The notes under the pieces: generated by a model
What the model was told of the DNA's origin: nothing
Seen by the model: only the letters and a program-made list of their open reading frames with translations
Databases searched by the model: none
Shown: positions 1 through 64,000 of the stretch, piece by piece
How positions within the stretch are numbered: the stretch's first letter is position 1
Layout: each line of letters opens with the position of its first letter
Made by a program: the position numbers and the translations under genes
Assembly (NCBI RefSeq): GCF_002002865.1
Contig: NZ_CP019508.1
Span: 372,001-436,000, forward strand
Reading direction: 5' to 3'
Length of the DNA stretch: 64,000 nt
Origin: Brevundimonas sp. LM2
GTDB taxonomy: Bacteria; Pseudomonadota; Alphaproteobacteria; Caulobacterales; Caulobacteraceae

Positions 1-1
1 G

Positions 2-589
2 GCCGGCGAGCGGCTGCTGGTGCTGGGCGCGGCCGGGGGCGTGGGGGCCGCGGCGGTCGAGCTGGGCAAGGCCATGGGCGCCCAGGTCACCGCCGCCGCC
101 TCGACCAACGACAAGGTCCAGTTCGCCCTGGAGCTGGGGGCCGACAACGGCCTGATCTATCCCGCCGGGGCGATGGACAAGGCGGCGCAGAAGGAACTGT
201 CGGGGGAACTGCGGCTGGCCTCGGGCCGCGACGGGCCGGACGTGGTGTTCGACGGCGTGGGCGGCGACTATGCCGAGCCGGCGCTGCGGTCGATGGACTG
301 GAACGGACGCTATCTGGTGATCGGCTTCCCGGCGGGCATCCCGTCGTTTCCGCTGAACCTGACCCTGCTGAAGTCGGTGTCGGTGATCGGCGTGTTCTGG
401 GGCGCGGCCGTGGCGCGCGACCCGGCCGGCCACGCCGCCAACATGGCCGAGCTGATGGCCTTCTGGGCCGATGGGAAGATCAAGCCGCGCGTCAGCCGGA
501 CCTTCCCGCTGGAGCGGGCGCATCAGGCGATCCAGGCCCTGTCGGACCGGACCGCCCTGGGCAAGATCGTGGTGACCGTGGAGTCGTGA
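2..589 (+). CDS. NADPH:quinone oxidoreductase-like MDR protein (5' end cut by window)
   Basis: This is the C-terminal part of a zinc-independent medium-chain dehydrogenase/reductase. The reading frame is open from base 2, so the start lies outside the window. The Rossmann dinucleotide-binding loop GAAGGVG is seen about 10 residues into the visible part, followed by the conserved FDGVGGDY segment and a C-terminal substrate-domain stretch. Family members reduce quinones or enoyl thioesters with NADPH in the cytosol. The stop codon touches the start of the next oxygenase gene, which suggests co-transcription. The exact substrate cannot be told from sequence. Confidence 0.85.
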   Translation, partial: AGERLLVLGAAGGVGAAAVELGKAMGAQVTAAASTNDKVQFALELGADNGLIYPAGAMDKAAQKELSGELRLASGRDGPDVVFDGVGGDYAEPALRSMDWNGRYLVIGFPAGIPSFPLNLTLLKSVSVIGVFWGAAVARDPAGHAANMAELMAFWADGKIKPRVSRTFPLERAHQAIQALSDRTALGKIVVTVES

Positions 590-591
590 CC

Positions 592-1311
592 ATGCTTTCG
601 GACGGGCTGGATCTGGAGGCGGCCGCCGCGCGGCTGGCGGCGACGGGGCGCCTGCGGTTGCCGGGCCTGCTGCAGGAGGGGGTCGGGGCGCTGTATGAGG
701 CCGTCACCGACCCGGCCATGCTGTGGATGCGGGCGATCCACAATCCCTGGAACACCGAGGTGCCGGTGGCCGTGTTCGAGGCCGAGCCCCTGCTGGAACA
801 GGCCCGTCTGATCGCCCTCTGCCACGAGGAGGCGACCGAAGGGTTCCAGTTCCTCTTCGACCGGCTGAAGCTGGGCCAGGCCCGGGCCATGGGGCTGACG
901 ATCCCGCAGGCGCTGTACGACCTGCACGCCTGGTTCAATTCGGAGGGGTTCCTGGCCTTCGCCCGGGCCCTGACCGGGGACGACCGGATCGCCTATGTCG
1001 ACGCCCAGGCGACGCGCTACCTGCCCGGCCATTTCCTGAACCGGCACACCGACGAGCATGTCGATGCCGGGCGGCTGTATGCCTATGTGCTGAACCTGTC
1101 GCCGGACTGGCGGGCGGAGTGGGGCGGGCTGCTGATGTTCCTGCACGGCGAGGCGGTCGTCGAGACCTTCGTGCCCGGGATCGGGACCCTGAACCTGTTC
1201 AAGGTGCCGCAGAGCCATGCGGTGTCGATGGTGGCGCCCTTCGCCGGGATGCCGCGCTATGCGATCACCGGCTGGTGGCGCACGACCCCGCCGCCGGGAG
1301 GCCAGGGGTGA
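592..1311 (+). CDS. 2OG-Fe(II) oxygenase (prolyl-4-hydroxylase-like), first of a tandem pair
   Basis: 239 residues with a C-terminal double-stranded beta-helix oxygenase domain. The iron site is seen as HTDEH (HxD) near residue 150, with the distal His in the QSHAVSMV segment and a following Arg in MPRYAITGWWR that would bind 2-oxoglutarate. The family hydroxylates amino-acid side chains, often proline, using Fe(II), O2 and 2-oxoglutarate. A GTG at 586 overlaps the upstream stop and is an alternative start. The gene ends in a GTGA overlap with a second paralogous oxygenase, so the two are probably translationally coupled. The substrate is unknown. Confidence 0.85.
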   Translation: MLSDGLDLEAAAARLAATGRLRLPGLLQEGVGALYEAVTDPAMLWMRAIHNPWNTEVPVAVFEAEPLLEQARLIALCHEEATEGFQFLFDRLKLGQARAMGLTIPQALYDLHAWFNSEGFLAFARALTGDDRIAYVDAQATRYLPGHFLNRHTDEHVDAGRLYAYVLNLSPDWRAEWGGLLMFLHGEAVVETFVPGIGTLNLFKVPQSHAVSMVAPFAGMPRYAITGWWRTTPPPGGQG

Positions 1312-2060
1312 GCTCCTTGCGCCTGTCGCCGGACCTGGATGTCGAGGCCCTGGCGAAGGCCTTCGTGGCCGGTGGGCAGCGGCTGCATGTGCCGGGCATT
1401 CTCGCGGCCGGGGACGCGGACGCCGTCGAGGCGGTGCTGGCGGCCGAGCGGCGCTGGAAGACCACGGTCGCGGCGGGCGGGACCTATCTGGAGCTGCCGC
1501 TGGACGGGCGGGTGGCGGAGGATCCGGCCAAACAGGCCTGGCTGGACGAGGCGGCGGTCGACGGGGCCAGTCCGCTGACCCAGTACATCTTCGACACGCG
1601 GCGGCTGACGGCGGAGCGGGGCGGGGCGGGCGACGCGGCCGACGCCGTGCTGGACTGGCTGAACAGCCCGGCCTTCATCGGCTTCGCGCGCGCCGTGACC
1701 GGCGACGACCGGATCGACCTGGCCGACGCCCAGGCCTCGCGCTATCGGCCGGGCCATGTCCTGACCAGCCACAACGACGTCTCGCCCGGCAAGAACCGGC
1801 TGTACGGCTATGTGCTGAACTTCAGCCGCGACTGGCGCGCCGACTGGGGCGGCAACCTAGTCTTCTACGGGGCCGACGGACATATCGAGCACGGCTGGGT
1901 GCCGGCGTTCAATGCGCTGAACCTGTTCGTGGTGCCGACGCGGCACGCGGTGACCCAGGTCGCCTCGTTCGCGACGCGGGACCGGCTGTCGATCGTGGGG
2001 TGGCTGCGGTCCAACACCGCCATCGGGCCGCAGAGCCGGGGGGACGTGAAGACGTACTAA
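1308..2060 (+). CDS. 2OG-Fe(II) oxygenase, second of a tandem pair
   Basis: 250 residues, clearly paralogous to the preceding gene: the same ASRYRPGH...HND...LYGYVLNFSRDWR...WGG order, with the iron ligands HND and the later RHAVTQV histidine, and the C-terminal RLSIVGWLR. The start is the GTG overlapping the previous stop (GTGA). An upstream in-frame extension exists but is antisense-like GC-rich sequence inside the previous gene and is not used. The TAA stop lies inside the left arm of an inverted repeat (2058-2191). Substrate unknown. Confidence 0.83.
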   Translation: MSSLRLSPDLDVEALAKAFVAGGQRLHVPGILAAGDADAVEAVLAAERRWKTTVAAGGTYLELPLDGRVAEDPAKQAWLDEAAVDGASPLTQYIFDTRRLTAERGGAGDAADAVLDWLNSPAFIGFARAVTGDDRIDLADAQASRYRPGHVLTSHNDVSPGKNRLYGYVLNFSRDWRADWGGNLVFYGADGHIEHGWVPAFNALNLFVVPTRHAVTQVASFATRDRLSIVGWLRSNTAIGPQSRGDVKTY

Positions 2061-2191
2061 TCCTCCCCCATCGGGGGAGGGGGACCACGAAGTGGTGGAG
2101 GGGGCCAGCCCCAGACGCCGAACGTGGGGTGAACCCCCTCCGTCACGTCGCGAAGGCGCGCCGCGCCACCTCCCCCGATGGGGGAGGATTA
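2058..2191. repeat. Intergenic element with 23-bp perfect terminal inverted repeats
   Basis: Bases 2058-2080 and 2169-2191 are perfect reverse complements over 23 bp. Each arm is itself nearly palindromic (CCTCCCCC-AT-CGGGGGAGG type). The left arm begins with the TAA stop of the oxygenase gene and the right arm ends with the TAA stop of the convergent YkvA-like gene. The interior is GC-rich, without an open frame I would accept. It looks like a small dispersed intergenic repeat that could also serve as a bidirectional terminator. Confidence 0.75.
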
Positions 2192-2596
2192 ATCCCGCAG
2201 CCGCTCCAGCGCCCGTTCGGCGGCCTCGCGGTGGCGTTTCCGGATATTGGCCCCCATCGTGGCGATCACGGCGGTGATGACGGCGGCGTCGTCGGTGAAG
2301 CCGATGCCGGCCAGGAGGTCGGGAATGGCGTCCATCGGCAGGACGAAATAGGCCAGGGCCCCCATCATCACCCCCTTGGCGGCCAGGGGCGTCTCCGGGT
2401 CGCGGGCGGCGTAGTAGACGCTGATCAGGGGGTTGGCGAAGGGGATGCGGGCGGCGACCCGGCCGACCTTGGGCCAGAAGCCCGTCTTGACCCGCACCTC
2501 ATTGACGCGCTGCACGGCGGGCAGCAGGGCCTTGGCCGGGTCGATGGCGTCCTCGGGCGAGGGGGCGCCCGCTGCAGGTTTGGCGTTTGCGGTCAT
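2189..2596 (-). CDS. DUF1232 (YkvA-like) membrane protein
   Basis: 135 residues. The YkvA/DUF1232 core is seen in the second half: a hydrophobic stretch with FVLPMDAIPDLLAGIGFTDDAAV, the usual proline-aspartate signature of the family, followed by a helical basic C-terminus. The family is small, membrane-associated and of unknown function. The N-terminal 25 residues are low-complexity and probably disordered. It is convergent with the oxygenase pair and divergent from the SDR gene. Confidence 0.8.
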   Translation of the reverse strand: MTANAKPAAGAPSPEDAIDPAKALLPAVQRVNEVRVKTGFWPKVGRVAARIPFANPLISVYYAARDPETPLAAKGVMMGALAYFVLPMDAIPDLLAGIGFTDDAAVITAVIATMGANIRKRHREAAERALERLRD

Positions 2597-2652
2597 GGCG
2601 GCTAAATCCCCCCGACTTCCAGAAGTTCAAACGACATATAGGGACGGACGCC

Positions 2653-3435
2653 ATGAAACTCGACAGCAGCATCGCCGCGGTGGTCACGGGCGGGGCCAGT
2701 GGCCTCGGTGAAGGCACGGCGCGGGCGATCGCGGCCACGGGGGCGAAGGTCGCCCTGTTCGACATGAACGCCGAGCGCGGCGAGGTCATCGCCGAACAGC
2801 TGGGCGGCGTCTTCTGCCATGTGGACGTGACCGACGACGCCTCGGTCGCCGCCGGGTTCGAGAAGGCCCGCGCCGCCCACGGCCAGGAACGGCTGCTGGT
2901 CAACTGCGCCGGCATCGCCACCGGCCAGAAGACGGTCAGCCGCAAGAAGGACACCGGCGAGATCCGCGCCCACGACATGGCCAGCTTCGAGCGCACCGTG
3001 CGGGTCAATCTGTTCGGCACCTTCCGCGTGCTGTCGCAGGCGGCGCTGGGCATGGTGACGCTGGACGCCCTGGAGGACGGCGAGCGCGGCCTGATCGTCA
3101 ACACCGCCTCGGTGGCGGCCCAGGACGGCCAGGTCGGCCAGGCGGCCTATTCGGCGTCCAAGGGCGGCGTCTACGCCATGACCCTGCCGGTCGCGCGGGA
3201 CCTGGCCCAGGAGGGCATCCGCGTGAACACCATCCTGCCCGGCATCATGTGGACGCCGATGATGGCGGGCATGGACCAGAAGATCCAGGACGCCCTGGCC
3301 GCCCAGATCCCCTTCCCCAGCCGCCTCGGCAAGCCGTCGGACTATGCCTCCCTGGTGCTGGAGCTGGCCCGCAACGTCTATATCAACGGCGAATGCATCC
3401 GGCTGGACGGTGCCATCAGGATGGCGCCTCGCTGA
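2653..3435 (+). CDS. SDR family NAD(P)-dependent dehydrogenase (HSD10-like)
   Basis: 260 residues of a classical short-chain dehydrogenase. Visible motifs: TGGASGLG cofactor loop near residue 13, NCAG, and the YSASKGG catalytic Tyr/Lys pair. The N-terminal LDSSIAAVVTGGASGLGEGTARAIA and the long insert after NCAG resemble type-2 3-hydroxyacyl-CoA dehydrogenases (HSD17B10 group), which oxidise 3-hydroxyacyl-CoA or 2-methyl-3-hydroxybutyryl-CoA. The start at 2653 fits the domain; an in-frame upstream Met adds non-homologous sequence. Substrate assignment is inference. Confidence 0.88.
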   Translation: MKLDSSIAAVVTGGASGLGEGTARAIAATGAKVALFDMNAERGEVIAEQLGGVFCHVDVTDDASVAAGFEKARAAHGQERLLVNCAGIATGQKTVSRKKDTGEIRAHDMASFERTVRVNLFGTFRVLSQAALGMVTLDALEDGERGLIVNTASVAAQDGQVGQAAYSASKGGVYAMTLPVARDLAQEGIRVNTILPGIMWTPMMAGMDQKIQDALAAQIPFPSRLGKPSDYASLVLELARNVYINGECIRLDGAIRMAPR

Positions 3436-3555
3436 CGCGAGGGAGGGCGCTATCGCTCGCCGCGCGGCGGCTCGCTGCTTGAGCGCAAGGAAAGTTGCTC
3501 AAGGGACTTGCGATCCGTCGCACCTTCCCGCTACAAGCCCGCCTCCGACTGAAGT

Positions 3556-3630
3556 GCGGGCGTAGCTCAGTGGTAGAGCACAACCTTGCCAAGGTTGGGG
3601 TCGAGAGTTCGAATCTCTTCGCCCGCTCCA
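3556..3630 (+). tRNA. tRNA-Gly (anticodon GCC)
   Basis: A full cloverleaf can be folded: 7-bp acceptor GCGGGCG/CGCCCGC, D arm with GCTCAGTGGTAGAGC, anticodon stem CAACC/GGTTG with loop TTGCCAA (anticodon GCC), T arm GAGAGTTCGAATCTC, and encoded CCA at 3628-3630. tRNA-Gly genes are frequent attachment sites for integrative elements, and the genes that follow are accessory, so its 3' half is the probable left attachment site. Confidence 0.95.
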
Positions 3631-3665
3631 GTCGAGATTGCCAAGGCAATCAATAGGTTATGGCA

Positions 3666-3700
3666 GGGCGATCCCAACGGGATCGCCCACCCTATTTTTT
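3666..3700 (+). terminator. Rho-independent terminator downstream of tRNA-Gly
   Basis: A perfect 10-bp stem GGGCGATCCC/GGGATCGCCC with a 3-base AAC loop, followed by ACCCTATTTTTT. It is a strong intrinsic terminator for tRNA transcription. The rest of 3631-3915 has lower GC than its surroundings and no acceptable gene; no integrase frame is visible. Confidence 0.8.
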
Positions 3701-3915
3701 ACGCCGCTACCACACCGCTACCAAAAATCTTTTGCTGGCGAGCGTTCGTCTGTCCACTGGCAAGGCGCGTTGCGGTGAAAGCCCCTGAAATCTGCTGAAA
3801 AGATCGCATTATTTTCTGAGGATATCGGCTCGCGAGCAGATCGCCGGAAATAGAGCCTTGGAGACGATGCCATACGCTTCGCCCGCTTCTGGTCCGCCGA
3901 GATTGCGCCGCCTGG

Positions 3916-4410
3916 TCACCCCGGCCTCTGTGTTGCCGAAACAGCATGGGATCCTGTGACCGTAGAGGCCCGGTGGTCGCCTTCCGCGCACAGGTCGTGA
4001 TCGTGCAGCACCTCGATCACCTTGCAGGCCGACACCCGGCCGCCGGCGCATTCCGCCGACATCCGTGACAGTTCGGTTCGCAGGGCCTGGAGTTGCGCGA
4101 TCTTCTCCGTGACGTCCGCCAGATGACGCTCAGCGATCGCATTGGCATCGCCACAGGGCCGATCGGGATGGTCGGACAGATCGAGCAGCGAGCGGATGGC
4201 GTCTAGGTCGAACCCCAGCTGACGTGCATGACGGATGAAGGACAACCGACGCAGGGCGGCGCCGTCATAGAGGCGACGATCGCTGGCCGTACGGGGCGGC
4301 GGCGCCAGGAGGCCAATCTGTTCATAGAAGCGGATGGTCGGAACCTTCACGCCCGTGGCCGCGGCGAGCTTGCCTATAGATTGGAGAAGCGAGGGGACGG
4401 AAGAAGTCAT
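3916..4410 (-). CDS. MerR-family heavy-metal-responsive regulator
   Basis: 164 residues. The N-terminal winged helix (IGKLAAATGVKVPTIRFYEQIGLL, then RLYDGAALRRLSFIRHARQLGF) is typical MerR. A dimerisation coiled coil follows, with a Cys in RPCGDAN and a C-terminal metal-loop region containing AECAGGRVSACKV and HDHDLC, like Zn/Cd/Pb/Co sensors (ZntR/PbrR/CadR type). It is divergent from the czc-type operon and sits beside a MerR-type operator with a 19-bp spacer (4428-4458), so it most likely activates that operon on metal binding. The start at 4410 is the Met just before the HTH; upstream frame runs into the operator. Confidence 0.88.
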   Translation of the reverse strand: MTSSVPSLLQSIGKLAAATGVKVPTIRFYEQIGLLAPPPRTASDRRLYDGAALRRLSFIRHARQLGFDLDAIRSLLDLSDHPDRPCGDANAIAERHLADVTEKIAQLQALRTELSRMSAECAGGRVSACKVIEVLHDHDLCAEGDHRASTVTGSHAVSATQRPG

Positions 4411-4427
4411 GACGTGAGAATAAGCGC

Positions 4428-4458
4428 TTGATCCTCTAGTCGCTAGAGGATGCATAGG
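4428..4458 (+). promoter_or_regulatory. MerR-type operator/promoter of the czc-like operon
   Basis: Perfect 9-bp inverted repeat ATCCTCTAG-TCG-CTAGAGGAT (4431-4451). A -35-like TTGATC (4428-4433) and a -10-like CATAGG (4453-4458) are separated by 19 bp, the over-long spacer that MerR regulators correct by DNA distortion. It lies between the divergent merR gene and the first transporter gene. Confidence 0.75.
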
Positions 4459-4485
4459 TCGTCCGACGCCCCGCCGGAGCCTCCG

Positions 4486-5151
4486 ATGACCGAGCCCCTG
4501 ATCCAGGACAGACCCGCCGCCGCCTGTTGCGGCGCGATCGTCAAATTCGACGGCGCCTCGCCCGCCTACCGCCGCATCCTGCTCGCGGTAATCGCGATCA
4601 ACGCGGTGGCCTTCGTGGCCGTCGCGGGCGGCGCCCTGGCCCAGCGCTCGGCGTCTCTCGGGGCCAATGCGCTAGACTTCCTCGCCGACAGCGCGACCTA
4701 CGCCATCAGCCTGTGGGCGATCGGCAGGTCCGTGCGGGTCCGTTCCCGCGCCGCCCTGCTCAAGGGCGCGAGCCTGGGGCTACTGGCCGGGTTCATCCTC
4801 GGTTTCACCATCTGGCGGGCTGTGTCGGGTGCACCGCCCGAAGGGACGGTGATCACCGGCCTGGGCCTGTTTGGCTTCCTCGCCAACGCAATCGCCGCCC
4901 TGCTACTCGTGCGGCATCGCGATGGCGACGCCAATGTCCGTTCCGTCTGGCTCTGCACGCGCAACGATCTGATCGAAAGCCTTGTGGTCGCGGCGGCCGG
5001 CGGCCTCGTCTGGCTGACCGCCTCGCGCTGGCCCGACCTGGTCGCAGGCGGCATTCTCGCTGCGGTGTTCCTCCAATCCGCCTGGTCGATCGTCAGCCAA
5101 TCGCGGGCGGAGCTCAGGGCGGCCGCACGCCAACCGGAGACCCAGTCATGA
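4486..5151 (+). CDS. Cation efflux (CDF-like) membrane protein, transmembrane domain only
   Basis: 221 residues with about six hydrophobic helices. The CDF metal site in TM2 is seen as LDFLADS (DxxxD); TM5 has RNDLIES. It lacks the usual cytoplasmic C-terminal metal-binding domain of full CDF proteins (about 300 residues). A short N-terminus holds AACCGA, a possible metal-binding Cys pair. GGAG at 4475 gives a good ribosome site for the ATG at 4486. It is the first gene of the MerR-controlled operon and overlaps the next gene by ATGA. Likely exports Co/Zn/Cd from the cytoplasm; exact metal unknown. Confidence 0.82.
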   Translation: MTEPLIQDRPAAACCGAIVKFDGASPAYRRILLAVIAINAVAFVAVAGGALAQRSASLGANALDFLADSATYAISLWAIGRSVRVRSRAALLKGASLGLLAGFILGFTIWRAVSGAPPEGTVITGLGLFGFLANAIAALLLVRHRDGDANVRSVWLCTRNDLIESLVVAAAGGLVWLTASRWPDLVAGGILAAVFLQSAWSIVSQSRAELRAAARQPETQS

Positions 5152-5564
5152 GGAAAAGGCGCAAAGGGTCTGCGACGAAGTTGCGATTGCAGTGGCGGCG
5201 GACCGTGTTATGGGAGGCCATGGGATTGTCCTCGGCCAGACAAGGTTGGATGGCGGCGCTGCTCGCGTCGTTACTGGCCCTGTTTGTCCTCGCGTCCGCC
5301 GTCGAGGCCGCGACCTGCGCCCCGGAAATGGTGACCGCCCATGCCTCGGAGAGTGTCAGGGAGGCCCCGGCCGATCCTGTCAATGATCTGGACAGTCACG
5401 TCATCTGTTCCCACGGCCACTGCCATCACGGCGGCACCGCGATGCCGTCCTCGCCCCAATCCGTGGCGGTGACGGCAGCCGTCGCGCCAAGTCTGCTGCG
5501 CCCGGCTGACGAGCCCATGGCGTCTCGCGCGCCCAGCGGCCTGGAACGCCCTCCCAGAGCCTGA
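5148..5564 (+). CDS. Putative secreted/membrane-anchored His/Cys-containing protein of the czc operon
   Basis: 138 residues starting at the ATG that overlaps the upstream stop (ATGA); a second Met at 5220 directly before the hydrophobic segment is possible. The N-terminus is strongly basic and is followed by a hydrophobic signal or anchor (LLASLLALFVLASAVEA). The exported part carries HVICSHGHCHHGG, a compact Cys/His cluster that could bind metal. I do not recognise a named family. Its place between a CDF gene and the CzcC-like gene suggests an accessory role in metal export or sensing in the periplasm. Confidence 0.7.
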   Translation: MRKRRKGSATKLRLQWRRTVLWEAMGLSSARQGWMAALLASLLALFVLASAVEAATCAPEMVTAHASESVREAPADPVNDLDSHVICSHGHCHHGGTAMPSSPQSVAVTAAVAPSLLRPADEPMASRAPSGLERPPRA

Positions 5565-5621
5565 CGATGCCCTGCGCCTGCTGGCGCGCGTCATTCGTCT
5601 GGAACTGCTGGGATATGGAAC

Positions 5622-6875
5622 ATGCCACCCCTGAAATCTGGTCGGTCGCGTCTCGCGATCGGCTGCGCCGTGGTCGCGATGGCGACGGCGGTCACCGGCC
5701 CTGCCTGGGCCGATCCCGCGCCTTCGTTCGAGGCGCTGCTTGAACGCATCGGTCTGACGCCAACCACTGTCGAGGCCGGCGCTCTGCTCGACGCGGCCGA
5801 GGCGCGCGTCCGTCAGGCGCGCGTCCGCCCCAATCCCGAATTGGGGCTGGAGGCGGAGAACGCCTTCGGCAGCGGTCCCTTCTCCGGCTACGACAATGCC
5901 GAGACCACGCTGTCGCTGACGCAAGACCTGGAACTGTGGGGCCGTCGCGGCGCGCGGGTCGAAGTCGCGAGAGCCGACGCCGGCACGGCGGGTCTGAGGC
6001 GTGACCTCGCGACCGTCGAGGCGGGCGCGAGGCTGGCCCTCGTCTATGCCGAGGCGGAAGCCGCCCAGCGGCGGTTCCTGTTGGCCGAGGAGGCCCTGAC
6101 GGTCACCATCGCCGACACCCGCGCGGCGCTGATCCTGGTCGAAGAGGGGCGCGAGCCCCTGTTGCGCGGCATTCAGGGCGAGAGCGAAGCCGCCGCCGCC
6201 CGCGCGACCCTGGACGAGGCCGAGGCCGAACGGGACGCGGCGTTCGCGCGGCTGACCGCCGTGGCGATGCTGCCGACGCTGGTTACTTCGATCGACGTCA
6301 GCCTGATCGACCGGGTGCCTGCAGCAGCAGGCGTGACGCCGGACGCGACGCCGCAGGTCCGCGTGGCCGAGGCCGAGCGGGCGGCGGCCGAAAGCCGGAT
6401 CGAGGTCGAACGCATCCGCGCCCGGCCCGATGTCCGCGCCTCGGTAGGCTTCCGCCGCTACGAAGCGGAGGACGCGACGGCTTTGACCTTCGGCCTCAGC
6501 ATGCCACTGCCGCTGTTCGACCGAAACCGGGGCAACATTGACGCTGCGCAAGCCGACTTTAGGGCTGCGGACGCTCGACTTGCCGGTGCCAGACAGGAGG
6601 CCGAGGCTGACCGTAACGCGGCTACGGCGCGTCTGCGGGCTTCGGCAAGCCGTGTATCAGCCACCGACGCCGGGGTCACGGCCGCCGAGGAAGCCTATCG
6701 CCTCTCGCGGATCGGGTTCGAGGCGGGGCGCATCTCGCAACTGGAACTGCGGTCTTCCCGCGCCGCCCTCATTGCCGCCCGCAACGCCGCCGTGGACGCC
6801 CGTCTCGCGCGGGTCCGGGCCGAAATCGACCTCGCGCGCCTGCAAGGCCGCGCCCCGTTTGGAACATCGCTATGA
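5622..6875 (+). CDS. czcC: CzcC-like outer-membrane efflux protein (TolC family)
   Basis: 417 residues with a signal peptide ending near PAWA. Two repeated long alpha-helical OEP segments are visible, including DAAEARVRQARVRPNPELGLEAEN, the conserved PNPEL start of the CzcC group, and SMPLPLFDRNRGNI in the second repeat. It forms the outer-membrane channel of the heavy-metal RND pump with the next two gene products. The stop overlaps the start of the adaptor gene (ATGA). Confidence 0.9.
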   Translation: MPPLKSGRSRLAIGCAVVAMATAVTGPAWADPAPSFEALLERIGLTPTTVEAGALLDAAEARVRQARVRPNPELGLEAENAFGSGPFSGYDNAETTLSLTQDLELWGRRGARVEVARADAGTAGLRRDLATVEAGARLALVYAEAEAAQRRFLLAEEALTVTIADTRAALILVEEGREPLLRGIQGESEAAAARATLDEAEAERDAAFARLTAVAMLPTLVTSIDVSLIDRVPAAAGVTPDATPQVRVAEAERAAAESRIEVERIRARPDVRASVGFRRYEAEDATALTFGLSMPLPLFDRNRGNIDAAQADFRAADARLAGARQEAEADRNAATARLRASASRVSATDAGVTAAEEAYRLSRIGFEAGRISQLELRSSRAALIAARNAAVDARLARVRAEIDLARLQGRAPFGTSL

Positions 6876-8065
6876 AACGCACACCACAGATCAATAAGAC
6901 CTGGCTGATGGCCGGGGTCGCCGCCGTCGTCGTCCTGGGTGGCGCAGGGCTCTATGCCATGACCCGCTCACCCGCCGAGGCTCCGGCGGCGGAGGGTGAA
7001 GCCGGACATTCCGAGGAGGAGGGCGAGCACGCCGAGGGCGAGGAAGCAGGCGGCGAAGAAGGCGTCGTCGTCCTGACGTCGGCTCAGATCACCGCCGCCA
7101 ACATCGCCATCGTCGCCGTGACCGGCGGTGGTGGCGGCGAAACCCGCGTGTCGGGCCGGGTCGAGCCGATGGTGGATGCGAAGGCGGCCGTCGCCGCGAG
7201 CGTCGGTGGCCGCGTCGAAAGGGTTCTGGTCGCGCCAGGTCAATCAGTGCGGGCCGGACAATCGCTGGCAATCCTGGTCAGCGGCGATGCCGCGACCCTC
7301 CGCGCCGATGCGGACGCGGCCGCCGCATCGTCGGATGCCGCCCGTCGCGCCTATGAACGTGACCGGAATCTCGAGGAAGCCGGCGTCGTCGCTCGACAGG
7401 AGGTCGAGACTTCTCGTGCCCAATCGCTCAGTTCAGAAGCTGCGGCTCGCGCCGCGAGGGCGCGGGTCTCCGCCGCCGGATCGCCCAACGCTTCCGGACG
7501 TCTCAGCGTGACCAGTCCCATTTCAGGTGTGGTCACCAGCGTTCAGGTCGGGCCGGGTGGGTTTGCCGCCCAAGGCGGTGTCATCGCCGAGGTCACCAAC
7601 CCGGCGCGTGTCGAGATCGTCTTCAACGCACCGCCGGCGCTTGCGGCTCAGGTTCGAGCCGGATCGTCCGTGCGTGTGCAAGGACCTGCTGGAGAGTTCG
7701 ATGCCGTCGTCACCGGCGTTGCGGCCGGCGCAGGCGGAGAGGGCGGCGGAACTGTGATCCGCGCACGCCCGTCAGGAGGCAGTCTGCCGCCCGCGGGCTC
7801 GGCGGTTTCCGGCTCGGTGGTCACCGGTAACTCGGGAAGCGGCCTCACTGTGCCGTCCGACGCAATCCAGACGGTTGAAGGCGCTAGCGTCGTCTTCGTC
7901 CGTACCGCTGAGGGCTTCCGGGCCGTTCCGGTCCTGGCGGGTCGGCAGGCGGGAGATCGCACTGAAATCCTGAGTGGCCTGACCGGGGCCGAACGTATCG
8001 CCGGGGCCAATGCCTTCCTCCTCAAAGCCGAACTCGCCAAGGGCGAGGCCGAGCACGGCCACTAG
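6872..8065 (+). CDS. czcB: CzcB-like periplasmic adaptor (membrane fusion protein)
   Basis: 397 residues. N-terminal membrane anchor or signal (LMAGVAAVVVLGGAGLYAM), then an acidic/His-rich linker (EAGHSEEEGEHAEGEEAGGEE) typical of metal-efflux adaptors, a lipoyl/barrel-sandwich half (VGGRVERVLVAPGQSVRAGQ), a coiled-coil hairpin and the second lipoyl half (VTSPISGVVTSVQVGPG). It links CzcC to CzcA and the linker may bind periplasmic metal. The C-terminus ends in GEAEHGH, again potentially metal-binding. Confidence 0.9.
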   Translation: MKRTPQINKTWLMAGVAAVVVLGGAGLYAMTRSPAEAPAAEGEAGHSEEEGEHAEGEEAGGEEGVVVLTSAQITAANIAIVAVTGGGGGETRVSGRVEPMVDAKAAVAASVGGRVERVLVAPGQSVRAGQSLAILVSGDAATLRADADAAAASSDAARRAYERDRNLEEAGVVARQEVETSRAQSLSSEAAARAARARVSAAGSPNASGRLSVTSPISGVVTSVQVGPGGFAAQGGVIAEVTNPARVEIVFNAPPALAAQVRAGSSVRVQGPAGEFDAVVTGVAAGAGGEGGGTVIRARPSGGSLPPAGSAVSGSVVTGNSGSGLTVPSDAIQTVEGASVVFVRTAEGFRAVPVLAGRQAGDRTEILSGLTGAERIAGANAFLLKAELAKGEAEHGH

Positions 8066-8076
8066 GGGCGACGATC

Positions 8077-11000
8077 ATGTTTACAGCTATTATCACAGCG
8101 TCCGTCAGGTTCCGCTGGTTCATCGTCCTTGCCGTCAGCCTCGTCGCGGCGTTGGGTCTGTTCGAACTGACCAAACTGCCGATCGACGCGGTCCCCGACA
8201 TCACCAACCGTCAGGTGCAGATCACCACGGTCGCTCCCGCTCTGGCGCCCGAGCAGATCGAGCGTCAGGTCACCTATCCATTGGAAACCGCGCTTGCTGG
8301 CATTCCCGGTCTGACCAGCACACGGTCATTGTCGCGTAACGGCTTCAGCCAGATCACCGCGATCTTCACTGACCAGACCGACATCTATTTCGCGCGTCAG
8401 CAGGTCGCCGAACGGCTCGCCGCCGCGTCGGAGGGACTACCCGAGGGCGTGGAGCCGGGCCTTTCGCCCATCACCACGGGCCTCGGTGAGGTTCTGATGT
8501 GGACGGTCGACTATGTGCCCTTCAATAGCGAAAACCTGTCCAAGCCCGGCCAACCGGGCTGGCAGGCCGGCGGGGCCTATCTGACCCCTGAAGGCGAGCG
8601 ACTGACGACCGCTGAACAGCGCGCCACCTATCTGCGCACGGTCCAGGATTGGATCATCGCGCCCCAAATGCGCACCACCACGGGTCTTGCCGGGGTCGAT
8701 ACGGTCGGGGGCTACGTCAAGGAATACGCCGTCCGACCCAATGCTTCGCAACTGGCGGCCTATGGGCTCGGCCTCACTGATCTGGTCGAGGCGGTCGAGC
8801 GGGCCAACACTCAGGCCGGAGCCGGCTATATCCAGCGTGCGGGCGAGGCCCTGGTCGTTCGCACCGACGCCCTAGCGCTGACGATCAACGATCTGGCGCA
8901 GGCGCCGGTCGTCAATCGCGGGGGTCTGGTCGTCCGGGTCGCCGATGTCGCCACAGTCGAGATCGGCCAGGCTCCGCGTCTGGGCGGCGCCAGTCGCGAC
9001 GGCCACGAGGCGGTGCTCGGCACTGCGCTGATGATCGCGGGCGGCAACAGCCGCACGGTCGCTCAGGCCGCAGCCGAACGTCTGTCGGTCGTGGACGACA
9101 GTTTGCCCCCCGGCGTGGTCGCCGTGCCAGTGCTGAACCGCAGCGAACTGGTCAACTCGACCATCTCGACGGTCGCCCGCAACCTTGCCGAAGGCGCGCT
9201 GCTGGTCATCGTCGTCCTGTTCCTGCTGCTGGGGAACATTCGCGCGGCGAGCATCACCGCCCTGATGATCCCGCTGTCGTTCCTGTTCGCCGTCATCGGC
9301 ATGAATCGGTTCGGTATCAGCGGTAACCTGATGAGCCTGGGCGCACTCGACTTCGGTCTGATGGTCGATGGCGCAGTCGTGGTGATCGAGAACACCCTGC
9401 TGATGCTTACCCAGCGCCGGGCGTCCCTGGGACGGATGCTGACCCGCCATGAGCGATTGGACGTGGCCGTTCAGTCTGCCCGTCAGATGGTCAAGCCGGC
9501 CGCCTTTGGACAACTGATCATCCTTCTGGTGTTCGCCCCGCTGCTGATGCTTGAAGGAGTCGAAGGCAAGACGTTCCAGCCCATGGGCGCGACCGTCATG
9601 CTGGCTCTGGTCGGCGCCTTCATCTTCTCCTTCACTTTCGTGCCCGCGATGACGGCCCTGCTCGTGCGTGATCCCAAGTCAGTTCACGTCGGTCCAGACG
9701 GTCAGGCGGTCGAACACGAGACCTGGATTCTGCGGTTCGCCCGCCGGTTCATCCAGCCGGCGATCCAGGCGGCGGTCTCGCGGCCCAAGATCGTGCTGAT
9801 CTCTGCGGTGGCGACCCTCGCCATCGGCGCGATCTCCTTCATGTCGCTGGGCCGCGAGTTCATCCCCACACTGGACGAAGGCGACATCGCCATGCAGGCG
9901 TTGCGCGTGCCCTCGGCCTCGCTGGAGCAGTCCCTCGCCATGCAAATGGCCCTGGAGCGCGCCATCAAGGCCCAGCCGGAGGTGGAGACCATGTTCTCGC
10001 GCACCGGCACGGCAGAGGCGGCGGTGGACCCGATGCCGCCGAACATCTCCGACAGCGTGATCGTGCTGAAGGACCGAAAGGACTGGCCTGATCCGAGCCT
10101 GGAGAAGGAGGAGCTGATCGAGCGGATCGAAGGCGTCGCAGCGCTACAGATCGGCAACAACTTCGAATTCAGCCAGCCGATCGAACTGCGGTTCAACGAA
10201 CTGATCTCCGGCGTCCGCACCGATCTCGCCGTCATGGTTTACGGCGATGACTTCGATACGCTTCAGCGGGTCGCGGATCAGGTCGCGACTTCACTGCGGG
10301 CAACAACCGGATCGGCGGACGTTCGGGTCGAGCAGGCCTCCGGCCTGCCCACCCTGACCGTCAGCGTCGATCGCATCGCCGCCGCCAGCTACGGCCTCTC
10401 CGCAGCCGACGTCAGCGAGGCGGTCTCGGCGGGCGTCGGTGGCGCCGAGGCCGGGCGCATCTTCGAGGGCGACCGACGCTTCGACGTCGTCGTCCGCCTG
10501 CCCGACGACGACCGCAACGATCCGGCGTCTCTGGCGGCCCTGCCGATCGTCTCCGACACGGGTGTCATCGTGCCGCTGTCCTCGGTCGCGCGCATTCAGG
10601 TCGGTGAAGGCCCTAACCAGATCAGTCGCGAGAACGGCAGCCGCCGCATGGTGGTTCAGGCCAATGTTCGCGGTCGCGATCTGGGCGGCTTCGTCACAGA
10701 CGCACAGAGCCAGGTCTCGAAGATCGACCTGCCGGCGGGCGTCTATCTAAAATGGGGCGGGCAGTTCGAGAACCTTGAGCGGGCGGTGCAGCGCTTCGGT
10801 CTCGTCATCCCGATCGTCTTCGTGCTGATCGGCGTGCTGCTGTTCCTGGCGTTGGGCTCATTCGCAGAGGCCGGTTTGGTGTTCGCCTGCGTGCCCTTGG
10901 CCCTGGTCGGCGGCGCGCTCGCGCTACTGCTGCGCGGGATGCCCTTCTCGGTCTCGGCGGCTGTCGGCTTTATCGCCGTCTCCGGTGTGGCGACCCTGAA

Positions 11001-11298
11001 CGGACTTGTCCTGATGCAGGCGATCCGCGAGCGGCTGACGGCGGGTCTCACGCCCTATGACGCCGCCATAGAGGGCGCCTCCAGCCGCCTTCGCGCGGTG
11101 CTGACGACTGCCATGGTCGCCATCGTCGGCTTTATACCGATGGCGCTGGCGCACGGGGCCGGGGCGGAAGTCCAGAAGCCGCTGGCGACGGTGGTGATCG
11201 GGGGTCTTCTGACCGCGACCATTCTGACCTTGCTCGTTTTGCCGACCTTCGCAGCCAGGGCGGTCAAGCACAGAGCCTCGGAAGGAATGGACGATTGA
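8077..11298 (+). CDS. czcA: CzcA-like heavy-metal RND efflux pump
   Basis: 1073 residues, the normal length for HME-RND transporters, with 12 predicted membrane helices in the 1+6+5 order. The HME signature in TM4 is seen as LDFGLMVDGAVVVIEN, with Asp residues used for proton coupling, and the N-terminus ELTKLPIDAVPDITNRQVQ is typical of CzcA/CusA. It exports Co, Zn, Cd or similar divalent ions; the monovalent Cus type is less likely given the Zn-type ATPase downstream. Start ATG at 8077, 11 bases after czcB. The stop overlaps the TTG start of the next gene. Confidence 0.92.
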   Translation: MFTAIITASVRFRWFIVLAVSLVAALGLFELTKLPIDAVPDITNRQVQITTVAPALAPEQIERQVTYPLETALAGIPGLTSTRSLSRNGFSQITAIFTDQTDIYFARQQVAERLAAASEGLPEGVEPGLSPITTGLGEVLMWTVDYVPFNSENLSKPGQPGWQAGGAYLTPEGERLTTAEQRATYLRTVQDWIIAPQMRTTTGLAGVDTVGGYVKEYAVRPNASQLAAYGLGLTDLVEAVERANTQAGAGYIQRAGEALVVRTDALALTINDLAQAPVVNRGGLVVRVADVATVEIGQAPRLGGASRDGHEAVLGTALMIAGGNSRTVAQAAAERLSVVDDSLPPGVVAVPVLNRSELVNSTISTVARNLAEGALLVIVVLFLLLGNIRAASITALMIPLSFLFAVIGMNRFGISGNLMSLGALDFGLMVDGAVVVIENTLLMLTQRRASLGRMLTRHERLDVAVQSARQMVKPAAFGQLIILLVFAPLLMLEGVEGKTFQPMGATVMLALVGAFIFSFTFVPAMTALLVRDPKSVHVGPDGQAVEHETWILRFARRFIQPAIQAAVSRPKIVLISAVATLAIGAISFMSLGREFIPTLDEGDIAMQALRVPSASLEQSLAMQMALERAIKAQPEVETMFSRTGTAEAAVDPMPPNISDSVIVLKDRKDWPDPSLEKEELIERIEGVAALQIGNNFEFSQPIELRFNELISGVRTDLAVMVYGDDFDTLQRVADQVATSLRATTGSADVRVEQASGLPTLTVSVDRIAAASYGLSAADVSEAVSAGVGGAEAGRIFEGDRRFDVVVRLPDDDRNDPASLAALPIVSDTGVIVPLSSVARIQVGEGPNQISRENGSRRMVVQANVRGRDLGGFVTDAQSQVSKIDLPAGVYLKWGGQFENLERAVQRFGLVIPIVFVLIGVLLFLALGSFAEAGLVFACVPLALVGGALALLLRGMPFSVSAAVGFIAVSGVATLNGLVLMQAIRERLTAGLTPYDAAIEGASSRLRAVLTTAMVAIVGFIPMALAHGAGAEVQKPLATVVIGGLLTATILTLLVLPTFAARAVKHRASEGMDD

Positions 11299-11897
11299 CG
11301 TCTCGATCCTCGGAGGACCACCAGCAGCGCCGTACGCTGCTGGTGGTCCTCATCCTCAACGCCCTGCTTTTCGTGGGTCTGGGCGCCGGCGGCATTCTCG
11401 CCGACTCCAGCGCCCTGCTGGCCAATGCGGTCGATAATGGAGCGGACTCGGTTGTCTACCTCATCAGCTTCCTGGCCGTAGGCCGAGCCTTGTCCTGGAA
11501 AAGAGGTGCAGCCCGTCTGTCCGGTGTCCTGTTGCTGCTCTTTGCCGCCGGCGTCGTTATCGACGTCGGCCGGCGATGGTGGTTCGGCGCGGAACCCGTC
11601 GGCTGGACCATGATGGGGATGGCTCTCGTCGCAGCGGTCGTGAACCTCGTCTGCCTGTTGCTGCTGAAAAGAGTCACCTCCGACGACGTCAACATGGAGG
11701 CCGCCGAAACCTTCAGTCTGAACGACTTCGCGGCGAACGGCGGGATTCTCGTCGCTGGCGGGCTTGTGCTGTGGCTCGATCAGTCGTGGCCGGACCTCGT
11801 GGTCGGACTGTTGGTCGCCGCGCTCGCGACCAAGGGCGGCGTCGAAATTCTGCAGAACGCGGCTCGCGCCGAAGACAATAAGGAGGCGGCCCGATGA
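11295..11897 (+). CDS. CDF-like cation transporter, transmembrane domain only
   Basis: 200 residues with about six membrane helices. TM2 carries NAVDNGAD (DxxxD) and TM5 carries LNDFAANGG. Like the first gene of the operon it stops before the cytoplasmic CDF domain, so the two are the same architectural class though not close copies. Translation starts at TTG overlapping the czcA stop (TTGA), and the gene ends in an ATGA overlap with the P-type ATPase gene, so the whole block is translationally coupled. Confidence 0.78.
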   Translation: MTSRSSEDHQQRRTLLVVLILNALLFVGLGAGGILADSSALLANAVDNGADSVVYLISFLAVGRALSWKRGAARLSGVLLLLFAAGVVIDVGRRWWFGAEPVGWTMMGMALVAAVVNLVCLLLLKRVTSDDVNMEAAETFSLNDFAANGGILVAGGLVLWLDQSWPDLVVGLLVAALATKGGVEILQNAARAEDNKEAAR

Positions 11898-13984
11898 GTT
11901 CGTCCGCTAACGACCATCAAGCCGGGGACGGCCACGACCATGCGAGCGAAAAGGCAGGGGCCGATCCGCATGCACACGGCGGCGTGTTCGGGCCAAACAC
12001 CGAGGTGATTTTCGCCGTGGCAAGTGGCGGGGCCCTGGCCGTGGGCTTCGCTCTCGAAAAGCTCGCGGCCGGCGTCCCGGCTTGGCTGCCTCTCTGTCTG
12101 TATCTGATCGCCTACGGCTTCGGCGGCTTCTTCACGGTCCGCGAGGCTTTCGAAAATCTCCGCAACAAGCGTTTCGAGATCGACACGCTGATGCTCGTGG
12201 CCGCCGCCGGGGCGGCGGCTCTCGGGGCCTGGGCGGAGGGCGCGCTGCTCCTGTTTCTGTTCAGCATCGGCCACGCCCTTGAGAACTACGCCATGGGCCG
12301 CGCCAAACGCGCGATCGAAGCCCTGGCCGACCTGACGCCGCGCACGGCCCATGTGCGCCGGGGCGAGGAGGTCGTGGAAGTGCCGGTCGAGGAGGTCGAG
12401 GTCGGCGACACGGTCGTGGTGCGGCCCAACGAACGGCTGCCGGCGGACGGGTTCGTCGTGGTCGGCGCGACCAGCATCAATCAGGCCCCGGTGACCGGCG
12501 AGAGCATGCCCGTCGACAAACAGCCGGTCAGCGACGCCGCCGCTGCCCGGGCGCGGCCCGCCCAGATCCCGTCGTCCTCAATCGTCTTCGCGGGCACCAT
12601 CAACGGGGCTGGCGCGATCGAGATCGAGACAACGCGCAAATCCACCGACACGACCCTGGCCAAGGTCGTCCGTATGGTGAGCGAGGCCGAAACCCAGAAG
12701 TCCCCCACCCAGCGATTTACGGACCGCTTCGAACGGATCTTCGTCCCGGTGGTCCTCGGCCTCGCCTTCATCCTGCTCTTCGCCTGGGTCGTGGTCGATG
12801 AGCCGTTCCGCGACAGCTTCTATCGGGCCATGGCGGTCCTGGTGGCGGCCAGCCCATGTGCCCTCGCCATCGCCACGCCCAGCGCCGTTCTCTCGGGTGT
12901 CGCGCGTGCGGCCCGAGCTGGCGTCCTGATCAAGGGGGGAGCCCCCCTTGAGAACTTGGGATCGCTCAACGCCATCGCGTTCGACAAGACCGGCACCCTG
13001 ACGGAGGGACGGCCCCGGATCACCGACATCGTGCCGGTAGGCGGCACGAAGGAACTCGACCTTCTGACAACCGCCGTCGCGGTCGAGCGGCTGAGCGATC
13101 ATCCTCTGGCGGAGGCGATAGCGCGTGACGGCCTGGAGCGCCTCAAGGGCGCAACCGTCGCAGCGGCCTCGGGCCTGAAGAGCCTGACCGGAAAGGGCGT
13201 CACCGCCGAGTACGATGGGGGACAGGTTTGGATCGGCAAGCCGGAGATGTTCGGCGTGGACGGGATCGGGCCGCTCAGCAACGAGGCCGAGGCGGCTGTC
13301 ACCCGCCTGCGGCTGGATGGCCGAACCCTGATGGTCGTCCGGCGGGGCGAGCGTGATCTTGGCGTGATCGGCCTGCTGGATACGCCACGGTCCGCAGCCC
13401 GCACGACGCTCGATGCTCTCCGAGGGCTGGGTGTCTCTCGTATGATCATGATCTCGGGAGACCATCAGAAGGCGGCCCAAGCGATCGCAAGCCAGGTTGG
13501 CCTGACTGAAGCCTGGGGCGATCTCATGCCCGAGGACAAGGTCGACGCCATCAAGCGGCTGCGCGCCGAGGGCAAGATCGCCATGGTGGGCGACGGCGTG
13601 AACGACGCCCCCGCCATGGCTACGGCGACCGTGGGCATCGCCATGGGCGCCGCAGGGTCCGACGTCGCGTTGGAGACCGCTGACGTCGCCCTGATGTCCG
13701 ACGATCTCTCGCAACTGCCGTTTGCGGTCGGGCTGAGCCGTCGAACCCGCGGCATCATCCTGCAGAACCTGGTCGTCAGCCTGGGGGTCGTCGCCTTCCT
13801 TGTGCCCGCCACCATCTTCGGATTGGGCATCGGGCCGGCGGTGGCGATGCACGAGGGCTCGACCCTGTTGGTCGTGTTCAACGCCCTTCGGCTCCTCGGC
13901 TACCGCGACCCGACCCGTCCCGCTGGGCCTTCGAAGGGCGTAGCCACCGGGGCCGCTCCAGACCTGCAGGGAACAGTCGCATGA
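11894..13984 (+). CDS. Heavy-metal P1B-type ATPase (Zn/Cd/Co type, ZntA/CadA-like)
   Basis: 696 residues. Visible P-type ATPase motifs: TGES (VTGESMPV), membrane metal-site SPCALAIATPSA, phosphorylation site [11 protein letters not shown] locus (SDHPLAEA) and [11 protein letters not shown]. The membrane motif is SPC rather than CPC, which is seen in Co/other divalent P1B-4-like pumps, so Zn/Cd/Co export is more likely than copper. There is no N-terminal HMA domain; instead the first 35 residues are His/Asp-rich (DHQAGDGHDHASEK..., DPHAHGG). Part of the czc-like operon. Confidence 0.9.
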   Translation: MSSSANDHQAGDGHDHASEKAGADPHAHGGVFGPNTEVIFAVASGGALAVGFALEKLAAGVPAWLPLCLYLIAYGFGGFFTVREAFENLRNKRFEIDTLMLVAAAGAAALGAWAEGALLLFLFSIGHALENYAMGRAKRAIEALADLTPRTAHVRRGEEVVEVPVEEVEVGDTVVVRPNERLPADGFVVVGATSINQAPVTGESMPVDKQPVSDAAAARARPAQIPSSSIVFAGTINGAGAIEIETTRKSTDTTLAKVVRMVSEAETQKSPTQRFTDRFERIFVPVVLGLAFILLFAWVVVDEPFRDSFYRAMAVLVAASPCALAIATPSAVLSGVARAARAGVLIKGGAPLENLGSLNAIAFDKTGTLTEGRPRITDIVPVGGTKELDLLTTAVAVERLSDHPLAEAIARDGLERLKGATVAAASGLKSLTGKGVTAEYDGGQVWIGKPEMFGVDGIGPLSNEAEAAVTRLRLDGRTLMVVRRGERDLGVIGLLDTPRSAARTTLDALRGLGVSRMIMISGDHQKAAQAIASQVGLTEAWGDLMPEDKVDAIKRLRAEGKIAMVGDGVNDAPAMATATVGIAMGAAGSDVALETADVALMSDDLSQLPFAVGLSRRTRGIILQNLVVSLGVVAFLVPATIFGLGIGPAVAMHEGSTLLVVFNALRLLGYRDPTRPAGPSKGVATGAAPDLQGTVA

Positions 13985-14421
13985 AGCGCATCGGATGGGT
14001 TTCAGTCGTCGCCGTCTTTCTTGCGCTGTCCGCCTTCGCCTACGGCATGCTGTCGGGACGGTCGCGGCCTGACGCCCAGGCTCCCCCGTCATCGGCCCGG
14101 GATGTCGGTGCTCACGACACTCAGGGCGCGAGGCCGGGGGAGGCTCCCTCGACCCAAGCCTTCCGGGAAGCGAACGACCGGATGCATCAAGGCATGGCCA
14201 TCGCCTATACCGGCGACGCCGACATCGACTTCCTGCGGGGCATGATCGCGCATCACGAGGGCGCTATCGCCATGGCCAGGATCGCGGTCGAGCACGGTGA
14301 GGCCGCGGACGTCCAAAGCCTTGCCCGCGAGATCATCCCCGCCCAGGAGGCTGAGATCCTCCGGATGAGGATACTGCTGGCGCGGCACGAAGACGACCCG
14401 CCCAGTGGCGTCAGGCCCTGA
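13981..14421 (+). CDS. DUF305 (CopM-like) metal-associated protein, membrane-anchored
   Basis: 146 residues with an N-terminal hydrophobic anchor and a DUF305 domain in the second half: DIDFLRGMIAHHEGAIAMARI, then AREIIPAQEAEILRMRILL. DUF305 proteins are four-helix periplasmic proteins whose His/Met residues bind metals; one member in cyanobacteria binds copper. Start overlaps the ATPase stop (ATGA). A second DUF305 protein is encoded near 26.5 kb beside the copper genes. Confidence 0.85.
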   Translation: MKRIGWVSVVAVFLALSAFAYGMLSGRSRPDAQAPPSSARDVGAHDTQGARPGEAPSTQAFREANDRMHQGMAIAYTGDADIDFLRGMIAHHEGAIAMARIAVEHGEAADVQSLAREIIPAQEAEILRMRILLARHEDDPPSGVRP

Positions 14422-14845
14422 CGCCGTGGCCGGGAAGCGCTTCACCGTCCGGGGTCGCGACCTTCGCTGGAAGGAGGGCCGCGCAAAGACCAGGCGGTCG
14501 CGGCCGAAGGCCCCGCCCAAGCCGAACCTGACCCTGGACCTGGGCGTCGCGGCCGTCGCAAGCCTGCTGGCGGCCGGCGTCGTCTTCTGCTTCGCCTTCA
14601 TCCTGTCTGGGTCTCACGGCGTCCCCCTGTATCTGGGCTACACCGTGATCCTGGGCGGCGTCGGCGTCGCCTCTTATGCGATGGGACCCCGGGACCGCGG
14701 GGGGCGGATGATCGCCGGCGGCATCGGCGTGTTGTGGCTGATCGGGTCGGCTGTCTTGTTCGCCGCCCGGGCCGACATCGTCATACCGGTTCATCGGCAT
14801 ACGACGGTCGCACAGCCCGTCATTGCGGGTACGGCGAAGGACTGA
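14405..14845 (+). CDS. Hypothetical membrane protein
   Basis: 146 residues from a GTG overlapping the DUF305 gene by 17 bases; an alternative GTG lies at 14426. The first 40 residues are strongly basic, followed by three hydrophobic segments (AAVASLLAAGVVFCFAFIL, YLGYTVILGGVGVASYAM, IAGGIGVLWLIGSAVLF). I do not recognise the family. Its position at the end of the czc operon is the only hint to function. GC3 pattern is consistent with a real gene. Confidence 0.6.
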   Translation: MASGPDAVAGKRFTVRGRDLRWKEGRAKTRRSRPKAPPKPNLTLDLGVAAVASLLAAGVVFCFAFILSGSHGVPLYLGYTVILGGVGVASYAMGPRDRGGRMIAGGIGVLWLIGSAVLFAARADIVIPVHRHTTVAQPVIAGTAKD

Positions 14846-14936
14846 TCACCCGTCGGCCCACGTCGGGCCCGGCGCTAACCTTTCCTTGGCCGCTCCGCGC
14901 GTAGGGTCCGGCATGCTCCGCGTCGCCGAAGAGCCG

Positions 14937-16082
14937 ATGAACCCGATCCCGCCGCGCATCGCCCGCGGCGGCTGGCTCGACGCGCTCCGCTTCATCGTCG
15001 GGGCGCTGATCATCCTCTATCATTTCCGCGAGGCCTCTCCGGTCCCGCTGCCGCAACTGCATCCGGTGTTCGACCGCGGCTATCTACTCACCGACTTCTT
15101 CATCATCGACTCCGGCTACGTCCTCGCCCGCATCTATGGCGACCGGCTGGCCGCCGGTCAGGCCTCGCTGCGCGCCTATGCGCGCCAGCGTCTAATGCGC
15201 GTCATCCCGGCTCACCTCGTCGTCAGCTTCATCCTCGTGGCGATCGTCGGCGGCGCCGCGCTGGCGGGCGTCGCGCCCAGCAATCCACGCTGGTTCGACT
15301 GGTCGCAACTGCCGTCCCAGGTGCTGCTGGTCCAGGCCTATGGCGTGCCGGGCGGCCAGGGATGGAACGCCCCGACCTGGACGCTCTCGGCCCTGATCGG
15401 CTGCTATCTCCTTTTGCCGTGGATCTGCAGCGCCCTGTGGCGCTGGCCGCCGGCCGTCGTGGTGATGGGCGCGGTGATCTTCGTCCTCGTCACAAACCTC
15501 GCTGCCTCCCAGTGGCTGGGCGATCCCCTCTATCGCCTTCCGATGCGGTTCGGAATCGTTCGCGCCCTGCCGCTCTTCCTGCTGGGCGTCGCTGCGGCCT
15601 TCTACGGTTCGCGGGTCTATGTCGCGCCGCGCCTCGCCGGAACGATCGGTGTCGGCGCGGCCGTCGCGCTGGTCATCCTGCAGGCCTTCGGCGCCTTCAG
15701 CCTGCTCTCTTTGGGGGTGATGACGGTGATCATCTGGGCCGCCGGCGCCGTACCTGTGCTCAGGCCTTCGCGCCTGATCGAGCATCTCGCGCTGATGTCG
15801 TTCTCGATGTTCCTGACCAATGAGGTCAGCCGCATCGTCTGGTTTGGACTGCTTGAGGCTATCGGTCAGGACGCTCTCTCAGCCGGGGTCCGCTGGGCGC
15901 TATGGTCCGTCGGTTTCGTCGGCGCCTTCGCCGCCGCCGCTGTGTTCCGCTACGGCTTGGACCGTCCCGTCCAGACCTGGCTCAACTCCCCTTGCACCAA
16001 CCGTGGCGTCGGGAATCAGTCGCCGACGCCGGCCGCGCCCATAGCGTCAGGCGCCGTTGTGTCGGCCGAACACACGGGTTGA
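14937..16082 (+). CDS. Acyltransferase family 3 (OafA/NolL-like) membrane protein
   Basis: About 381 residues with ten or so hydrophobic helices. The N-terminal LDALRFIVGALIILYHF is the family signature with the catalytic His, and TDFFIIDSGYVLARIY matches the second conserved block. The family transfers acyl groups to sugars or other carriers at the inner membrane. ATG 14937 fits the domain start; ATG 14913 is possible. The end overlaps the convergent DUF411 gene by 36 bp. A link to metal resistance is not obvious. Confidence 0.82.
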   Translation: MNPIPPRIARGGWLDALRFIVGALIILYHFREASPVPLPQLHPVFDRGYLLTDFFIIDSGYVLARIYGDRLAAGQASLRAYARQRLMRVIPAHLVVSFILVAIVGGAALAGVAPSNPRWFDWSQLPSQVLLVQAYGVPGGQGWNAPTWTLSALIGCYLLLPWICSALWRWPPAVVVMGAVIFVLVTNLAASQWLGDPLYRLPMRFGIVRALPLFLLGVAAAFYGSRVYVAPRLAGTIGVGAAVALVILQAFGAFSLLSLGVMTVIIWAAGAVPVLRPSRLIEHLALMSFSMFLTNEVSRIVWFGLLEAIGQDALSAGVRWALWSVGFVGAFAAAAVFRYGLDRPVQTWLNSPCTNRGVGNQSPTPAAPIASGAVVSAEHTG

Positions 16083-16511
16083 ACCGTCATTGAGGATCAG
16101 CACGGTCGTATAGGGTTCTCGCCCCGCAGCCTCCATGCCGGGCGAGCCCGCGGGCATGCCGGGCGCGCTCAACGCCCTTGCGGCCGGGCGTTCGCGCAGC
16201 AGCCGGTCGACGTCGCCGGCCGGGACATGACCCTCGATCGCATAAGCGCCGACGACGGCCGTGTGGCAAGAAGCGAGCGGATCGGGAATCCCATGCTGCG
16301 CCCGGATCGGCGCCAGGTCCTCGCGCTCGACGACCTCGACGGTCCAGCCCGCCTGACGCATGTGCGCGATCCAGCCGCCACAGCAGCCGCACCAGGGCGT
16401 CTTGTAGGCGGTCATTCGCCTGGGCGGCGCCGCCAGGGCGGGGGCGGCGGCCAGGACCAATCCGGGCAATGCCACGAGCAAGGTGCGGCGCGAAGGTGCA
16501 GGTGCAGCCAT
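16047..16511 (-). CDS. DUF411 metal-binding periplasmic protein
   Basis: 154 residues. N-terminus SRRTLLVALPGLVLAAAPALA is a signal with a twin-arginine look. The mature part starts with MTAYKTPWCGCCGGWIAHM, whose CxCC cluster defines DUF411, and later has ASCHTAVVGAYAIEGHVPAGDVDRLL, also conserved. DUF411 genes usually sit beside copper or multi-metal resistance genes, as here. The protein is presumed to bind or chaperone metal in the periplasm; this is inference from family context. Confidence 0.88.
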   Translation of the reverse strand: MAAPAPSRRTLLVALPGLVLAAAPALAAPPRRMTAYKTPWCGCCGGWIAHMRQAGWTVEVVEREDLAPIRAQHGIPDPLASCHTAVVGAYAIEGHVPAGDVDRLLRERPAARALSAPGMPAGSPGMEAAGREPYTTVLILNDGSTRVFGRHNGA

Positions 16512-16836
16512 GGCATGACTCTCGATCACTGAAGGTCGCCACCCTGAAGGATCCCGCGAGGTTTGGCGACGGGCAGGGTGTCGCGGTCTCGGTGCGGTCT
16601 CGAGTGTTTGCTGTTCACCGTTCTGTGGTGACTTTAATAGGACCAGCCCGGTCTATCGCTCGTCCGCACGCCGGACTGCGGCAAGACGGAGCAGATGCAT
16701 CGATGACTTGAGTCTCTTATGCTTAGGTCTGCAACGGCTCGCGCGTCTCAGTCTCCAAGCGACCGGGACCGCGTGATCCAGACTGGCGGGATGGTCTAGG
16801 GTCCGAGCCTAATCCTAAGCGAAGAGAGAGGAAGAC
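16512..16836. other. Intergenic region without a recognised gene
   Basis: 325 bases between the DUF411 start and the DUF7662-like gene. It has a more AT-rich centre (CTTTAATAGGACC, CTCTTATGCTTAGG) that could hold the two divergent promoters, but no clear operator or RNA. I see no convincing open frame. Confidence 0.5.
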
Positions 16837-17142
16837 ATGGCCGTGGCCAAATATACGCCCCTCGCATCCTTCCTGCGACGCCAGAAGCGCGACGAGATCG
16901 AGCTGACCTTCCGGGACATCGAACGGATTGTCGGCGGTATTCTGCCGAAGGCGGCGACCACGGACGGGTGGTGGCGAGCAGATCCCTCCGGACTTCAAAA
17001 GCCTCAACACGTCGCCTTCGCGGACGCCGGGTTCGTCGCCGAGCCGCAGACCCGGGCCGAAATCGTCCGCTTTGTTCGAGTGACGCCCGATGGCCGAAAT
17101 CCGGCTTTGGCGCTTGCGCACGAGCGAGACCCGCAGGCCTGA
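16837..17142 (+). CDS. DUF7662-like small protein
   Basis: 101 residues. The N-terminal half KYTPLASFLRRQKRDEIELTFRDIERIVGGILPKAA followed by WWRADPSG, an AFADAGF segment and a final VRFVRV fits a family of short proteins often found alone or fused to other domains and of unknown function. A clear AGAGAGGAAG ribosome site precedes the ATG. It stands alone between metal-resistance genes and may be cargo unrelated to metals. The family label is from memory of the pattern and is moderately sure. Confidence 0.65.
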   Translation: MAVAKYTPLASFLRRQKRDEIELTFRDIERIVGGILPKAATTDGWWRADPSGLQKPQHVAFADAGFVAEPQTRAEIVRFVRVTPDGRNPALALAHERDPQA

Positions 17143-17208
17143 TGTCTGGTCGCTTCCGGCGGCGCCCTTTCCGTGAGGGCTGGCCGGAAGCGAGTCAGAT
17201 CGGGCCGA

Positions 17209-17433
17209 TCAGTTGTGGTCGGCGTGCCCTTGGGGCGCCGGCGTCTCCGACGGAGCGGAGGCGGGCGGCGCGGGTGCGGTTGGGGCGGGCTCGGTCTTCA
17301 TCTCGTCGCAGCAGCTCATAGGGGCGTCCGCGGCCATGTCCTTGCAGCAGTCGCAGCCTTCGGCGGCCAACGCCGCGCCGGCGCTCAGCGTCAGAATCGC
17401 GCCGGCGGCGGCCAGCAGGTTGGAAACTTTCAT
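17209..17433 (-). CDS. Small secreted Cys-rich protein at the end of the cop operon
   Basis: 74 residues. Signal peptide MKVSNLLAAAGAILTLSAGAALA, then GCDCCKDM and SCCDEMK, then a Pro/Ala-rich tail ending HADHN. The second of two adjacent ATGs (17433) has AGGAG at a better distance than the first. The Cys pairs and acidic/Met residues suggest a periplasmic Cu(I)/metal-binding peptide. A similar ...CCDEM ending occurs in the 51-residue protein at 27512. No named family recognised. Confidence 0.72.
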   Translation of the reverse strand: MKVSNLLAAAGAILTLSAGAALAAEGCDCCKDMAADAPMSCCDEMKTEPAPTAPAPPASAPSETPAPQGHADHN

Positions 17434-17443
17434 CATCGTTCTC

Positions 17444-17830
17444 CTAGTGAACCATAAAGCTGGAAGCGCCGGACATCTTGTGACCATCCGGACCTTCGGC
17501 GGTCCAAGCGGCGCTGTAGGTTCCAGGCGCGAGGGTCGGCAAGGCGACGCTGACGGTCGCGGCGGCCGGAGCGGCGGGCGCTGTCACCACGACCTGCTCC
17601 CGTCCATTGGCGGTGAGGGTCACGGTCTTCAGGATCATCGGGTGCGGGAAGGTGGCGCTAAAGCGTTCCGGCGAGCCAGAAGTCATCGCGCCGTCGGCGG
17701 GCGTGGTGACGACGTCCGAGGCAGCCGGCGCCTGGGCCTGCGGCGCGGGATGGTGTCCGGCATGAGGGTCTTGGGCGGCGGCGGCGCCAGCGAACGCCAG
17801 GGCGGCGGTGAGAACGAGACTGCGGATCAT
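17444..17830 (-). CDS. CopC-domain copper-binding periplasmic protein
   Basis: 128 residues with a signal peptide (ALAFAGAAAAQ), a short HAGHHPAP metal-rich linker, and a CopC/CopZ-like beta-sandwich: PERFSATFPHPMILKTVTLTANG near the middle and the C-terminal PGTYSAAWTAEGPDGHKMSGASSFMVH, matching the family ending GTYxVxWxxxSxDGHxxxGxxxF. It differs from canonical CopC in lacking the first His of the mature N-terminus. It lies directly behind copB and is part of the copper operon. Confidence 0.85.
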   Translation of the reverse strand: MIRSLVLTAALAFAGAAAAQDPHAGHHPAPQAQAPAASDVVTTPADGAMTSGSPERFSATFPHPMILKTVTLTANGREQVVVTAPAAPAAATVSVALPTLAPGTYSAAWTAEGPDGHKMSGASSFMVH

Positions 17831-17848
17831 GGGGTGGTCTCCTTTGGA

Positions 17849-19006
17849 TTAGAACCAGGCCTTGAGGCCGACGACGAAACGCGTGTCGTCTGCCTCGCCG
17901 CCGCGGGCTTTGATGTAATCGGCTGTGTCGCCGAACGAACGGCTCCACTCGACGCCGACGTAGGGGGCGAACTCCTTGCGGAATTCGTAGCGCAGTCTCA
18001 GGCCCGCCTCGATCGAAGAGAGGCCCGAGCCGATCTCCAGTTCCGGAATATCGCTGGCCGAGGCGTCGATTTCGAGGCGCGGCTGAAGGATCAGGCGCTG
18101 GGTGAGGCGCTGATCGTATTCGGCTTCGACGCGAGCGGTCAGGTCGCCCTTCGTGGACAAGAAGGCGGCCGCGTCGATTTCGAACCAATAGGGGGCCAGT
18201 CCCTGGAGTCCCAGGACCAGATGGGTGGTGTCGTCGCCGTCAGGACGGAAGTCCTGGCGCACGCCGGCCTGCACGTCCCAGAACGGCGTGATGGCGCGGC
18301 TGTAGAGAGCTTGGACTTCGGCCTCCTCCAGAGCGCCGTCGAAGTCGCCTTCGCCCTCGGACTTCCACCAGAACCGGTTGATGTCGCCGCCGCTCCATCC
18401 CTGGACATCCCAAAGGTAGGTGTCGCCGCCATCGCCGAAGCCGGCTTCAAGGCGATCGATGATGACGGCCGTGGTGCGCACGTCGCCGTTCTCGGCGATC
18501 AGCGTCTGGCGTGATGCGTCCATCGCCTCCGTGCCGAAGACCAGGTCGGCGGCGTGCGTCGGGCCGCTCAGGGCGGCGGCCGGAACCGGCGCTTCTGGAG
18601 GTCGGCCGGAATCGTCCGCGCTGGTCGGGACATCCGGCGGCCCCATGCTCATCGCCGACATATCGTGTCCGGCATGAGGGTCCGCCTGGGCGGGTTGCAT
18701 GGTGGACATGTCGTGCCCGGCGTGCGGATCAGGCTGAGCCGGCGCCATGGTCGACATGTCGTGACCCGCATGAGGATCGGCTGCGGGCGGCGTCTGCGCG
18801 GGCGGCATGACATGACCCGCGTGCGGATCCTGCGCCGCCGGCCGGGCGGGGGTCTGAGGCTCGGAGACCTGTTCGGGCGCGGGCCGCGTCGGCGTCGGCG
18901 CCGGGGTCGCCGGCATAACATGGCCCGCGTGCGGGTCTTGGGCCTGGGCGCTGAAGGCGCCGGCGGCGAGGATCAAGGGGGCGAGTGCGATGGCGAGGCG
19001 GTTCAT
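17849..19006 (-). CDS. copB: Copper resistance outer-membrane protein CopB
   Basis: 385 residues. Signal peptide, then about 120 residues of repeats built on DPHAGHDMSTM and DPHAGHVMP, a His/Met-rich copper-binding region, then the conserved CopB beta-barrel domain starting near DLVFGTEAMDASRQTLIAENGDVRTTAV and ending in the typical FAPYVGVEWSRSFGDTADY...FVVGLKAWF. CopB is an outer-membrane protein acting with CopA in periplasmic copper sequestration. The start overlaps the copA stop (TGATG). Confidence 0.93.
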   Translation of the reverse strand: MNRLAIALAPLILAAGAFSAQAQDPHAGHVMPATPAPTPTRPAPEQVSEPQTPARPAAQDPHAGHVMPPAQTPPAADPHAGHDMSTMAPAQPDPHAGHDMSTMQPAQADPHAGHDMSAMSMGPPDVPTSADDSGRPPEAPVPAAALSGPTHAADLVFGTEAMDASRQTLIAENGDVRTTAVIIDRLEAGFGDGGDTYLWDVQGWSGGDINRFWWKSEGEGDFDGALEEAEVQALYSRAITPFWDVQAGVRQDFRPDGDDTTHLVLGLQGLAPYWFEIDAAAFLSTKGDLTARVEAEYDQRLTQRLILQPRLEIDASASDIPELEIGSGLSSIEAGLRLRYEFRKEFAPYVGVEWSRSFGDTADYIKARGGEADDTRFVVGLKAWF

Positions 19007-20829
19007 CAGGCGGCTCCGTCCATGGGCCGCACAGTCACCACGTTGAACATGCCGGCGTGCATGTGCATCAGCATGTGGCAGTGGAAGGCCCAGTCTCCGG
19101 GTGCGTCGGCGGTCAGATCGAAGGTCACTTTGCCGCCAGGCGCGACGTTGACCGTGTGCTTCAGCGGTTGGTGGCCTTCGGGCCCGCCCGTCACCAGTTC
19201 GAAGAAATGCCCGTGCAGATGGATCGGGTGCCCCATCATGGTGTCGTTCACCAGCGTGACGCGGACCCGTTCATTCCGCTCGAAGCGGATCGGTTCGACC
19301 AGTTCGCTGAATTTGCGGCCGTCGAAACCCCACATGAACCGTTCCATATTGCCGGTGAGATGGATTTCCATCGTTCGGGACGGCGGACGGCGATCCTTGT
19401 TCGGCTGGAGCGAAACCAGATCGGTATAGACCAGCACGCGGTGATCGACCGTTTCGAGGCCGATAGGGCGATCGCCCAGCCGGTTGGCGGGCGCCATGGC
19501 GATCATGTCGACGCCCACGCCCACCGCCATGTCGGCCGGCGCGTTTTCGGGGTCTCGCATGTTCATCGCGCCCATGCCCGCCATATCGGATGCGGGAGCG
19601 GCGGCCGGGGTCTGCCCCATGGCCGCGTGATCCATGCCGGACATCGCGCCATCGTCCATTCCGGCCATGCCGCCATGGTCCATGCCCGCCATCCCGCTGT
19701 GATCCATCCCGCCCATGCCCATGTCACGCATGGTCAGGGTCGGAACCTCGCGGAGCGGCGGAACCTCCGCAGTCATGCCGAGGCGCGGGGCGAGCGTGGC
19801 GCGGCCCATGCCCGAGCGGTCGATCGCTTCCGACACGATGGTATAGGCGCGGTCCTCATTGGGCTGGACGATGACGTCATAGGTTTCGGCGACTGAGATC
19901 TGGAACTCGTCGACCTCGACGGGTCGGATATGATCGCCGTCGGCCTGGACCACGGTCATCGGCAGGCCGGGAATTCGCACGTTGAAGATCGACATCGCCG
20001 AGGCGTTGATGACGCGCAGGCGCACGCGTTCGCCGGGACGAAACAGGCCGGTCCAGTTCTCTTCCGGGCCATGGCCGTTGACCAGGAAGGTGTAGGTGGT
20101 TCCGTTCACATCCGAGATGTCACGCGGATCCATCCGCATCTGCCCCCACATGCGCCGCTCCTCGAGGCTCATGCCGTCCGCGCCTGAGAGCAGGCCGGAC
20201 AGGGTCGTCCGCTGGCGGTTGAAGTAGCCGGGGCTCTTCTTCAGCTTCGCCAGGATCTCGTGGGGATGCATGAAGCTCCAGTCCGACAGGACCAGGACAT
20301 GCTCGCGGTCATAGGCGACGGGATCGGCGCCGGCCGGGTCGATGACGATCGGTCCGTAGTGGCCCATCGCCTCCTGGAGCCCGGAGTGGCTGTGATACCA
20401 ATAGGTGCCCGACTGCTTGACCGGAAACTCATAGACGAAGGTCTCGCGCGGTCGGATACCCGGGAAGCTGATGCCCGGAACGCCGTCCATCTGGAACGGC
20501 AGCAGCACGCCGTGCCAGTGGATCGAGGTGTCCTCGTCCAGGGTGTTGGTCACCGAAAGGCGGGCGTTCTGACCTTCGCGAAGGCGCAGCAGCGGCGCCG
20601 GCAGCAGGCCGTTGACCGTCACGGCGTGTCCGGTTCGCCCACCGACCGAGAACGGCGAATGTCCGACCGTGAGGTCGATGTTCGGGCCGACGAGGGACGG
20701 CAACTCCGACCGAAGTCCCGCTGAACCGGTCTGGGCCCACGCCGGCAGGAGACCCTGCAGGCCGAGCAGGCCGCCCCCCGCCGCGGCGCCGCGTAGAAGG
20801 GTGCGTCGGTCCAGTCGCATGATCGACAT
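19006..20829 (-). CDS. copA: Multicopper oxidase CopA (periplasmic copper resistance)
   Basis: 607 residues. Tat signal DRRTLLRGAAAGGG; the four copper-binding motifs of multicopper oxidases are seen as IHWHG, YWYHSHSG, HPIHLHGHFFEL and HCHMLMHMHAGM. A Met/His-rich insert (repeats of MGGMDHSGMAGMDHGGM type, about residues 370-420) is characteristic of CopA. It oxidises Cu(I) and sequesters copper in the periplasm. A second Met at 20820 begins MRLDRRTLL and is an alternative start. First gene of the copA-copB-copC-like-Cys-rich peptide run. Confidence 0.94.
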   Translation of the reverse strand: MSIMRLDRRTLLRGAAAGGGLLGLQGLLPAWAQTGSAGLRSELPSLVGPNIDLTVGHSPFSVGGRTGHAVTVNGLLPAPLLRLREGQNARLSVTNTLDEDTSIHWHGVLLPFQMDGVPGISFPGIRPRETFVYEFPVKQSGTYWYHSHSGLQEAMGHYGPIVIDPAGADPVAYDREHVLVLSDWSFMHPHEILAKLKKSPGYFNRQRTTLSGLLSGADGMSLEERRMWGQMRMDPRDISDVNGTTYTFLVNGHGPEENWTGLFRPGERVRLRVINASAMSIFNVRIPGLPMTVVQADGDHIRPVEVDEFQISVAETYDVIVQPNEDRAYTIVSEAIDRSGMGRATLAPRLGMTAEVPPLREVPTLTMRDMGMGGMDHSGMAGMDHGGMAGMDDGAMSGMDHAAMGQTPAAAPASDMAGMGAMNMRDPENAPADMAVGVGVDMIAMAPANRLGDRPIGLETVDHRVLVYTDLVSLQPNKDRRPPSRTMEIHLTGNMERFMWGFDGRKFSELVEPIRFERNERVRVTLVNDTMMGHPIHLHGHFFELVTGGPEGHQPLKHTVNVAPGGKVTFDLTADAPGDWAFHCHMLMHMHAGMFNVVTVRPMDGAA

Positions 20830-20959
20830 CTAGGCTCGGTCCTCGCTCAGGTTGTCTTGACGTCGTCAACCCGGATGGGAGAACGGACGGTCCTACTGCT
20901 AATACGCGCGAACGCGACGGTCCCCTTGCGTCGAACCGCCTCAGGCGTCGACGACGACG

Positions 20960-21565
20960 TCAGAGCAGCCGGAGCGCCTCGGCGAGCTTGGCGCGCGCCC
21001 TGGCGACACGGGTCTCGACCGCCTTGGGCGTGGCGCCCACGATAAGCGCGACCTCGGCGTGGGACCGACCCTCCAGGGCGGTCAGAAGCAGCGGCGCCTT
21101 CAGGGCGTCTGGCAAATCAGCGATGGCGCGGTCCAGCGCCGCCCGACGCCGTCCGTCATCCACATGGTCTTCGGGTGTCGTCGCTCCATCCGCTACCGCC
21201 AGGGCTTCGGGCGCGTCCAGGCCCATCACGCCGCGAACCACCCGGCGGACCGTGCGCTTGCGGCCCCAGTCGCGGCATTTGTTGACGGCGATCGAGCGGA
21301 GCCAGGTGGGGAAGCTGCGGCCCGGGTCATACCGGCGAATGGCGAGCCAGGCGGAAGCATAGGTCTCCTGGACGACATCGTAGGCCTCTTCGTCGTCGCC
21401 GATATATCGACGAACGAAGCGATGCAGGTCGCCCTTGGTCGCGGTCATCAACGCGCTGAAGGCGGCCCGGTCGCCCTTCGCCGCCCGTGCTTCGAGTGGA
21501 ACCCCTGAATCCACGCTGGCTCTACCCTGCGTCTTGCAGGAGAGCTCCGACGACCTGACGGTCAA
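20960..21565 (-). CDS. ECF sigma factor of a CnrYXH-like system
   Basis: 201 residues at most. Sigma region 2 is seen as DLHRFVRRYIGDDEEAYDVVQETYASAWLAIRRYD...WLRSIAVNKCRDWGRK and region 4 as LDRAIADLPDALKAPLLLTALEGRSHAEVALIVGATPKAVETRVARARAKL. The frame overlaps the upstream sensor gene by 44 bp; a GTG at 21514, 8 bases after the sensor stop, is a good alternative start. Gene order anti-sigma, sensor, sigma is that of cnrYXH/nccYXH. It probably transcribes copA, which starts 131 bases downstream, or other metal genes nearby. Confidence 0.87.
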   Translation of the reverse strand: MTVRSSELSCKTQGRASVDSGVPLEARAAKGDRAAFSALMTATKGDLHRFVRRYIGDDEEAYDVVQETYASAWLAIRRYDPGRSFPTWLRSIAVNKCRDWGRKRTVRRVVRGVMGLDAPEALAVADGATTPEDHVDDGRRRAALDRAIADLPDALKAPLLLTALEGRSHAEVALIVGATPKAVETRVARARAKLAEALRLL

Positions 21566-21962
21566 ACTCCTGAGCCTGCTGGGGCGTCAGGACCGACCGC
21601 ATCTCGAACACATGGGCGATGGTCGCCTTCTGGAGATCGCCCATGGCGACGTGGAAATGATCGACCGCCGCCTGAACCTGAGGACTGTCGCCTTCGCTGA
21701 CCGCGATCGCGTCCGCCAGCTCGCGATTGGCCGTGCGGACTTCGGCTTCAAGCGCGCCCCGGCGCGAGGCGAAGCGGGCCTCGATCGCCTCCAGATGGGT
21801 TTCCTGCTCCGTCGTCAGGTCCAGTTGATGATGAACGATGCTGTGCAGGCTGGGCGCTTCTTGCCGCTTCATCAGCCAGGCCGTGCTGGCCCAGGTCCCG
21901 GCGCCGCTGGCGAGCGCGGCCAGCGCCGCCGTGATCGCGATGGATCGCCAGCCCGCTTTCAT
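21522..21962 (-). CDS. CnrX-like periplasmic heavy-metal sensor
   Basis: 146 residues. One N-terminal membrane anchor (SIAITAALAALASGAGTWAS), then an all-helical periplasmic domain: LHSIVHHQLDLTTEQETHLEAIEARFASRR, with the metal-sensing HxxxHHxL pattern, and VLTPQQAQEFDRQVV, a signature of the CnrX/ZraP heavy-metal-resistance superfamily. Bound metal would relieve anti-sigma inhibition. Start ATG 21962 overlaps the stop of the anti-sigma gene (ATGA). Confidence 0.85.
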   Translation of the reverse strand: MKAGWRSIAITAALAALASGAGTWASTAWLMKRQEAPSLHSIVHHQLDLTTEQETHLEAIEARFASRRGALEAEVRTANRELADAIAVSEGDSPQVQAAVDHFHVAMGDLQKATIAHVFEMRSVLTPQQAQEFDRQVVGALLQDAG

Positions 21963-22237
21963 TCGCCCGCTCCCAGGATCGCGATCGGGGAAAGGCCCCC
22001 CGACACGCTGAACACCTGCATCTCCGATGGCTCGGCCCTTGCGGACAGTGCGAACACGCCCCCGTTGGCGACACCCACCACGAGCGCCATCGCCAGAGCG
22101 GCGACGCGGACCTGACCCATCCGCCGCTCGCCGACCCGATCCTCGATGCGGCGCCACACATCGGACTCCAGCCCTGACAGCGAGACGTGGCTCGCTGGTC
22201 GGGCGGTAGCGATCAGGCGATCGATGTCCTCAGTCAT
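21959..22237 (-). CDS. CnrY-like membrane anti-sigma factor
   Basis: 92 residues. Cytoplasmic N-terminus TEDIDRLIATARPASHVSLSGLESDVWRRI resembles the short sigma-binding segment of CnrY, followed by one membrane helix (AALAMALVVGVANGGVFAL) and a short periplasmic tail. GAGGTGG precedes the ATG at 22237. With the next two genes it forms an anti-sigma/sensor/sigma set. Assignment rests on topology and gene order more than on sequence. Confidence 0.75.
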   Translation of the reverse strand: MTEDIDRLIATARPASHVSLSGLESDVWRRIEDRVGERRMGQVRVAALAMALVVGVANGGVFALSARAEPSEMQVFSVSGGLSPIAILGAGE

Positions 22238-22309
22238 GTTCCACCTCTGCGGCCCCCGTAGTCCCATACGCCGGGTACAGCCAAATCCCTCAGTCGTGGC
22301 ATGGCGTCG

Positions 22310-23227
22310 TCATAGCAGCGAGGCCGGCGGCGCGAGCGTGCCCATGGCGGCGACGATGGTCAGAACGGCGAGGGAGAGCGCGAATTCCACCAAAAGGCTT
22401 TGCCGCAGATGACCGAGCACCGAACTCGACCACACACCGGCGGCCGCGAAGGTGGGGGTCAGACGAAAACGATTGACGGCGGCCAAGCTCAACATGAGAC
22501 CGAACAGGACGATCTTGAGGATAAACCAACGGCCATAGGCCGTCTCGGTCAACGTCCAGAGTCCGCTCCATCCGACCAGGAAGGCGCTGTTCACCAGACC
22601 GGTCAGCAGAAGAACAGCGATGGCGAACGTGCCCACACCGGCGAAGCCGGCCAAGGCGCGCGCCAGAGCCAGATCCCGCGCGGATGATTCCTTGGGCCGC
22701 CACATGACCAGGGCGGCAAAGGCGGCCAGAGCGCCGACCCAAAGCGACGCCGAAAGGGCGTGCAAAATATCGGACGCCAGGTGGAGCCCGTGTCCGGCCC
22801 CCTCGGTGGCCGCGCCATGACCGGTCCAGGCGAAGCTCGCGGAGACGACAAGACCGAGCGCGGCGCAGACCCACCACAGCCGAGGGCCGGGTCCGATCAT
22901 CGCGATCGCCGCCACCGCCAGAAGCGCAATCGCGGACCGCACCGCCAGCGCCATGCCCAGACCCATGCCGGTGACCATCATGCCGAGCGTTCCGGGCTTG
23001 ATGGCATCGCTCAGGGATCCGGCCATCATCGCGGTGTGGGCGACCAAGGCGGCGGGCGCCGCCACGGCCAGCACCACGGCCGCCCAGAACAGGGCAGGCC
23101 GCGGCCACTCCAAGTGAAGGGGCCGGGTGGCCCGCGCGCTGTAGATCAGGAAGGCGGGCAGACCGAACAGCAGGGCGGCGGCGATGTACTGGACCGCCCT
23201 CAGGCCAATGACCCAGGCCTCGATCAC
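22310..23227 (-). CDS. copD: Copper resistance membrane protein CopD
   Basis: 305 residues with about eight membrane helices. The second half carries the CopD domain with HLASDILHALSASLWVGALAAFAALV and VNRFRLTPT. Conserved His residues in TAWTGHGAATEGAGHGLHLASDILH-like positions may bind copper. CopD works with CopC in copper uptake or handling across the inner membrane. It starts with GTG one base after the copC stop, so copC-copD is a tight pair. Confidence 0.9.
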   Translation of the reverse strand: MIEAWVIGLRAVQYIAAALLFGLPAFLIYSARATRPLHLEWPRPALFWAAVVLAVAAPAALVAHTAMMAGSLSDAIKPGTLGMMVTGMGLGMALAVRSAIALLAVAAIAMIGPGPRLWWVCAALGLVVSASFAWTGHGAATEGAGHGLHLASDILHALSASLWVGALAAFAALVMWRPKESSARDLALARALAGFAGVGTFAIAVLLLTGLVNSAFLVGWSGLWTLTETAYGRWFILKIVLFGLMLSLAAVNRFRLTPTFAAAGVWSSSVLGHLRQSLLVEFALSLAVLTIVAAMGTLAPPASLL

Positions 23228-23228
23228 G

Positions 23229-23591
23229 TCAGCGAACGGTGAAGGCGTAGGAACCGGTCATGCGGTGACCGTCGTTCGAGGCGATCTGCCAGTTGACGGT
23301 ATAGCCTCCGGCGGCGAGCGGTCGGGCGAGCGCGCCCGTGATCGACCGGCCGTCCTCGCTGACGGTCGTGCTCACGGCGGCCTTCGCGCCGGCCGCGTTG
23401 ACCACTTCAAGCGTCGAGAAGGCCGGGACCATCCGTTCACTGAAGGTGAGAGCGATGGAACGGGGCGGGGCCACGGTCGCGTTGGCCGCGGGCGTCGAAC
23501 TGACCAGACGCGCATGAGCGCTGACCGCGCCGGCAGTCATGACCACGGCCGCGGCCACGGCGAAGGCGGGAACGAAACGATTGAAACGCAT
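23229..23591 (-). CDS. copC: Copper-binding periplasmic protein CopC
   Basis: 120 residues. After the signal peptide (AGAVSA) the mature chain begins HARLVSSTPAANATV, with the N-terminal His that ligates Cu(II), and ends NWQIASNDGHRMTGSYAFTVR, the conserved C-terminal DGH copper ligand region. Canonical single-domain CopC, fused in operon with copD. Confidence 0.93.
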   Translation of the reverse strand: MRFNRFVPAFAVAAAVVMTAGAVSAHARLVSSTPAANATVAPPRSIALTFSERMVPAFSTLEVVNAAGAKAAVSTTVSEDGRSITGALARPLAAGGYTVNWQIASNDGHRMTGSYAFTVR

Positions 23592-23660
23592 GTCGTGACT
23601 CCACTGACATCCAGACGATGTCTCAGAAATACGCGGCGGTCGCCTCTTTCCCTCGTCGGC

Positions 23661-26015
23661 CTAGAGTTTCACCGCGCGCAGCCTCAGCGCATTGCCGATG
23701 ACGCTGACCGAGGAGAGCGCCATCGCGAGCGCCGCCAGCGCCGGCGAAAGAAGCCAGCCGAACACGGGATAGAGCAGGCCGGCCGCCACCGGGATGCCGA
23801 GTGCGTTGTAGCCGAAGGCGAAGACGAGGTTCTGGCGGATGTTGCCCATCACCGCGCGGGACAGACGCCGTGCGCGCACGATGCCTTGCAAATCGCCGCC
23901 GAGCAGGGTGACGCCGGCGCTTTCGATGGCGACGTCCGAACCCGCCCCCATGGCGACGCCGACATCGGCGGCGGCGAGGGCAGGCGCGTCATTGACGCCG
24001 TCCCCCGCCATGGCGACGATCCGACCCTGCGAACGAAGCTGTTGAACCACCGACGCCTTGTCCTGCGGCAGGACTTCCGCCTGGACTTCGTCGATGCCGA
24101 GCCGTCGCGCCACGGCTTCAGCCGTCGTCCGGTTGTCCCCGGTCATCATCACCAGCCGCAGACCGGCCGCCTTCAGGGCGAGGATCGCGTCCGGCGTGGT
24201 GGCCTTAATGGGATCGGCGATGCCGATGACCCCGGCCGCCTTTCCATCAATCGCCACGAAGATGGCGGTGGCGCCGTCGTGGCGGAGCGCGTCCGCCTTG
24301 GGCTCCAGCGCGGAGACGTCGATCGAAAGCTCGCCGAGATAGCGGGTGTTGCCCAGGGCGACCTGGCGTCCCTCGATCGTCCCGCGCACGCCTCGGCCGA
24401 CCGGGCTGTCGAAATCGGCAGCCTCGGAGAGCGTGATGGCCCGATCTTTGGCGGCGCGGACGATCGCGTCGGCCAGGGGATGTTCGCTGCCGCGCTCGAG
24501 GCTGGCCGAGAGGCGCAGGATGTCGGCTTCGACAAAGCCTTGGGCGGGCAGGATTGCCGTCACCGACGGACGGCCCTCGGTCAGGGTGCCGGTCTTGTCC
24601 AGAACGAGGGTGTCGACCTTCTCAAAGCGTTCGAGCGCCTCGGCGTTCTTGATCAGGACGCCGGCGTGGGCGCCACGTCCCACCCCGACCATGATCGAGA
24701 TCGGCGTCGCCAGACCCAACGCACAGGGACAGGCGATGATGAGCACCGAAACGGCGGCGACCAGGGCGTAGGACAAACGGGGCTCGGGACCGACCAGGCC
24801 CCAGACGACGGCGGCGAGCAGTGCGATCGCGATCACCGTGGGAACGAACCATCCGGAGACCGTATCGGCCAGCCGCTGGATCGGGGCGCGACTGCGCTGG
24901 GCCTGGGCCACCATCTGGACGATCTGCGCCAGCAGGGTGTCGGCGCCCACCTTGTCGGCGCGCATGATGAAGGATCCGGTCTTGTTGAGCGCGCCGGCCA
25001 CGACGCGGTCGCCGACATCCTTGGTCACCGGCATGGACTCGCCGGTCACCATGGATTCGTCGACAGCGACCCGACCCTCCAGGAGTTCGCCATCGACCGG
25101 GATCTTCTCTCCGGGCCTTACCCGCAGGCGGTCGCTGACGGCGATCTGGTCAAGCGAGACATCTTCATCGATGCCGTCCGCCCGGATTCGGCGCGCGGTC
25201 TTGGGCGTGAGGTCCAGCAGGGCGCGGATCGCGCCCGACGTCTGTTCGCGGGCGCGCAGTTCCAGAATCTGCCCGACGAGGACCAGCACGGTGATGACCG
25301 CCGCCGCCTCGAAATACACCGGCGCACTGCCGTCGGCCTTCAGGAAGGCGGGCGGGAACAGGGTTGGCGCGACGACGGCCACGACGCTGTAAAGCCATGC
25401 CACGCCGACCCCCATGGCGATCAGGGTGAACATATTCAGCCGCCGGGTGCGCAGCGATGTCCAGCCGCGCTCGAAGAAGGGCCAGCCGCACCAGAGAACC
25501 ACGGGGGTCGCCAAAGCGAACTGGATCCAGTTCGACATCTGGCCCGGGATGAACATGTGGAGATTGGCCAGGTGTCCGCCCATTTCCAGGGCGAAGACCG
25601 GCAGGGTCAGGACCAGACCGACCCAGAAGCGTCTGGTGAAGTCGATCAGCTCGTGGTTGGGCGGGGCCTCCGCCGTGACCGTCTCCGGCTCAAGCGCCAT
25701 GCCGCAGATCGGGCAGGAGCCTGGGCCTTCCTGCCGGATCTCGGGGTGCATCGGGCAGGTGTAGATGGCGCCGGGAACGGCCGGCTCGGCCTCCACGGGA
25801 GGGTTCAGGTAACGCATCGGATCGCCGATGAATTTGGTCCGGCACCCCGCCGAGCAGAAGAAATAGTCCTGACCGTCATGACTGGCTCGGTGAGCGGTGG
25901 CCGTCGGATCGACCGACATGCCGCAGACGGGATCCTTGACCGTTGCCGCGCCATCCGAGGCCTTCGCCCCGCAGCAGGCGTGACCCGAGGCATGATTGTG
26001 AGGATGCGTGGACAT
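23661..26015 (-). CDS. Copper-exporting P1B-type ATPase with YHS and HMBD domains
   Basis: 784 residues. N-terminal His/Cys segment, YHS domain ([12 protein letters not shown]...[11 protein letters not shown], about residues 27-65), heavy-metal-binding domain (YTCPMHPEI...[10 protein letters not shown]), then the pump: TGES, membrane metal site [11 protein letters not shown] (CPC, Cu type), DKTGTLTEG and [11 protein letters not shown]. This exports Cu(I) from the cytoplasm. ATG 26015 lies next to the CsoR operators; a longer in-frame opening upstream crosses the divergent promoter and is rejected. Probably repressed by the divergent CsoR. Confidence 0.93.
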
Positions 26016-26046
26016 GTCGCTCTCTCCGGCTGACCGAAGAGCTAAC

Positions 26047-26092
26047 ATATACCCATGGGGGGTATATCGCAAGATACCCGTCTGGGGTATAT
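26047..26092. promoter_or_regulatory. Tandem CsoR-type operators between copper ATPase and csoR genes
   Basis: Two similar dyads: ATATACCC-ATGGG-GGTATAT at 26047-26067 and GATACCC-GTCT-GGGGTATAT at 26073-26092. Both have the TACCC...GGGTA core seen in CsoR/FrmR operators. They lie in the divergent promoter of the Cu-ATPase and the CsoR gene, so one repressor could control both directions. Confidence 0.7.
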
Positions 26093-26117
26093 GGGGGTGC
26101 TCAGGAGAACAGGCCGC

Positions 26118-26393
26118 ATGCAAACCGACACGAAACCCAAAGTCCTCAACAGGCTCAGCCGGATCGAAGGCCAGGTGCGGGGAATCTCCCGTATGGTTGA
26201 AGATGACCGGTATTGCGTCGACTTGCTGACCCAACTTCAGGCCGTCCGGGCCGCGCTCCATCGCGTGGAGACCGAAGTTTTGCGGGATCACCTCGACCAC
26301 TGCGTCATGGGGGCCATGACCGGCGACGATCCCGAGGATCGCAAGGCCAAGGCCGGCGAGTTGATCGAACTCCTGGCGCGGGCCGGACGGTAG
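26118..26393 (+). CDS. csoR: CsoR-family copper-sensing repressor
   Basis: 91 residues, all-helical DUF156 family. [40 protein letters not shown] contains the DNA-binding basic patch and the first metal Cys; LDHCVMGAM supplies the His and second Cys (C-H-C pattern for Cu(I)). It derepresses on Cu(I). The start at 26118 is chosen because the frame upstream runs through the operators. Divergent from the Cu-ATPase gene. Confidence 0.9.
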
Positions 26394-26451
26394 AGCCGAG
26401 GGAACGAACGAGGCCTCCTGGTCGCTAACGTCGGGATCTCAAGGAGCCGTC

Positions 26452-26877
26452 ATGAAACGCATCAGCCTCGTCCTCGCCGCCTGCGCCCTGTCCGCGGCCT
26501 GTTCCCCGCAAGCCGAAGAGCCCGCCGTGGACGCGCCGGAGGCCGCCGCCATGGCGGGCTCCCATGGCACGATGGACGGCGGCATGGCAGCGGCTGCGCC
26601 CAGCGACTCCGTCGCCACCCAGGGCTACAAGGCTTCAATGAACACCATGATGGAGGCGATGCCGACCTTTACCGGCGACGCGGACATCGACTTCATGAAG
26701 CAGATGCGGGGACACCATGTCGCCGCCGTTTCGATGGCCCGTGTGGAACTCGCGGAAGGCAAGGACGCCGAGGCGCGGAACCTGGCCCAGGAGGTGATCA
26801 CGGCGCAGGAGCGCGAAATCACCCTGATCGACGCCTGGCTCGCCCAGAAGGGAGCGTCCGCGGCTCCCGCCGCCTGA
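26452..26877 (+). CDS. DUF305 lipoprotein
   Basis: 141 residues. Lipobox LSAAC gives a lipidated Cys near residue 16. A Met/His-rich linker (AGSHGTMDGGM) leads to the DUF305 domain: DIDFMKQMRGHHVAAVSMARVELAEGKDAEARNLAQEVITAQEREI. Likely a periplasmic copper-binding protein anchored to a membrane. It follows csoR in the same direction with a good ribosome site (AAGGAG). Confidence 0.86.
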   Translation: MKRISLVLAACALSAACSPQAEEPAVDAPEAAAMAGSHGTMDGGMAAAAPSDSVATQGYKASMNTMMEAMPTFTGDADIDFMKQMRGHHVAAVSMARVELAEGKDAEARNLAQEVITAQEREITLIDAWLAQKGASAAPAA

Positions 26878-26885
26878 TCGCGAGA

Positions 26886-27389
26886 TCAGCGCGCCGCGTG
26901 CGAGGACCAGTGTATGTGCGTGATCCGCCATCCGTCCGCCTCATGGCGCAAAACCATGGTCTCGACCGAAAGACTGTTGATCGGGCGGCCGTTGAACTCG
27001 CCCATTGTGCGGCTTTCGCTCGCGACCCAGGCGCTGTCGGCGCCGGCTCGAGCCGTCCGGCGGGACCGGATGCTGGGTACGGCGGCCGAAAAGGCGGCGT
27101 CGGCGGCCAGGTGGTGCTGGGCGTATTCGGTCTTGGACCGTTCGGCCTCTCCGCTCTCGAAGATCAGGACGTCGTCGGCCAGAAGGGCCAGCACTGCCTC
27201 CGTGTCTCCGTGTTCAAGCGCCACGTGAAAGGCGTCGACGGCGCTCGCCGCATCGATCGCTTCGGTCTGGACTTCATCGACCGACGCCGGAACAGTCTGG
27301 GCCGGGTCATGAGCGAACGCAGGCTCAAACGAAAGCACCGACACGGACACGGTGAGGGCGAGGGCGACGAAAGTTTTGGCGATCGACAT
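26886..27389 (-). CDS. Secreted SnoaL/NTF2-like protein
   Basis: 167 residues with a signal peptide (FEPAFAHD) followed by a cone-shaped NTF2-like fold: AVDAFHVALEHGDTEAVLALLADDVLIFESGEAERSKTEYAQHHL and the closing GWRITHIHWSSH strand. Such proteins are common beside copper genes in alphaproteobacteria; whether it binds metal through the final HIHWSSH is a guess. Its stop lies 8 bases after that of the convergent DUF305 gene. Confidence 0.78.
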   Translation of the reverse strand: MSIAKTFVALALTVSVSVLSFEPAFAHDPAQTVPASVDEVQTEAIDAASAVDAFHVALEHGDTEAVLALLADDVLIFESGEAERSKTEYAQHHLAADAAFSAAVPSIRSRRTARAGADSAWVASESRTMGEFNGRPINSLSVETMVLRHEADGWRITHIHWSSHAAR

Positions 27390-27511
27390 GCTTATGGCTC
27401 CGAAGGCGATAGACTGTTCTCACACTCTGCGATCCCGCTGCCAATGCCGGCAATAAGACGGCGGGATCAGCGAAAGGACGCCCGCTCTTGCGAGCGGGCG
27501 TCCCCTTCATC

Positions 27512-27667
27512 CTACATCTCGTCGCAGCAGGAGCCGCCGTCGCAGCAGGCGGCGAGCGCCTGGCAGCAGGAGGCGACCGCCTTGGAGACGGCCTCGGGCG
27601 CGGCGGCGAAGGCGGCCGTGCCGGAAACGAGCAGCGCGAAGGCTGCGATGGTCAGAGTGCGTTTCAT
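27512..27667 (-). CDS. 51-residue secreted Cys-rich peptide
   Basis: Signal peptide MKRTLTIAAFALLVSGTAAFA, then about 30 residues with four Cys pairs or near-pairs: SCCQALAACCDGGSCCDEM. It is too short for normal gene callers and is seen as the distal part of a longer frame. The ending SCCDEM is shared with the 74-residue protein at 17209. Likely a periplasmic metallothionein-like peptide for Cu(I) or other soft metals; this is inference. Confidence 0.72.
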   Translation of the reverse strand: MKRTLTIAAFALLVSGTAAFAAAPEAVSKAVASCCQALAACCDGGSCCDEM

Positions 27668-27714
27668 GATGTGTATCCATTGAAAATGAGAAGTCTGGTT
27701 TTCAAGTGGATGCT

Positions 27715-28047
27715 TCACCGGGGTGGCGGGTCTTCGGCTTCCGGCTGGATCGGCGTGAGTGGCGTCTCGCTGTAGCGATACGCCTGCGGCGACCGGACGA
27801 CAGGAGGGGCGAGCGTCATCGGCTCCACGATCAGGGCCTGGCAGAGGACCGCGCAATGCGGCGCGCACACAGCCTTACCGGTGTCCTCGCAAGGCATCGG
27901 TTGACCCGTTTCGCTCATCGTCATCATCGCAGACATCGAAGCAGGCGCAGCTTCGGCGGCGAGAGCCACGGTCGAAACCATGAGCGTCGCCAGCAGCGCC
28001 ACGAAGGCGCTTGCGCAGGCTCTGGCGCTTTGACGAAGGCCGTTCAT
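27715..28047 (-). CDS. Hypothetical secreted protein
   Basis: 110 residues with a signal peptide (LMVSTVALAAEA). The mature part contains a Met-rich stretch (MSAMMTMSETGQPMP) and four Cys with His (PCEDTGKAVCAPHCAVLC), then a proline-rich tail. No family recognised. It sits upstream of the 51-residue Cys-rich peptide in the same direction, with about 47 bases between, so the two may be co-transcribed metal-related proteins. Confidence 0.62.
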   Translation of the reverse strand: MNGLRQSARACASAFVALLATLMVSTVALAAEAAPASMSAMMTMSETGQPMPCEDTGKAVCAPHCAVLCQALIVEPMTLAPPVVRSPQAYRYSETPLTPIQPEAEDPPPR

Positions 28048-28096
28048 ACCCCAGTCTTACGACAAGGATGCCCGGCGCGTTACAGGAAATGTCGAG

Positions 28097-28288
28097 ATGG
28101 CGGGCGATTCTGCACCCTATGACGCCCGTTCCGTTTTGCGCAGGCTGCGGACGCACGCGGTCGGAATCCCCGGCTGGCGTAACTTCACTCCGCATCAGAG
28201 GAAAACCATCGAACGCGATCTGCTGCGTCGTCTGACGAGACGCGCCCAGCCCGGCCCAGATCCGCATGCTTGTCGTAGCCGTCAATGA
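28097..28288 (+). CDS. Possible small hypothetical protein
   Basis: 63 residues preceded by AGGAAATGTCGAG. The sequence (RSVLRRLRTHAVGIPGWRNFTPHQRKTIERDLLRRLTRR) is basic and helical and could be a short DNA-binding-like protein, but codon bias is only weakly gene-like and no family is recognised. Other frames here are worse. Listed because the region 28048-28442 otherwise holds nothing I can identify. Confidence 0.3.
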   Translation: MAGDSAPYDARSVLRRLRTHAVGIPGWRNFTPHQRKTIERDLLRRLTRRAQPGPDPHACRSRQ

Positions 28289-28442
28289 CACTCACCGATG
28301 TGGGTCATCTCGTCCGGCACCGATCGGCCCGCGGCACGTATGGAAGCGGAAGGTCCAGGCGGCCGGACATGGTCCACGGTCGGACAACCTGCCGGGCCGA
28401 GATCGCTTTCGTGGGCCTCCCGGAGCGCCGCCCGATCGCATC

Positions 28443-28849
28443 CTAAGTTCCCCCTTCGCGTCCACCGGCAGCACGCAGCAGGTCACCGACCCTTCGACCA
28501 TTCATACGGCGTGAAGCGATCACCCGATCATAGACGATACGCGGCCGTTACGACCGTGAACCCCCATGCAGGTCAGGACACGTTCGCAAAGCAGGCCCGA
28601 CAGTCGTTTACTGTCAGTGCGTCCGGTCGGACTTTGGAGCTCGGGGGCGTCGAAGTCCGAGAGGCCGACCTCGATCCAGGTCGAAGGGTTGGTGCTGGAA
28701 CCGACACACAGGCTGTCGCCATCCCTGATGTGGCGGACCAAACCGGAGAAGGTCGCGCCCGCGCGGTCGGGCAACCGACCTTCGCACGGATCGGCGTGGG
28801 CGACCGCGGGGGCCAGCCACAGGCCTGCAAGGATCAGGAGCCATTTCAT
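28443..28849 (-). pseudogene. Frameshifted staphylococcal-nuclease-like (thermonuclease family) gene
   Basis: The first frame (28849 to 28520) gives a signal peptide MKWLLILAGLWLAPAVAHA and an SNase-like start (LVRHIRDGDSLCVG, WIEVGLSDFDAPEL, RLSGLLCERVLTC). It then stops early. A neighbouring frame on the same strand continues the family pattern: RPRIVYDRVIASRRM, then NGRRVGDLLRAAG, ending at 28443. The break lies near 28530-28545 and needs a one-base insertion or two-base deletion to heal. It may be a true pseudogene or a base error in the sequence. Confidence 0.65.
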
Positions 28850-28893
28850 GCTCGCAGATTGAGGCCCTCGCAGCGCTTCGCCAACGGGCGACG

Positions 28894-28956
28894 GAGAAAA
28901 AAGGAAGGGCGGAGGCGGCCGCCCCGATCCGGGGCGAGCACCCCAGGAGCCCCGCG
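28894..28956 (+). ncRNA. 5' leader of radC with purine tract and 5/5 hairpin (radC-motif-like)
   Basis: Purine-rich AAAAAAGGAAGGGCGGAG followed by the hairpin GCCCC-GATCC-GGGGC at 28921-28935, ending 21 bases before the radC ATG. The same order and spacing is seen before parB, the methyltransferase/helicase gene, ssb and gcrA in this window. The location upstream of radC fits the published radC RNA motif, a presumed cis-regulatory RNA. Identity with that motif is inference. Confidence 0.55.
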
Positions 28957-29649
28957 ATGCGACCCTTGCCCTCATCGACACCCAGCCCTTTGGATCGACG
29001 GTCGGCAGACCTGTTCGGGCTGCCGCCCGGCCTGGAACAGGAGATGGACGACGCCACCCTTCTATCTCTGTTGATGACGCGCACGATGCTGGAGCGCGAC
29101 ATCGCGCAGGCTGTCTCAACCTTGCTGGATGTGTTCGGCTCGGTCGCCGCCGTTGTCGCGGCGGATCCGCCCGAGCTCGCGCAAGCCGCCGGGCTCGGCG
29201 CGACCACGATCACGGATCTCAAGATGTTGCGCCGACTGAGCGTGAGGCTCGCCCGATCCGAGGCCTGCCGCCGCCCTGTCCTGTCGTCGTGGTCCGCCCT
29301 TGTGGCCTATGTCCGCTCGGCCCTGGCTCACGAACCCAGAGAGCAGTTCCGCACCCTGTATCTCGACAAGAAGAACATCCTTCTCCGAGACGAATTCCTG
29401 GCCGAAGGCACGGTGGATCACGCGCCCGTCTATCCCCGGGAAGTCATCCGGCGGGCGCTCGAACTTTCGGCCTCAGCGCTCATCCTCGTCCACAATCATC
29501 CGTCGGGCGATCCGGCGCCATCCCGGGCGGATATCGAGATGACCCGGCAGATCGTGGACGCCGCCCGCGTTTTCGGCCTGCAGGTCCATGATCATCTCGT
29601 CATCGGCCGCCTGGGCACAGCGAGCTTCAAACAGCTCGGCCTGATTTGA
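28957..29649 (+). CDS. radC: RadC-family JAB-domain protein
   Basis: 230 residues. N-terminal helix-hairpin-helix-like region (LLDVFGSVAAVVAADPPELAQAAGLG) and a C-terminal JAB/MPN metalloprotease-like domain with LILVHNHPSGDPAPSRADIEMTRQI, the HxHx7SxxD zinc motif. RadC proteins are common on integrative elements and plasmids; a role in DNA repair or antirestriction is unproven. Begins the backbone operon; preceded by a structured leader. Confidence 0.92.
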   Translation: MRPLPSSTPSPLDRRSADLFGLPPGLEQEMDDATLLSLLMTRTMLERDIAQAVSTLLDVFGSVAAVVAADPPELAQAAGLGATTITDLKMLRRLSVRLARSEACRRPVLSSWSALVAYVRSALAHEPREQFRTLYLDKKNILLRDEFLAEGTVDHAPVYPREVIRRALELSASALILVHNHPSGDPAPSRADIEMTRQIVDAARVFGLQVHDHLVIGRLGTASFKQLGLI

Positions 29650-29657
29650 GGCTGATC

Positions 29658-30563
29658 ATGACCTTGCATGCCATCGTCGCCGCCTTGGGTGGAGACCTCT
29701 ACGCCGGGGGCTCGCGGGCGAGCATCCCCGCGCCCGGTCATAGCGCCGACGACCGATCGGTCTCGCTGATGCTGACCAACGACCGGGTCATCATCTATGG
29801 GTTTGGCGGCGCCGATTGGCGGACCGCCCGGGATTATCTCCGCGCTCGAGGCTTCCTCGACGACGCCGGCCGGCTCACCGGCGACGGGCGGGCGCGAGCG
29901 TCTTCGCCCCGGCCGGACCTTCGCCTTCGCGTCGAGACCGCGTCGCGTCTGTGGACCGCGACGACGGAGCGACCACCCCACGGACCGGCGGGTCTTTATC
30001 TGCGGCGCCGCGCGGTGCTGGCCGGCGCCGCCGCTTCCAATCTTCGCCTGCACCCCTCCGCGCCACTGTCGGTCTATCAGAGTGGTTCGCGCGTGCGTCC
30101 GGCTCTGATCGCCCGGATCAGCGACGCCGAGGATCGTCTGACGGCTGTCGAGCTGACCTATATCGAGACCGATGGTCTGCCCGCCATCGGTCTGCGGTTG
30201 GCGCGCAAGACCGTGGGTCAGGTCCCGCCCGGCGCGGCCGTTCGCCTCTCGGCTGCCGCCGAACACATGCGGGTGGGCGAAGGGGTGGTCACGACCCTGT
30301 CCGCCATGGAGCGGTTCGGTCTTCCCGGCTGGGCCCTCATGGCCGCCAACAACCTGGCCGTCTGGAGCCCGCCCGCCTGCGTGCGCAGGGTCCTGATCGC
30401 CGCCGACCGGGGCCAGGCCGGTGAGGCGGCGGCTGCCCGGCTGTGCCGCCGCTTGGTCCATGACGGTCTTGAGGTTGAGGTGTCATGGCCCGAACCGCCG
30501 TTCGGCGACTGGAACGAAATCGCGGTCGCGGCGGCATCGCAAAGGACGGAGCGAGGGGGCTGA
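29658..30563 (+). CDS. Toprim-domain (plasmid primase-like) protein
   Basis: 301 residues from ATG 29658; a TTG at 29646 overlapping the radC stop is possible. The C-terminal third has a Toprim fold: VRRVLIAADRGQAGEAAAARLCRRLVHDGLEVEVSWPEPPFGDWNEIA, with the acidic DxD-like and final acidic residues. The N-terminal part resembles the region that precedes Toprim in phage/plasmid primases (DUF7146-like) but lacks a zinc-ribbon. It probably has a role in replication priming of the element. Confidence 0.8.
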   Translation: MTLHAIVAALGGDLYAGGSRASIPAPGHSADDRSVSLMLTNDRVIIYGFGGADWRTARDYLRARGFLDDAGRLTGDGRARASSPRPDLRLRVETASRLWTATTERPPHGPAGLYLRRRAVLAGAAASNLRLHPSAPLSVYQSGSRVRPALIARISDAEDRLTAVELTYIETDGLPAIGLRLARKTVGQVPPGAAVRLSAAAEHMRVGEGVVTTLSAMERFGLPGWALMAANNLAVWSPPACVRRVLIAADRGQAGEAAAARLCRRLVHDGLEVEVSWPEPPFGDWNEIAVAAASQRTERGG

Positions 30564-30614
30564 GGGGCGCCGAAGCGGCGGGGATGGGCCCCGTCGCCCG
30601 GCAGGAGAGACCTC
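30543..30614 (+). ncRNA. 5' leader of parB with purine tract and 5/5 hairpin
   Basis: GGACGGAGCGAGGGGG tract, then the hairpin CGGGG-ATGGG-CCCCG at 30579-30593, ending 21 bases before the parB ATG; AGGAGAG supplies the ribosome site. Same architecture and spacing as the radC leader. Confidence 0.5.
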
Positions 30615-32693
30615 ATGACCGACCTCGTTCCCGTCATCACCCCCACAACCCCTGTTCCTGAAACCACGCCCTCGGCCGTCATCTTCACGCCTGTGGAACG
30701 TATCGTGCGCCTGGGCGACCTCGGCATCGCGCGCGAGAACCTGCGCCATGGCGAACCGCCGGATGACGACATTCCGACCCTGGCCGCCACCCTGAAGGCG
30801 GCCGGACAGCTTCAACCCGTCACCGTCCGTCCCGGGCGCGGCAAGAAGGAGCAGGCCTTCATGGCTCTCGATGGGCGCCGGCGTCGTCTGGCTCTGGCCA
30901 TCCTGCTCGAGGCTGGCGACATCGACGAGGACTATCCGGTCCGCACCTATGTCGAGACCGATCCGGCGCGCCAGGCGGCGGCGATCCTTTTGACCAACAC
31001 CGCCGTCCCGGTCCATGTGGCCGACGTCATCGCGGCCATCGGCCGGATGCTGAAGTCGAAACTGACGATTACGGCCATGGCGCGGGCGCTCGGTTACGAC
31101 GAGATCGAGATCAAGCGATTGGCGGCCCTGTCCGGCGTCGCGCCCGCCGCTTTGGTGGCGCTGAAGGCGGGCCGCATCACCCTTCGCCAGACCCGGTTGC
31201 TGGCACGGCTGCCGGATCGCCAGGAGCAGGAGGATCTCGCCCAGATGACCTTGGACGGCCATGGGTTTCAGGAATGGCGGGTCAGCGAACGTCTCGACGA
31301 CAGCCGTGTCACCACGCGCGATCGCCGCTGCGCCCTGGTCGATCCTCGGGCCTATGCCGTCGCCGGAGGCCGCACCGAGACCGACCTGTTCGGCGAACTG
31401 CCTCCTGTTCTGCTCGACCCGGATATTCTGACCGACGTCTGGACCCGTCGCGCACGCGGGATCGCGGCCGTGATCGAGGCCGAAGGGATCTCGGTTCACG
31501 TGACTGCCGGCCCGGAGCCAGAGCTTCCCGATGATCTTGAGGCGCTCGGTTATGTGTATGGCGGTTCACTCCCCGCCGAAGAGATGGCGCGCTACCGGGC
31601 GCAGCGGGAGGTGTTCAACGACCGGACCGAGAAGGCCCGCATCGCCCTGGCGGACGTCGAGCACCCCGACGTCGCCGATCTGGCGATCGTCGACATGATC
31701 CACGCCAGGATCGCCTCAGACCAGACTGGATGCGGGGGCCGGCTCGTGACCACGATGGTCCTGTGGCCGGCCGCGGAGGCAGGCGTCGAAGTCCGCTGCT
31801 ACACGCCGGAGGAACCCGAGATCGACGACGGGGCTGAGGATGCCGCGCGGGAGGATGCACGTCGGACCTCGGCGCCACCGGCCTATGTCCCGCCGGAAGT
31901 CGACGCTCCGGAGCCGGACACCGAGGGTGTCAACCATGCCCTTCATGCCGTGCGGACCGACGTGGCGACGCGAGGGCTTATCCGTGCCCTGGCCGACGAT
32001 CCCGGGGCGGCGCTTACAGCGTTGATTGCGCGGCTGTTCACCGTCCTTGTGCGACGCGCTCACGTGACGCGAACGGACTCGGCCCTGGCCATCACGGCGA
32101 GCGGGTTCAATCCCGCCAACAGCCGGGTCATCGAGGCTCTGGATGGGGATGTTCGTCGACGGCTCGAGGATCGTCGCACGGCATGGGAAGCGTCCGGCGA
32201 GACCGTCATCGCCTGGGTCCAAGGCCTTCCCCACGGCGAGAAGATGGGATTGCTGGCGGAGTTGACCGCCATCAGCCTCGACGTTCGGGAGGAGAAGACC
32301 TTCTCCATCCGCCGCAGCGCCCGGGCCGAGGCGGCGGAGCTGGCCGCTCTCTGCCAGGCGGACATCACTCTTCACTGGACGCCCGACGCCCCCTTCCTGC
32401 AGCCCCACTCCAAGGGCCTGCTGACCGGCATGCTCGAGACCATGGGCGCCGAGGACGAGCGGGCGAAGACGCTCCGCAAGACCGAGCTGGTCGACTGGGT
32501 GGCCGAACAGGCCGCGCAACGGACCTGGGCTCCGGCCGCCCTGTCCTGGGCCGCCCCGATCGACGCCGATCAGGGCGCCCCGCACATCAAGGACCAAGCC
32601 GCCGGCGATGGCGTCGATGGGGACGACGAGGGGGCTGGCGCCTTCGTCGTCACCGCGGAGGGCGAGGCGGCCCTGAACTCTGCCGCCGCCTGA
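30615..32693 (+). CDS. ParB/RepB-like partition-family protein
   Basis: 692 residues. N-terminal ParB domain: IPTLAATLKAAGQLQPVTVRPG, then FMALDGRRRRLALAIL in place of the chromosomal GERRxRA motif, and an HTH region (LTITAMARALGYDEIEIKRLAALSGVAPAALVALKAGRITLRQTRLLARLP). The long C-terminal half is specific to the integrative-element/plasmid type and of unknown role. It is part of the element backbone. No ParA is encoded nearby, so it may act as a nucleic-acid-binding protein rather than in partition. Confidence 0.85.
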   Translation: MTDLVPVITPTTPVPETTPSAVIFTPVERIVRLGDLGIARENLRHGEPPDDDIPTLAATLKAAGQLQPVTVRPGRGKKEQAFMALDGRRRRLALAILLEAGDIDEDYPVRTYVETDPARQAAAILLTNTAVPVHVADVIAAIGRMLKSKLTITAMARALGYDEIEIKRLAALSGVAPAALVALKAGRITLRQTRLLARLPDRQEQEDLAQMTLDGHGFQEWRVSERLDDSRVTTRDRRCALVDPRAYAVAGGRTETDLFGELPPVLLDPDILTDVWTRRARGIAAVIEAEGISVHVTAGPEPELPDDLEALGYVYGGSLPAEEMARYRAQREVFNDRTEKARIALADVEHPDVADLAIVDMIHARIASDQTGCGGRLVTTMVLWPAAEAGVEVRCYTPEEPEIDDGAEDAAREDARRTSAPPAYVPPEVDAPEPDTEGVNHALHAVRTDVATRGLIRALADDPGAALTALIARLFTVLVRRAHVTRTDSALAITASGFNPANSRVIEALDGDVRRRLEDRRTAWEASGETVIAWVQGLPHGEKMGLLAELTAISLDVREEKTFSIRRSARAEAAELAALCQADITLHWTPDAPFLQPHSKGLLTGMLETMGAEDERAKTLRKTELVDWVAEQAAQRTWAPAALSWAAPIDADQGAPHIKDQAAGDGVDGDDEGAGAFVVTAEGEAALNSAAA

Positions 32694-32781
32694 TCTTCCG
32701 TCCACGGAAACATCGCGCCGGCGACCTGCCGGGGCGGTGTTTCTCTGTCGTCGTGAGCGCCGACCCGACTGTCGGGGAGAC

Positions 32782-32859
32782 GAAGGAAGGGCGGGGTGAA
32801 GCGAGCCTGGAGGACCGAGAGGGAGGAGCCCGCCGCTCCAGGCGACCGGAGCCTTCGCA
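32782..32859 (+). ncRNA. 5' leader of the methyltransferase/helicase gene with purine tract and 5/5 hairpin
   Basis: GAAGGAAGGGCGGGGTGAAGC tract, then hairpin GGAGC-CCGCC-GCTCC at 32825-32839, ending 20 bases before the ATG. Matches the leaders of radC, parB and gcrA in element order and spacing. Confidence 0.5.
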
Positions 32860-34146
32860 ATGTCCACCGCCCGCAACCTGTCGCTGTTCGCCGACCTCGC
32901 CGTCGGGAATCTCCCCGCCAACATCCTGGCCGCCGCCCGCGCATTGGCCATCCATCTGGCCCGCTCGCGCCCGCTGGATCGACGCCTCGTGGCCGACGTC
33001 ATGACCACCGCGTTCGGGGCATCCGACGCCGAGGGCGGCTGGACCTGGCGTGACGCCTATGACGCTATCGAGGCCGCGACGGTGCTTCAGATACGCCGCC
33101 TAGCGCCGCAGATCGCCCGGCTCGAGGACGCCCCGGCCGAGATCGCTGCGCTGCTCGCCGCGGTCTCAGCGCTTGGCCTCACCCACAGCCGGCGCAGCGA
33201 GGAACAGGTCGCGCTCGACCAGTTCTCCACCCCGCCCCAACTCGCCGCCCTCGCGGTGCTGGCCGCGCAGGTCCGACGGAAGGACCGTGTGCTGGAGCCG
33301 TCGGCGGGGACCGGATTGATGGCCGTGGTGGCCGAAGCGTGCGGGGCGAGCCTGACGTTGAACGAGCTTGCGCCCACGCGTGCCGCGCTCCTCGACGGGC
33401 TTTTCGCCGGGGCAACGCGCCGACGGCATGACGGCCGCCATCTACCCGACCTGATCGAGGACGCCGGGGCGTTCGACGTCGTGGTCTGCAACCCGCCATT
33501 CTCGGATCTTCAGGCCCATCTGATCGCGTCGCTCAAGGTTCTGGCGGACGGTGGCCGAATGGCGGCGATCGTGCCCCTCACCGCCCTTGCCGACACCGAT
33601 CTGAGGCGGGTGCTCGAAGGCCAAGGCGTCATGGTGGCCGCCGTGGCGTTTCCCGCGAGCGCTTTCGCCAAACACGGCACCTCGGTTGAGACCGGCCTGC
33701 TGGTTGTGGATCGCGGCGGGACAGCCGTCTGGGACGGCCTCCTTCACCAGCCCCAGGATCTGGAGGCGACCGCCCGGATCCTCGCGAACCTTCCGGATCG
33801 CGGCACCGCCCGTCCGCGCGTGCGGTTGACTTTAAACGCCGCCGCCTTCCTCGCGGCGCGCGACCGCGGGCTCGCCCTTCCCGCAGGCCGACTGGCCTTC
33901 CTGGCCGGAGCAACACACCTGGCCTATGAGACGCAGCCCTGGGCTGGCGAGGGCCGGGACGTCGGCCTCTATCAGGCGCATGCCCTGGCGCGGATCGTCT
34001 GCCTGATCCCCGCCCGCATCCATCGCCTCTGGTCGAGTCCGGCCCTATGGCCTCCGTCGCGCCGCCCGCGCCGAGCTACCGGCCGGTGTTGCCGCCGGCG
34101 GTGCTCAACCAAGGCCGGATCTCCGACGCCCAGACGGAGACGGTGA
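32860..34146 (+). CDS. N-terminal methyltransferase half of a split methyltransferase/strawberry-notch gene
   Basis: 428 residues as read. Residues about 110-330 are an SAM-dependent methyltransferase of the N6-adenine type: QFSTPPQLAALAVLAAQ, VLEPSAGTGLMAVVAE (motif I), FDVVVCNPPFSDL (NPPF catalytic motif IV). From about 34027 the frame becomes Arg-rich out-of-frame sequence and ends at 34146. The neighbouring frame continues with a helicase, and in related elements both parts form one long protein, so this is best read as the 5' part of a frameshifted gene. Confidence 0.8.
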   Translation: MSTARNLSLFADLAVGNLPANILAAARALAIHLARSRPLDRRLVADVMTTAFGASDAEGGWTWRDAYDAIEAATVLQIRRLAPQIARLEDAPAEIAALLAAVSALGLTHSRRSEEQVALDQFSTPPQLAALAVLAAQVRRKDRVLEPSAGTGLMAVVAEACGASLTLNELAPTRAALLDGLFAGATRRRHDGRHLPDLIEDAGAFDVVVCNPPFSDLQAHLIASLKVLADGGRMAAIVPLTALADTDLRRVLEGQGVMVAAVAFPASAFAKHGTSVETGLLVVDRGGTAVWDGLLHQPQDLEATARILANLPDRGTARPRVRLTLNAAAFLAARDRGLALPAGRLAFLAGATHLAYETQPWAGEGRDVGLYQAHALARIVCLIPARIHRLWSSPALWPPSRRPRRATGRCCRRRCSTKAGSPTPRRRR

Positions 34147-37121
34147 TCTACGCCGGCGAGGCCCATGCGGCCTTCCTGCCCGGCCGGTTCCGGCTGGGCG
34201 AGGCCGCCCATGAAGTCGCGCTCGTGCGCGACGACGCCGAAGACGGTGTTTCGTTCCGGCGGGGATTCTTCCTTGGCGACGGCACCGGCTGTGGCAAGGG
34301 CCGCCAGATCGCGGCCGTCGTCGCCGACAACATGAGCCAGGGCCGGGTCAGGGCGCTTTGGCTCTCCCGCAACGACGCTCTGCTGGAGGACGCCCGGCGC
34401 GACTGGAGCGCCATCGGCGGCGGCGCGCACGGCATCGTGCCGCTCTCGAGCTGGAAGCAGGGCGAAGCGATCCGTCTGGATCGCGGCGTCCTGTTCACCA
34501 CCTATGCGACCCTGCGCCAGCCGGCGCGCGGCGCCAGACAATCGCGGCTCGACCAGATCGTCGCGTGGCTCGGCGAGGATTTCGACGGCGTCATCGCCTT
34601 CGACGAGGCTCATGCCATGGCCAACGCCGCCGGGGGCGGCAAGGGCGCGCGGGGAACGAAGAAGGCCTCGCTGCAGGGCATGGCGGGGCTGGCGCTGCAG
34701 AACCGGCTGCCGAAGGCCAGGATCCTCTATGTCTCGGCCACGGGCGCGACCACGGCGGAGAACCTGGCCTACGCCGCCCGGCTGGGTCTCTGGGGCGGGC
34801 CGGAAGCGCCCTTTATGAGCCGCGCCGACTTCCTCGACGCCATGGACCGGGGCGGGGTCGCGGCCATGGAGCTGGTGGCGCGCGAGCTCAAGGCGCTGGG
34901 GCTGTATGTGGCGCGGTCGCTGTCGTTCGAGGGCGTCGAGTATGAGCCCTTGGTGCACCCCCTGACGCCGGACGACATCGACATCTGGGACGCCTGGGCG
35001 GACGCCTTCCAGCTGATCCACGCCAACCTGGCCGAGGCGCTCAAGGCCATCGGCCTCAGTGACGATGAGGGCAAGGCGAAGAGCGGTCAGGCCGCGTCGG
35101 CCGTCCATTCGGCGTTCGAGGGCGCCAAGCTGCGGTTCTTCGGACATCTCCTGGCCGGGCTAAAGGCGCCCAGCCTGATTGCGTCCATCCGGGATGACCT
35201 CGCTTCGGAGCGATCGGCCGTGGTCCAGATCGTCTCGACCAATGAGGCGGTGATGGAGCGTCGGCTGTCGTCTATCCCGCCCGAGGAGTGGAACAATCTC
35301 TCAATCGACCTGACCCCGCGCGAGTACGTCCTCGACTATCTGCGCGAGGCCTTCCCCGTCCATCTGATGGAGGCCATCGAGGACGCCGACGGAAACGTCA
35401 CCATGGTCCCGGTCATGGATGAGGGGCGGCCCGCCGTCAGCCAGGAGGCGCTCGTCCTGCGGGCGGCTCTGATCGAGAAGATGGCCTGTCTGCCCGCCGT
35501 ACCGGGCGTGCTCGACGCCCTGCTTGAGGCCTTCGGCACGGACGCGGTCGCCGAGATCACGGGCCGGTCGCGTCGGGTGGTGGTGCGCGACGGTCGCCGG
35601 GTCGTCGAACGGCGCGGAGCCTCGGCGGCGCGTGCTGAGACCGACGCCTTCATGTCCGGCCGGAATCGGGTGCTGATCTTCTCAGACGCCGGTGGCACGG
35701 GCCGCAGCTACCATGCCGATCTGTCGGCGGGGAACCGGCAACGGCGGGTCCACTATCTCGTCGAGCCCGGCTGGCGGGCCGACGCTGCCATCCAGGGGCT
35801 CGGCCGCTCCCACCGGACGCATCAGGCATCCGCGCCTCTGTTCCGGCCCGTCACCACCGACATCCAGGGCGAGAAGCGGTTCACCTCGACGATCGCGCGC
35901 CGGCTGGACTCCCTGGGCGCGCTTACGCGCGGCGAACGGCGCACCGCCGGAGCCGGCCTGTTCCGCGCCGAGGACAATCTGGAGAGCCCTTGGGCGCGCC
36001 GGGCCCTTCTGGTCTTCTATGGCGCGCTGGCCTTCGGGGAACTGGACTCGATGACGCTCGAGACCTTTGTGGCCAAGACGAGCTTGAAGCTGCTCGACGA
36101 CGACGGCGGGCTCAAACCCTCCGACGACCTGCCGCCGATCCATACCTTCCTGAACCGGCTTCTGGCGCTGCGCATCGCCGACCAGAACGCCTTGTTCGCG
36201 GACTTCGACCGCATCCTGTCCGGCATCCTCGATCGAGCCGCCGCCTCCGGTGAACTGGACCGCGGGCTGGAGGACATCGAGGCCGAGGAACTGGAGGTCA
36301 CGGATCAGGAAGTGATCCGGACCGATGTCTCGACCGGCGCCGAGACGGCTCTGGTGACCTTCTCGTTGAAGGTCCGGCGCGAGATCCTCGGTTCCGACGA
36401 CGCCCTGATCTGGGCCGAAGACGTCGCCCATCAACTGGTTATCAACGAGAAATCCGGCCGCGCGGCGATCGCCGAATTGGGTCTGACCACCTCGACGGAT
36501 GAGAACCGCCTGATCACCGCAGTGAGGCTCGTTCGGCCCGACGACCGCCAGACGATGGCCGAGAAGACGTTCGAGGAGTCGGCGTGGAAGCCCGCGGAGG
36601 TCTCGACCTGGCGGCGGGTCTGGGACCAAGAAGTCGCCGGGACCGACCCCTGGCGGACGCGCGAACTGACGCTTGCCACAGGATTGCTCTTGCCGATCTG
36701 GGGCCGCTTGCCGGCGCGGGGTTGCTCGGTTCGCCGGGTCCGGGCGCCGGACGGGCGGCGCTGGCTCGGACGAGTTCTGGACGGCGTCCAGGCCAGGGCG
36801 CTGAAGTCGAGTCTGGGCCTGACCGATGTCGGCGAGGTCTGGGCGGACGGCACGAGAACCGCCGCCACGATTCTGGACCGCAACATCCAGCTATCGCTTG
36901 AGGGTGGGCTGTGGCTGAAGCGGTCCCGCGTCATGGACCGCTGGCGCATAGAGATCGTCGGGGGGCGCACCGATCGGGACGCGCTCGTGGCCCTGGGATG
37001 TTTTGTCGAGATCATCGCCTTTACGCCGCGCGTCTTCGCGCCGGTGGATCAGCCGACCGTGTTGGAGGCGGTGCTGCGCCGCCATCCGGTTCAGACAGTC
37101 CTCGACGGGCAGGCAGCCTGA
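34047..37121 (+). CDS. C-terminal strawberry-notch helicase half of the split gene
   Basis: 1024 residues from ATG 34047, but the start has no ribosome site and the open frame extends upstream into the methyltransferase region, so it is probably not an independent gene. SNO helicase motifs: FFLGDGTGCGKGRQIAAVVADN (Walker A), GVIAFDEAHAMANA (DEAH), VLFTTYATLR, VLIFSDAGGTGRSYHADLS and RVHYLVEPGWRADAAIQGLGRSHRTHQ (motif VI-like). SNO helicases on phages, plasmids and integrative elements are fused to methyltransferases; function is unproven, defence or antirestriction is suspected. Confidence 0.85.
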   Translation: MASVAPPAPSYRPVLPPAVLNQGRISDAQTETVIYAGEAHAAFLPGRFRLGEAAHEVALVRDDAEDGVSFRRGFFLGDGTGCGKGRQIAAVVADNMSQGRVRALWLSRNDALLEDARRDWSAIGGGAHGIVPLSSWKQGEAIRLDRGVLFTTYATLRQPARGARQSRLDQIVAWLGEDFDGVIAFDEAHAMANAAGGGKGARGTKKASLQGMAGLALQNRLPKARILYVSATGATTAENLAYAARLGLWGGPEAPFMSRADFLDAMDRGGVAAMELVARELKALGLYVARSLSFEGVEYEPLVHPLTPDDIDIWDAWADAFQLIHANLAEALKAIGLSDDEGKAKSGQAASAVHSAFEGAKLRFFGHLLAGLKAPSLIASIRDDLASERSAVVQIVSTNEAVMERRLSSIPPEEWNNLSIDLTPREYVLDYLREAFPVHLMEAIEDADGNVTMVPVMDEGRPAVSQEALVLRAALIEKMACLPAVPGVLDALLEAFGTDAVAEITGRSRRVVVRDGRRVVERRGASAARAETDAFMSGRNRVLIFSDAGGTGRSYHADLSAGNRQRRVHYLVEPGWRADAAIQGLGRSHRTHQASAPLFRPVTTDIQGEKRFTSTIARRLDSLGALTRGERRTAGAGLFRAEDNLESPWARRALLVFYGALAFGELDSMTLETFVAKTSLKLLDDDGGLKPSDDLPPIHTFLNRLLALRIADQNALFADFDRILSGILDRAAASGELDRGLEDIEAEELEVTDQEVIRTDVSTGAETALVTFSLKVRREILGSDDALIWAEDVAHQLVINEKSGRAAIAELGLTTSTDENRLITAVRLVRPDDRQTMAEKTFEESAWKPAEVSTWRRVWDQEVAGTDPWRTRELTLATGLLLPIWGRLPARGCSVRRVRAPDGRRWLGRVLDGVQARALKSSLGLTDVGEVWADGTRTAATILDRNIQLSLEGGLWLKRSRVMDRWRIEIVGGRTDRDALVALGCFVEIIAFTPRVFAPVDQPTVLEAVLRRHPVQTVLDGQAA

Positions 37122-37126
37122 GCGGG

Positions 37127-37558
37127 TCAGGCCGGCGTCGCCTTCGGCGGCGACCGGGACGGGTTCAGAAGCGGGACGCCGCGACCCGTCACATCCTTGA
37201 TATTGGCGGTGACGAGCGTCAGACCGTGGACCAGCGCGGTCGCGGCCAGGGCGGTATCCTCCTCGTCGCCGTCGCGCTCGGCCAGCATCCGGCCCCAGAC
37301 GGCGGCGACGGCTTCGTCGATGGGCAGGATGCGGCCCGCATAGGCGGCGATGACCGCGTCCACGCCCTGTGTGATCGCCGTGGCGGCAGGATGGTTGGCG
37401 GCTGTCGCCCGCTCCGCTCCGTATCGCAACTCGCGGACGGTCATGGCGCTGATGCAGAGCTCGTGGTCATCGACCGACCGGAGCCATGCTAGGATGTTGG
37501 CGGACGGTTTGGGCTTGCTGCTCTGGCTGACGACGTTGGTGTCGAGCAGATAGATCAT
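37127..37558 (-). CDS. PIN-domain toxin (VapC/FitB-like)
   Basis: 143 residues. PIN active-site acids are seen: MIYLLDTNVVSQ (first Asp), TVRELRYGAE (Glu), and GDEEDTALAATALVHGLTLVTANIKDV (Asp pair and TxN). PIN toxins are Mg-dependent RNases that cut tRNA or rRNA. The start overlaps the stop of the upstream antitoxin-like gene (ATGA), so they form a toxin-antitoxin operon. Confidence 0.9.
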   Translation of the reverse strand: MIYLLDTNVVSQSSKPKPSANILAWLRSVDDHELCISAMTVRELRYGAERATAANHPAATAITQGVDAVIAAYAGRILPIDEAVAAVWGRMLAERDGDEEDTALAATALVHGLTLVTANIKDVTGRGVPLLNPSRSPPKATPA

Positions 37559-38163
37559 CCCCTCGGCCGCATGAACGGCTCGAGCCCGCCAAGGTCGGCG
37601 CCCTGCATCGCGCGCTTCGCCGACGTCGCGGGGTAAGGGCGACCGGATTTGGGATGGGCGCGCGCATAAGCGGTCGCCGCCTTGATCTTGGCGAGCGACA
37701 GCGACGGGTAGTCCTCGAGGATCTCCTCATCGGTGGCTCCGCCTGCCGAGAGCGCCGCCAGGCGATGGACCTCGATGTCGGTGCCTCTCACGACGGGAGC
37801 GCCGTGTTTGATCTCGATGGCACGATCCACAGCCTCTAGCGCCTTCAGGCGTTGCGCGACATTGGTCCGATGCCGTTTTAACTGGACGATGAGTGGCCCG
37901 ACAGAAACGCTGGCGGACTGCGCAGGCTCCTTGGCCACGGCGACGTAGAGGTCGTCGAGCGCGGAAGGCGTCAGGGTGTGGCGATAGGTGGCCACCATGT
38001 CGAGATAGACGAGGTCGGTCAGGCCGACGCATCGCACGGCGCGTCTGGCCGGACCTGAGGCCTCTGGCTTGAGCGGTCGCCGATTGACGTCGCGTTTGAT
38101 CGCGTCGAGCGGTTGACCAAGGACGAACGCCGCTTCGGGCAAAGTCCACTGGGGATCGGGCAT
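37555..38163 (-). CDS. DUF433-containing putative antitoxin of the PIN toxin
   Basis: 202 residues, long for an antitoxin. The N-terminus WTLPEAAFVLGQPLDAIKRDVNRRPL resembles a MerR-like/excisionase HTH; the C-terminal part has a DUF433 HTH: GAPVVRGTDIEVHRLAALSAGGATDEEILEDYPSLSLAKIKAATAYARAHP. AGGAGG 8 bases before ATG 38163 is a strong ribosome site. A palindrome in the promoter (38183-38198) is a likely autoregulatory operator. Confidence 0.8.
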   Translation of the reverse strand: MPDPQWTLPEAAFVLGQPLDAIKRDVNRRPLKPEASGPARRAVRCVGLTDLVYLDMVATYRHTLTPSALDDLYVAVAKEPAQSASVSVGPLIVQLKRHRTNVAQRLKALEAVDRAIEIKHGAPVVRGTDIEVHRLAALSAGGATDEEILEDYPSLSLAKIKAATAYARAHPKSGRPYPATSAKRAMQGADLGGLEPFMRPRG

Positions 38164-38182
38164 CGAAAAGGCCTCCTAATAT

Positions 38183-38198
38183 GATCCAATATAGGATC
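38183..38198. promoter_or_regulatory. Palindromic operator of the toxin-antitoxin operon
   Basis: GATCC-AATATA-GGATC dyad in an AT-rich segment (TAATATGATCCAATATAGGATC) 20 bases upstream of the antitoxin start. It overlaps a likely -10 region and would fit binding by the antitoxin's HTH. Confidence 0.55.
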
Positions 38199-38259
38199 GC
38201 ATTGTGGGTTCGGCAATGTCGATGAGGTCCAGGATCGCGTGCGTGACCGCCGCCGTCCA

Positions 38260-38343
38260 AAGGAGCGGAGGAAGGGAGTGTCCGGGCGAAGCGGGATTGG
38301 GGAGATCGGCTCCCCGACGGCTTCGGATATACAGGAGACTGAC
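38260..38343 (+). ncRNA. 5' leader of the first ssb gene with purine tract and hairpin
   Basis: AAGGAGCGGAGGAAGGGAGTG tract, then the hairpin GGGGAG-ATCGG-CTCCCC at 38299-38315, ending 28 bases before the ATG; the extra bases hold a separate CAGGAGACTGAC ribosome site. Loop sequence GATC is shared with the radC and gcrA leaders. Confidence 0.5.
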
Positions 38344-38700
38344 ATGCAAAACGTGATGTTCACCGGCCGATTGGCGGCCGACCCCCAGATCACCGACGAC
38401 TTCGGCAAGGCCGTGTTTCGCCTGCTCGAGAGCCGCGGCGTCGATAATGCCGGCAAGGATCGGCTGGTCGGCGTCAACTGCGTGAGCTGGTCGAAGGGCC
38501 TCAACGAGAAGGTCATCGCTCGGGGCCTCGGGCAGGGGTGTGAGGCCGTCGTCATCGGCGCCTTCATCGATACTGCCTACGCCGCCAAGAACGGGACCGA
38601 GCGGACGGCCAAGGAACTGGTCATCAACCGGCTCACCGTCCTCGACTGGGCCGAGGACCGCGACATCCAGGACAGCAGCGCCGACCGCGCCGCCGCCTGA
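38344..38700 (+). CDS. Short SSB-like OB-fold protein
   Basis: 118 residues. MQNVMFTGRLAADPQITDDFGKAVFRLLES is an SSB-type OB-fold start, with GVNCVSWSKGLNEKVIARGL and ELVINRLTVLDWAED completing the fold. It lacks the acidic DDIPF tail that recruits partner proteins, so it may bind DNA without engaging the host machinery. It lies 35 bases upstream of a second ssb gene whose ribosome site is nearly identical (CAGGAGACTGACxATG). Confidence 0.8.
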   Translation: MQNVMFTGRLAADPQITDDFGKAVFRLLESRGVDNAGKDRLVGVNCVSWSKGLNEKVIARGLGQGCEAVVIGAFIDTAYAAKNGTERTAKELVINRLTVLDWAEDRDIQDSSADRAAA

Positions 38701-38735
38701 TCCCTCATCAACATTCAATTGTCAGGAGACTGACC

Positions 38736-39164
38736 ATGCAAACCGTGATCATCGAAGGCTATCTGACGGCCAACCCGTCCGTCCTCGCCGCCCAAGGCAC
38801 TGGCAAGAAGCGCGCGAGCTTCCGCGTGCTCGAGACCACCCGCTTCCGCAAGGCCGACGGCACGCCCGGTGAACGGACCACCGGCTTCAACTGCATCTGC
38901 TTCAACGAGGCGACGGCCGAGAAATACATCGGCCCGTTCGCCCGCAAAGGCAGCCGCGTCGTGATCCAGGGTCATGTCGAGAACGACACCTGGACCGGCA
39001 AGGACGGTGTCGAACACTACGACATGCGGGTGATCGTCGCAGATATCCGCCTGAAGAACAGGCGCGAAGCTTCCGAGGGCGCCGCCGAGGACGAGGGCGG
39101 CTCCGGCCGCCAGGTCCAGGAGCCGGCCAGTGGCTACGACCTGAACGACGACATCCCGTTCTAG
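38736..39164 (+). CDS. ssb: Single-stranded DNA-binding protein
   Basis: 142 residues. OB-fold signature MQTVIIEGYLTANPSVLAAQGTGKKRASFRVLETTRF, then FNCICFNEATAEKYIGPFARKGSRVVIQGHVENDTW, and a C-terminal NDDIPF tail typical of SSB. It protects single-stranded DNA, for example during transfer or replication of the element. Follows the shorter SSB gene, probably in one transcript that ends at the terminator at 39181. Confidence 0.9.
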   Translation: MQTVIIEGYLTANPSVLAAQGTGKKRASFRVLETTRFRKADGTPGERTTGFNCICFNEATAEKYIGPFARKGSRVVIQGHVENDTWTGKDGVEHYDMRVIVADIRLKNRREASEGAAEDEGGSGRQVQEPASGYDLNDDIPF

Positions 39165-39180
39165 ACAGCGGGCGAATGAG

Positions 39181-39219
39181 AGCGGCCCGGCGCGCGAGCG
39201 TCGGGCCGCTTTTCGTTTT
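39181..39219 (+). terminator. Rho-independent terminator after ssb
   Basis: Stem AGCGGCCCG/CGGGCCGCT (39181-39189 with 39202-39210), followed by TTTCGTTTT. Ends the two-gene ssb transcript 16 bases past the stop. Confidence 0.8.
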
Positions 39220-39223
39220 GTGG

Positions 39224-39286
39224 CGGGAGGGAAAGGCAGGGCGGCGCGGGGTGAGCCGATCGGGCTCGTGAGCCTCGGAGCTTCCC
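39224..39286 (+). ncRNA. 5' leader of the gcrA-like gene with purine tract and 5/5 hairpin
   Basis: CGGGAGGGAAAGGCAGGGCGG tract, then hairpin GAGCC-GATCG-GGCTC at 39253-39267, ending 19 bases before the ATG. The stem and loop lengths and the GATC loop match the radC leader. Confidence 0.5.
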
Positions 39287-39751
39287 ATGACCGCCTCTGC
39301 CTGGACCGATGACCGCATCGGTCGTTTGACGACACTCTGGCTCGAGGGTCAGACCGCCGAGCAGATCGCCCGCGATCTCGCCAATGGCATCACGCGCAGC
39401 GCCGTGCTCGGCAAAGTTCATCGTATGGGTCTGTCGGCGGGCCGTTCCGGCCGCCCGCCCAAACGCCCCGAGGCCGGTCCGAAGCCATCCCGCCTCGCGC
39501 CGACCAGGTCCCTGGCGGACCGGCCGATCGACGCTCGCCCCGTCGTCGCGACTGAGCATGGCCTGGCTACAGTCCTCTCGGTGCGGCGCTGCCAGTGCCG
39601 TTGGCCTTTCGGTGAGCCTGGAGCCGCTGACTTCAGTCTGTGCGGTCAGCCGGTGACGCGCGGCGCCTTCTGTGCCTCACATGCCGCCGTCGCCTATCGG
39701 CCGGCGGCGGACACTCCCCGCGCCCTCGACCGGCTGGCGCTTCTCAACTGA
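39287..39751 (+). CDS. GcrA-family cell-cycle regulator paralogue
   Basis: 154 residues. The N-terminal HTH WTDDRIGRLTTLWLEGQTAEQIARDLANGITRSAVLGKVHRMGL is the GcrA signature; the C-terminal part has CQCRWPFGEP...FSLCGQPVTRGAFCASHAAVAYRP, the conserved Cys/His sigma-interacting module. GcrA works with the CcrM-methylated GANTC sites and sigma-70 in Caulobacterales. An extra copy on an integrative element could retarget host transcription. It has its own leader and terminator. Confidence 0.9.
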   Translation: MTASAWTDDRIGRLTTLWLEGQTAEQIARDLANGITRSAVLGKVHRMGLSAGRSGRPPKRPEAGPKPSRLAPTRSLADRPIDARPVVATEHGLATVLSVRRCQCRWPFGEPGAADFSLCGQPVTRGAFCASHAAVAYRPAADTPRALDRLALLN

Positions 39752-39789
39752 GATCCGTCACGCCCTTGCTGCACTCTGACGATCTGAAC

Positions 39790-39824
39790 GGCGGCCTCGA
39801 CGAGGCCGCCGTTTGTCTTTTGTC
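39790..39824 (+). terminator. Rho-independent terminator after the gcrA-like gene
   Basis: Perfect 10-bp stem GGCGGCCTCG-A-CGAGGCCGCC (39790-39810) followed by GTTTGTCTTTTGT. Lies 39 bases past the stop. Confidence 0.8.
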
Positions 39825-39877
39825 CGGGCCGCCAAATCGAGCGCTCGCTGTTCGGCCTCTGGCCGCACGAGATCCCG

Positions 39878-40084
39878 ATGGCAGCTCCGGCCGCTGAGTT
39901 GAAAGTCGCCCGTCAGATCCTTGGGTGGGATCCGCTGACGATCGCGCGCGCCTCGCGTCTCGCTGGAACGCCCGAGAAAATGGCGGCGCGTGTCATCGAC
40001 ATGGAAGCCGGCAAGCGTGACATCAGCGGTCCTGTTCAGGTGGCGATGGAGGCCTTCCTTGGCGGGTGGCGACCGACGGGCTGA
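39878..40084 (+). CDS. Small HTH-like hypothetical protein
   Basis: 68 residues. LKVARQILGWDPLTIARASRLAGTPEKMAARVIDMEAGKRDISGPVQVAMEAFL fits an XRE-like helix-turn-helix with an unusual spacing. Possibly a transcription regulator of the element. No firm family. No strong ribosome site is seen. Confidence 0.55.
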   Translation: MAAPAAELKVARQILGWDPLTIARASRLAGTPEKMAARVIDMEAGKRDISGPVQVAMEAFLGGWRPTG

Positions 40085-40173
40085 CAGATCAAAGGTCAGG
40101 GCAGCGCCGAACCCGTTCGCGTTGCTCACCCAGCAGGACATTGCGTCATCGGGTTGCCGGGTTAAGACGAGGA

Positions 40174-41079
40174 ATGCCTGCGGCGCCTTCACAATCAGAA
40201 ACTTGGCGTCACCATTATGTGCCGCAGTTCTATCTGAAGCGCTGGGCGGGGAGCGACCGGAAACTGTGGGAGTTCCAGCGTCCGCATAGGCAAGTGATCG
40301 CTCGCCCGAAATTTCCTGTCCAGACTGGCTACGTCGAGAACCTCTACTCCGTGCCCGCACTGCCTGATGATCGTCGCGACTACATCGAGACGGTCTTCTT
40401 TCGACGAGTCGATCAGGATGCCTCGGACGTCTTCGATCTTATGGAGCTCCCCGGTCCGGTTGTTCTGAACAAGCGCCACAATGACGGTCTGTCGAGGTTC
40501 GTCATGTCGCTGCTGCAACGGGACCCCATTCGCGTCGCCGAGCTTCAGGCATTGGCGCAGCGGACCTACACCGAGGTGATCTCCCAGAGCCGGGACCTTT
40601 ACGAGGAACGGCGTGGAGCGGACGATCCGTCATTCGATGAGTATCGGGCCGCCTTTGACGGGCCGTCTGCGCAGATACTGGGCGGGCATCTCATACCTAA
40701 GCTCAGCGACCTCCCCAAACTCGGGGCGCATTTGAACGGCATGAACCGTCGCCTCATCACCTTGGTTTCGCCCCGTCATCAGCTTTTGACCTGCGACCGG
40801 CCCTTGGTAACCTACAACGGCTTTGGCCGATCGGACGCCTATGTCGTGTTGCCTGTCGGGCCGAGCCGCCTGCTCGCCTGGACCAACTCGGCCGACTACA
40901 TGGACCTGCTTGAGGAGGCGTTCAGGGGATGCGCTGCGGTGCCCGCTCTCAACCGCAAATTCATCGCCCAAGCCGCGCGCTTCGTCTACGCCACCAGCGC
41001 CGGACCGTTAAGGTTCGTCACCAATCACTGGCCAGAGACGCCTTCCGATCCGTTTCCCGGTCTCGGAGAATTTCTCTGA
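40174..41079 (+). CDS. DUF4238 protein
   Basis: 301 residues. The N-terminal WRHHYVPQFYLKRWAGSDRKLWEF is the DUF4238 signature (HYVPxFYLxxF). Residues such as FVMSLLQRDP and LLTCDRPLVTYN in the second half are also typical. Function unknown; genes of this family often occur on mobile elements and near defence genes. Start 40174 is the Met before the motif. It looks like inserted cargo among backbone genes. Confidence 0.75.
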   Translation: MPAAPSQSETWRHHYVPQFYLKRWAGSDRKLWEFQRPHRQVIARPKFPVQTGYVENLYSVPALPDDRRDYIETVFFRRVDQDASDVFDLMELPGPVVLNKRHNDGLSRFVMSLLQRDPIRVAELQALAQRTYTEVISQSRDLYEERRGADDPSFDEYRAAFDGPSAQILGGHLIPKLSDLPKLGAHLNGMNRRLITLVSPRHQLLTCDRPLVTYNGFGRSDAYVVLPVGPSRLLAWTNSADYMDLLEEAFRGCAAVPALNRKFIAQAARFVYATSAGPLRFVTNHWPETPSDPFPGLGEFL

Positions 41080-41319
41080 ACAAGGCTTGCTGATCGAAAT
41101 CTGACCTTCGGTGGATTCCGGGAACGTCTTCCAGCTTGGCCACCCCGTCGGCGGCTCGCCGCCGACATTTCGACCGAAGATCGATGCCCGTTCGTCCGCA
41201 TCGGCGCGGCGGCGCCGAATGGTGTCGTCGTCGCGAAGGGCGACGACGACTTGCCCCCACACAACGCCCTCCGATTTTGTCACAGCACCCCGGAAGTCAA
41301 CGGCTTCGCCTTATTCCCT

Positions 41320-41434
41320 CCACGGAGGGCAAGCGGCCCTCCGCTCCGGTGACTGCCGGGGACCCCGCTGTGGCCAAAACCGGGGTCGTTGCGCATGGGG
41401 CGCTCGACATTTCTTCATCTCAAGGAATGATCAA
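41320..41434 (+). promoter_or_regulatory. Structured 5' leader of the DUF2493 gene
   Basis: Two hairpins in series: GGAGGGC-AAGCG-GCCCTCC (41324-41342) and GACCCCG/CGGGGTC (41361-41367 with 41381-41387, 13-base loop). AAGGAATGATCAA then leads to the ATG. The architecture differs from the purine-tract leaders elsewhere in the backbone. It may be a cis-regulatory RNA or an attenuator; identity unknown. Confidence 0.45.
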
Positions 41435-42352
41435 ATGACCCACTTCAACACTGCCTCCTCCGCCTTGGCCAACCTGTCCGCCTCTCTGGATGAGAGCGGT
41501 TCGCTTCCGACGGAAGACGCCCTGGTACAGCTCGGGCGCGCACTCATGACCGAGCTGATCGACGTCATCTCCGACACGGCGCTGGAGGATTTCCAGACCA
41601 TCCTGGGAGAGGCCCTGATCGGCGCCTTCCATTCGGCGGCAGGGCGGATCGAACGCGATGCGGACCGGGCGCGCGATGTGATGCGATCGCTCGACCGGGA
41701 CTTCGACGGATCGGAGGCTGCGGATGTCGAACTCCAGGAAGCCACGGCGAAGGCTCGAGCAGGCGATGCGGCGACGCAGGCCTGCGAACTGATCCGGGAT
41801 GCGGCGTCCGAAACCTGGACGGTCGCGACCGGCGAGGTCTGGACGGCCTGGCGAGGATCGCGGCGTGGTACACACCTGACGGCGGCGCAGCTCGAAGCCA
41901 AACAGGCGATCAAGGCGATCCGGCAGCGGAAGTCCGGAGAGGCCGACCCTGGCGGTCCGGTGATCGCCTTCCGGGGCGCGCCGACGGCCGACAGCGCGGA
42001 GGATGCGGGGCGGATCTTCGACGCGCTCAACTGGGCGAAGCAGGAATGGCCCGACATGGCTCTGGCGACGACCGGGGCGAAGGGCTCCGAGAAGCTCGCG
42101 ATCAAATGGGCCCAGCAGAAGGGGGTGAAGCTGATCCTCGCCCGCGCGGATTTCGACACCCACGGCAAGGCGGCTCCCTTCCGGGCGAACGACGAACTCA
42201 TCGCGCTCGAGCCGGAGGTTTGCCTGACCCTGGTTCATTCGGTGTCCGGGATGAGGGAGGAGCAACGGCCGTTCGGACCGGCGCTCAACCTCGGGCAGAA
42301 GGCGATGGAGAGCGGGCTCCGGCACCTCTCCATCAAGGCCCGGGCAGCTTGA
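41435..42352 (+). CDS. DUF2493 (SLOG-like) protein of the element backbone
   Basis: 305 residues. C-terminal DUF2493 domain: VIAFRGAPTADSAEDAGRIFDALNWAKQEWPDMALATTGAKGSEKLAIKWAQQKGVKLILARADF, a Rossmann-like fold related to SLOG nucleotide-binding proteins. The N-terminal 170 residues are helical. DUF2493 genes are standard on alphaproteobacterial integrative elements near the relaxase. Possible ligand is a nucleotide derivative. Start chosen at ATG 41435 with AAGGAA; upstream frame is leader sequence. Confidence 0.83.
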   Translation: MTHFNTASSALANLSASLDESGSLPTEDALVQLGRALMTELIDVISDTALEDFQTILGEALIGAFHSAAGRIERDADRARDVMRSLDRDFDGSEAADVELQEATAKARAGDAATQACELIRDAASETWTVATGEVWTAWRGSRRGTHLTAAQLEAKQAIKAIRQRKSGEADPGGPVIAFRGAPTADSAEDAGRIFDALNWAKQEWPDMALATTGAKGSEKLAIKWAQQKGVKLILARADFDTHGKAAPFRANDELIALEPEVCLTLVHSVSGMREEQRPFGPALNLGQKAMESGLRHLSIKARAA

Positions 42353-42683
42353 CAGATTACGACTGAGATCAACGACCCGCTCGGCTTCAGCCGGGCGGGT
42401 TTTTGTTTGTCATCCGGCGGCTCGATGCGATCGACGGCCTGTGCAGCGTGTGTATCGCACTTCCGGTTATCAACTATGATGACTGTTGATGGGGTATGTC
42501 GGCATGTGTTTTCGATGGATGACAATCTGCAAAAAGGGTCGGAGGGCAAGATAAAAGGGTGTTTTTGGCTTCGCCGGTTTCTTCTATTCTGTCCGACAGT
42601 TAGCGGCGTGCTGGAGTGCGATTGACGACTTGTCTTGAGTTGTCATCGTTCGAGCCTTCGTTGCATGCTTTGGAGGACTGCAA
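42353..42683. other. Relatively AT-rich intergenic region before the relaxase, candidate oriT
   Basis: 331 bases without a gene. Apart from the terminator it has an AT-rich part with an inverted repeat ATCAAC...GTTGAT (42469-42490) and a second imperfect one, TGACGAC...GTTGTCA (about 42622-42644). Its place directly upstream of a relaxase gene makes it the best candidate for the transfer origin. No nick-site consensus was recognised. Confidence 0.35.
42374..42407 (+). terminator. Rho-independent terminator after the DUF2493 gene
   Basis: Stem ACCCGCTCGGC/GCCGGGCGGGT with a TTCA loop and two G-T or mismatch positions, followed by TTTTTGTTTGT. Confidence 0.8.
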
Positions 42684-43919
42684 ATGCTGATCCGGGATGA
42701 GATAGACGGCAGGGTTTCTACCGGCTCCGGCCGGGCCGCCGACGCCGTGCGTCTCGGCCTTCCGCTGTCCCTCAAGACCGAGCGGATGAACGTCAAGAAC
42801 GGCATGCTCAAGCGTCTGGCGAGTTCCAAGGCTTTCGCTTTGGGCAATCGTTCAGGGGTGCTCAAGGCGGCGCAGAACCGGTCAGGCCGCGCTTTCAGAC
42901 TGGACGTTCGCCAGAAGGTGATCGTCAAGGCGCTGGTCTCTCGACACATGGGCAAGGGCGCCGACCGGGCCGCCGCACTGGCCAAACATGTGTCTTATCT
43001 CGGACGGCCCGGCGCCGGCCTGGAGGGTGAGCGACCGAAGTTTTTCGATCGCAGCGTCGATGGCGTTCAGCCCGGCATCGAGACCGAAGGCTGGAGCCAG
43101 GACAGGCATCATTTTCGCTTCATCATCTCACCCGAACACGGCGAGCGGCTCGACATGAAATCCTATGTCCGCGAGGTCATGGGACGCGTCTCCGCAGACC
43201 TCGGAGAGCCCAATCTGAAGTGGGTGGCGACCTGCCATTTCGACACCGATCAACCCCATGCCCATGTGCTCGTTCGGGGCCGCCGCGAAGATGGCCGGGA
43301 TCTCGTCATTCCGCGCGATTACATTGGCTATGGATTCCGCGCGCGGGCTCAGGAAGTGGCGCAGGTGCGCCTTGGCGATCTGTCACGGGTCGATGCAGAA
43401 CGACGCATCTGGAAGGAGACGGAGGCGGACCGCTTCACCGGTTTCGACCGGCGGCTGATCGCCGAGACGGACAAGCACGGGATGGTCGATGACGGGGTCG
43501 GATCGACCGACGCCTGGGCGGCGCTGACACGGGGGCGGCTGAGACATCTGGAACAGCTTGGGCTCGCGACGCGGTCCGGGCGGCGGTATCGGCTCGACGG
43601 CGAGATGGAGAAGAAGCTGCGCACACTGCAGGTGCGGCGCGACATCATCCGCACCCTCAATCAGCGTCGGCTAGAGGGCGCGAGGGATGTACGGGTTCTG
43701 GGCCGGGAGCCTGTGCGGGGCGTGGTCGTGAAGACGGGATTTCATGATGAAGCAGGGGCTTCGCCCTGGGCGGTAGTGCGCGACGGGTCGGGCATCGAGC
43801 ATTACGCACGGCTCCGGCCAGGCAAGCCCACTGAGGTCGGAAAAACAGTATCACTCGAGCCCGTCGGCAACGGACTGGCGCAGATCGCAAAGGGGCGAGG
43901 CGAAGATCTTAGCCGCTGA
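42684..43919 (+). CDS. Relaxase (RlxS/VirD2-like), short form
   Basis: 411 residues. Relaxase metal site HFDTDQPHAHVLVRG (HxDx4HxH) near residue 190, and HHFRFIISPEHGERLDM upstream of it. The N-terminal basic part leads to a candidate catalytic Tyr in KHVSYLGRPGAG. Related relaxases on such elements are usually about 600 residues or longer with a C-terminal DUF3363-type region; here the protein ends soon after RGVVVKTGFHDEAGASPWAVVRDGSGIEHYAR. It may be truncated or a naturally short form. Confidence 0.83.
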   Translation: MLIRDEIDGRVSTGSGRAADAVRLGLPLSLKTERMNVKNGMLKRLASSKAFALGNRSGVLKAAQNRSGRAFRLDVRQKVIVKALVSRHMGKGADRAAALAKHVSYLGRPGAGLEGERPKFFDRSVDGVQPGIETEGWSQDRHHFRFIISPEHGERLDMKSYVREVMGRVSADLGEPNLKWVATCHFDTDQPHAHVLVRGRREDGRDLVIPRDYIGYGFRARAQEVAQVRLGDLSRVDAERRIWKETEADRFTGFDRRLIAETDKHGMVDDGVGSTDAWAALTRGRLRHLEQLGLATRSGRRYRLDGEMEKKLRTLQVRRDIIRTLNQRRLEGARDVRVLGREPVRGVVVKTGFHDEAGASPWAVVRDGSGIEHYARLRPGKPTEVGKTVSLEPVGNGLAQIAKGRGEDLSR

Positions 43920-43975
43920 GGCCTGGCGCCTCGGGAGTTCAGAGCGTCGGGAGGCCCCACCCCTTCACTGACCGT

Positions 43976-46105
43976 TTAGGTCAAAAGGACAGGGCTACCC
44001 CAAGACAAAAGATTGCTGATCTGCTCGGCAGCACGTTCGCTCCGAAGGCGACTGATCGCTTCCTGCGTCGCATCAACCGTTTCGAAGTCCCGGATCAATC
44101 GCTCGGGCTGCTGCATCCGCGCCATCGTTGAGGCCAAGGCTTCGGCGACGGAGGATCCCGCGAGATCGAGAGACAGTGAACAGCCGAAGGCAAGCGCGGC
44201 ATAGTAGTCGATCGGCCAGAGATGCCCGATGACGCTCTGATCCGCGGTGGTAAGCTCGTGTCCAAAGCCGATGCGAGCTAGTCCGCCCCGGTTCTGGGTC
44301 GCCGTTGCGCTGCAGATATTCAGCACCAGAAGACGCCGGCCGGTTTCAGGACGCGCGTAAGCCGCGATCTCGGCTGATGTCAGCACAGTTCCGTCAGCCA
44401 GCACCAGTCCGCTTTCACTTTGCCGGAAGGGTGACTGTTCGCCGTGTCCGATGACCCACACGAGGTCGGCATCTGCATCTTCATAGAATGCTTGGAACGC
44501 ACGCTGGTCCAAAGGCGCTTCGACAACCTTGACCTCCCAGCCGGCGTGCAGACCCACAGCCCGGATGAAACTAACCTCGGCCTCCGTTGTCTGGGTTTCG
44601 CCCGGCCAGATACTGACGCATCGGGTGGTCCTGTCCTGAAGCGGAGCGGCAAGGCTCGCTTCCATGGGTGCCAGCCAGCCGAGAATGTTCGAAAGCGTCG
44701 CCTGTACCGGGTCACGATGAGCGGGCATGACGACCACCGATCGCGGGCGCCATCGTTCAGGCAGATGAGGCGCCAGCTCGTCGAAGCGATAGTGGCGCGC
44801 GATCGCTGCCGTGAGCTCCGGCGCTTTGTCATGAGCCGGCGCGCCGAGCATACGCTCGTCCAGAAGCAGCGCGCGGTCACCCGCCGGGCCGCGGAAATAT
44901 TCATTCAGGGCAGTCGATAGGCCCGCTAGGAGGCCTTCCAGGCTCTCGCCGCCTTCATCCCCTTCAATCAGATGCCGGCCGCCAGGCCAGAGATAAGCAA
45001 CGCCGTTCTTGTGTGCTGAGCCGATGTAAAGGACATCGGCACTGGCCTGCTCCATCCCGTCGACCCCGTACCAGGCCCACAACAAATCCATGATGTCCGC
45101 GACCGTCCCGATCTCGGTAAGGCTGAAAATCAACGGGTGGATAATGGCGACGCGAGCTTCCAGGGCAAGTATTGCGGCAGGGCCGGTCTCGAGCGCTCTA
45201 TACTCGTCCGCAAGTTTCCGAACTTCACCGAGTATCTGGACCCGAGCGGCGGTCCAATCCTCGTAGTCATCGATGGTGACCGCCAAAAGTTGGACGACCT
45301 CGTGTTCGACGAGGACATGGCGCAGGTCGCGGAGTGCTTCCTTGGCCCACTCCTGATGCGTTTGACGCGTCCATTGAGCGGCAGCCGTCGTGAACAACAC
45401 GGCCATCGTGGCCTTGGAGCGGTCGTCTATGCCGGGACGGCCATAGATTTCCGCCATGCTGCTGACCAAGGGCTCTGCGCATTTGTGCCCGCGATTGGTC
45501 GCCCAGTTGGCGATAGTGACGATCGCAGGAACGCCTCGCACGACATCTCCGGCCACGATCTCGTCCAAAACGTGAGCGATGCAGTAATCGGCGATCTGGT
45601 CGCACCAGTCGTCCATGCCGCCGAATTTTCTGGCGATCATGAGGGCGGCAGTGATCCAGTCGGTCAGGTTACGAAGACAGGCGGCATTCATTGGCGTGGC
45701 GACGCCGTCATACGGCGGCAGGCGATAGTCGCCTTGGTTGGCCCGCAGGTTGACGTTGTGGGTTCGGCTGGCGGACCAGTGGAGCCAGTTGTAGCAATCG
45801 CCATGCGCTCCCATCGCGACCGTCGTCATGATGGCGGGGATCGAAATTATGAACCGCATGGCGTCCAACCAGACAGCGCCCTCGTCGTCGCCGATGCGTC
45901 GGGTCTCGGCGGTCAGATCGCCGCGGATGGTTTCGGCCAGGTCGAAGAACGGTTGTCGATCGGCTCCCTGAGCTTGTTCGATAGCGTCCCGGAAAAAGCC
46001 AGCTACCGCCATCGGTGCCACGCCTTTCCACTCGAACTCGGCATCCCAGTTGGCGAGACCCGGATAAGCCGCTGAGGTCGTCGGAAAGCTATCGCGCAAG
46101 GTCAT
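43976..46105 (-). CDS. CHAT-domain (caspase-like) protease
   Basis: 709 residues. The C-terminal third is a CHAT peptidase: VWVIGHGEQSPF (catalytic His554) and LLVLNICSATATQNRGGLARIG (catalytic Cys598), followed by HELTTADQSVIGHLWPIDYYAALAFG, a typical CHAT closing block. The first 450 residues are helical with no recognised domain. CHAT proteases act in bacterial defence and programmed death, usually with a sensor partner. It is followed in the same strand by an MNT-HEPN gene upstream, which may or may not be a partner. Confidence 0.82.
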   Translation of the reverse strand: MTLRDSFPTTSAAYPGLANWDAEFEWKGVAPMAVAGFFRDAIEQAQGADRQPFFDLAETIRGDLTAETRRIGDDEGAVWLDAMRFIISIPAIMTTVAMGAHGDCYNWLHWSASRTHNVNLRANQGDYRLPPYDGVATPMNAACLRNLTDWITAALMIARKFGGMDDWCDQIADYCIAHVLDEIVAGDVVRGVPAIVTIANWATNRGHKCAEPLVSSMAEIYGRPGIDDRSKATMAVLFTTAAAQWTRQTHQEWAKEALRDLRHVLVEHEVVQLLAVTIDDYEDWTAARVQILGEVRKLADEYRALETGPAAILALEARVAIIHPLIFSLTEIGTVADIMDLLWAWYGVDGMEQASADVLYIGSAHKNGVAYLWPGGRHLIEGDEGGESLEGLLAGLSTALNEYFRGPAGDRALLLDERMLGAPAHDKAPELTAAIARHYRFDELAPHLPERWRPRSVVVMPAHRDPVQATLSNILGWLAPMEASLAAPLQDRTTRCVSIWPGETQTTEAEVSFIRAVGLHAGWEVKVVEAPLDQRAFQAFYEDADADLVWVIGHGEQSPFRQSESGLVLADGTVLTSAEIAAYARPETGRRLLVLNICSATATQNRGGLARIGFGHELTTADQSVIGHLWPIDYYAALAFGCSLSLDLAGSSVAEALASTMARMQQPERLIRDFETVDATQEAISRLRSERAAEQISNLLSWGSPVLLT

Positions 46106-46301
46106 TGGTTTCCCTCGGTTCGTTGGGCGTCACCACCCGCTCGCTGACGGCGTGATGGGTTCACTCTCACCGGTTGCGACGGACCAGAACATAGGCAGCC
46201 CCGTGTCTTTTTGATCAGCGCGTTGCATGCGCCGCATCGGAGGCGAGGCATTTATGGTTGACCGGATTGCGGTGAATGCCCGCACCCGTTGGGCTGTTTG
46301 G

Positions 46302-47222
46302 TCAGACGGATTGACCGGCCTGATCACGCAGGTCGGCTAGCCGTTTCTGGCACGCCGCATCGATCAGGCCTCGCAGAATCCCGATCCGTTCAACAAGATA
46401 TGCCAGCTCTTCGTCGGTGATCTTGAAATGCTTCGAATATCGCCCCTTCACATAGGCGGCGCGAAGGAGTTCGAAGCTGCGCCGCTGAAGCTTAGTTTCG
46501 TGGGGCCAGGCGTCCGCCAAGCCAGCCACAAGCGGCTCCGTTAGCCGACGCAGGTTCGTCAGTTTGTGGGATTTCGGGGAGTAGCCAGTCAGGACAAGTA
46601 GTAGTCCGGCGTAAAGAGTCTCGGTCGCCTGGTGCAGGAGAAAGGCAGTCTTACGGGTGAATCCCCGGCCGCGAGTGAAAGCTGCTGTCTCAATGAACTC
46701 GTCGGCGCTTTCGGTCGCTTCCGCGTAGGTGTCTTCCGCCTCCTGCAGAGCCGTTTCAGGCGAGAGCGGGGTAGGCTCGATGAAGCTGACAGACGGCGTG
46801 TTCAGCAGGGTCACGCCGTCCCGTACGATGTCGATGAAGAACGACCGGCCGTGTTCCAGCTTGTAGTTCACATCATCCAGACTGTGGACGATGACGCTGA
46901 CTGGCGTTCGCAGCATTTGCCCCGAGGTGACGTCGGCCAGCAGCCGCTTTTCGGCCTTCTCCCAGAATTCGAAGTCCGTCAGGTCCTCGTGATCGACGAC
47001 GACCAGCAAATCGAAATCCGAGAAGTATCTGCCGACGGGGTCATGAACCCAGTCGCCGCGCGCGTAGCTGCCGAACAGGATGATCTTGAGGATGCGTCCG
47101 TCGCGCAGGCGCGGCGCCTTGCGCGTCGACGTCGCGACAGCGAACTCTTCCCGCAGGATGGCCACGGCGTGGTCCAGCTCCCGGCGTTTCGCAGGCGTCA
47201 ATGACCTCAGAGGTTTCTTCAT
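46302..47222 (-). CDS. Nucleotidyltransferase-HEPN fusion protein
   Basis: 306 residues. N-terminal MNT-type nucleotidyltransferase: KIILFGSYARGDW and DFDLLVVV (GSxxRG...DxD), then a C-terminal HEPN domain from about residue 170: FTRKTAFLLHQATETLYAGLLLVLTGYSPKSHKLTNLRRL. Separate MNT and HEPN proteins form toxin-antitoxin pairs in which the MNT AMPylates the HEPN RNase; this fusion unites both. Same strand as the CHAT gene with 196 bases between, so it probably has its own promoter. Confidence 0.85.
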   Translation of the reverse strand: MKKPLRSLTPAKRRELDHAVAILREEFAVATSTRKAPRLRDGRILKIILFGSYARGDWVHDPVGRYFSDFDLLVVVDHEDLTDFEFWEKAEKRLLADVTSGQMLRTPVSVIVHSLDDVNYKLEHGRSFFIDIVRDGVTLLNTPSVSFIEPTPLSPETALQEAEDTYAEATESADEFIETAAFTRGRGFTRKTAFLLHQATETLYAGLLLVLTGYSPKSHKLTNLRRLTEPLVAGLADAWPHETKLQRRSFELLRAAYVKGRYSKHFKITDEELAYLVERIGILRGLIDAACQKRLADLRDQAGQSV

Positions 47223-47505
47223 CAGTCAGAGTCTCTCTGATTGGCGGGCAGTCGGCAAGGAAAAGCACGGCTTGCGTGTTGTCTTGGACGTTTTCGCGGG
47301 ACGGGGAATCTGCCAGAGTGAAGCTCAGCGGGTAGACGTGAATAGAGGTCGGTCTTCGGTCCGGGGAACGCGTGCTTCGGCAGGCGTTAGGATGCGGCCG
47401 CCCTTCAATCAGCGCGCCTCTTTGTCGGAGGATTCCAATGCCCGCGCCCCATTCCCCGCTTGCGGGAGCTGCGACGAGGTTGCGAGCAAAGCCGGGCGCC
47501 CGCCG

Positions 47506-48363
47506 GTGAACCCCAACAGGAAACTGCGCCGGCGGCGACGGGCCCTCGGAGCCCGCGATGGGGTATCCGCGCCCGCGACGCCCGTGGATGAGGCGCTGGA
47601 AGAGCTCATCCACGTCAGCGGGTTTTCGAACGATGTCTCCATGGCCTTGACTGGGTCGGCGACGGACCGCGCCCGCGAATTGGCGTCTATGGTGCATGCC
47701 AAAGCCTGCGCCCACGGTCGGTCGATCGGGTTCGTCTGCCGCTCCAACATGTTCGATCATTCCGCCATTCTGGGATTGGCGCGCATGATCATCGAATGCC
47801 TCTCGACGTACGCCTACCTGGTCGAACAGGTGACCGAGGAGGACTGGGCCTTCCGGTACGCCGTGCTGCGACTTCACGACACGGTCTCCAGGATCAAGCT
47901 GCTTCGCGCCTGGCCCGCATGCGCAGGCACCGCCGACCTGAAGGCGGGTCGTGAAGACCTGATTATGGAAATTCGGTCACATCCGGCTTTCGCGGGCTTC
48001 GATGGTGAACAACAGAAGCGCCTCGTGTCCGGCGAAACGATCTTCATCGGCGGCATGCGCAAGTCTGCAACCCTTGCGGGCTGGAATCCTGATGTTTTCA
48101 CTGCGCTCTACGGGTACTTCTCAGCCCACCTCCACGCGGCCCCGATGAGCTTCTTCCGCATGGACGATCATCGGGTGGACTACTTCTATCCCAATGACGC
48201 GCAAAAGCAGATCGCCTCCGTCGGTATCGCGACCGCCGCCGCTGCACTGAGGCGTCTGTCGCTCCTTCATCTGGGCGATCTCGATTACAGCGGTCACCCT
48301 ACGCTGTCGGCTGTCACGGCCGGCATGCGGGAGGCGGATGCAGGGTGTGAAGTTTTCGGGTGA
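47506..48363 (+). CDS. DUF5677-like hypothetical protein
   Basis: About 285 residues from GTG 47506; ATG 47391 and ATG 47641 are alternatives and none has a convincing ribosome site. The middle part MFDHSAILGLARMIIECLSTYAYLVEQ, then WAFRYAVLRLHDTVSRIKLLRAW, is all-helical and resembles DUF5677/HEPN-like proteins that occur near phage-defence genes. FYGYFSAHLHAAPMSFFR-like sequence (YGYFSAHLHAAPMSFF) near the end is also typical. Divergent from the MNT-HEPN gene. Family call is moderate. Confidence 0.6.
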   Translation: MNPNRKLRRRRRALGARDGVSAPATPVDEALEELIHVSGFSNDVSMALTGSATDRARELASMVHAKACAHGRSIGFVCRSNMFDHSAILGLARMIIECLSTYAYLVEQVTEEDWAFRYAVLRLHDTVSRIKLLRAWPACAGTADLKAGREDLIMEIRSHPAFAGFDGEQQKRLVSGETIFIGGMRKSATLAGWNPDVFTALYGYFSAHLHAAPMSFFRMDDHRVDYFYPNDAQKQIASVGIATAAAALRRLSLLHLGDLDYSGHPTLSAVTAGMREADAGCEVFG

Positions 48364-48778
48364 TCCGGAAACCTGCCGGACGTCCGGTTTCAAATCTCGT
48401 GTCGTTGCGATAGGTTTGGAGGCGGGCGCCGGTCTATTAGGCGCATGTCCAATGGCCGCAGGGGCTGGCGCGAGCCAGTAGCGGCCGGACTCTCTCTCAA
48501 ATTTCCGGGCCTTATGTCGCGAGGTTCCAACGCCCGCCCCTTTCCACCTTTCCGGGTCTTGCGGACCCAAATCAAATCAGCCACGATTCCGGGGTCGGCC
48601 TTGGCCGATAGGGGCGTGGAATCCCCTGCGACATTCTAGCTGATCATGACGACGACGGTTTCGAGCTGTCCGCCGTCCTGTCCGGACGCGTCGATAACGT
48701 CGTCCGACGACCCCTCACGGGCGCAGGTATTTCCATGTGCGACTCTCAGCGCCCCTTCATCTGGATGGAGGCGGTTGC
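48364..48778. other. Intergenic region upstream of the lasso-locus sigma factor
   Basis: 415 bases between the DUF5677-like gene and the sigma factor gene. It contains a short copy (about 48519-48550) of a sequence that also occurs at 47427-47458 (GAGGxTTCCAAxGCCCGC). It must hold the promoter of the sigma/FecR/receptor operon but no consensus was identified. No gene accepted. Confidence 0.5.
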
Positions 48779-49291
48779 GTGTCGGAAGCCAAGACCGTGG
48801 GAGACGATAACAGCGGCCGGTCCCGCCGGCACGCCCGACTGGAAGCCTTCTATCGCCGCTACTCACCTTGGCTTGTCGCGCGACTTCGTCGCCGGTTCGG
48901 CGCGGACACTGAAGATCTGGTCCAGGAAATCTGGCTACGAGTGTCAGCGATCGAGGCGGATCTGGACATCCGTCACCCCCGGGCATTCCTGTTGAAGGTC
49001 GCCTTTAACATCGGTCTCAGCGGGGATCGTCAGCATCGGCGGCGGCGGCAGATACTCGACAGCGCCGCTCCGTTGGGAACAATGGCCCTGGAGCCCACCC
49101 AGAACGCGGCGGTGCAGATTCAGGAAATCGTGCTCGCCTTGCCACAACCTCTCCGGGATGTCTTTGTGTTATCTAGATTTGGCGGTTTGACGAACAACCA
49201 GATCGCCGAGCAACTGGACATCAGTCCGAAGACCGTCGAATGGCGCATGACCAAGGCCTTGGCTCAATGCGCGGCAGAGCTTCGGCGCTAG
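48779..49291 (+). CDS. FecI-like ECF sigma factor of the lasso locus
   Basis: 170 residues from GTG 48779, which has GGAGG seven bases upstream. Sigma region 2: FYRRYSPWLVARLRRRFGADTEDLVQEIWLRVSAIE; region 4: VLALPQPLRDVFVLSRFGGLTNNQIAEQLDISPKTVEWRMTKALAQC. Typical FecI type, followed four bases later by a FecR gene and then an STN-containing TonB receptor, so it is expected to be activated by a signal received at the outer membrane and to transcribe the receptor/isopeptidase operon. Confidence 0.9.
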   Translation: MSEAKTVGDDNSGRSRRHARLEAFYRRYSPWLVARLRRRFGADTEDLVQEIWLRVSAIEADLDIRHPRAFLLKVAFNIGLSGDRQHRRRRQILDSAAPLGTMALEPTQNAAVQIQEIVLALPQPLRDVFVLSRFGGLTNNQIAEQLDISPKTVEWRMTKALAQCAAELRR

Positions 49292-49294
49292 GGA

Positions 49295-50284
49295 ATGGGG
49301 CGTATCATGGGCAACCCGAAAGCACGGGTTGAAACCGCGGACCGGGAAGCGGCCGAGTGGCACGAACGCCTCGGCGCGCGCAGCGTCACGACAGAGACGA
49401 TCCGGGAGTTTTTCGACTGGCGGAAATCTCCGGCCAACGCGGACGCGTATCGTCGGGTCGAGCTGATCTGGACGGAAAGCCGGAAGCTCGCCGGCCGGCC
49501 GGAGATTAACGAGGCGCTTAACGACGCCATGTCGCGTCGACTCCGCAAGACGTCAGAGGATCGATCGACCAGAAGACTGCTGGGCTTGGCCGCCCTCGGC
49601 GCAGCTGCGGCACTCGTGATCGGCGGATGGACGTGGTGGCAGGGGCGATCCACCTTCACGACCGGCGTGGGCGAGCAATGGGTCGTACAGTTGGCGGACG
49701 GGTCGTCGGTTCGCCTCGACACAGATTCCCGGATGAGGGTCAGGTTCAGCGACGGCCAGCGTCTCGTCGATCTTGAACGCGGACAGGCGATGTTTTCCGT
49801 GGCCCATGACGCTCAGCGACCATTTGTCGTCGCGGCGGGCGACGCGCGCGTGACGGCCATAGGGACGGTGTTCGACGTCCAGCGGCAAGGTGCCGGCGTC
49901 AGCGTCACTCTGGTGAGCGGCGCGGTGGATGTGACCCGTTTGTCCGGGCCGGAAAGGCCGTTACGACTTGCGGCGGGCCAAGAGGCGCGAGTGACCCCGG
50001 CCGGCACAGCCAGTCGCTCGGTTGATGTGCCCACGGCCACCAGTTGGACCGAGGGGCGGATCGTGTTCCGAGACACGCCGATGAACGAAGCGGTTGCCGA
50101 GGTGAACCGGTACCTCACTGCAAAGGTTGTTCTGGAGGCGAAGGATCTCGCGACAGTGCCGGTCAACGGTGTGTTCAAGACGGGGGATCGTGACGCCTTT
50201 GTCGCAGCGGCCTCGGGCGTTTTCGGCCTGGAGCCGTCGGCCGGGCCGGACGGCTCGATCCGATTGTCGGAACGCGGAAAATAA
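49295..50284 (+). CDS. FecR-family anti-sigma/signal transducer
   Basis: 329 residues. Cytoplasmic N-terminal domain with AAEWHERLGARSVTTETIREFFDWRKSPANADAYRRVELIW (FecR_N/DUF4880), one membrane helix (LLGLAALGAAAALVIGGWTWW), and a periplasmic FecR domain: GEQWVVQLADGSSVRLDTDSRMRVRF...ERGQAMFSVAHDAQRPFVV, then a C-terminal STN-like domain TWTEGRIVF-like (SWTEGRIVFRDTPMNEAVAEVNRY). Carries the signal from receptor to sigma factor. ATG 49307 is an alternative start. Confidence 0.92.
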   Translation: MGRIMGNPKARVETADREAAEWHERLGARSVTTETIREFFDWRKSPANADAYRRVELIWTESRKLAGRPEINEALNDAMSRRLRKTSEDRSTRRLLGLAALGAAAALVIGGWTWWQGRSTFTTGVGEQWVVQLADGSSVRLDTDSRMRVRFSDGQRLVDLERGQAMFSVAHDAQRPFVVAAGDARVTAIGTVFDVQRQGAGVSVTLVSGAVDVTRLSGPERPLRLAAGQEARVTPAGTASRSVDVPTATSWTEGRIVFRDTPMNEAVAEVNRYLTAKVVLEAKDLATVPVNGVFKTGDRDAFVAAASGVFGLEPSAGPDGSIRLSERGK

Positions 50285-50364
50285 ACCCGTCGAGGCTCCG
50301 GGGTCGCCCGGGGCCTCGATCACCTCCTCTTCGACGTCGCGTGACGTCGAGGGGAGCCCTGAAT

Positions 50365-53310
50365 ATGAGTCGCTTGAGTCTATTGTCCTGCAGCGCGATC
50401 GTCGCCTGCGCCGCATCCATCAGCGCGACGGCCTGCGCCCAGGACGCGCGTGAGTTCAGCATTCCGGCGGGTTCGCTGCGCGACGCGCTGAACTTGTTCG
50501 CGAGCCAGTCCGATAGGCAAATCTTCTTCTCCGGCGATTTGGTCGTGGGCCTTCGGACGGAGGGACTGAGCGGGCGATTTACGGCGCAGGACGCGCTCGC
50601 AAGGCTTCTGTCCGGGACTGGTCTGAGCCCGTCCGAGGTCCGCCCCGGCGTCATCTTCCTGAGGCGCGCCGGCACGGCCGGCCCGCGCGCGGAGGTCACC
50701 ACCCAGGTCGAGGACATCATCGTCACCGGCTCCTTGCTCAAGTCGTCCGGGCCCATGTCTTCGCCGGTGGTGACGCTCGACCGCGACGCCTTGGACGCTC
50801 GGGGGTTCGCAACAGTGGCGGAGGCGGTGACAGCCCTACCTCAAAACTACGCGGGCTCGGCGACGCCCGGCGTGCAGCTCGCCAATTCCGACCCTCAGGG
50901 CTCTAACAGGGTCGCCGCCACCGGAGTGAATCTGCGCGGTCTGGGACCGGCGTCCACGCTCGTCCTGGTGAACGGCAGGCGGATGGCGGGCACCGGCTTT
51001 CGGGGCGACTTCTCAGACATCTCGGCCATGCCCTCCGCGGCTGTGGAGCGTGTCGATGTCCTGCTCGACGGCGCCTCCGCCCTCTACGGCGCGGACGCGG
51101 TCGCCGGCGTCGTGAACGTCATCATGCGCCGGTCGTTCGACGGATTGGAGACCCGCGTGCGGGCGTCCGCGGCCGAAGGCGGGGCGGAGGATCTCGTCGC
51201 CTCCGCCGTCGGCGGTCGGTCCTGGTCTTCCGGGTCGGCCTACCTTGCCTATGAGTATCAGACGATCAATGCGTTGAACTCGCAGGACCGGCCCTACACC
51301 GCCGATGGAAATCTGCGGCCCTTCGGGGGGACGGATCGCCGCCTTACCTTCTCGGCCCCAGGCAATCTTGTCGTCTTCAACTCCGCCACCGCCTCCTATG
51401 TCTCCCAGTTCGCCATCCGACCGAATGCGTCAGGATCGGCGCAGAGCGCGGCGGACTTCGTCGCCGGAGCCGCAAACCTGCAAGCGCCGTCGTTGGGCGC
51501 TGATCTTCTGCCGGGGGTCGAACGCCAAGCGGCCTATGGCGCGGCGCGCCAACAGATCGGCGACCGGCTCGAGCTGACGGCTGATGCGCGGTACAACAAG
51601 CGCGACATCGAATACGCCGGGCCTGCGAGCATCGGCCTGATGACGGTCACGGCCGCCAACCCGTTTTTCATCTCTCCGACGGGCGCAGCGTCCCAGATGG
51701 TCGGATACTCCTTCGTCCGGGACCTGGGGAATCCGCGTCAGTCTCTGGGGTCGGAAAGCTTCGGTGTCACGGCCGGGGCAAGCTATGATCTCGGCGCCCG
51801 CTGGTCGGTCGAGAGCTATGTCTCGCTGGCCGGCGAAGAGGGGTCCGTCCGGGTTCCGGAACGGGTCAACACCCGGTTCCTGAACGAGGCGCTCGGGGTC
51901 ACACCGGACGATCCCACAACAGCCTATCGCGCGGCGCGGGATGGCTATTTCAATCCCTACGGCACAGGCACGGCGAACTCCGCGACCGTGCTCGACTTCA
52001 TCTCGAGCGGGTTTTCGGAAACCCACGACCGCAGCAGGGCCTCGTCCGCCAATCTTCTGGTGCAGGGGCCGATATTCGCCTTGCCGGGCGGCGACGTCCA
52101 ACTGGCGATCGGCGCCCAAGCGCGGCGCGAGACCTTTCAGGGCAGCAGCACGACCTTCTCTTCCACGCCGGCGCCGGTCTCCACCTCCACGCCAGAGCGG
52201 GCGCGCAATATCGATGCCGTCTTCGCCGAGGCCCGTATTCCGATCGTCGGCCCAGCCAATGCGAGGCCTGGCGTGCGCAGCCTCGAACTGTCGCTGGCGG
52301 GACGGTTCGAGGACTACAGCGACTTTGGCACGACCACCAATCCGAAGATTGGAATCACCTGGTCTCCCGTCGACGGTCTGGCAATGCGCAGTTCCTGGGG
52401 GACGTCCTTTCGCGCGGCCTCGCTGCCGCAGATCCAAGACAACCCGGCCATCTCGGCCACCTTTTTCGCGCGCGCCGACGGAAGCCGGGCCCTGGCCCTG
52501 CAGCTCGGTGGCGGCAATCCGGACCTGAAACCCGAGACGGCCGAGACCTTCACGGTCGGTGCGGACTTTCGCCGCCGCAACCGACTGACGCTGAGCGCCA
52601 ACTACTTCGATACCCGCTTCACCGACCGGATCGCCCGGCCGGTGGCGGAGAACCTGTCCGGTGTGCTTACCGATCCGAACCTGGTGAATTTCGTCACCCT
52701 CGTCCGCCCGGGCGACAACGCGGCGGATCTGGCCCTTGTCCAAAGCTACCTGAACCGGCCCGAGTTCACGGCCGGCGGCTTGTATCCCGCCACCAACTAT
52801 GCGGCGATCGTCGATGCGCGTTGGGTGAACACCGGGGCGGTCCGCGTCAGGGGGGTCGACCTCTCAGGGCGGGTTCCGACCGTGTTGGGCCTGGCGAATC
52901 TCTCGATCGACGGCTCGGCCTCCTACATCCTCGAATACGAGACCCGGAGCACCCCCACCGCCCCGGTCCGGGAGGTGTCGGGATTGATCGGCTTTCCCGT
53001 CAAGTTCCGCTCGAGGCTCGGCGCGACCTGGACCGACGGCGGGTTCGCCGCCAGCCTCCACTGGAACCATGTCGACGCCTATGAGGACCGCGCCAGCGTT
53101 CGCATCGACGCCTGGGACACCGCCGATGCCCAAGTGAGCTGGAACCCGGAGACGGGGGCTCTGGCGGGCTTGAGGATCAGCCTGACGGTCCAGAACCTTC
53201 TCGATGAAGACCCGCCGTTCTACAACGCCGCGAGCGGTTTCGGCTTCGATCCGGGTCAGGGCAGTCTTCTGGGCAGGGTCGTCGCGCTTCAACTGATCAA
53301 GCGCTGGTAG
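50365..53310 (+). CDS. TonB-dependent receptor with N-terminal STN signalling domain (lasso-peptide receptor)
   Basis: 981 residues. Signal peptide, then an STN domain (about residues 35-85: FSIPAGSLRDALNLFASQSDRQIFFS...LSGRFTAQDALARLLSGTGL), TonB box-like VEDIIVTGS, plug domain (GVNLRGLGPASTLVLVNGRRM, RVDVLLDGASALYGADAVAGVVNVI) and a large beta-barrel ending in a terminal aromatic-type strand (LGRVVALQLIKRW). In related loci this receptor is linked to lasso-peptide uptake and signalling through FecR/FecI. Isopeptidase gene follows after nine bases. Confidence 0.93.
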   Translation: MSRLSLLSCSAIVACAASISATACAQDAREFSIPAGSLRDALNLFASQSDRQIFFSGDLVVGLRTEGLSGRFTAQDALARLLSGTGLSPSEVRPGVIFLRRAGTAGPRAEVTTQVEDIIVTGSLLKSSGPMSSPVVTLDRDALDARGFATVAEAVTALPQNYAGSATPGVQLANSDPQGSNRVAATGVNLRGLGPASTLVLVNGRRMAGTGFRGDFSDISAMPSAAVERVDVLLDGASALYGADAVAGVVNVIMRRSFDGLETRVRASAAEGGAEDLVASAVGGRSWSSGSAYLAYEYQTINALNSQDRPYTADGNLRPFGGTDRRLTFSAPGNLVVFNSATASYVSQFAIRPNASGSAQSAADFVAGAANLQAPSLGADLLPGVERQAAYGAARQQIGDRLELTADARYNKRDIEYAGPASIGLMTVTAANPFFISPTGAASQMVGYSFVRDLGNPRQSLGSESFGVTAGASYDLGARWSVESYVSLAGEEGSVRVPERVNTRFLNEALGVTPDDPTTAYRAARDGYFNPYGTGTANSATVLDFISSGFSETHDRSRASSANLLVQGPIFALPGGDVQLAIGAQARRETFQGSSTTFSSTPAPVSTSTPERARNIDAVFAEARIPIVGPANARPGVRSLELSLAGRFEDYSDFGTTTNPKIGITWSPVDGLAMRSSWGTSFRAASLPQIQDNPAISATFFARADGSRALALQLGGGNPDLKPETAETFTVGADFRRRNRLTLSANYFDTRFTDRIARPVAENLSGVLTDPNLVNFVTLVRPGDNAADLALVQSYLNRPEFTAGGLYPATNYAAIVDARWVNTGAVRVRGVDLSGRVPTVLGLANLSIDGSASYILEYETRSTPTAPVREVSGLIGFPVKFRSRLGATWTDGGFAASLHWNHVDAYEDRASVRIDAWDTADAQVSWNPETGALAGLRISLTVQNLLDEDPPFYNAASGFGFDPGQGSLLGRVVALQLIKRW

Positions 53311-53319
53311 TCCGGTCCC

Positions 53320-55785
53320 ATGGTCCGGACCCTGTCCGCCCTGGCCGGGGCGTTGCTGGCGCTCATCTGCCTCGTCACGCCCGTGTTCCCGCAGGATCGG
53401 GGCGTCACGGTCGAGGATGTCGTTGGACTGGAGGCATTTGGCCGCGCAGCCATCTCGCCGGACGGGCGCTGGGCCATCTATGAGAAACGGGGTCCCTACG
53501 ACAGCGCGACGCGGTTCGATCTGGGCCAGCGTGCGCCCTGGACGGTCACCGACCTTTGGCTCGTGGATCTGCGGCGCCCGAACGCCGCGTCCGAGCGGCT
53601 TCTCCCAGGCGAAGGCCCCGGTCTTCTACGTGGGTCCTGGTCGCCGTCGGGCGCTCGCGTCCTGATCTACCGCTTCACCGGCGCCCGGCTTGAGGTCGGC
53701 ATCGTCACGATGGCCGATCGGTCCGTACTATGGACGGGGCTGACGCCGGAGATGCCGCAGATGGGGGCGGTCGCCGAATGGCGTGGCGACGAAGAGGTTG
53801 TCGTCATGGCCCGTCGCGACGGCGACCTCCCGTGGCTCCTGAGGTACTACAGCGCCGGCCAGACCCGGACCGCGCAGGCCTGGGCGCGGACGGCATCGGG
53901 CCAGGAGCCGTCACGTACGGTCATCGACACGGCAAACCGCCTTCCCGTGGCAGAAGACGCCGGCAGCCTGCAGACCCTAGTTCTGGTCGACGCCACGACG
54001 GGCAAGGGTCGCCCTTTGTTTGAAGGCGTCATCGTGGATTTCGCCCTCTCCCCCGACGGCGGCCGGGCCGCCGTGATCGAGGGGGTCGCTCCGCGGTCGC
54101 TGCCCGCAGATGCGATCTCCCAATCGGAGGTTCCGTGGTTGCAGCGGCTTGTACTCATCGACCTTGACCGGGCCGTGAGGATCGCACCGGATGCAGACTT
54201 CGAAGTGGCCCCGCACCTGCTGCGATGGTCGCCGCAGGGTAACGCCGTCCTGGTCTGGGGCCGGACGAGCGGAAAGTCATGGGGCGACGGCGATCTCCGA
54301 ACAGTCAGCCGGAACGGCGCGGTGACTACCGTGGATCGCCACGGGCTGGATCCGACCCCTGGACGGGCGATCGACCTCGTGACGGGGGTCCGCGCCGACT
54401 GGCTGGGATCCGTCCCGGTCCTGTTCGCCAGCCCGCCGGGGAGCGGCCGCCGGGACTGGTACGCGCTTCCGCGAGACAGCGACGCCCGGTCCCTGACATC
54501 GATGATGGCGGCCCCGCCGGATCAGATCGCCGCCGTGGCCGACGACGCCTTCCGGGTCATCGCCGATGGCGCCGCCTGGCGTGTCACCCGGTCTGGCGCC
54601 CGGCGAGAGACGCCGACCGATGCGGCGCTGAAGGCCGTCATTCCTTATGACGTCGAAGCCCCGTTCAGGCTGCGGGTCAACGCCGCACCGCGCCAGCCCT
54701 GGATGACAGCCCTGACCCCAAACGGCGGAGTCGATATCCTCACGGACGCCAGGATCCAGGCGCTCGGGGTCGGAGGCGGCGAACCTCTCGATCTGATGGC
54801 GAGTTCGCCCTCCGCCGCGCTCGTGCTGAAGCGCACCGGAGTGTCGGAGGCGCTCTTGCTTCTCACGCCGGGTGAGGCGCGCACGCTCGACCGCGTCAAC
54901 GTCGGCCTTAGGGAAGTCGCCCTGCCCACGCCGACGCCGATCGACCATCTAGATGCGTCCGGCCGCCCGACGCGAAGCTGGCTGTTCCGGCCGCCTTTGG
55001 GGTCCGGCCAGAAGATCAGGGGGATCATCGTGTCCCTCTATCCCGGGTCAGCCAGTCGCGGCGCCTGGTCCGGTCCCCTCGGTCTGATCTATGGCGTTAG
55101 ACCGGCCATACTCGTCGGAGACGGCTATGCCGTCCTCAGCGCCTCGATCCCAGGAAGCGAGTACGGCGATGATCCAGCGGACTACTTCACCCGCAGCGTC
55201 GATCTGGCGTTCGAGGCCGCAGTCGCGGCCCATCCGGAACTCCCGGCCGACCGGGCCGCGATTTTCGGGCACAGTTTCGGAGCCTACGCGGCGCTCGCGG
55301 TCGCCACGCGATCGAGCCGATACCGAACCTACATCGCCTGGGCGGCGACCACGGACATGTTCGGGGCCTGGGGAGAGTTCACTCCGGCCAACCGCGCCGC
55401 GCCCGAAGAAGGGTTCATGATGCTCAACCAGCAGGGGTGGGTCGAAACCGGCCAGGCCGGACTCGGCGAGCCGCCGTTCGACGCCAGCGAACGCTATGCG
55501 AAAGCGAGCCCCTGGCTGGCGGCGGATCGGGTCAGAAATCCGGTCCTGTTGATCACGGCCGATATGGATTTCGTGACGACGTCGCAATCGGAACGGATGT
55601 TCAGCGCCTTGAGCCGGCTGGGCGGTCGGGCCCGCCTCGTCACCTACTGGGGCGAGGAGCATTTCAACTGGAGCCCGGCCAACATCCGTGACCTCTACGG
55701 GCAGATCTTCGACTGGCTCGAGACAACCCTCGACGCCGGGGACACTACCGTGACAAAGCCTCGAACCGCTGAGTCCACACCCTGA
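53320..55785 (+). CDS. Lasso-peptide isopeptidase (secreted prolyl-oligopeptidase-family hydrolase)
   Basis: 821 residues. Signal peptide (ALICLVTPVFPQD) indicates periplasmic location. A beta-propeller-like N-terminal part (GLEAFGRAAISPDGRWAIYEKRG) is followed by an alpha/beta-hydrolase with GHSFGAYAAL (Ser652), an Asp in TADMDF (Asp748 or 750) and a His in WGEEHFNW (His781). Enzymes of this type (AtxE-like) open the macrolactam bond of the cognate lasso peptide. Its gene end overlaps the convergent cyclase gene by 41 bp. A generic peptidase is less likely given the neighbours. Confidence 0.9.
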   Translation: MVRTLSALAGALLALICLVTPVFPQDRGVTVEDVVGLEAFGRAAISPDGRWAIYEKRGPYDSATRFDLGQRAPWTVTDLWLVDLRRPNAASERLLPGEGPGLLRGSWSPSGARVLIYRFTGARLEVGIVTMADRSVLWTGLTPEMPQMGAVAEWRGDEEVVVMARRDGDLPWLLRYYSAGQTRTAQAWARTASGQEPSRTVIDTANRLPVAEDAGSLQTLVLVDATTGKGRPLFEGVIVDFALSPDGGRAAVIEGVAPRSLPADAISQSEVPWLQRLVLIDLDRAVRIAPDADFEVAPHLLRWSPQGNAVLVWGRTSGKSWGDGDLRTVSRNGAVTTVDRHGLDPTPGRAIDLVTGVRADWLGSVPVLFASPPGSGRRDWYALPRDSDARSLTSMMAAPPDQIAAVADDAFRVIADGAAWRVTRSGARRETPTDAALKAVIPYDVEAPFRLRVNAAPRQPWMTALTPNGGVDILTDARIQALGVGGGEPLDLMASSPSAALVLKRTGVSEALLLLTPGEARTLDRVNVGLREVALPTPTPIDHLDASGRPTRSWLFRPPLGSGQKIRGIIVSLYPGSASRGAWSGPLGLIYGVRPAILVGDGYAVLSASIPGSEYGDDPADYFTRSVDLAFEAAVAAHPELPADRAAIFGHSFGAYAALAVATRSSRYRTYIAWAATTDMFGAWGEFTPANRAAPEEGFMMLNQQGWVETGQAGLGEPPFDASERYAKASPWLAADRVRNPVLLITADMDFVTTSQSERMFSALSRLGGRARLVTYWGEEHFNWSPANIRDLYGQIFDWLETTLDAGDTTVTKPRTAESTP

Positions 55786-57505
55786 GCCAGCCTTCGAAGG
55801 CTGCGGCCCGAATGATCGCGCCGAACTGGCCCTTCCACATCAGGGCTTCTTCAGTGAGCGCCGCCTCCGTTCGGGCGCGATCGATCAGACCGGACGCCGC
55901 GAGCCTTCCGTCGAGAAGCCAGGGACGGAGGACGTCGAGGCTGGAAAGCACCATCCGGCCATAGATGCGGGTCATGTCACCCTTGGACCGGCGCTCGGCG
56001 ATCAGCGCGGGGAGTCGGTCCGCGAACGCCCGGCGGACCAGACCGCGGTCGCGCCCGCCGATCGTCAGCAAGGCGGTGGGGATCGCCAGACAGGCCTCGA
56101 TGACGGGCTGGGCGCAGAACGGGTGACGGACGTCGATGGTTTCCGTCAGGAGAGACGGACCGTGGCGCGACACGCTGTCAATCACGCCGGCGATCTGTCG
56201 GATCTTGGCAGGACCGAATGCCTCGCTGCCGGCGAGCCAGGGATGGGACAACGTTGGAGCTTCTTCCCGGCTTGGGAGCAGGGTGTCGTCACGCAACAGA
56301 CTGAACCCCTGTTGCCGGGTATCCCGCCGGGCGCGCTGGATCATGGTCCAGACCGAGACCTCGTTGCGTGCGGCGAGACGGGCGACATCCTTCGAAAGAA
56401 GAGCGCGCCACCCCTGTCCTTTCCAGAGATCGGTGAACACATCAGGACTGGCGTTCTGTAGAAAGATGGAATCGCCGCCCTTTCCGGTCATCAGGGCCGA
56501 CCCGCCGGCGCCGGCGACCCGTCGGGCCCACTCCAGGTCATGATGGACGTCGAGCGCATTTAATCCTGGACGAAAGTCCCCCGAAATCTGCTCGAGGAGC
56601 GGCTCGGTCAGAGTGCCTGTAGCGTGCGGCGCGAACGTCGGTGATATCCCCAGTGTCTGGGCCAGCGCGTGCACGTAGACCCGCTCATCGGCCTCCTGTG
56701 TCGCCCCGTAGGCGTTCAGCCAAAGCGCGATAGGGACCTCGGCTCTGCGCACCAGACTTGCGGCGACGGTGCTGGAATCCAGTCCTCCTGACACCTCCGC
56801 CGCCAGTGATCCGTCGAGGCCGGCAAGGCCCGCGACGGCGTCGTCAACGGCCGTCGTCAAGGTCTCGATAGCCTCGTCGAGCGTCCAGCGGCGCGACAGG
56901 CTCCGCCGTGCGAAGTCCGAGGGCGTCCAGACCGTGGCCGCAGAAGAGGCGAGCGGCAGGGGCTGGACGGTTCCCGGCGCAACCGTGACGGGGCCGTCCA
57001 TCAACAGCCAGTCCGCAGAACTCATGGGGTCGCGCATGGCCAAACCGAGCCTGTCGTGGTTTGGACACCACCGGATCGCCAGACCTGCAGGGAGCCAGTC
57101 AGGCACGCTCGACGCCACGACCAGAAGTCCATCCTGTTCCCAGGCGACACACTCCAGGGCGCCTGACGGATCACGAAGGAGGGATCGGGCCTGTCCGTCG
57201 GCCGCGAGTTGTACGCCCACAAAGCGTCCCCAGAACCGCGCCATCAGTTTGCGCTCGTAGTCCCACGGATCATTCCGTTCGGTTGGAGGGAACTCGGGCC
57301 TTCGCCGATGAAGAACATCCCCAACGAGGGTCCAAGATCCCACCGCCAGCCGGTTGGGCCGATGCGGGCCAGCGAGGCCGAGCCACGCCGCTGTGCTCAG
57401 TTCCACGACGGCCCATCCGGCGTTTTCGCAGCGGCGGCGAAGATCGGCCGACAGAGCCTTGGCGGCGGTTTGAGAGGACGCGCTGATGAGAACGTAGCGA
57501 CCCAT
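55745..57505 (-). CDS. Lasso-peptide cyclase (asparagine-synthetase-like, C protein)
   Basis: 586 residues from ATG 57505, which overlaps the stop of the upstream B gene (TGATG). The N-terminal glutaminase-like domain lacks the catalytic Cys2 (MGRYVLIS), as in lasso cyclases. The synthetase domain shows LAAEVSGGLDSSTVAASLVRR (PP-loop SGGxDSS), LMTGKGGDSIF and later RRAFADRLPALIAERRSKGDM. It adenylates the acceptor Asp/Glu of the core and closes the ring on the N-terminal amine. A longer in-frame start lies inside the B gene and is rejected. Confidence 0.92.
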   Translation of the reverse strand: MGRYVLISASSQTAAKALSADLRRRCENAGWAVVELSTAAWLGLAGPHRPNRLAVGSWTLVGDVLHRRRPEFPPTERNDPWDYERKLMARFWGRFVGVQLAADGQARSLLRDPSGALECVAWEQDGLLVVASSVPDWLPAGLAIRWCPNHDRLGLAMRDPMSSADWLLMDGPVTVAPGTVQPLPLASSAATVWTPSDFARRSLSRRWTLDEAIETLTTAVDDAVAGLAGLDGSLAAEVSGGLDSSTVAASLVRRAEVPIALWLNAYGATQEADERVYVHALAQTLGISPTFAPHATGTLTEPLLEQISGDFRPGLNALDVHHDLEWARRVAGAGGSALMTGKGGDSIFLQNASPDVFTDLWKGQGWRALLSKDVARLAARNEVSVWTMIQRARRDTRQQGFSLLRDDTLLPSREEAPTLSHPWLAGSEAFGPAKIRQIAGVIDSVSRHGPSLLTETIDVRHPFCAQPVIEACLAIPTALLTIGGRDRGLVRRAFADRLPALIAERRSKGDMTRIYGRMVLSSLDVLRPWLLDGRLAASGLIDRARTEAALTEEALMWKGQFGAIIRAAAFEGWLRVWTQRFEALSR

Positions 57506-58146
57506 CAGGCGACCATGATCGGCGTATAGCTCCGGACCCGCTCCAGACTGTCGCCTACGAGGAGGTCCTCGACCTGGATCCAGCAGTGCGCCGCGAACGG
57601 CCAGGTTCTGACCCCGAAGATCCAGTCGGATGCGATCCCGTGAGAACGAAGAAGGCGCTTCAGAAGAAAACCGCGCTGGAGACATTCGCCCTCGAACGGC
57701 GTCCAGGGGAGGGCCGCGCGATAGTCCGCGAGCACCGTCGTCAGATCGGACTTCCGGGCGTCCGACCTTGGGCCGACCTCCACGGCCGCGGTCAGTTGCG
57801 CCAAGGTCTTGCGATGGAAGACCACGGTCGAAACGAGGAGATGGGCCAGGGCAAGGGAGACGGGCGCGGCGTCGGTTGAGCCGGCAGACCGCGGCGCTTC
57901 ATGCGAGGCCAGAACAGGTGTTCGAGGCGCGCGCAGAGGGCGGTCGGTCTGGACGATACCGTGGGTCTTGAGTTCTATCGCGAGGTCGTCGTCGTCGATC
58001 GCGATGCGGCCCGCGTCCTCAAGCCTGACAACGGAGCCAGCGCCCAGCAGACAGCTGTACGTGTCGGCGGCGACGTCGAGCATGATCAGATCGTCACCCA
58101 CCCGGGCGAAATGAATGCCGTCGCGCGGCCAGAGATGTGTGGGCAT
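57505..58146 (-). CDS. Lasso-peptide leader peptidase with fused recognition domain (B protein)
   Basis: 213 residues from ATG 58146; the frame is open further upstream but that stretch is an intergenic hairpin. Residues 1-80 are a PqqD-like recognition element (FARVGDDLIMLDVAADTYSCLLG, DLAIELKTHGIV). The C-terminal half is a transglutaminase-like protease: TPFEGECLQRGFLLKRLLRSHG (Cys155), FAAHCWIQVEDLLVGDS (His187 and a following Asp). It binds the leader and cuts after it so the cyclase can act. B1 and B2 functions are fused, as in proteobacterial loci. Confidence 0.92.
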   Translation of the reverse strand: MPTHLWPRDGIHFARVGDDLIMLDVAADTYSCLLGAGSVVRLEDAGRIAIDDDDLAIELKTHGIVQTDRPLRAPRTPVLASHEAPRSAGSTDAAPVSLALAHLLVSTVVFHRKTLAQLTAAVEVGPRSDARKSDLTTVLADYRAALPWTPFEGECLQRGFLLKRLLRSHGIASDWIFGVRTWPFAAHCWIQVEDLLVGDSLERVRSYTPIMVA

Positions 58147-58162
58147 TTTCTGTACGACCGGT

Positions 58163-58188
58163 GTGGGCGGCGGTGAGCCGCCGCCCAC
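58163..58188 (-). promoter_or_regulatory. Strong hairpin between precursor and B genes
   Basis: Perfect 11-bp GC-rich stem (GTGGGCGGCGG/CCGCCGCCCAC) with a 4-base loop, 8 bases past the precursor stop and 16 bases before the B start. No T-run follows on the transcribed strand, so it is more likely an mRNA stabiliser or partial terminator that keeps precursor mRNA in excess over enzyme mRNA. Confidence 0.7.
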
Positions 58189-58196
58189 GTTTTCGT

Positions 58197-58316
58197 TCAG
58201 CCGAGGGCCAGCGGGCGGGGGAACACGCCCATCTCGGTGTCTTCGCCCTGGATGTTGTCCCGCGTCAGAGCCTTGGCGCTGCCGAAGCTGACGAGGCGCA
58301 GTTTGGTCGTCTTCAT
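58197..58316 (-). CDS. Lasso-peptide precursor (A), 39 residues
   Basis: Leader of 19 residues containing LVSFGSAKALTR, with Thr at position -2 and Arg at -1 as in astexin-type leaders, then a 20-residue predicted core DNIQGEDTEMGVFPRPLALG. The core starts with Asp, and Asp7 or Glu9 could close a 7- or 9-residue ring. A core starting at the internal Gly would have no Asp/Glu at positions 7-9, so that choice fails. AAGGAG lies eight bases before the ATG. It sits directly upstream of B and C and is too short for normal gene calling. Core start is predicted, not shown. Confidence 0.82.
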   Translation of the reverse strand: MKTTKLRLVSFGSAKALTRDNIQGEDTEMGVFPRPLALG

Positions 58317-58386
58317 CTCAGTCTCTCCTTGGTTGATCGCCACGGCTGTGGCGCAACCAGTGAGCGCGCAGATCGGTCAGCTGCAA

Positions 58387-58411
58387 AGCTATATCTGGAG
58401 TATATTTGAGC
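58387..58411. promoter_or_regulatory. AT-rich dyad upstream of the lasso precursor
   Basis: AGCTATATCTGGAGTATATTTGAGC in otherwise GC-rich DNA, with flanking AGCT and TATA half-sites and a TATACT-like -10 on the minus strand (58404-58399). It lies between the XRE regulator gene and the precursor, so it is a likely promoter/operator for precursor expression. Confidence 0.4.
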
Positions 58412-58897
58412 TCAGCGTCCTGGCTTGGGTCGCTTGGCGCGCAGATTCGCCGAGCCTTTCTCGATCCAGTCCTGGGCCGGATCCCCGTCACGCAGCGCCT
58501 TGGCGAGCTCCTCGAACAGTCGGACGATGGCGGTGATGATGGTCCGGCTGTCGAGGTTGCGGATGTCATCGCCGAGAAGGTGGTCGAACTGCTCCAGTCC
58601 GATCGTATAGATGGAGCCCATCTGGTTTTCTGCGCACCGTCTGGCGTGCTCGGGCGATCCGATAGCAACCGCCATGAGGATCGCTTGGGCGTCGCTTCGC
58701 GTCGCGGCGGCGAAGCGGTGGATGTAGTCGAGGTTGAGACGGGTTTCTCCGGCCTCAAAGCGGGCATAGGTCCGGATGGCGATCCGCATGGCCGCAGCCG
58801 TCTCCGCCTTCGTCATCCGGCGGTAGCGGCGCAACGACTTCAGGGTCGCCGAGAGCAGCGCGCCATCGTCTGGAAGTTCCGGGTCTTCTCCACTCAT
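58412..58897 (-). CDS. XRE-family HTH regulator of the lasso locus
   Basis: 161 residues. Helix-turn-helix LKSLRRYRRMTKAETAAAMRIAIRTYARFEAGETRLNLDYIHRFAAATRSD at the N-terminus, followed by a helical C-terminal region (GSIYTIGLEQFDHLLGDDIRNLDSRTIITAIVRLFEELAKAL). It is immediately upstream of the precursor gene on the same strand with 95 bases between, which hold an AT-rich dyad. Likely controls precursor/biosynthesis genes, while the FecI/FecR pair controls the receptor side. Confidence 0.85.
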   Translation of the reverse strand: MSGEDPELPDDGALLSATLKSLRRYRRMTKAETAAAMRIAIRTYARFEAGETRLNLDYIHRFAAATRSDAQAILMAVAIGSPEHARRCAENQMGSIYTIGLEQFDHLLGDDIRNLDSRTIITAIVRLFEELAKALRDGDPAQDWIEKGSANLRAKRPKPGR

Positions 58898-59126
58898 CCG
58901 CGCATACCCTTCCGTCCTCTGAAGTAGAATCAGTCCGGCTTCTGATCAACGATCACGTGTGCGGCTGCGAAAGCAAACAGGAAAATCGGCCACATATCGG
59001 CATGTTTTGCAGCGCCTCCTGACCGAGGTTCGGACGATTTGCGACCGAGACGGATCGCCCGTGGCTGCAACTCATTGGCGAGGCGTGGGCAGGCGCCATA
59101 GTGGGCGTTTGCCATCGGAGCTCACC

Positions 59127-59753
59127 TTGATCCGCAAGCATGACCCTTTCACCCTGGCCTTGGAAAGCCTTCGCGCCCGGGCCGAACAGGGCGCCTTCAC
59201 GCCGGGAGCCCCGGTGGTGATCATCGAGGAGGCGCGCCGGCTGAACCTATCCGCTACGCCGGTTCGCGAGGCCCTGGGCTGGCTGTGTGGGTTCGGCCTG
59301 ATCGAGCGAGCGCCCTTGGGAGGCTTTCTGGCTCCCCGACTTGACGCCGCTCTTGTCCGCGACAGGTTCACCTTCCGCCTGCTGTGCCTCACGACCAGCC
59401 TGAAGGGCGGGGATCCCGCGTCGAGACCCGTGTTGCGCGGCGGTGGACTGCAGAGAACATGCCGCACCCTTTCCGATCACATGTTCAGGGCGGTTAGAAC
59501 CACAGGCAATGCGGCCTTGGTGGACGCCTATGACCGGGTGAACAGCCCGCTGTTGCAGCTGGCCGAGGCGGAACGCCGGGTGTTCGAGGATTTCGACCAT
59601 GAGGCGGCGGCGCTGGTGGGTCTATTTAGACGGCCGTCGGGAACAGATTTGGTCGACGCCTTGACCGCTTATCACCACCGTCGAATGGACGCCGCTCCTT
59701 CGCTGATCCTCGAAGCTGAGGCTGGCCGTGATGTCCGGCCTCCGGGCTCCTGA
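59127..59753 (+). CDS. GntR-like winged-helix protein upstream of traG
   Basis: 208 residues from TTG 59127, which has GGAG seven bases upstream; the domain starts directly after it. FTLALESLRARAEQGAFTPGAPVVIIEEARRLNLSATPVREALGWLCGFGLIERAPLGGFLAPRLDA is a GntR-type wHTH. A helical C-terminal part follows. Genes of this type commonly stand before traG on such elements. The gene overlaps traG by 23 bases. Probably regulates the transfer operon. Confidence 0.72.
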   Translation: MIRKHDPFTLALESLRARAEQGAFTPGAPVVIIEEARRLNLSATPVREALGWLCGFGLIERAPLGGFLAPRLDAALVRDRFTFRLLCLTTSLKGGDPASRPVLRGGGLQRTCRTLSDHMFRAVRTTGNAALVDAYDRVNSPLLQLAEAERRVFEDFDHEAAALVGLFRRPSGTDLVDALTAYHHRRMDAAPSLILEAEAGRDVRPPGS

Positions 59754-61626
59754 GGTGTGGGCCAAGCTGACAGGATTGGGGCTCGGCCTCGCCGTGGGCG
59801 CCCAGGCCGCGACGGAGATGTTCGCCTGGACGTACCAGTGGGCCGAAGCTCTGGGACCGGCCTGGCGCATCGGCCCCGACCTTGCCCTCTATCCGCCCTG
59901 GGCCATCCTGCAATGGCGATCGGCCTTCGGCGCCGAGGCGCAGGCCGTCATGTCGCGGTGCGCGCCGTTGATCGTGGTCTGCGGCGTCGGAGGGCTGGGG
60001 TTGGGGACGCTGGCGGGCGACGGGCCCCCTCGACGTATCCGGGGCTGGGGAGAGCTGAAAGACGCCAAAGGCGCCGGGCTCACGGCCGTAGGAGGCTGCA
60101 TCCTCGGCGTTCTGGGGCGAAGGGTTCTCGCCACGATCGACCTCCGTCCCAGCCTGGTCACGGGCGGGACGCGGTCAGGCAAGGGACGCGGCCATGTCAT
60201 GCCGACGCTATTGTCGTGGAACGCCAGCGTGCTGGTCCACGATCCCAAGCGGGAGCTCTGGCGGCTCAGCAGCGGTTGGCGCTCCCGATTTAGTCACGCC
60301 CTTTATTTCGATCCGCGCGACTCGGCTTCGGCCTGCTGGAATCCATTGGCTGAAATTCTGCCCGGACCGGGAGAGCTCGCCCACGTTCAGCGACTGGTCT
60401 CCATTCTTTCTGATCCCGGCGGCGCCCGCGACGACGAGGCGATCTGGGACAAGGCGGCGTCGGAAATCCTTGAGGCCGTGATCCTTCACGTCCTCTACAC
60501 CGCCGCGGATACCGACAAGACCCTGCTTAAGGTCCGCGAAATGCTGGCCGACCTCGACAGCGCCGCCGACGTCATGACCAAGACTTTGCACCGTCCGGGT
60601 CCGAGCGGCGAACCGGAGACTCATCCGTTCATCGCCACGGCGGTCAAGGGCTATGCGGCGATGCACGACCGCTTCCGGACTTCGGTCCAGGGGACGGCCC
60701 GGTCCTACCTCAAATGGCTGGCGGGCGAGGACATCGAACGTGCGCTGTCCCGGTCGGATTTCTCCATGGGAGATCTGATGTGCGCCGAAGCGCCCCTGTC
60801 TCTCTACGTTCAGGTCGCGCCGGCTGACAGCGCAGCGCTGAGGCCCTTGGTGCGTCTTTTCTTCTACGCCGCAGCCCAGTCCCTGACGGTTCGGGAGACC
60901 GAAGCCGCCGATGGGCGGCCCAAGCGCCATAACCTTCTCATGCTGATGGATGAGTTCCCGTTGCTCGGGCGGGTCAGTTTTTTCGAGAAGTCCCTGCGCC
61001 TGCTCAGCGGCTACGGGGTCAAGGTAATGTTCGTCGCCCAGTCGCTCAACGATATCGTCGAGACATACGGCGCCAACAACACCATTCTCGACAACCTCCA
61101 TGTCTATACCGCCTTCAGCGCGCTCGATCCTCTGACCCAGGATAAGGTGTCGAAGCTGACGGGGTCCGTGCTGGAGACCCGAACCAGCCGCAGTTCATCG
61201 GCGGGGCTGGCAGCTGGCCGCAGCTCGGTGTCCCGGTCTCAGGTCGAGCGGCCGCTACTGGAGCCGGGCGAGATCCGCGCCCTTCCGGACGACATCCAGT
61301 TGGTGTTCGCCGCCGGCGCCCGACCGCTGCGGACGACCAAGCTCCTCTATGACGTCCGCGAACCGTTTCGGACGCGTGCGCAAGACGTCGCGCCCGATCA
61401 GGCCGCGCGGCTGGATGCGCCGCCCGGAGCTCTGCACCCATGGGCGGGTCGCCGCAGTCTGGGCGAGGACGCCGACGCGTCGCTGCCGCTGTTCAAGGAA
61501 GTGGCCGCAGCGATGGACGACAAGAAGGTCGCAGCGCGTGTGGCCGATATCTACGGGCGGGTGGCGCAGGAGATGGCCGCGCAGGATGCGGCGCTCGATC
61601 ATTTGCGAGGTCTAGGCGATGGCTAG
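59731..61626 (+). CDS. traG: Type IV coupling protein TraG/VirD4
   Basis: 631 residues. Two N-terminal membrane segments, Walker A LVTGGTRSGKGRGHVMPTLLSW, VHDPKREL, Walker B HNLLMLMDEFPLLGRVSFFEKSLRLLSGYGVKVMFVAQSLNDI. It couples the relaxosome to the transfer channel at the inner membrane. GTG 59728 is an alternative start. It overlaps the RHH-type gene by eight bases, in the usual traG-RHH-trbB order. Confidence 0.93.
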   Translation: MSGLRAPEVWAKLTGLGLGLAVGAQAATEMFAWTYQWAEALGPAWRIGPDLALYPPWAILQWRSAFGAEAQAVMSRCAPLIVVCGVGGLGLGTLAGDGPPRRIRGWGELKDAKGAGLTAVGGCILGVLGRRVLATIDLRPSLVTGGTRSGKGRGHVMPTLLSWNASVLVHDPKRELWRLSSGWRSRFSHALYFDPRDSASACWNPLAEILPGPGELAHVQRLVSILSDPGGARDDEAIWDKAASEILEAVILHVLYTAADTDKTLLKVREMLADLDSAADVMTKTLHRPGPSGEPETHPFIATAVKGYAAMHDRFRTSVQGTARSYLKWLAGEDIERALSRSDFSMGDLMCAEAPLSLYVQVAPADSAALRPLVRLFFYAAAQSLTVRETEAADGRPKRHNLLMLMDEFPLLGRVSFFEKSLRLLSGYGVKVMFVAQSLNDIVETYGANNTILDNLHVYTAFSALDPLTQDKVSKLTGSVLETRTSRSSSAGLAAGRSSVSRSQVERPLLEPGEIRALPDDIQLVFAAGARPLRTTKLLYDVREPFRTRAQDVAPDQAARLDAPPGALHPWAGRRSLGEDADASLPLFKEVAAAMDDKKVAARVADIYGRVAQEMAAQDAALDHLRGLGDG

Positions 61627-62056
61627 GAAAGAAGCGGCAAGCGCCCGCGTGCAGGTTTATTTGACCGATCCCAAGATCGTGTCCGGTCTCAATCGGGAGG
61701 CCCGCAGCGGCAAGATGCCGCTCAGTCAGGCAGCGGGTCGGGCCATTGCCCGCGGTCTGCAGAAGAGCCCTCAGGCCGATCCCGAGGATCGACTGCTGCA
61801 ACTCGAACGGTCCCTGCGCGACCATATGAGATCCACCGCGCGCGACATGCAGATCGTCCAGGAACTGTTGATCGAGGTGGCGCGCGCCTTCTTCGTCCGG
61901 CTCCCCGACGCGATCGTCGACGAAGATCCCACGGTTCAGGCGGCCGTCGATCGGCGGATCGAACGCCTGTTGGACGCCACGGCCGCCCGCATCGTCGCCG
62001 GCCGGACGGAACGTCCTGTGCCTGATGAGGAGCGGTCGTTCGGCCAGAGCAACTGA
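61619..62056 (+). CDS. Ribbon-helix-helix (CopG-like) protein of the trb operon
   Basis: 145 residues. The N-terminal SARVQVYLTDPKIVSGLNREARSGKMPLSQAAGRAIARGLQKS fits a ribbon-helix-helix DNA-binding fold. The rest is helical. Located between traG and trbB and overlapping both, it is the expected small regulator of the transfer operon. The trbB start overlaps its stop. Confidence 0.78.
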   Translation: MARKEAASARVQVYLTDPKIVSGLNREARSGKMPLSQAAGRAIARGLQKSPQADPEDRLLQLERSLRDHMRSTARDMQIVQELLIEVARAFFVRLPDAIVDEDPTVQAAVDRRIERLLDATAARIVAGRTERPVPDEERSFGQSN

Positions 62057-63012
62057 TGGCGATCCATCCGATCATCGCCGAACGCAAGCTCGAGGCGCTG
62101 CGCCATGCGCTCGGCGAGACCGTCCTGGCGGCCCTGGTCGAGCCGGCAGTCGTCGAGATCCTCGCCAATCCCGACGGCCGTCTGATCCTCGACCGCAGCG
62201 GCGAGGGGCGGCGAGATACGGGTGCGAGCCTGTCGGCCGAGTCGCGGGAGCGGGTGATACGCCTGATCGCGGACTATGTCGGCGAGACGGTCACGCGCGA
62301 CGATCCCCGGCTCGCTGGGGTCCTGCCCGGCACGGGTGAGCGGTTTCAGGGGATGCTGCCGCCCGTCACCAGCGCGCCTGCGTTCTCGATCCGCAAACGG
62401 CCCTCGGTGATCTGGAGTCTGGAGGACTATGTCCGCGACGGAACCATGACCTACCAACAGGCAGCCGTGTTGCGTGGCGCTGCGGAGCAGCGACTCAACA
62501 TCCTCATCTCGGGAGGCACCGGATCCGGCAAGACCACGCTCGCCAACGCCGTTCTTGCAGAGCCGGCCTTCGCCCGGGATCGGGTCTTCCTCGTCGAGGA
62601 TACGCCAGAGCTTCAGTGTTCAGCCTGGGACACCGTGTCGGTGCTGACCCGCCGTCAGCCAATCCCGATCGGCGTGGTCGATCTGGTCAGGGATGCGCTC
62701 CGGATGCGACCCGATCGGATCGTTGTCGGCGAAATGCGGGACGGGGCGGCGGCCCTGGAGACGCTCAAGAGCTGGAACACGGGCCATCCAGGAGGACTTT
62801 CGACCCTCCACGCCAATTCGGCCGACGATGTCTTGCGTCGTGTCGAGGACCTGATCGCTGAGGTTTCCTCGCGCACGCCCCGTCGAGCGATCGCTCAGGC
62901 TGTCGATCGGATTGTCCACATCCGTCGTACCGCCTCCGGACGGCAGGTCCAGGCCGTACTCGGTGTCGAGCCTTTGGGCGACGACGGCTACGCGATCAGC
63001 GTCCTGGCCTGA
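62056..63012 (+). CDS. trbB: P-type conjugative transfer ATPase TrbB
   Basis: 318 residues. VirB11-family traffic ATPase: NILISGGTGSGKTTLANAVLAEP (Walker A), FLVEDTPELQC (Asp box), DRIVVGEMRDGAAALETLKSWNTGHPGGLSTLHANSADD (Walker B and His box), RAIAQAVDRIVHIRR. It powers pilus assembly and DNA transfer. The stop is a normal end of the protein; the next expected genes (trbC, trbD, trbE and others) do not follow. Confidence 0.93.
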   Translation: MAIHPIIAERKLEALRHALGETVLAALVEPAVVEILANPDGRLILDRSGEGRRDTGASLSAESRERVIRLIADYVGETVTRDDPRLAGVLPGTGERFQGMLPPVTSAPAFSIRKRPSVIWSLEDYVRDGTMTYQQAAVLRGAAEQRLNILISGGTGSGKTTLANAVLAEPAFARDRVFLVEDTPELQCSAWDTVSVLTRRQPIPIGVVDLVRDALRMRPDRIVVGEMRDGAAALETLKSWNTGHPGGLSTLHANSADDVLRRVEDLIAEVSSRTPRRAIAQAVDRIVHIRRTASGRQVQAVLGVEPLGDDGYAISVLA

Positions 63013-63102
63013 TTTTATTCGAACCAGAAACTACCGACTCTGACTCTTAGCGGCGGTTTGGAATGTCTGCTTGGCGGCGGCGGGCGACACAATTCGCTAA
63101 GA

Positions 63103-63516
63103 TCAACCGACCTCGGTTTCAATCGAGACGGCCCCAACGAGCATGCGGTGGATCGGGCATCGGTCGGCGATTTCAAGAAGTCGGTCGCGTTGCTCCTGTG
63201 GGAGGTCTGCCGGCAGGCTGATGGTCCGCACGAAGTGGTCGGAGGGCGTCGCTTCCGGCTGTCGGACCAGAACAACCTCGACGGACAAGGGGCCTATCGC
63301 CCAGCCCTTGCGGTTCGCGTAGAGGCGCAGGGTCTGGGCGGTGCAGGAGGCTAGAGCGGCCTGCACCAGTTCATGCGGGGTCGGCCCGAGATCCAGCCCA
63401 CCCAGTTCGACAGGCTCATCGACGACGAAGCTGGCAGGGCCGGCGCGGACCACGAGTTGCAGGCCGCCGTGGCCCGCATCGTCGGCGAAGGAAGATCGGG
63501 GTGTAGAAGCCGTCAT
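63103..63516 (-). CDS. OsmC-family peroxiredoxin-like protein
   Basis: 137 residues. LDLGPTPHELVQAALASCTAQTLRLYANRKGW holds the first active Cys, and EIADRCPIHRMLVGAVSIET holds the second. OsmC/Ohr proteins reduce organic hydroperoxides in the cytosol. It lies on the opposite strand to trbB, 90 bases away, and in the same direction as the malate dehydrogenase gene. Confidence 0.88.
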   Translation of the reverse strand: MTASTPRSSFADDAGHGGLQLVVRAGPASFVVDEPVELGGLDLGPTPHELVQAALASCTAQTLRLYANRKGWAIGPLSVEVVLVRQPEATPSDHFVRTISLPADLPQEQRDRLLEIADRCPIHRMLVGAVSIETEVG

Positions 63517-63574
63517 GGGGCGCCTTGCTGAATGAGTAGGGGTTGTTCGGTGATTGTCGCGCGATCGACGCGCC

Positions 63575-64000
63575 TCAGGTGGAGACGATCGAAAGCGCAG
63601 CGTCGCGTTCGCCGATGAGTTCCTGAACCGACGCCGCCAGACCGGCGCGGGTGAAGACGTCGAGGTCCAGACTGTTCACAGGCGCATAGCGCCCATCGCG
63701 GCAGACCGCCGGTACGCCGCAGACCAGGCCTGCGGGAATACCGTATTCTCCTGTGGCGGGGATGCCCATCGACACCCAGCGACCGTCCGAGCCCTGGACC
63801 CAGTCACGCATGTGATCGATGGCAGCATTGGCGGCGGAAGCGGCGGACGATGCGCCGCGGGCCTCCAGGACCGCCGTACCGCGCCGCGCCACCTCCGGGA
63901 TCAGGGTGTCGCGATACCAGCCGTCATCGCCGATGCGCGCGGCCAGTCGTTCGCCGCTCACCGAGGCGTGGCTCCAATCGGTGAACATGGTGGGCGAGTG
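63575..64000 (-). CDS. mdh: Malate dehydrogenase, C-terminal part (5' end outside window)
   Basis: The frame is open to the window edge and begins with HSPTMFTDWSHASVSGE, the conserved malate/lactate dehydrogenase catalytic His region (GNHSPT). Later ARGASSAASAANAAIDHMRDWV and VSMGIPATGEYGIPAGLVCGVPAVCRDGRY are typical of the cytoplasmic-type malate dehydrogenase. It oxidises malate to oxaloacetate with NAD(P). At least 142 residues are visible. It may be host chromosome or cargo; an attachment repeat was not found between it and trbB. Confidence 0.87.
   Translation of the reverse strand, partial: HSPTMFTDWSHASVSGERLAARIGDDGWYRDTLIPEVARRGTAVLEARGASSAASAANAAIDHMRDWVQGSDGRWVSMGIPATGEYGIPAGLVCGVPAVCRDGRYAPVNSLDLDVFTRAGLAASVQELIGERDAALSIVST

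Follow-up and report, generated by a model that had tools for sequence, protein, structure and literature searches.

A lasso peptide locus in a Brevundimonas conjugative element as a possible exchangeable peptide-receptor signalling cassette

The 64,000-nucleotide stretch of Brevundimonas sp. LM2 DNA analyzed here (hereafter, the window) carries a lasso peptide locus within an integrative and conjugative element (ICE). Comparison with related loci showed that the genes for the precursor (A), leader peptidase (B), cyclase (C), candidate isopeptidase and receptor behave as one exchangeable cassette inside a frame of FecR, XRE, GntR and TraG. We read the locus, with a probability of roughly 45%, as a polymorphic cassette for peptide-receptor signalling that the ICE encodes and that probably serves self-recognition between carriers. 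What could be seen directly in the DNA, i.e., gene content, ICE borders, conservation of Asp1 and Glu9 in the core peptides, a fixed place beside conjugation genes, and cassette exchange, is the starting point for this reading.

The lasso locus and its host element

The locus lies inside a 93.4-kb ICE bordered by a 55-bp tRNA-Gly repeat. Its attL (3580..3634, plus strand) is a direct repeat over the 3' end of tRNA-Gly(gcc) (3556-3630), the partner repeat is at genome positions 468879-468933 (98.2% identity between the copies), and an integrase match (PF00589) is at genome positions 467479-468000. Metal genes of the ICE include cation efflux, RND efflux, P-type ATPase, CopB and multicopper oxidase, so that the att repeat, integrase and metal genes bear out the metal-resistance integrative element of the original prediction. 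A Borvo-type gene is further cargo of the same ICE. The predicted position of the locus between relaxase and T4CP genes was likewise recovered in the ICE gene map (Pfam): a relaxase with DUF3363 and a weak MobA/VirD2-like match (42684..43919) precedes it, and the T4CP TraG (59728..61626) and a TrbB ATPase (62056..63012; Pfam T2SSE, gene order like trb operons) follow, all on the plus strand. Further T4SS matches, detected in L039, were VirB4/TrbE-like, TrbL and TrbF. Tn4371-type ICEs have a DUF3363 relaxase, TraG, TrbB and more trb genes, with cargo between the relaxase and traG. The window ICE appears to share this gene set and cargo position, but differs in being inserted in tRNA-Gly.

All eight predicted genes were found in the predicted order and convergent (Pfam and NCBIfam), making the lasso locus complete. 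The plus strand encodes a FecI-type ECF sigma factor (48779..49291, with a possible ORF start at 48737; Pfam, NCBIfam), a FecR anti-sigma factor (49295..50284; Pfam), a TonB-dependent receptor with STN, plug and barrel domains (50341..53310; Pfam), assigned to the exchanged cassette by Mantel tests, and a secreted S9 peptidase as candidate lasso isopeptidase (53320..55785; Ser652, Asp748/750, His781). The minus strand encodes the Asn-synthetase-like cyclase C (55745..57505), the leader peptidase B with its B2 domain (57505..58188; Pfam, NCBIfam), the precursor A (58197..58316; leader MKTTKLRLVSFGSAKALTR followed by core DNIQGEDTEMGVFPRPLALG), and an XRE-type regulator belonging to the frame (58412..58897; Pfam), with a conserved box, AATATACTCCAGATATAGCTT, upstream of A (58386..58406). 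A GntR-type regulator omitted from the original prediction (58959..59753, plus strand), also a frame gene, belongs to the lasso module; it has the same direction as the traG ORF and overlaps it, and its PF00392 match (22.9 bits) is below the cut-off of 27. With the GntR match counted despite its sub-cut-off score, the arrangement of TonB receptor, FecI/FecR and GntR matches that described in the part of PMC9266682 consulted. The nine ORFs scanned with Pfam and NCBIfam included neither an ABC exporter nor a known immunity gene.

B matched NF033537 (lasso_biosyn_B2; 79.2 bits vs a cut-off of 33) and PF13471 (79.6 vs 26), and carries Cys169, His201 and Asp213, which we take to be its catalytic residues. 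The N-terminal ~105 residues, before the B2 domain, had no match in Pfam or NCBIfam, and thus the "RRE fused" label originally given to them is plausible and unconfirmed. The cyclase matched PF00733 (89.5 bits vs 21), with SGGLDSS at residue 239, and the lasso cyclase models NF033561 and NF033535 with scores under their cut-offs; its ORF spans 646 aa, and the true start is most likely at 57505, giving 586 aa and an overlap with the B stop. Neither B nor C had a PDB sequence match (phmmer). The candidate isopeptidase is far under the cut-off of 400 for NF033523, the Atxe2-family model of isopeptidase-type clusters (5.3e-09, only 35.4 bits). A profile built from 11 sequences matched AtxE2 (5txc) at 1.8e-13 across the hydrolase half. 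An S9 fold is predicted (pLDDT 88.6) and a structure search placed S9 peptidases on top; AtxE2 was absent among the best 50 rows of each of two structure-search listings. At E ≤ 1e-80 this isopeptidase type was present in 1 of 144 genomes of a class-wide sample, the window's own. Among plasmids, 21 records matched it, two of them covering at least 80% of the isopeptidase at ~31% identity, and a search for related loci using B alone returned one locus.

An aspartate-first core

The precursor is taken as 39 aa from an ATG at 58316, which is preceded by a ribosome-binding-site-like stretch; a 48-aa GTG ORF is less likely. The predicted first core residue is Asp. Of the 27 distinct cores compared for this locus type, 25 start with Asp and 26 have Glu at position 9, and the core without Glu9 has Glu8. 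Thr(-2) is kept in 29 of 29 precursors counted, and in other groups of loci the residue at position 1, after Thr-x, is Gly, Ala or Gln. Five database precursors, two near-identical to that of the window and three others, all have Asp1. From this conservation, the ring is predicted to close between Asp1 and Glu9. Were the leader cut one residue later, the core would be NIQGEDTEMGVFPRPLALG, starting with Asn1 and closing an 8-residue ring onto the same Glu. Asn1 has a precedent in metanodin, in the portion of PMC12670498 available, and the second residue of the Asp1-register cores is Gly in 14 of the 27; yet this register would violate the Thr(-2) rule, which the precursors read obey in every group, it would start at a variable position (entropy 2.06 bits at position 2 vs 0.46 bits at the almost fixed position 1), and it would disregard that Gly5 and Glu9 line up with the corresponding positions of many Gly1 and Ala1 cores. 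We regard it as highly improbable. The computed [M+2H]2+ values are 1071.020 for the Asp1 lasso and 1013.507 for the Asn1 lasso.

Astexins, caulonodins, benenodin and sphingopyxin are products of isopeptidase-type lasso clusters of Caulobacterales and sphingomonads. The original assignment to this type was right, with a candidate isopeptidase, except that the core is not Gly-, Ala- or Ser-first: here Asp follows the Thr(-2) position. As far as the sections of PMC9266682 drawn on go, the window and these clusters have in common Thr(-2), B, C, an S9 peptidase (in the window a candidate isopeptidase), a TonB receptor, FecI/FecR and GntR, with no ABC exporter seen. The window is unlike them in its Asp1 core, the XRE gene beside the precursor, the ICE position beside traG, and the low score of its peptidase against the Atxe2-family model. 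The passages of PMC12670498 (2025) seen here give position-1 residues "such as" Gly, Cys, Ser and Ala and report Asn as new; Asp1 is outside these named residues, and given the "such as", the list is not closed and reflects what known members tend to have rather than what defines them. In the same passages, metanodin resembles the window in following a conserved Thr(-2) with a non-canonical first residue, in an isopeptidase gene in the cluster, and in a precursor missed by annotation, and differs in its Asn1 and its Steroidobacterales origin, with no conjugative element mentioned there. A cluster related to metanodin has Gln at position 1, according to the same portion of PMC12670498. As described in that portion, Asn1 is one case, whereas Asp1 of the window type is the rule in a clade.

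Linkage to conjugation genes and cassette exchange

The same block was sought in related genomes, and lasso sets recur beside T4CP genes: of the 100 lasso-B matches obtained from 131 Brevundimonas genomes, 72 are at a fixed offset from a conjugative T4CP, split over three T4CP contexts (27, 41 and 4). At each of the 27 linked places of the traG context, B is divergent from traG and 2–6 kb away. We read the gene order at 23 of them, where it was identical throughout, and at 8 of the 45 places beside the other two T4CP kinds. The cyclases of traG-type loci form one clade (100/99; 24/24). For the second T4SS type, the distance between B and T4CP is 13,012 ± 117 bp (n = 41). Beyond Brevundimonas, a T4CP is within 20 kb of 34 of 76 isopeptidases, among the matches listed. 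Long TraG copies of this type number 48, and 22 of them have no lasso-B at 2–6 kb, at least 3 of the 22 being at a contig end; the isopeptidase, receptor and sigma pair are wholly or mostly missing in 4 of 24 loci tabulated; and one ICE (L131) is without B, C and isopeptidase. T4SS queries had no match in the 15–20 kb around 14 other lasso loci (group IV). A lasso cluster of Amoebophilus is flanked by IS, according to the part of PMC3423634 consulted, and titles and abstract openings of the openly available literature yielded no paper that connects lasso clusters with conjugative elements.

Two blocks of inheritance were revealed by Mantel tests over 15 loci. The frame genes tracked TraG (FecR rho 0.60, XRE 0.42, GntR 0.64; p = 0.003, 0.004 and 0.001, respectively) and did not track C (rho 0.26, 0.05 and 0.22; p = 0.106, 0.396 and 0.117), while the receptor, isopeptidase and B tracked C (rho 0.77, 0.92 and 0.69; p = 0.001 each) and not TraG (rho 0.25, 0.10 and -0.14; p = 0.094, 0.275 and 0.745). 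A TraG clade of four ICEs (100/99) was rejected by the cyclase data (AU test, p = 1.2e-5), and two species have TraG that is 100% identical and B that is 55% identical. DNA homology to three relatives stops at 58256/58257, the first core codon. Six loci of the second T4SS type share VirB4 at 91–97%, with isopeptidases at 29–54% between three cassette types. Processing, cleaving and receptor genes are thus swapped together within conserved flanks, the pattern of a pherotype system. The original description of the locus as cargo was correct in placing it on an integrative element; it undersold the fixed T4CP offset, the single cyclase clade and the exchange within a frame.

An ECF-like promoter site, weak, is upstream of the receptor gene (50295..50330, plus strand). 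Scored with a two-box profile built from 13 relatives (scores 13.0–32.1), it reached 17.6, the next best place in the ICE being 14.8; L130, L037 and the window each have a degenerate second box. The idea that the sigma factor controls tra genes was considered and rejected, as the remaining matches equalled the level of shuffled sequences (5, 3 and 1 per strand). With no site above chance near tra genes in the ICE by this profile, and no further copy of the A-promoter box AATATACTCCAGATATAGCTT in the ICE at ≤5 mismatches, nothing was found that would tie peptide sensing directly to the regulation of tra genes. The 5'-UTR of A contains a conserved hairpin; since only 1 of 5 pairs has a two-sided change (10 sequences), it was not used as support.

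Possible mechanism and function

B would cleave the leader after Thr-Arg, and C would join the amine of Asp1 to the Glu9 side chain, giving a threaded lasso peptide. The cognate STN-TonB receptor would recognise the released peptide, the occupied receptor would free the FecI-type sigma from FecR, and the freed sigma would drive expression of the receptor and isopeptidase genes, after which the isopeptidase would linearise the peptide and end the signal. The frame (FecR, XRE, GntR, TraG) goes with the conjugative element, and the five specificity genes (A, B, C, isopeptidase and receptor) are exchanged within it as one cassette. We infer that the ring closes, that receptor and ligand match, that the sigma is wired as described and, most of all, that the peptide serves recognition. 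Most likely, carriers of the same type would recognise the element's own peptide type, with the effect of timing or restricting transfer or of excluding relatives. In agr and similar exchangeable signal-receptor loci, a hypervariable peptide, its processing enzyme and its receptor swap as a block within conserved flanks. The block exchange is alike in the window, but the chemistry is other, the receptor is in the outer membrane, the locus is on a conjugative element, and signalling is putative.

The main rival, which we consider somewhat unlikely, is a narrow-spectrum bacteriocin against sister strains or competing elements, in which receptor polymorphism would track uptake, the isopeptidase would protect the producer, and exchange would be an arms race. 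Other lasso peptides act as weapons, cassette exchange and hypervariable cores would be expected, a polymorphic cassette fits a weapon with protection, and four loci retain A-B-C without the usual sensing genes. Against this, the nine scanned ORFs include no ABC exporter or known immunity gene, FecI/FecR with the STN domain are a sensor pair set for reading a ligand, and isopeptidase-type lasso peptides are without antimicrobial activity, astexin-1 excepted, in the part of PMC9266682 consulted.

Passive carriage, as the original prediction had it, would treat the region upstream of traG as a hot spot for insertion, with the lasso locus as one among several passengers. The 22 of 48 long TraG copies without an adjoining lasso-B and the metal efflux and Borvo-type genes in the same ICE are in its favor, but the divergent B/TraG arrangement (27/27), the one gene order in the 23 places read, the single clade of traG-type cyclases, the inheritance of XRE and GntR with TraG, and the fixed linkage at two other T4SS types make it improbable. 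Still less probable is a siderophore-like or metal-scavenging peptide, imported through the TonB receptor and then set free by the isopeptidase. The FecI/FecR/STN-TonB set does look like siderophore uptake, and L034 has PepSY_TM and a plain TonB receptor instead, after the cyclase; this account leaves cassette exchange and hypervariable cores without a reason and the fixed place beside T4SS genes without explanation.

The signalling reading extends to a broader proposal that we hold only tentatively and rate as rather doubtful, namely that lasso peptides serve the conjugative elements of Caulobacteraceae as pherotype signals, with carriers sensing their own peptide via TonB/FecR/FecI and adjusting transfer or exclusion. 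The function of isopeptidase-type lasso peptides is an open question according to the part of PMC9266682 consulted, and the constant position next to the conjugation genes in three T4SS types, together with peptide-receptor exchange, makes it concretely testable. If the ring is confirmed, the Asp1 core would widen the chemistry accepted by lasso cyclases, and mining rules expecting Gly, Ala, Ser or Cys first could overlook Asp1 precursors. Should the pherotype proposal be true, it would give isopeptidase-type lasso peptides their biological role, as lasso pheromones with a new Asp1-Glu9 ring.

Gene content of the lasso locus and its element

Pfam and NCBIfam matches bear out the original prediction of a complete lasso locus. 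Genes for a FecI-type sigma factor, FecR, an STN-TonB receptor and an S9 peptidase are on the plus strand, and those for the cyclase (C), B2 peptidase (B), precursor (A) and XRE regulator converge on them from the minus strand. The next gene (58959-59753), a GntR-type gene by a weak Pfam match, overlaps the traG ORF; in the window and 18 relatives, the GntR and TraG matches overlap in three and are otherwise separated by about 100 bp or less. The source genome is complete (3.56 Mb), and Brevundimonas vesicularis S00192 has a near-identical locus (B, 99%).

Ser652 and His781 of the S9 peptidase are invariant in 11 sequences (window included), Asp748/750 is nearly so, and the predicted structure of the window protein has an S9 fold (pLDDT 88.6). 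A profile built from these 11 sequences matches AtxE2 (5txc) at 1.8e-13, with other S9 peptidases scoring higher. The protein is related to the Atxe2 family distantly at most, so its isopeptidase activity is likely from genomic context rather than established. In locus L034 (11254-14976), PepSY_TM and a plain TonB receptor come after XRE-A-B-C, and neither an isopeptidase nor FecI/FecR was matched; in locus L126 partial matches alone remain.

The predicted placement on a metal-resistance integrative element was confirmed. The 3' end of tRNA-Gly is repeated over 55 bp (54/55 identical) at both borders (window 3580-3634; genome 468879-468933, adjoining an integrase match) of an integrative conjugative element (ICE) of 93,354 bp, the first ~60 kb of which are inside the window. 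The ICE encodes cation-efflux and RND-efflux proteins, P-type ATPase, CopB and multicopper oxidase, together with a relaxase, a TraG-type coupling protein (T4CP) and TrbB, with more trb-like genes rightward. A CHAT protein gene between the relaxase and FecI genes (43976-46105, minus strand) matches BovA of the Borvo defence system (PADLOC, 1.3e-157); in locus L130, FecI is ~0.7 kb from the relaxase match. Region L039 has a TrbB fragment (13749-13880, 72% identical) ~13 kb past the full trbB of the same ICE. A related ICE (region L131, genome G071) has FecI, FecR, half the receptor, XRE and GntR, without B, C or the isopeptidase and with no room for A.

Lasso loci beside conjugation genes

Searching 131 Brevundimonas genomes with B gave 100 matches in 67 of them, and the nearest T4CP match to each was located using the window TraG as query. 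At 27 B matches (traG type) the T4CP was divergent and 2-6 kb upstream; most of these distances were 2.8-3.4 kb, one was 5.7 kb, and one T4CP match was a TraG fragment where the contig ends. At another 41 it was again divergent, 12.6-13.2 kb upstream (mean 13,012, s.d. 117). It had the same orientation as B at 4, 14-19 kb off, was farther away at 7, and was not on the contig at 21. By rough arithmetic, with about two T4CPs in 3.2 Mb, a few per cent would be expected within 20 kb by chance. Among the 21, two contigs with Asp1 precursors stop within 2 kb on the traG side, and in G031:C67 (genome:contig) trb genes adjoin the lasso locus.

The second type IV secretion system (T4SS) type (that of the 41 matches at 12.6-13.2 kb; five loci read) comprises VirB4, B5, B9, B10, B11 and VirD4 (Pfam on locus L103), with relaxase, ArdC and AbiE genes nearby in genome G119; the third (four loci read) consists of all or part of relaxase-TraG-TrbB..TrbI, and the lasso genes come past TrbI. 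A lasso locus was present at 26 of 48 long TraG copies with 65% or more identity, and at 41 of 55 T4CPs with 28-33% identity among the matches listed. The 14 loci of group IV had no match to the T4SS queries used in the 15-20 kb around each, queries that other T4SS types would escape. One of them is a further lasso cluster in the genome from which the window comes (3.432-3.447 Mb), which has two Gly1 precursors and its closest TraG match 54 kb off.

Outside the genus (55 genomes of the family), 34 of the 76 isopeptidases among the matches listed had a T4CP within 20 kb and 39 within 25 kb; it was farther for 21 and not on the contig for 16. Among nine chosen linked regions, the lasso module was found next to each of the three T4SS types, and in one of these regions, from another genus, VirB11, VirD4, XRE, GntR, B, C and isopeptidase were 99-100% identical to those of a Brevundimonas element (VirB4, 93%).

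Aspartate at the first core position

The window precursor has 39 aa, MKTTKLRLVSFGSAKALTR-DNIQGEDTEMGVFPRPLALG. We read 29 traG-type loci (24 long and 8 short regions, 3 being the same locus twice; L036 and L042 end before traG). Leader residues Thr(-2), Leu(-3), Ala(-6) and Gly(-8) are each present in 29/29 precursors, and 27 loci have Asp directly after Thr-x, the other two being L125 (Ala) and L038 (Leu). Of 27 distinct cores, 25 have Asp1, 18 Gly5 and 26 Glu9, the remaining core having Glu8 instead; thus the two positions expected to be joined are the near-invariant ones. A 5.8-billion-protein database yielded five precursors, all with Asp1, two nearly identical to the window's and three others.

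Core position 1 is Gly, Ala or Gln in loci of other groups. Gln was seen in a trb-linked locus (L098, G081:C7), and seven loci (L013, L014, L016, L023, L025, L095 and L122) have one ORF with two or three tandem leader-core units and Ala at this position. Trp and Leu cases are also known among lasso peptides. We found no report of an Asp1 lasso core in the literature searched. One study lists Gly, Cys, Ser and Ala among the position-1 residues seen in experiments, and reports Asn as new (PMC12670498, 2025). We consider the Asp1 lasso product itself very probably real (about 0.85).

Exchange of the cassette and its probable regulation

Mantel tests (999 permutations) on the full set of eight compared genes, FecI left out, from 15 non-redundant loci separated a frame from a cassette: pairwise identities of FecR, XRE and GntR track TraG, not C, and those of TonB, isopeptidase and B track C, not TraG. 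Genomes G001 and G067 share 100% identity in TraG and GntR, 95% in XRE and 97% in FecR, versus 79% in TonB, 61% in isopeptidase, 65% in C and 55% in B; the window and G081 have TraG at 95% and XRE at 94%, yet B at 40% and isopeptidase at 47%. The window, G150, G081 and G144 form one clade in the TraG tree (100/99), which the cyclase rejects (p 1.2e-5). Between the window and loci L129, L130 and L105, DNA homology stops at 58256/58257, the Asp1 codon, and the leader-side pieces are 73-93% identical. The traG-type cyclases form a single clade (100/99, 24/24), which suggests that cassettes are exchanged among members of this ICE family; cyclases of other groups are clustered, though not one clade each.

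An ECF-like site (CCGGGGT...GTCTCTT) aligns upstream of the receptor gene in 15 loci, its second box being degenerate in the window, L130 and L037; it fits a model in which FecI would drive receptor and isopeptidase expression. In 17 of 18 aligned loci a precursor-promoter box with two ATATA repeats precedes A; the window copy (58406, minus strand) is exact. Of 20 other-group loci, 15 have the box with 0-4 mismatches, position relative to A aside. A short conserved hairpin (GCCAC..GTGGC; window 58316-58400, minus strand) lies just upstream of the precursor start in relatives. Neither the ECF-like site nor the box recurs near tra genes; support for a link to transfer therefore comes from position, from GntR and XRE being inherited together with TraG, and from GntR immediately preceding traG.

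Taken as a lone lasso cluster, the locus is ordinary; what is unusual is the Asp1 core and the exchange pattern adjoining conjugation genes, a pattern for which we found no precedent in the accessible parts of the literature searched. Tentatively, and at less than even odds, the cassette may serve in self-recognition, each element's peptide type being recognized among its carriers.
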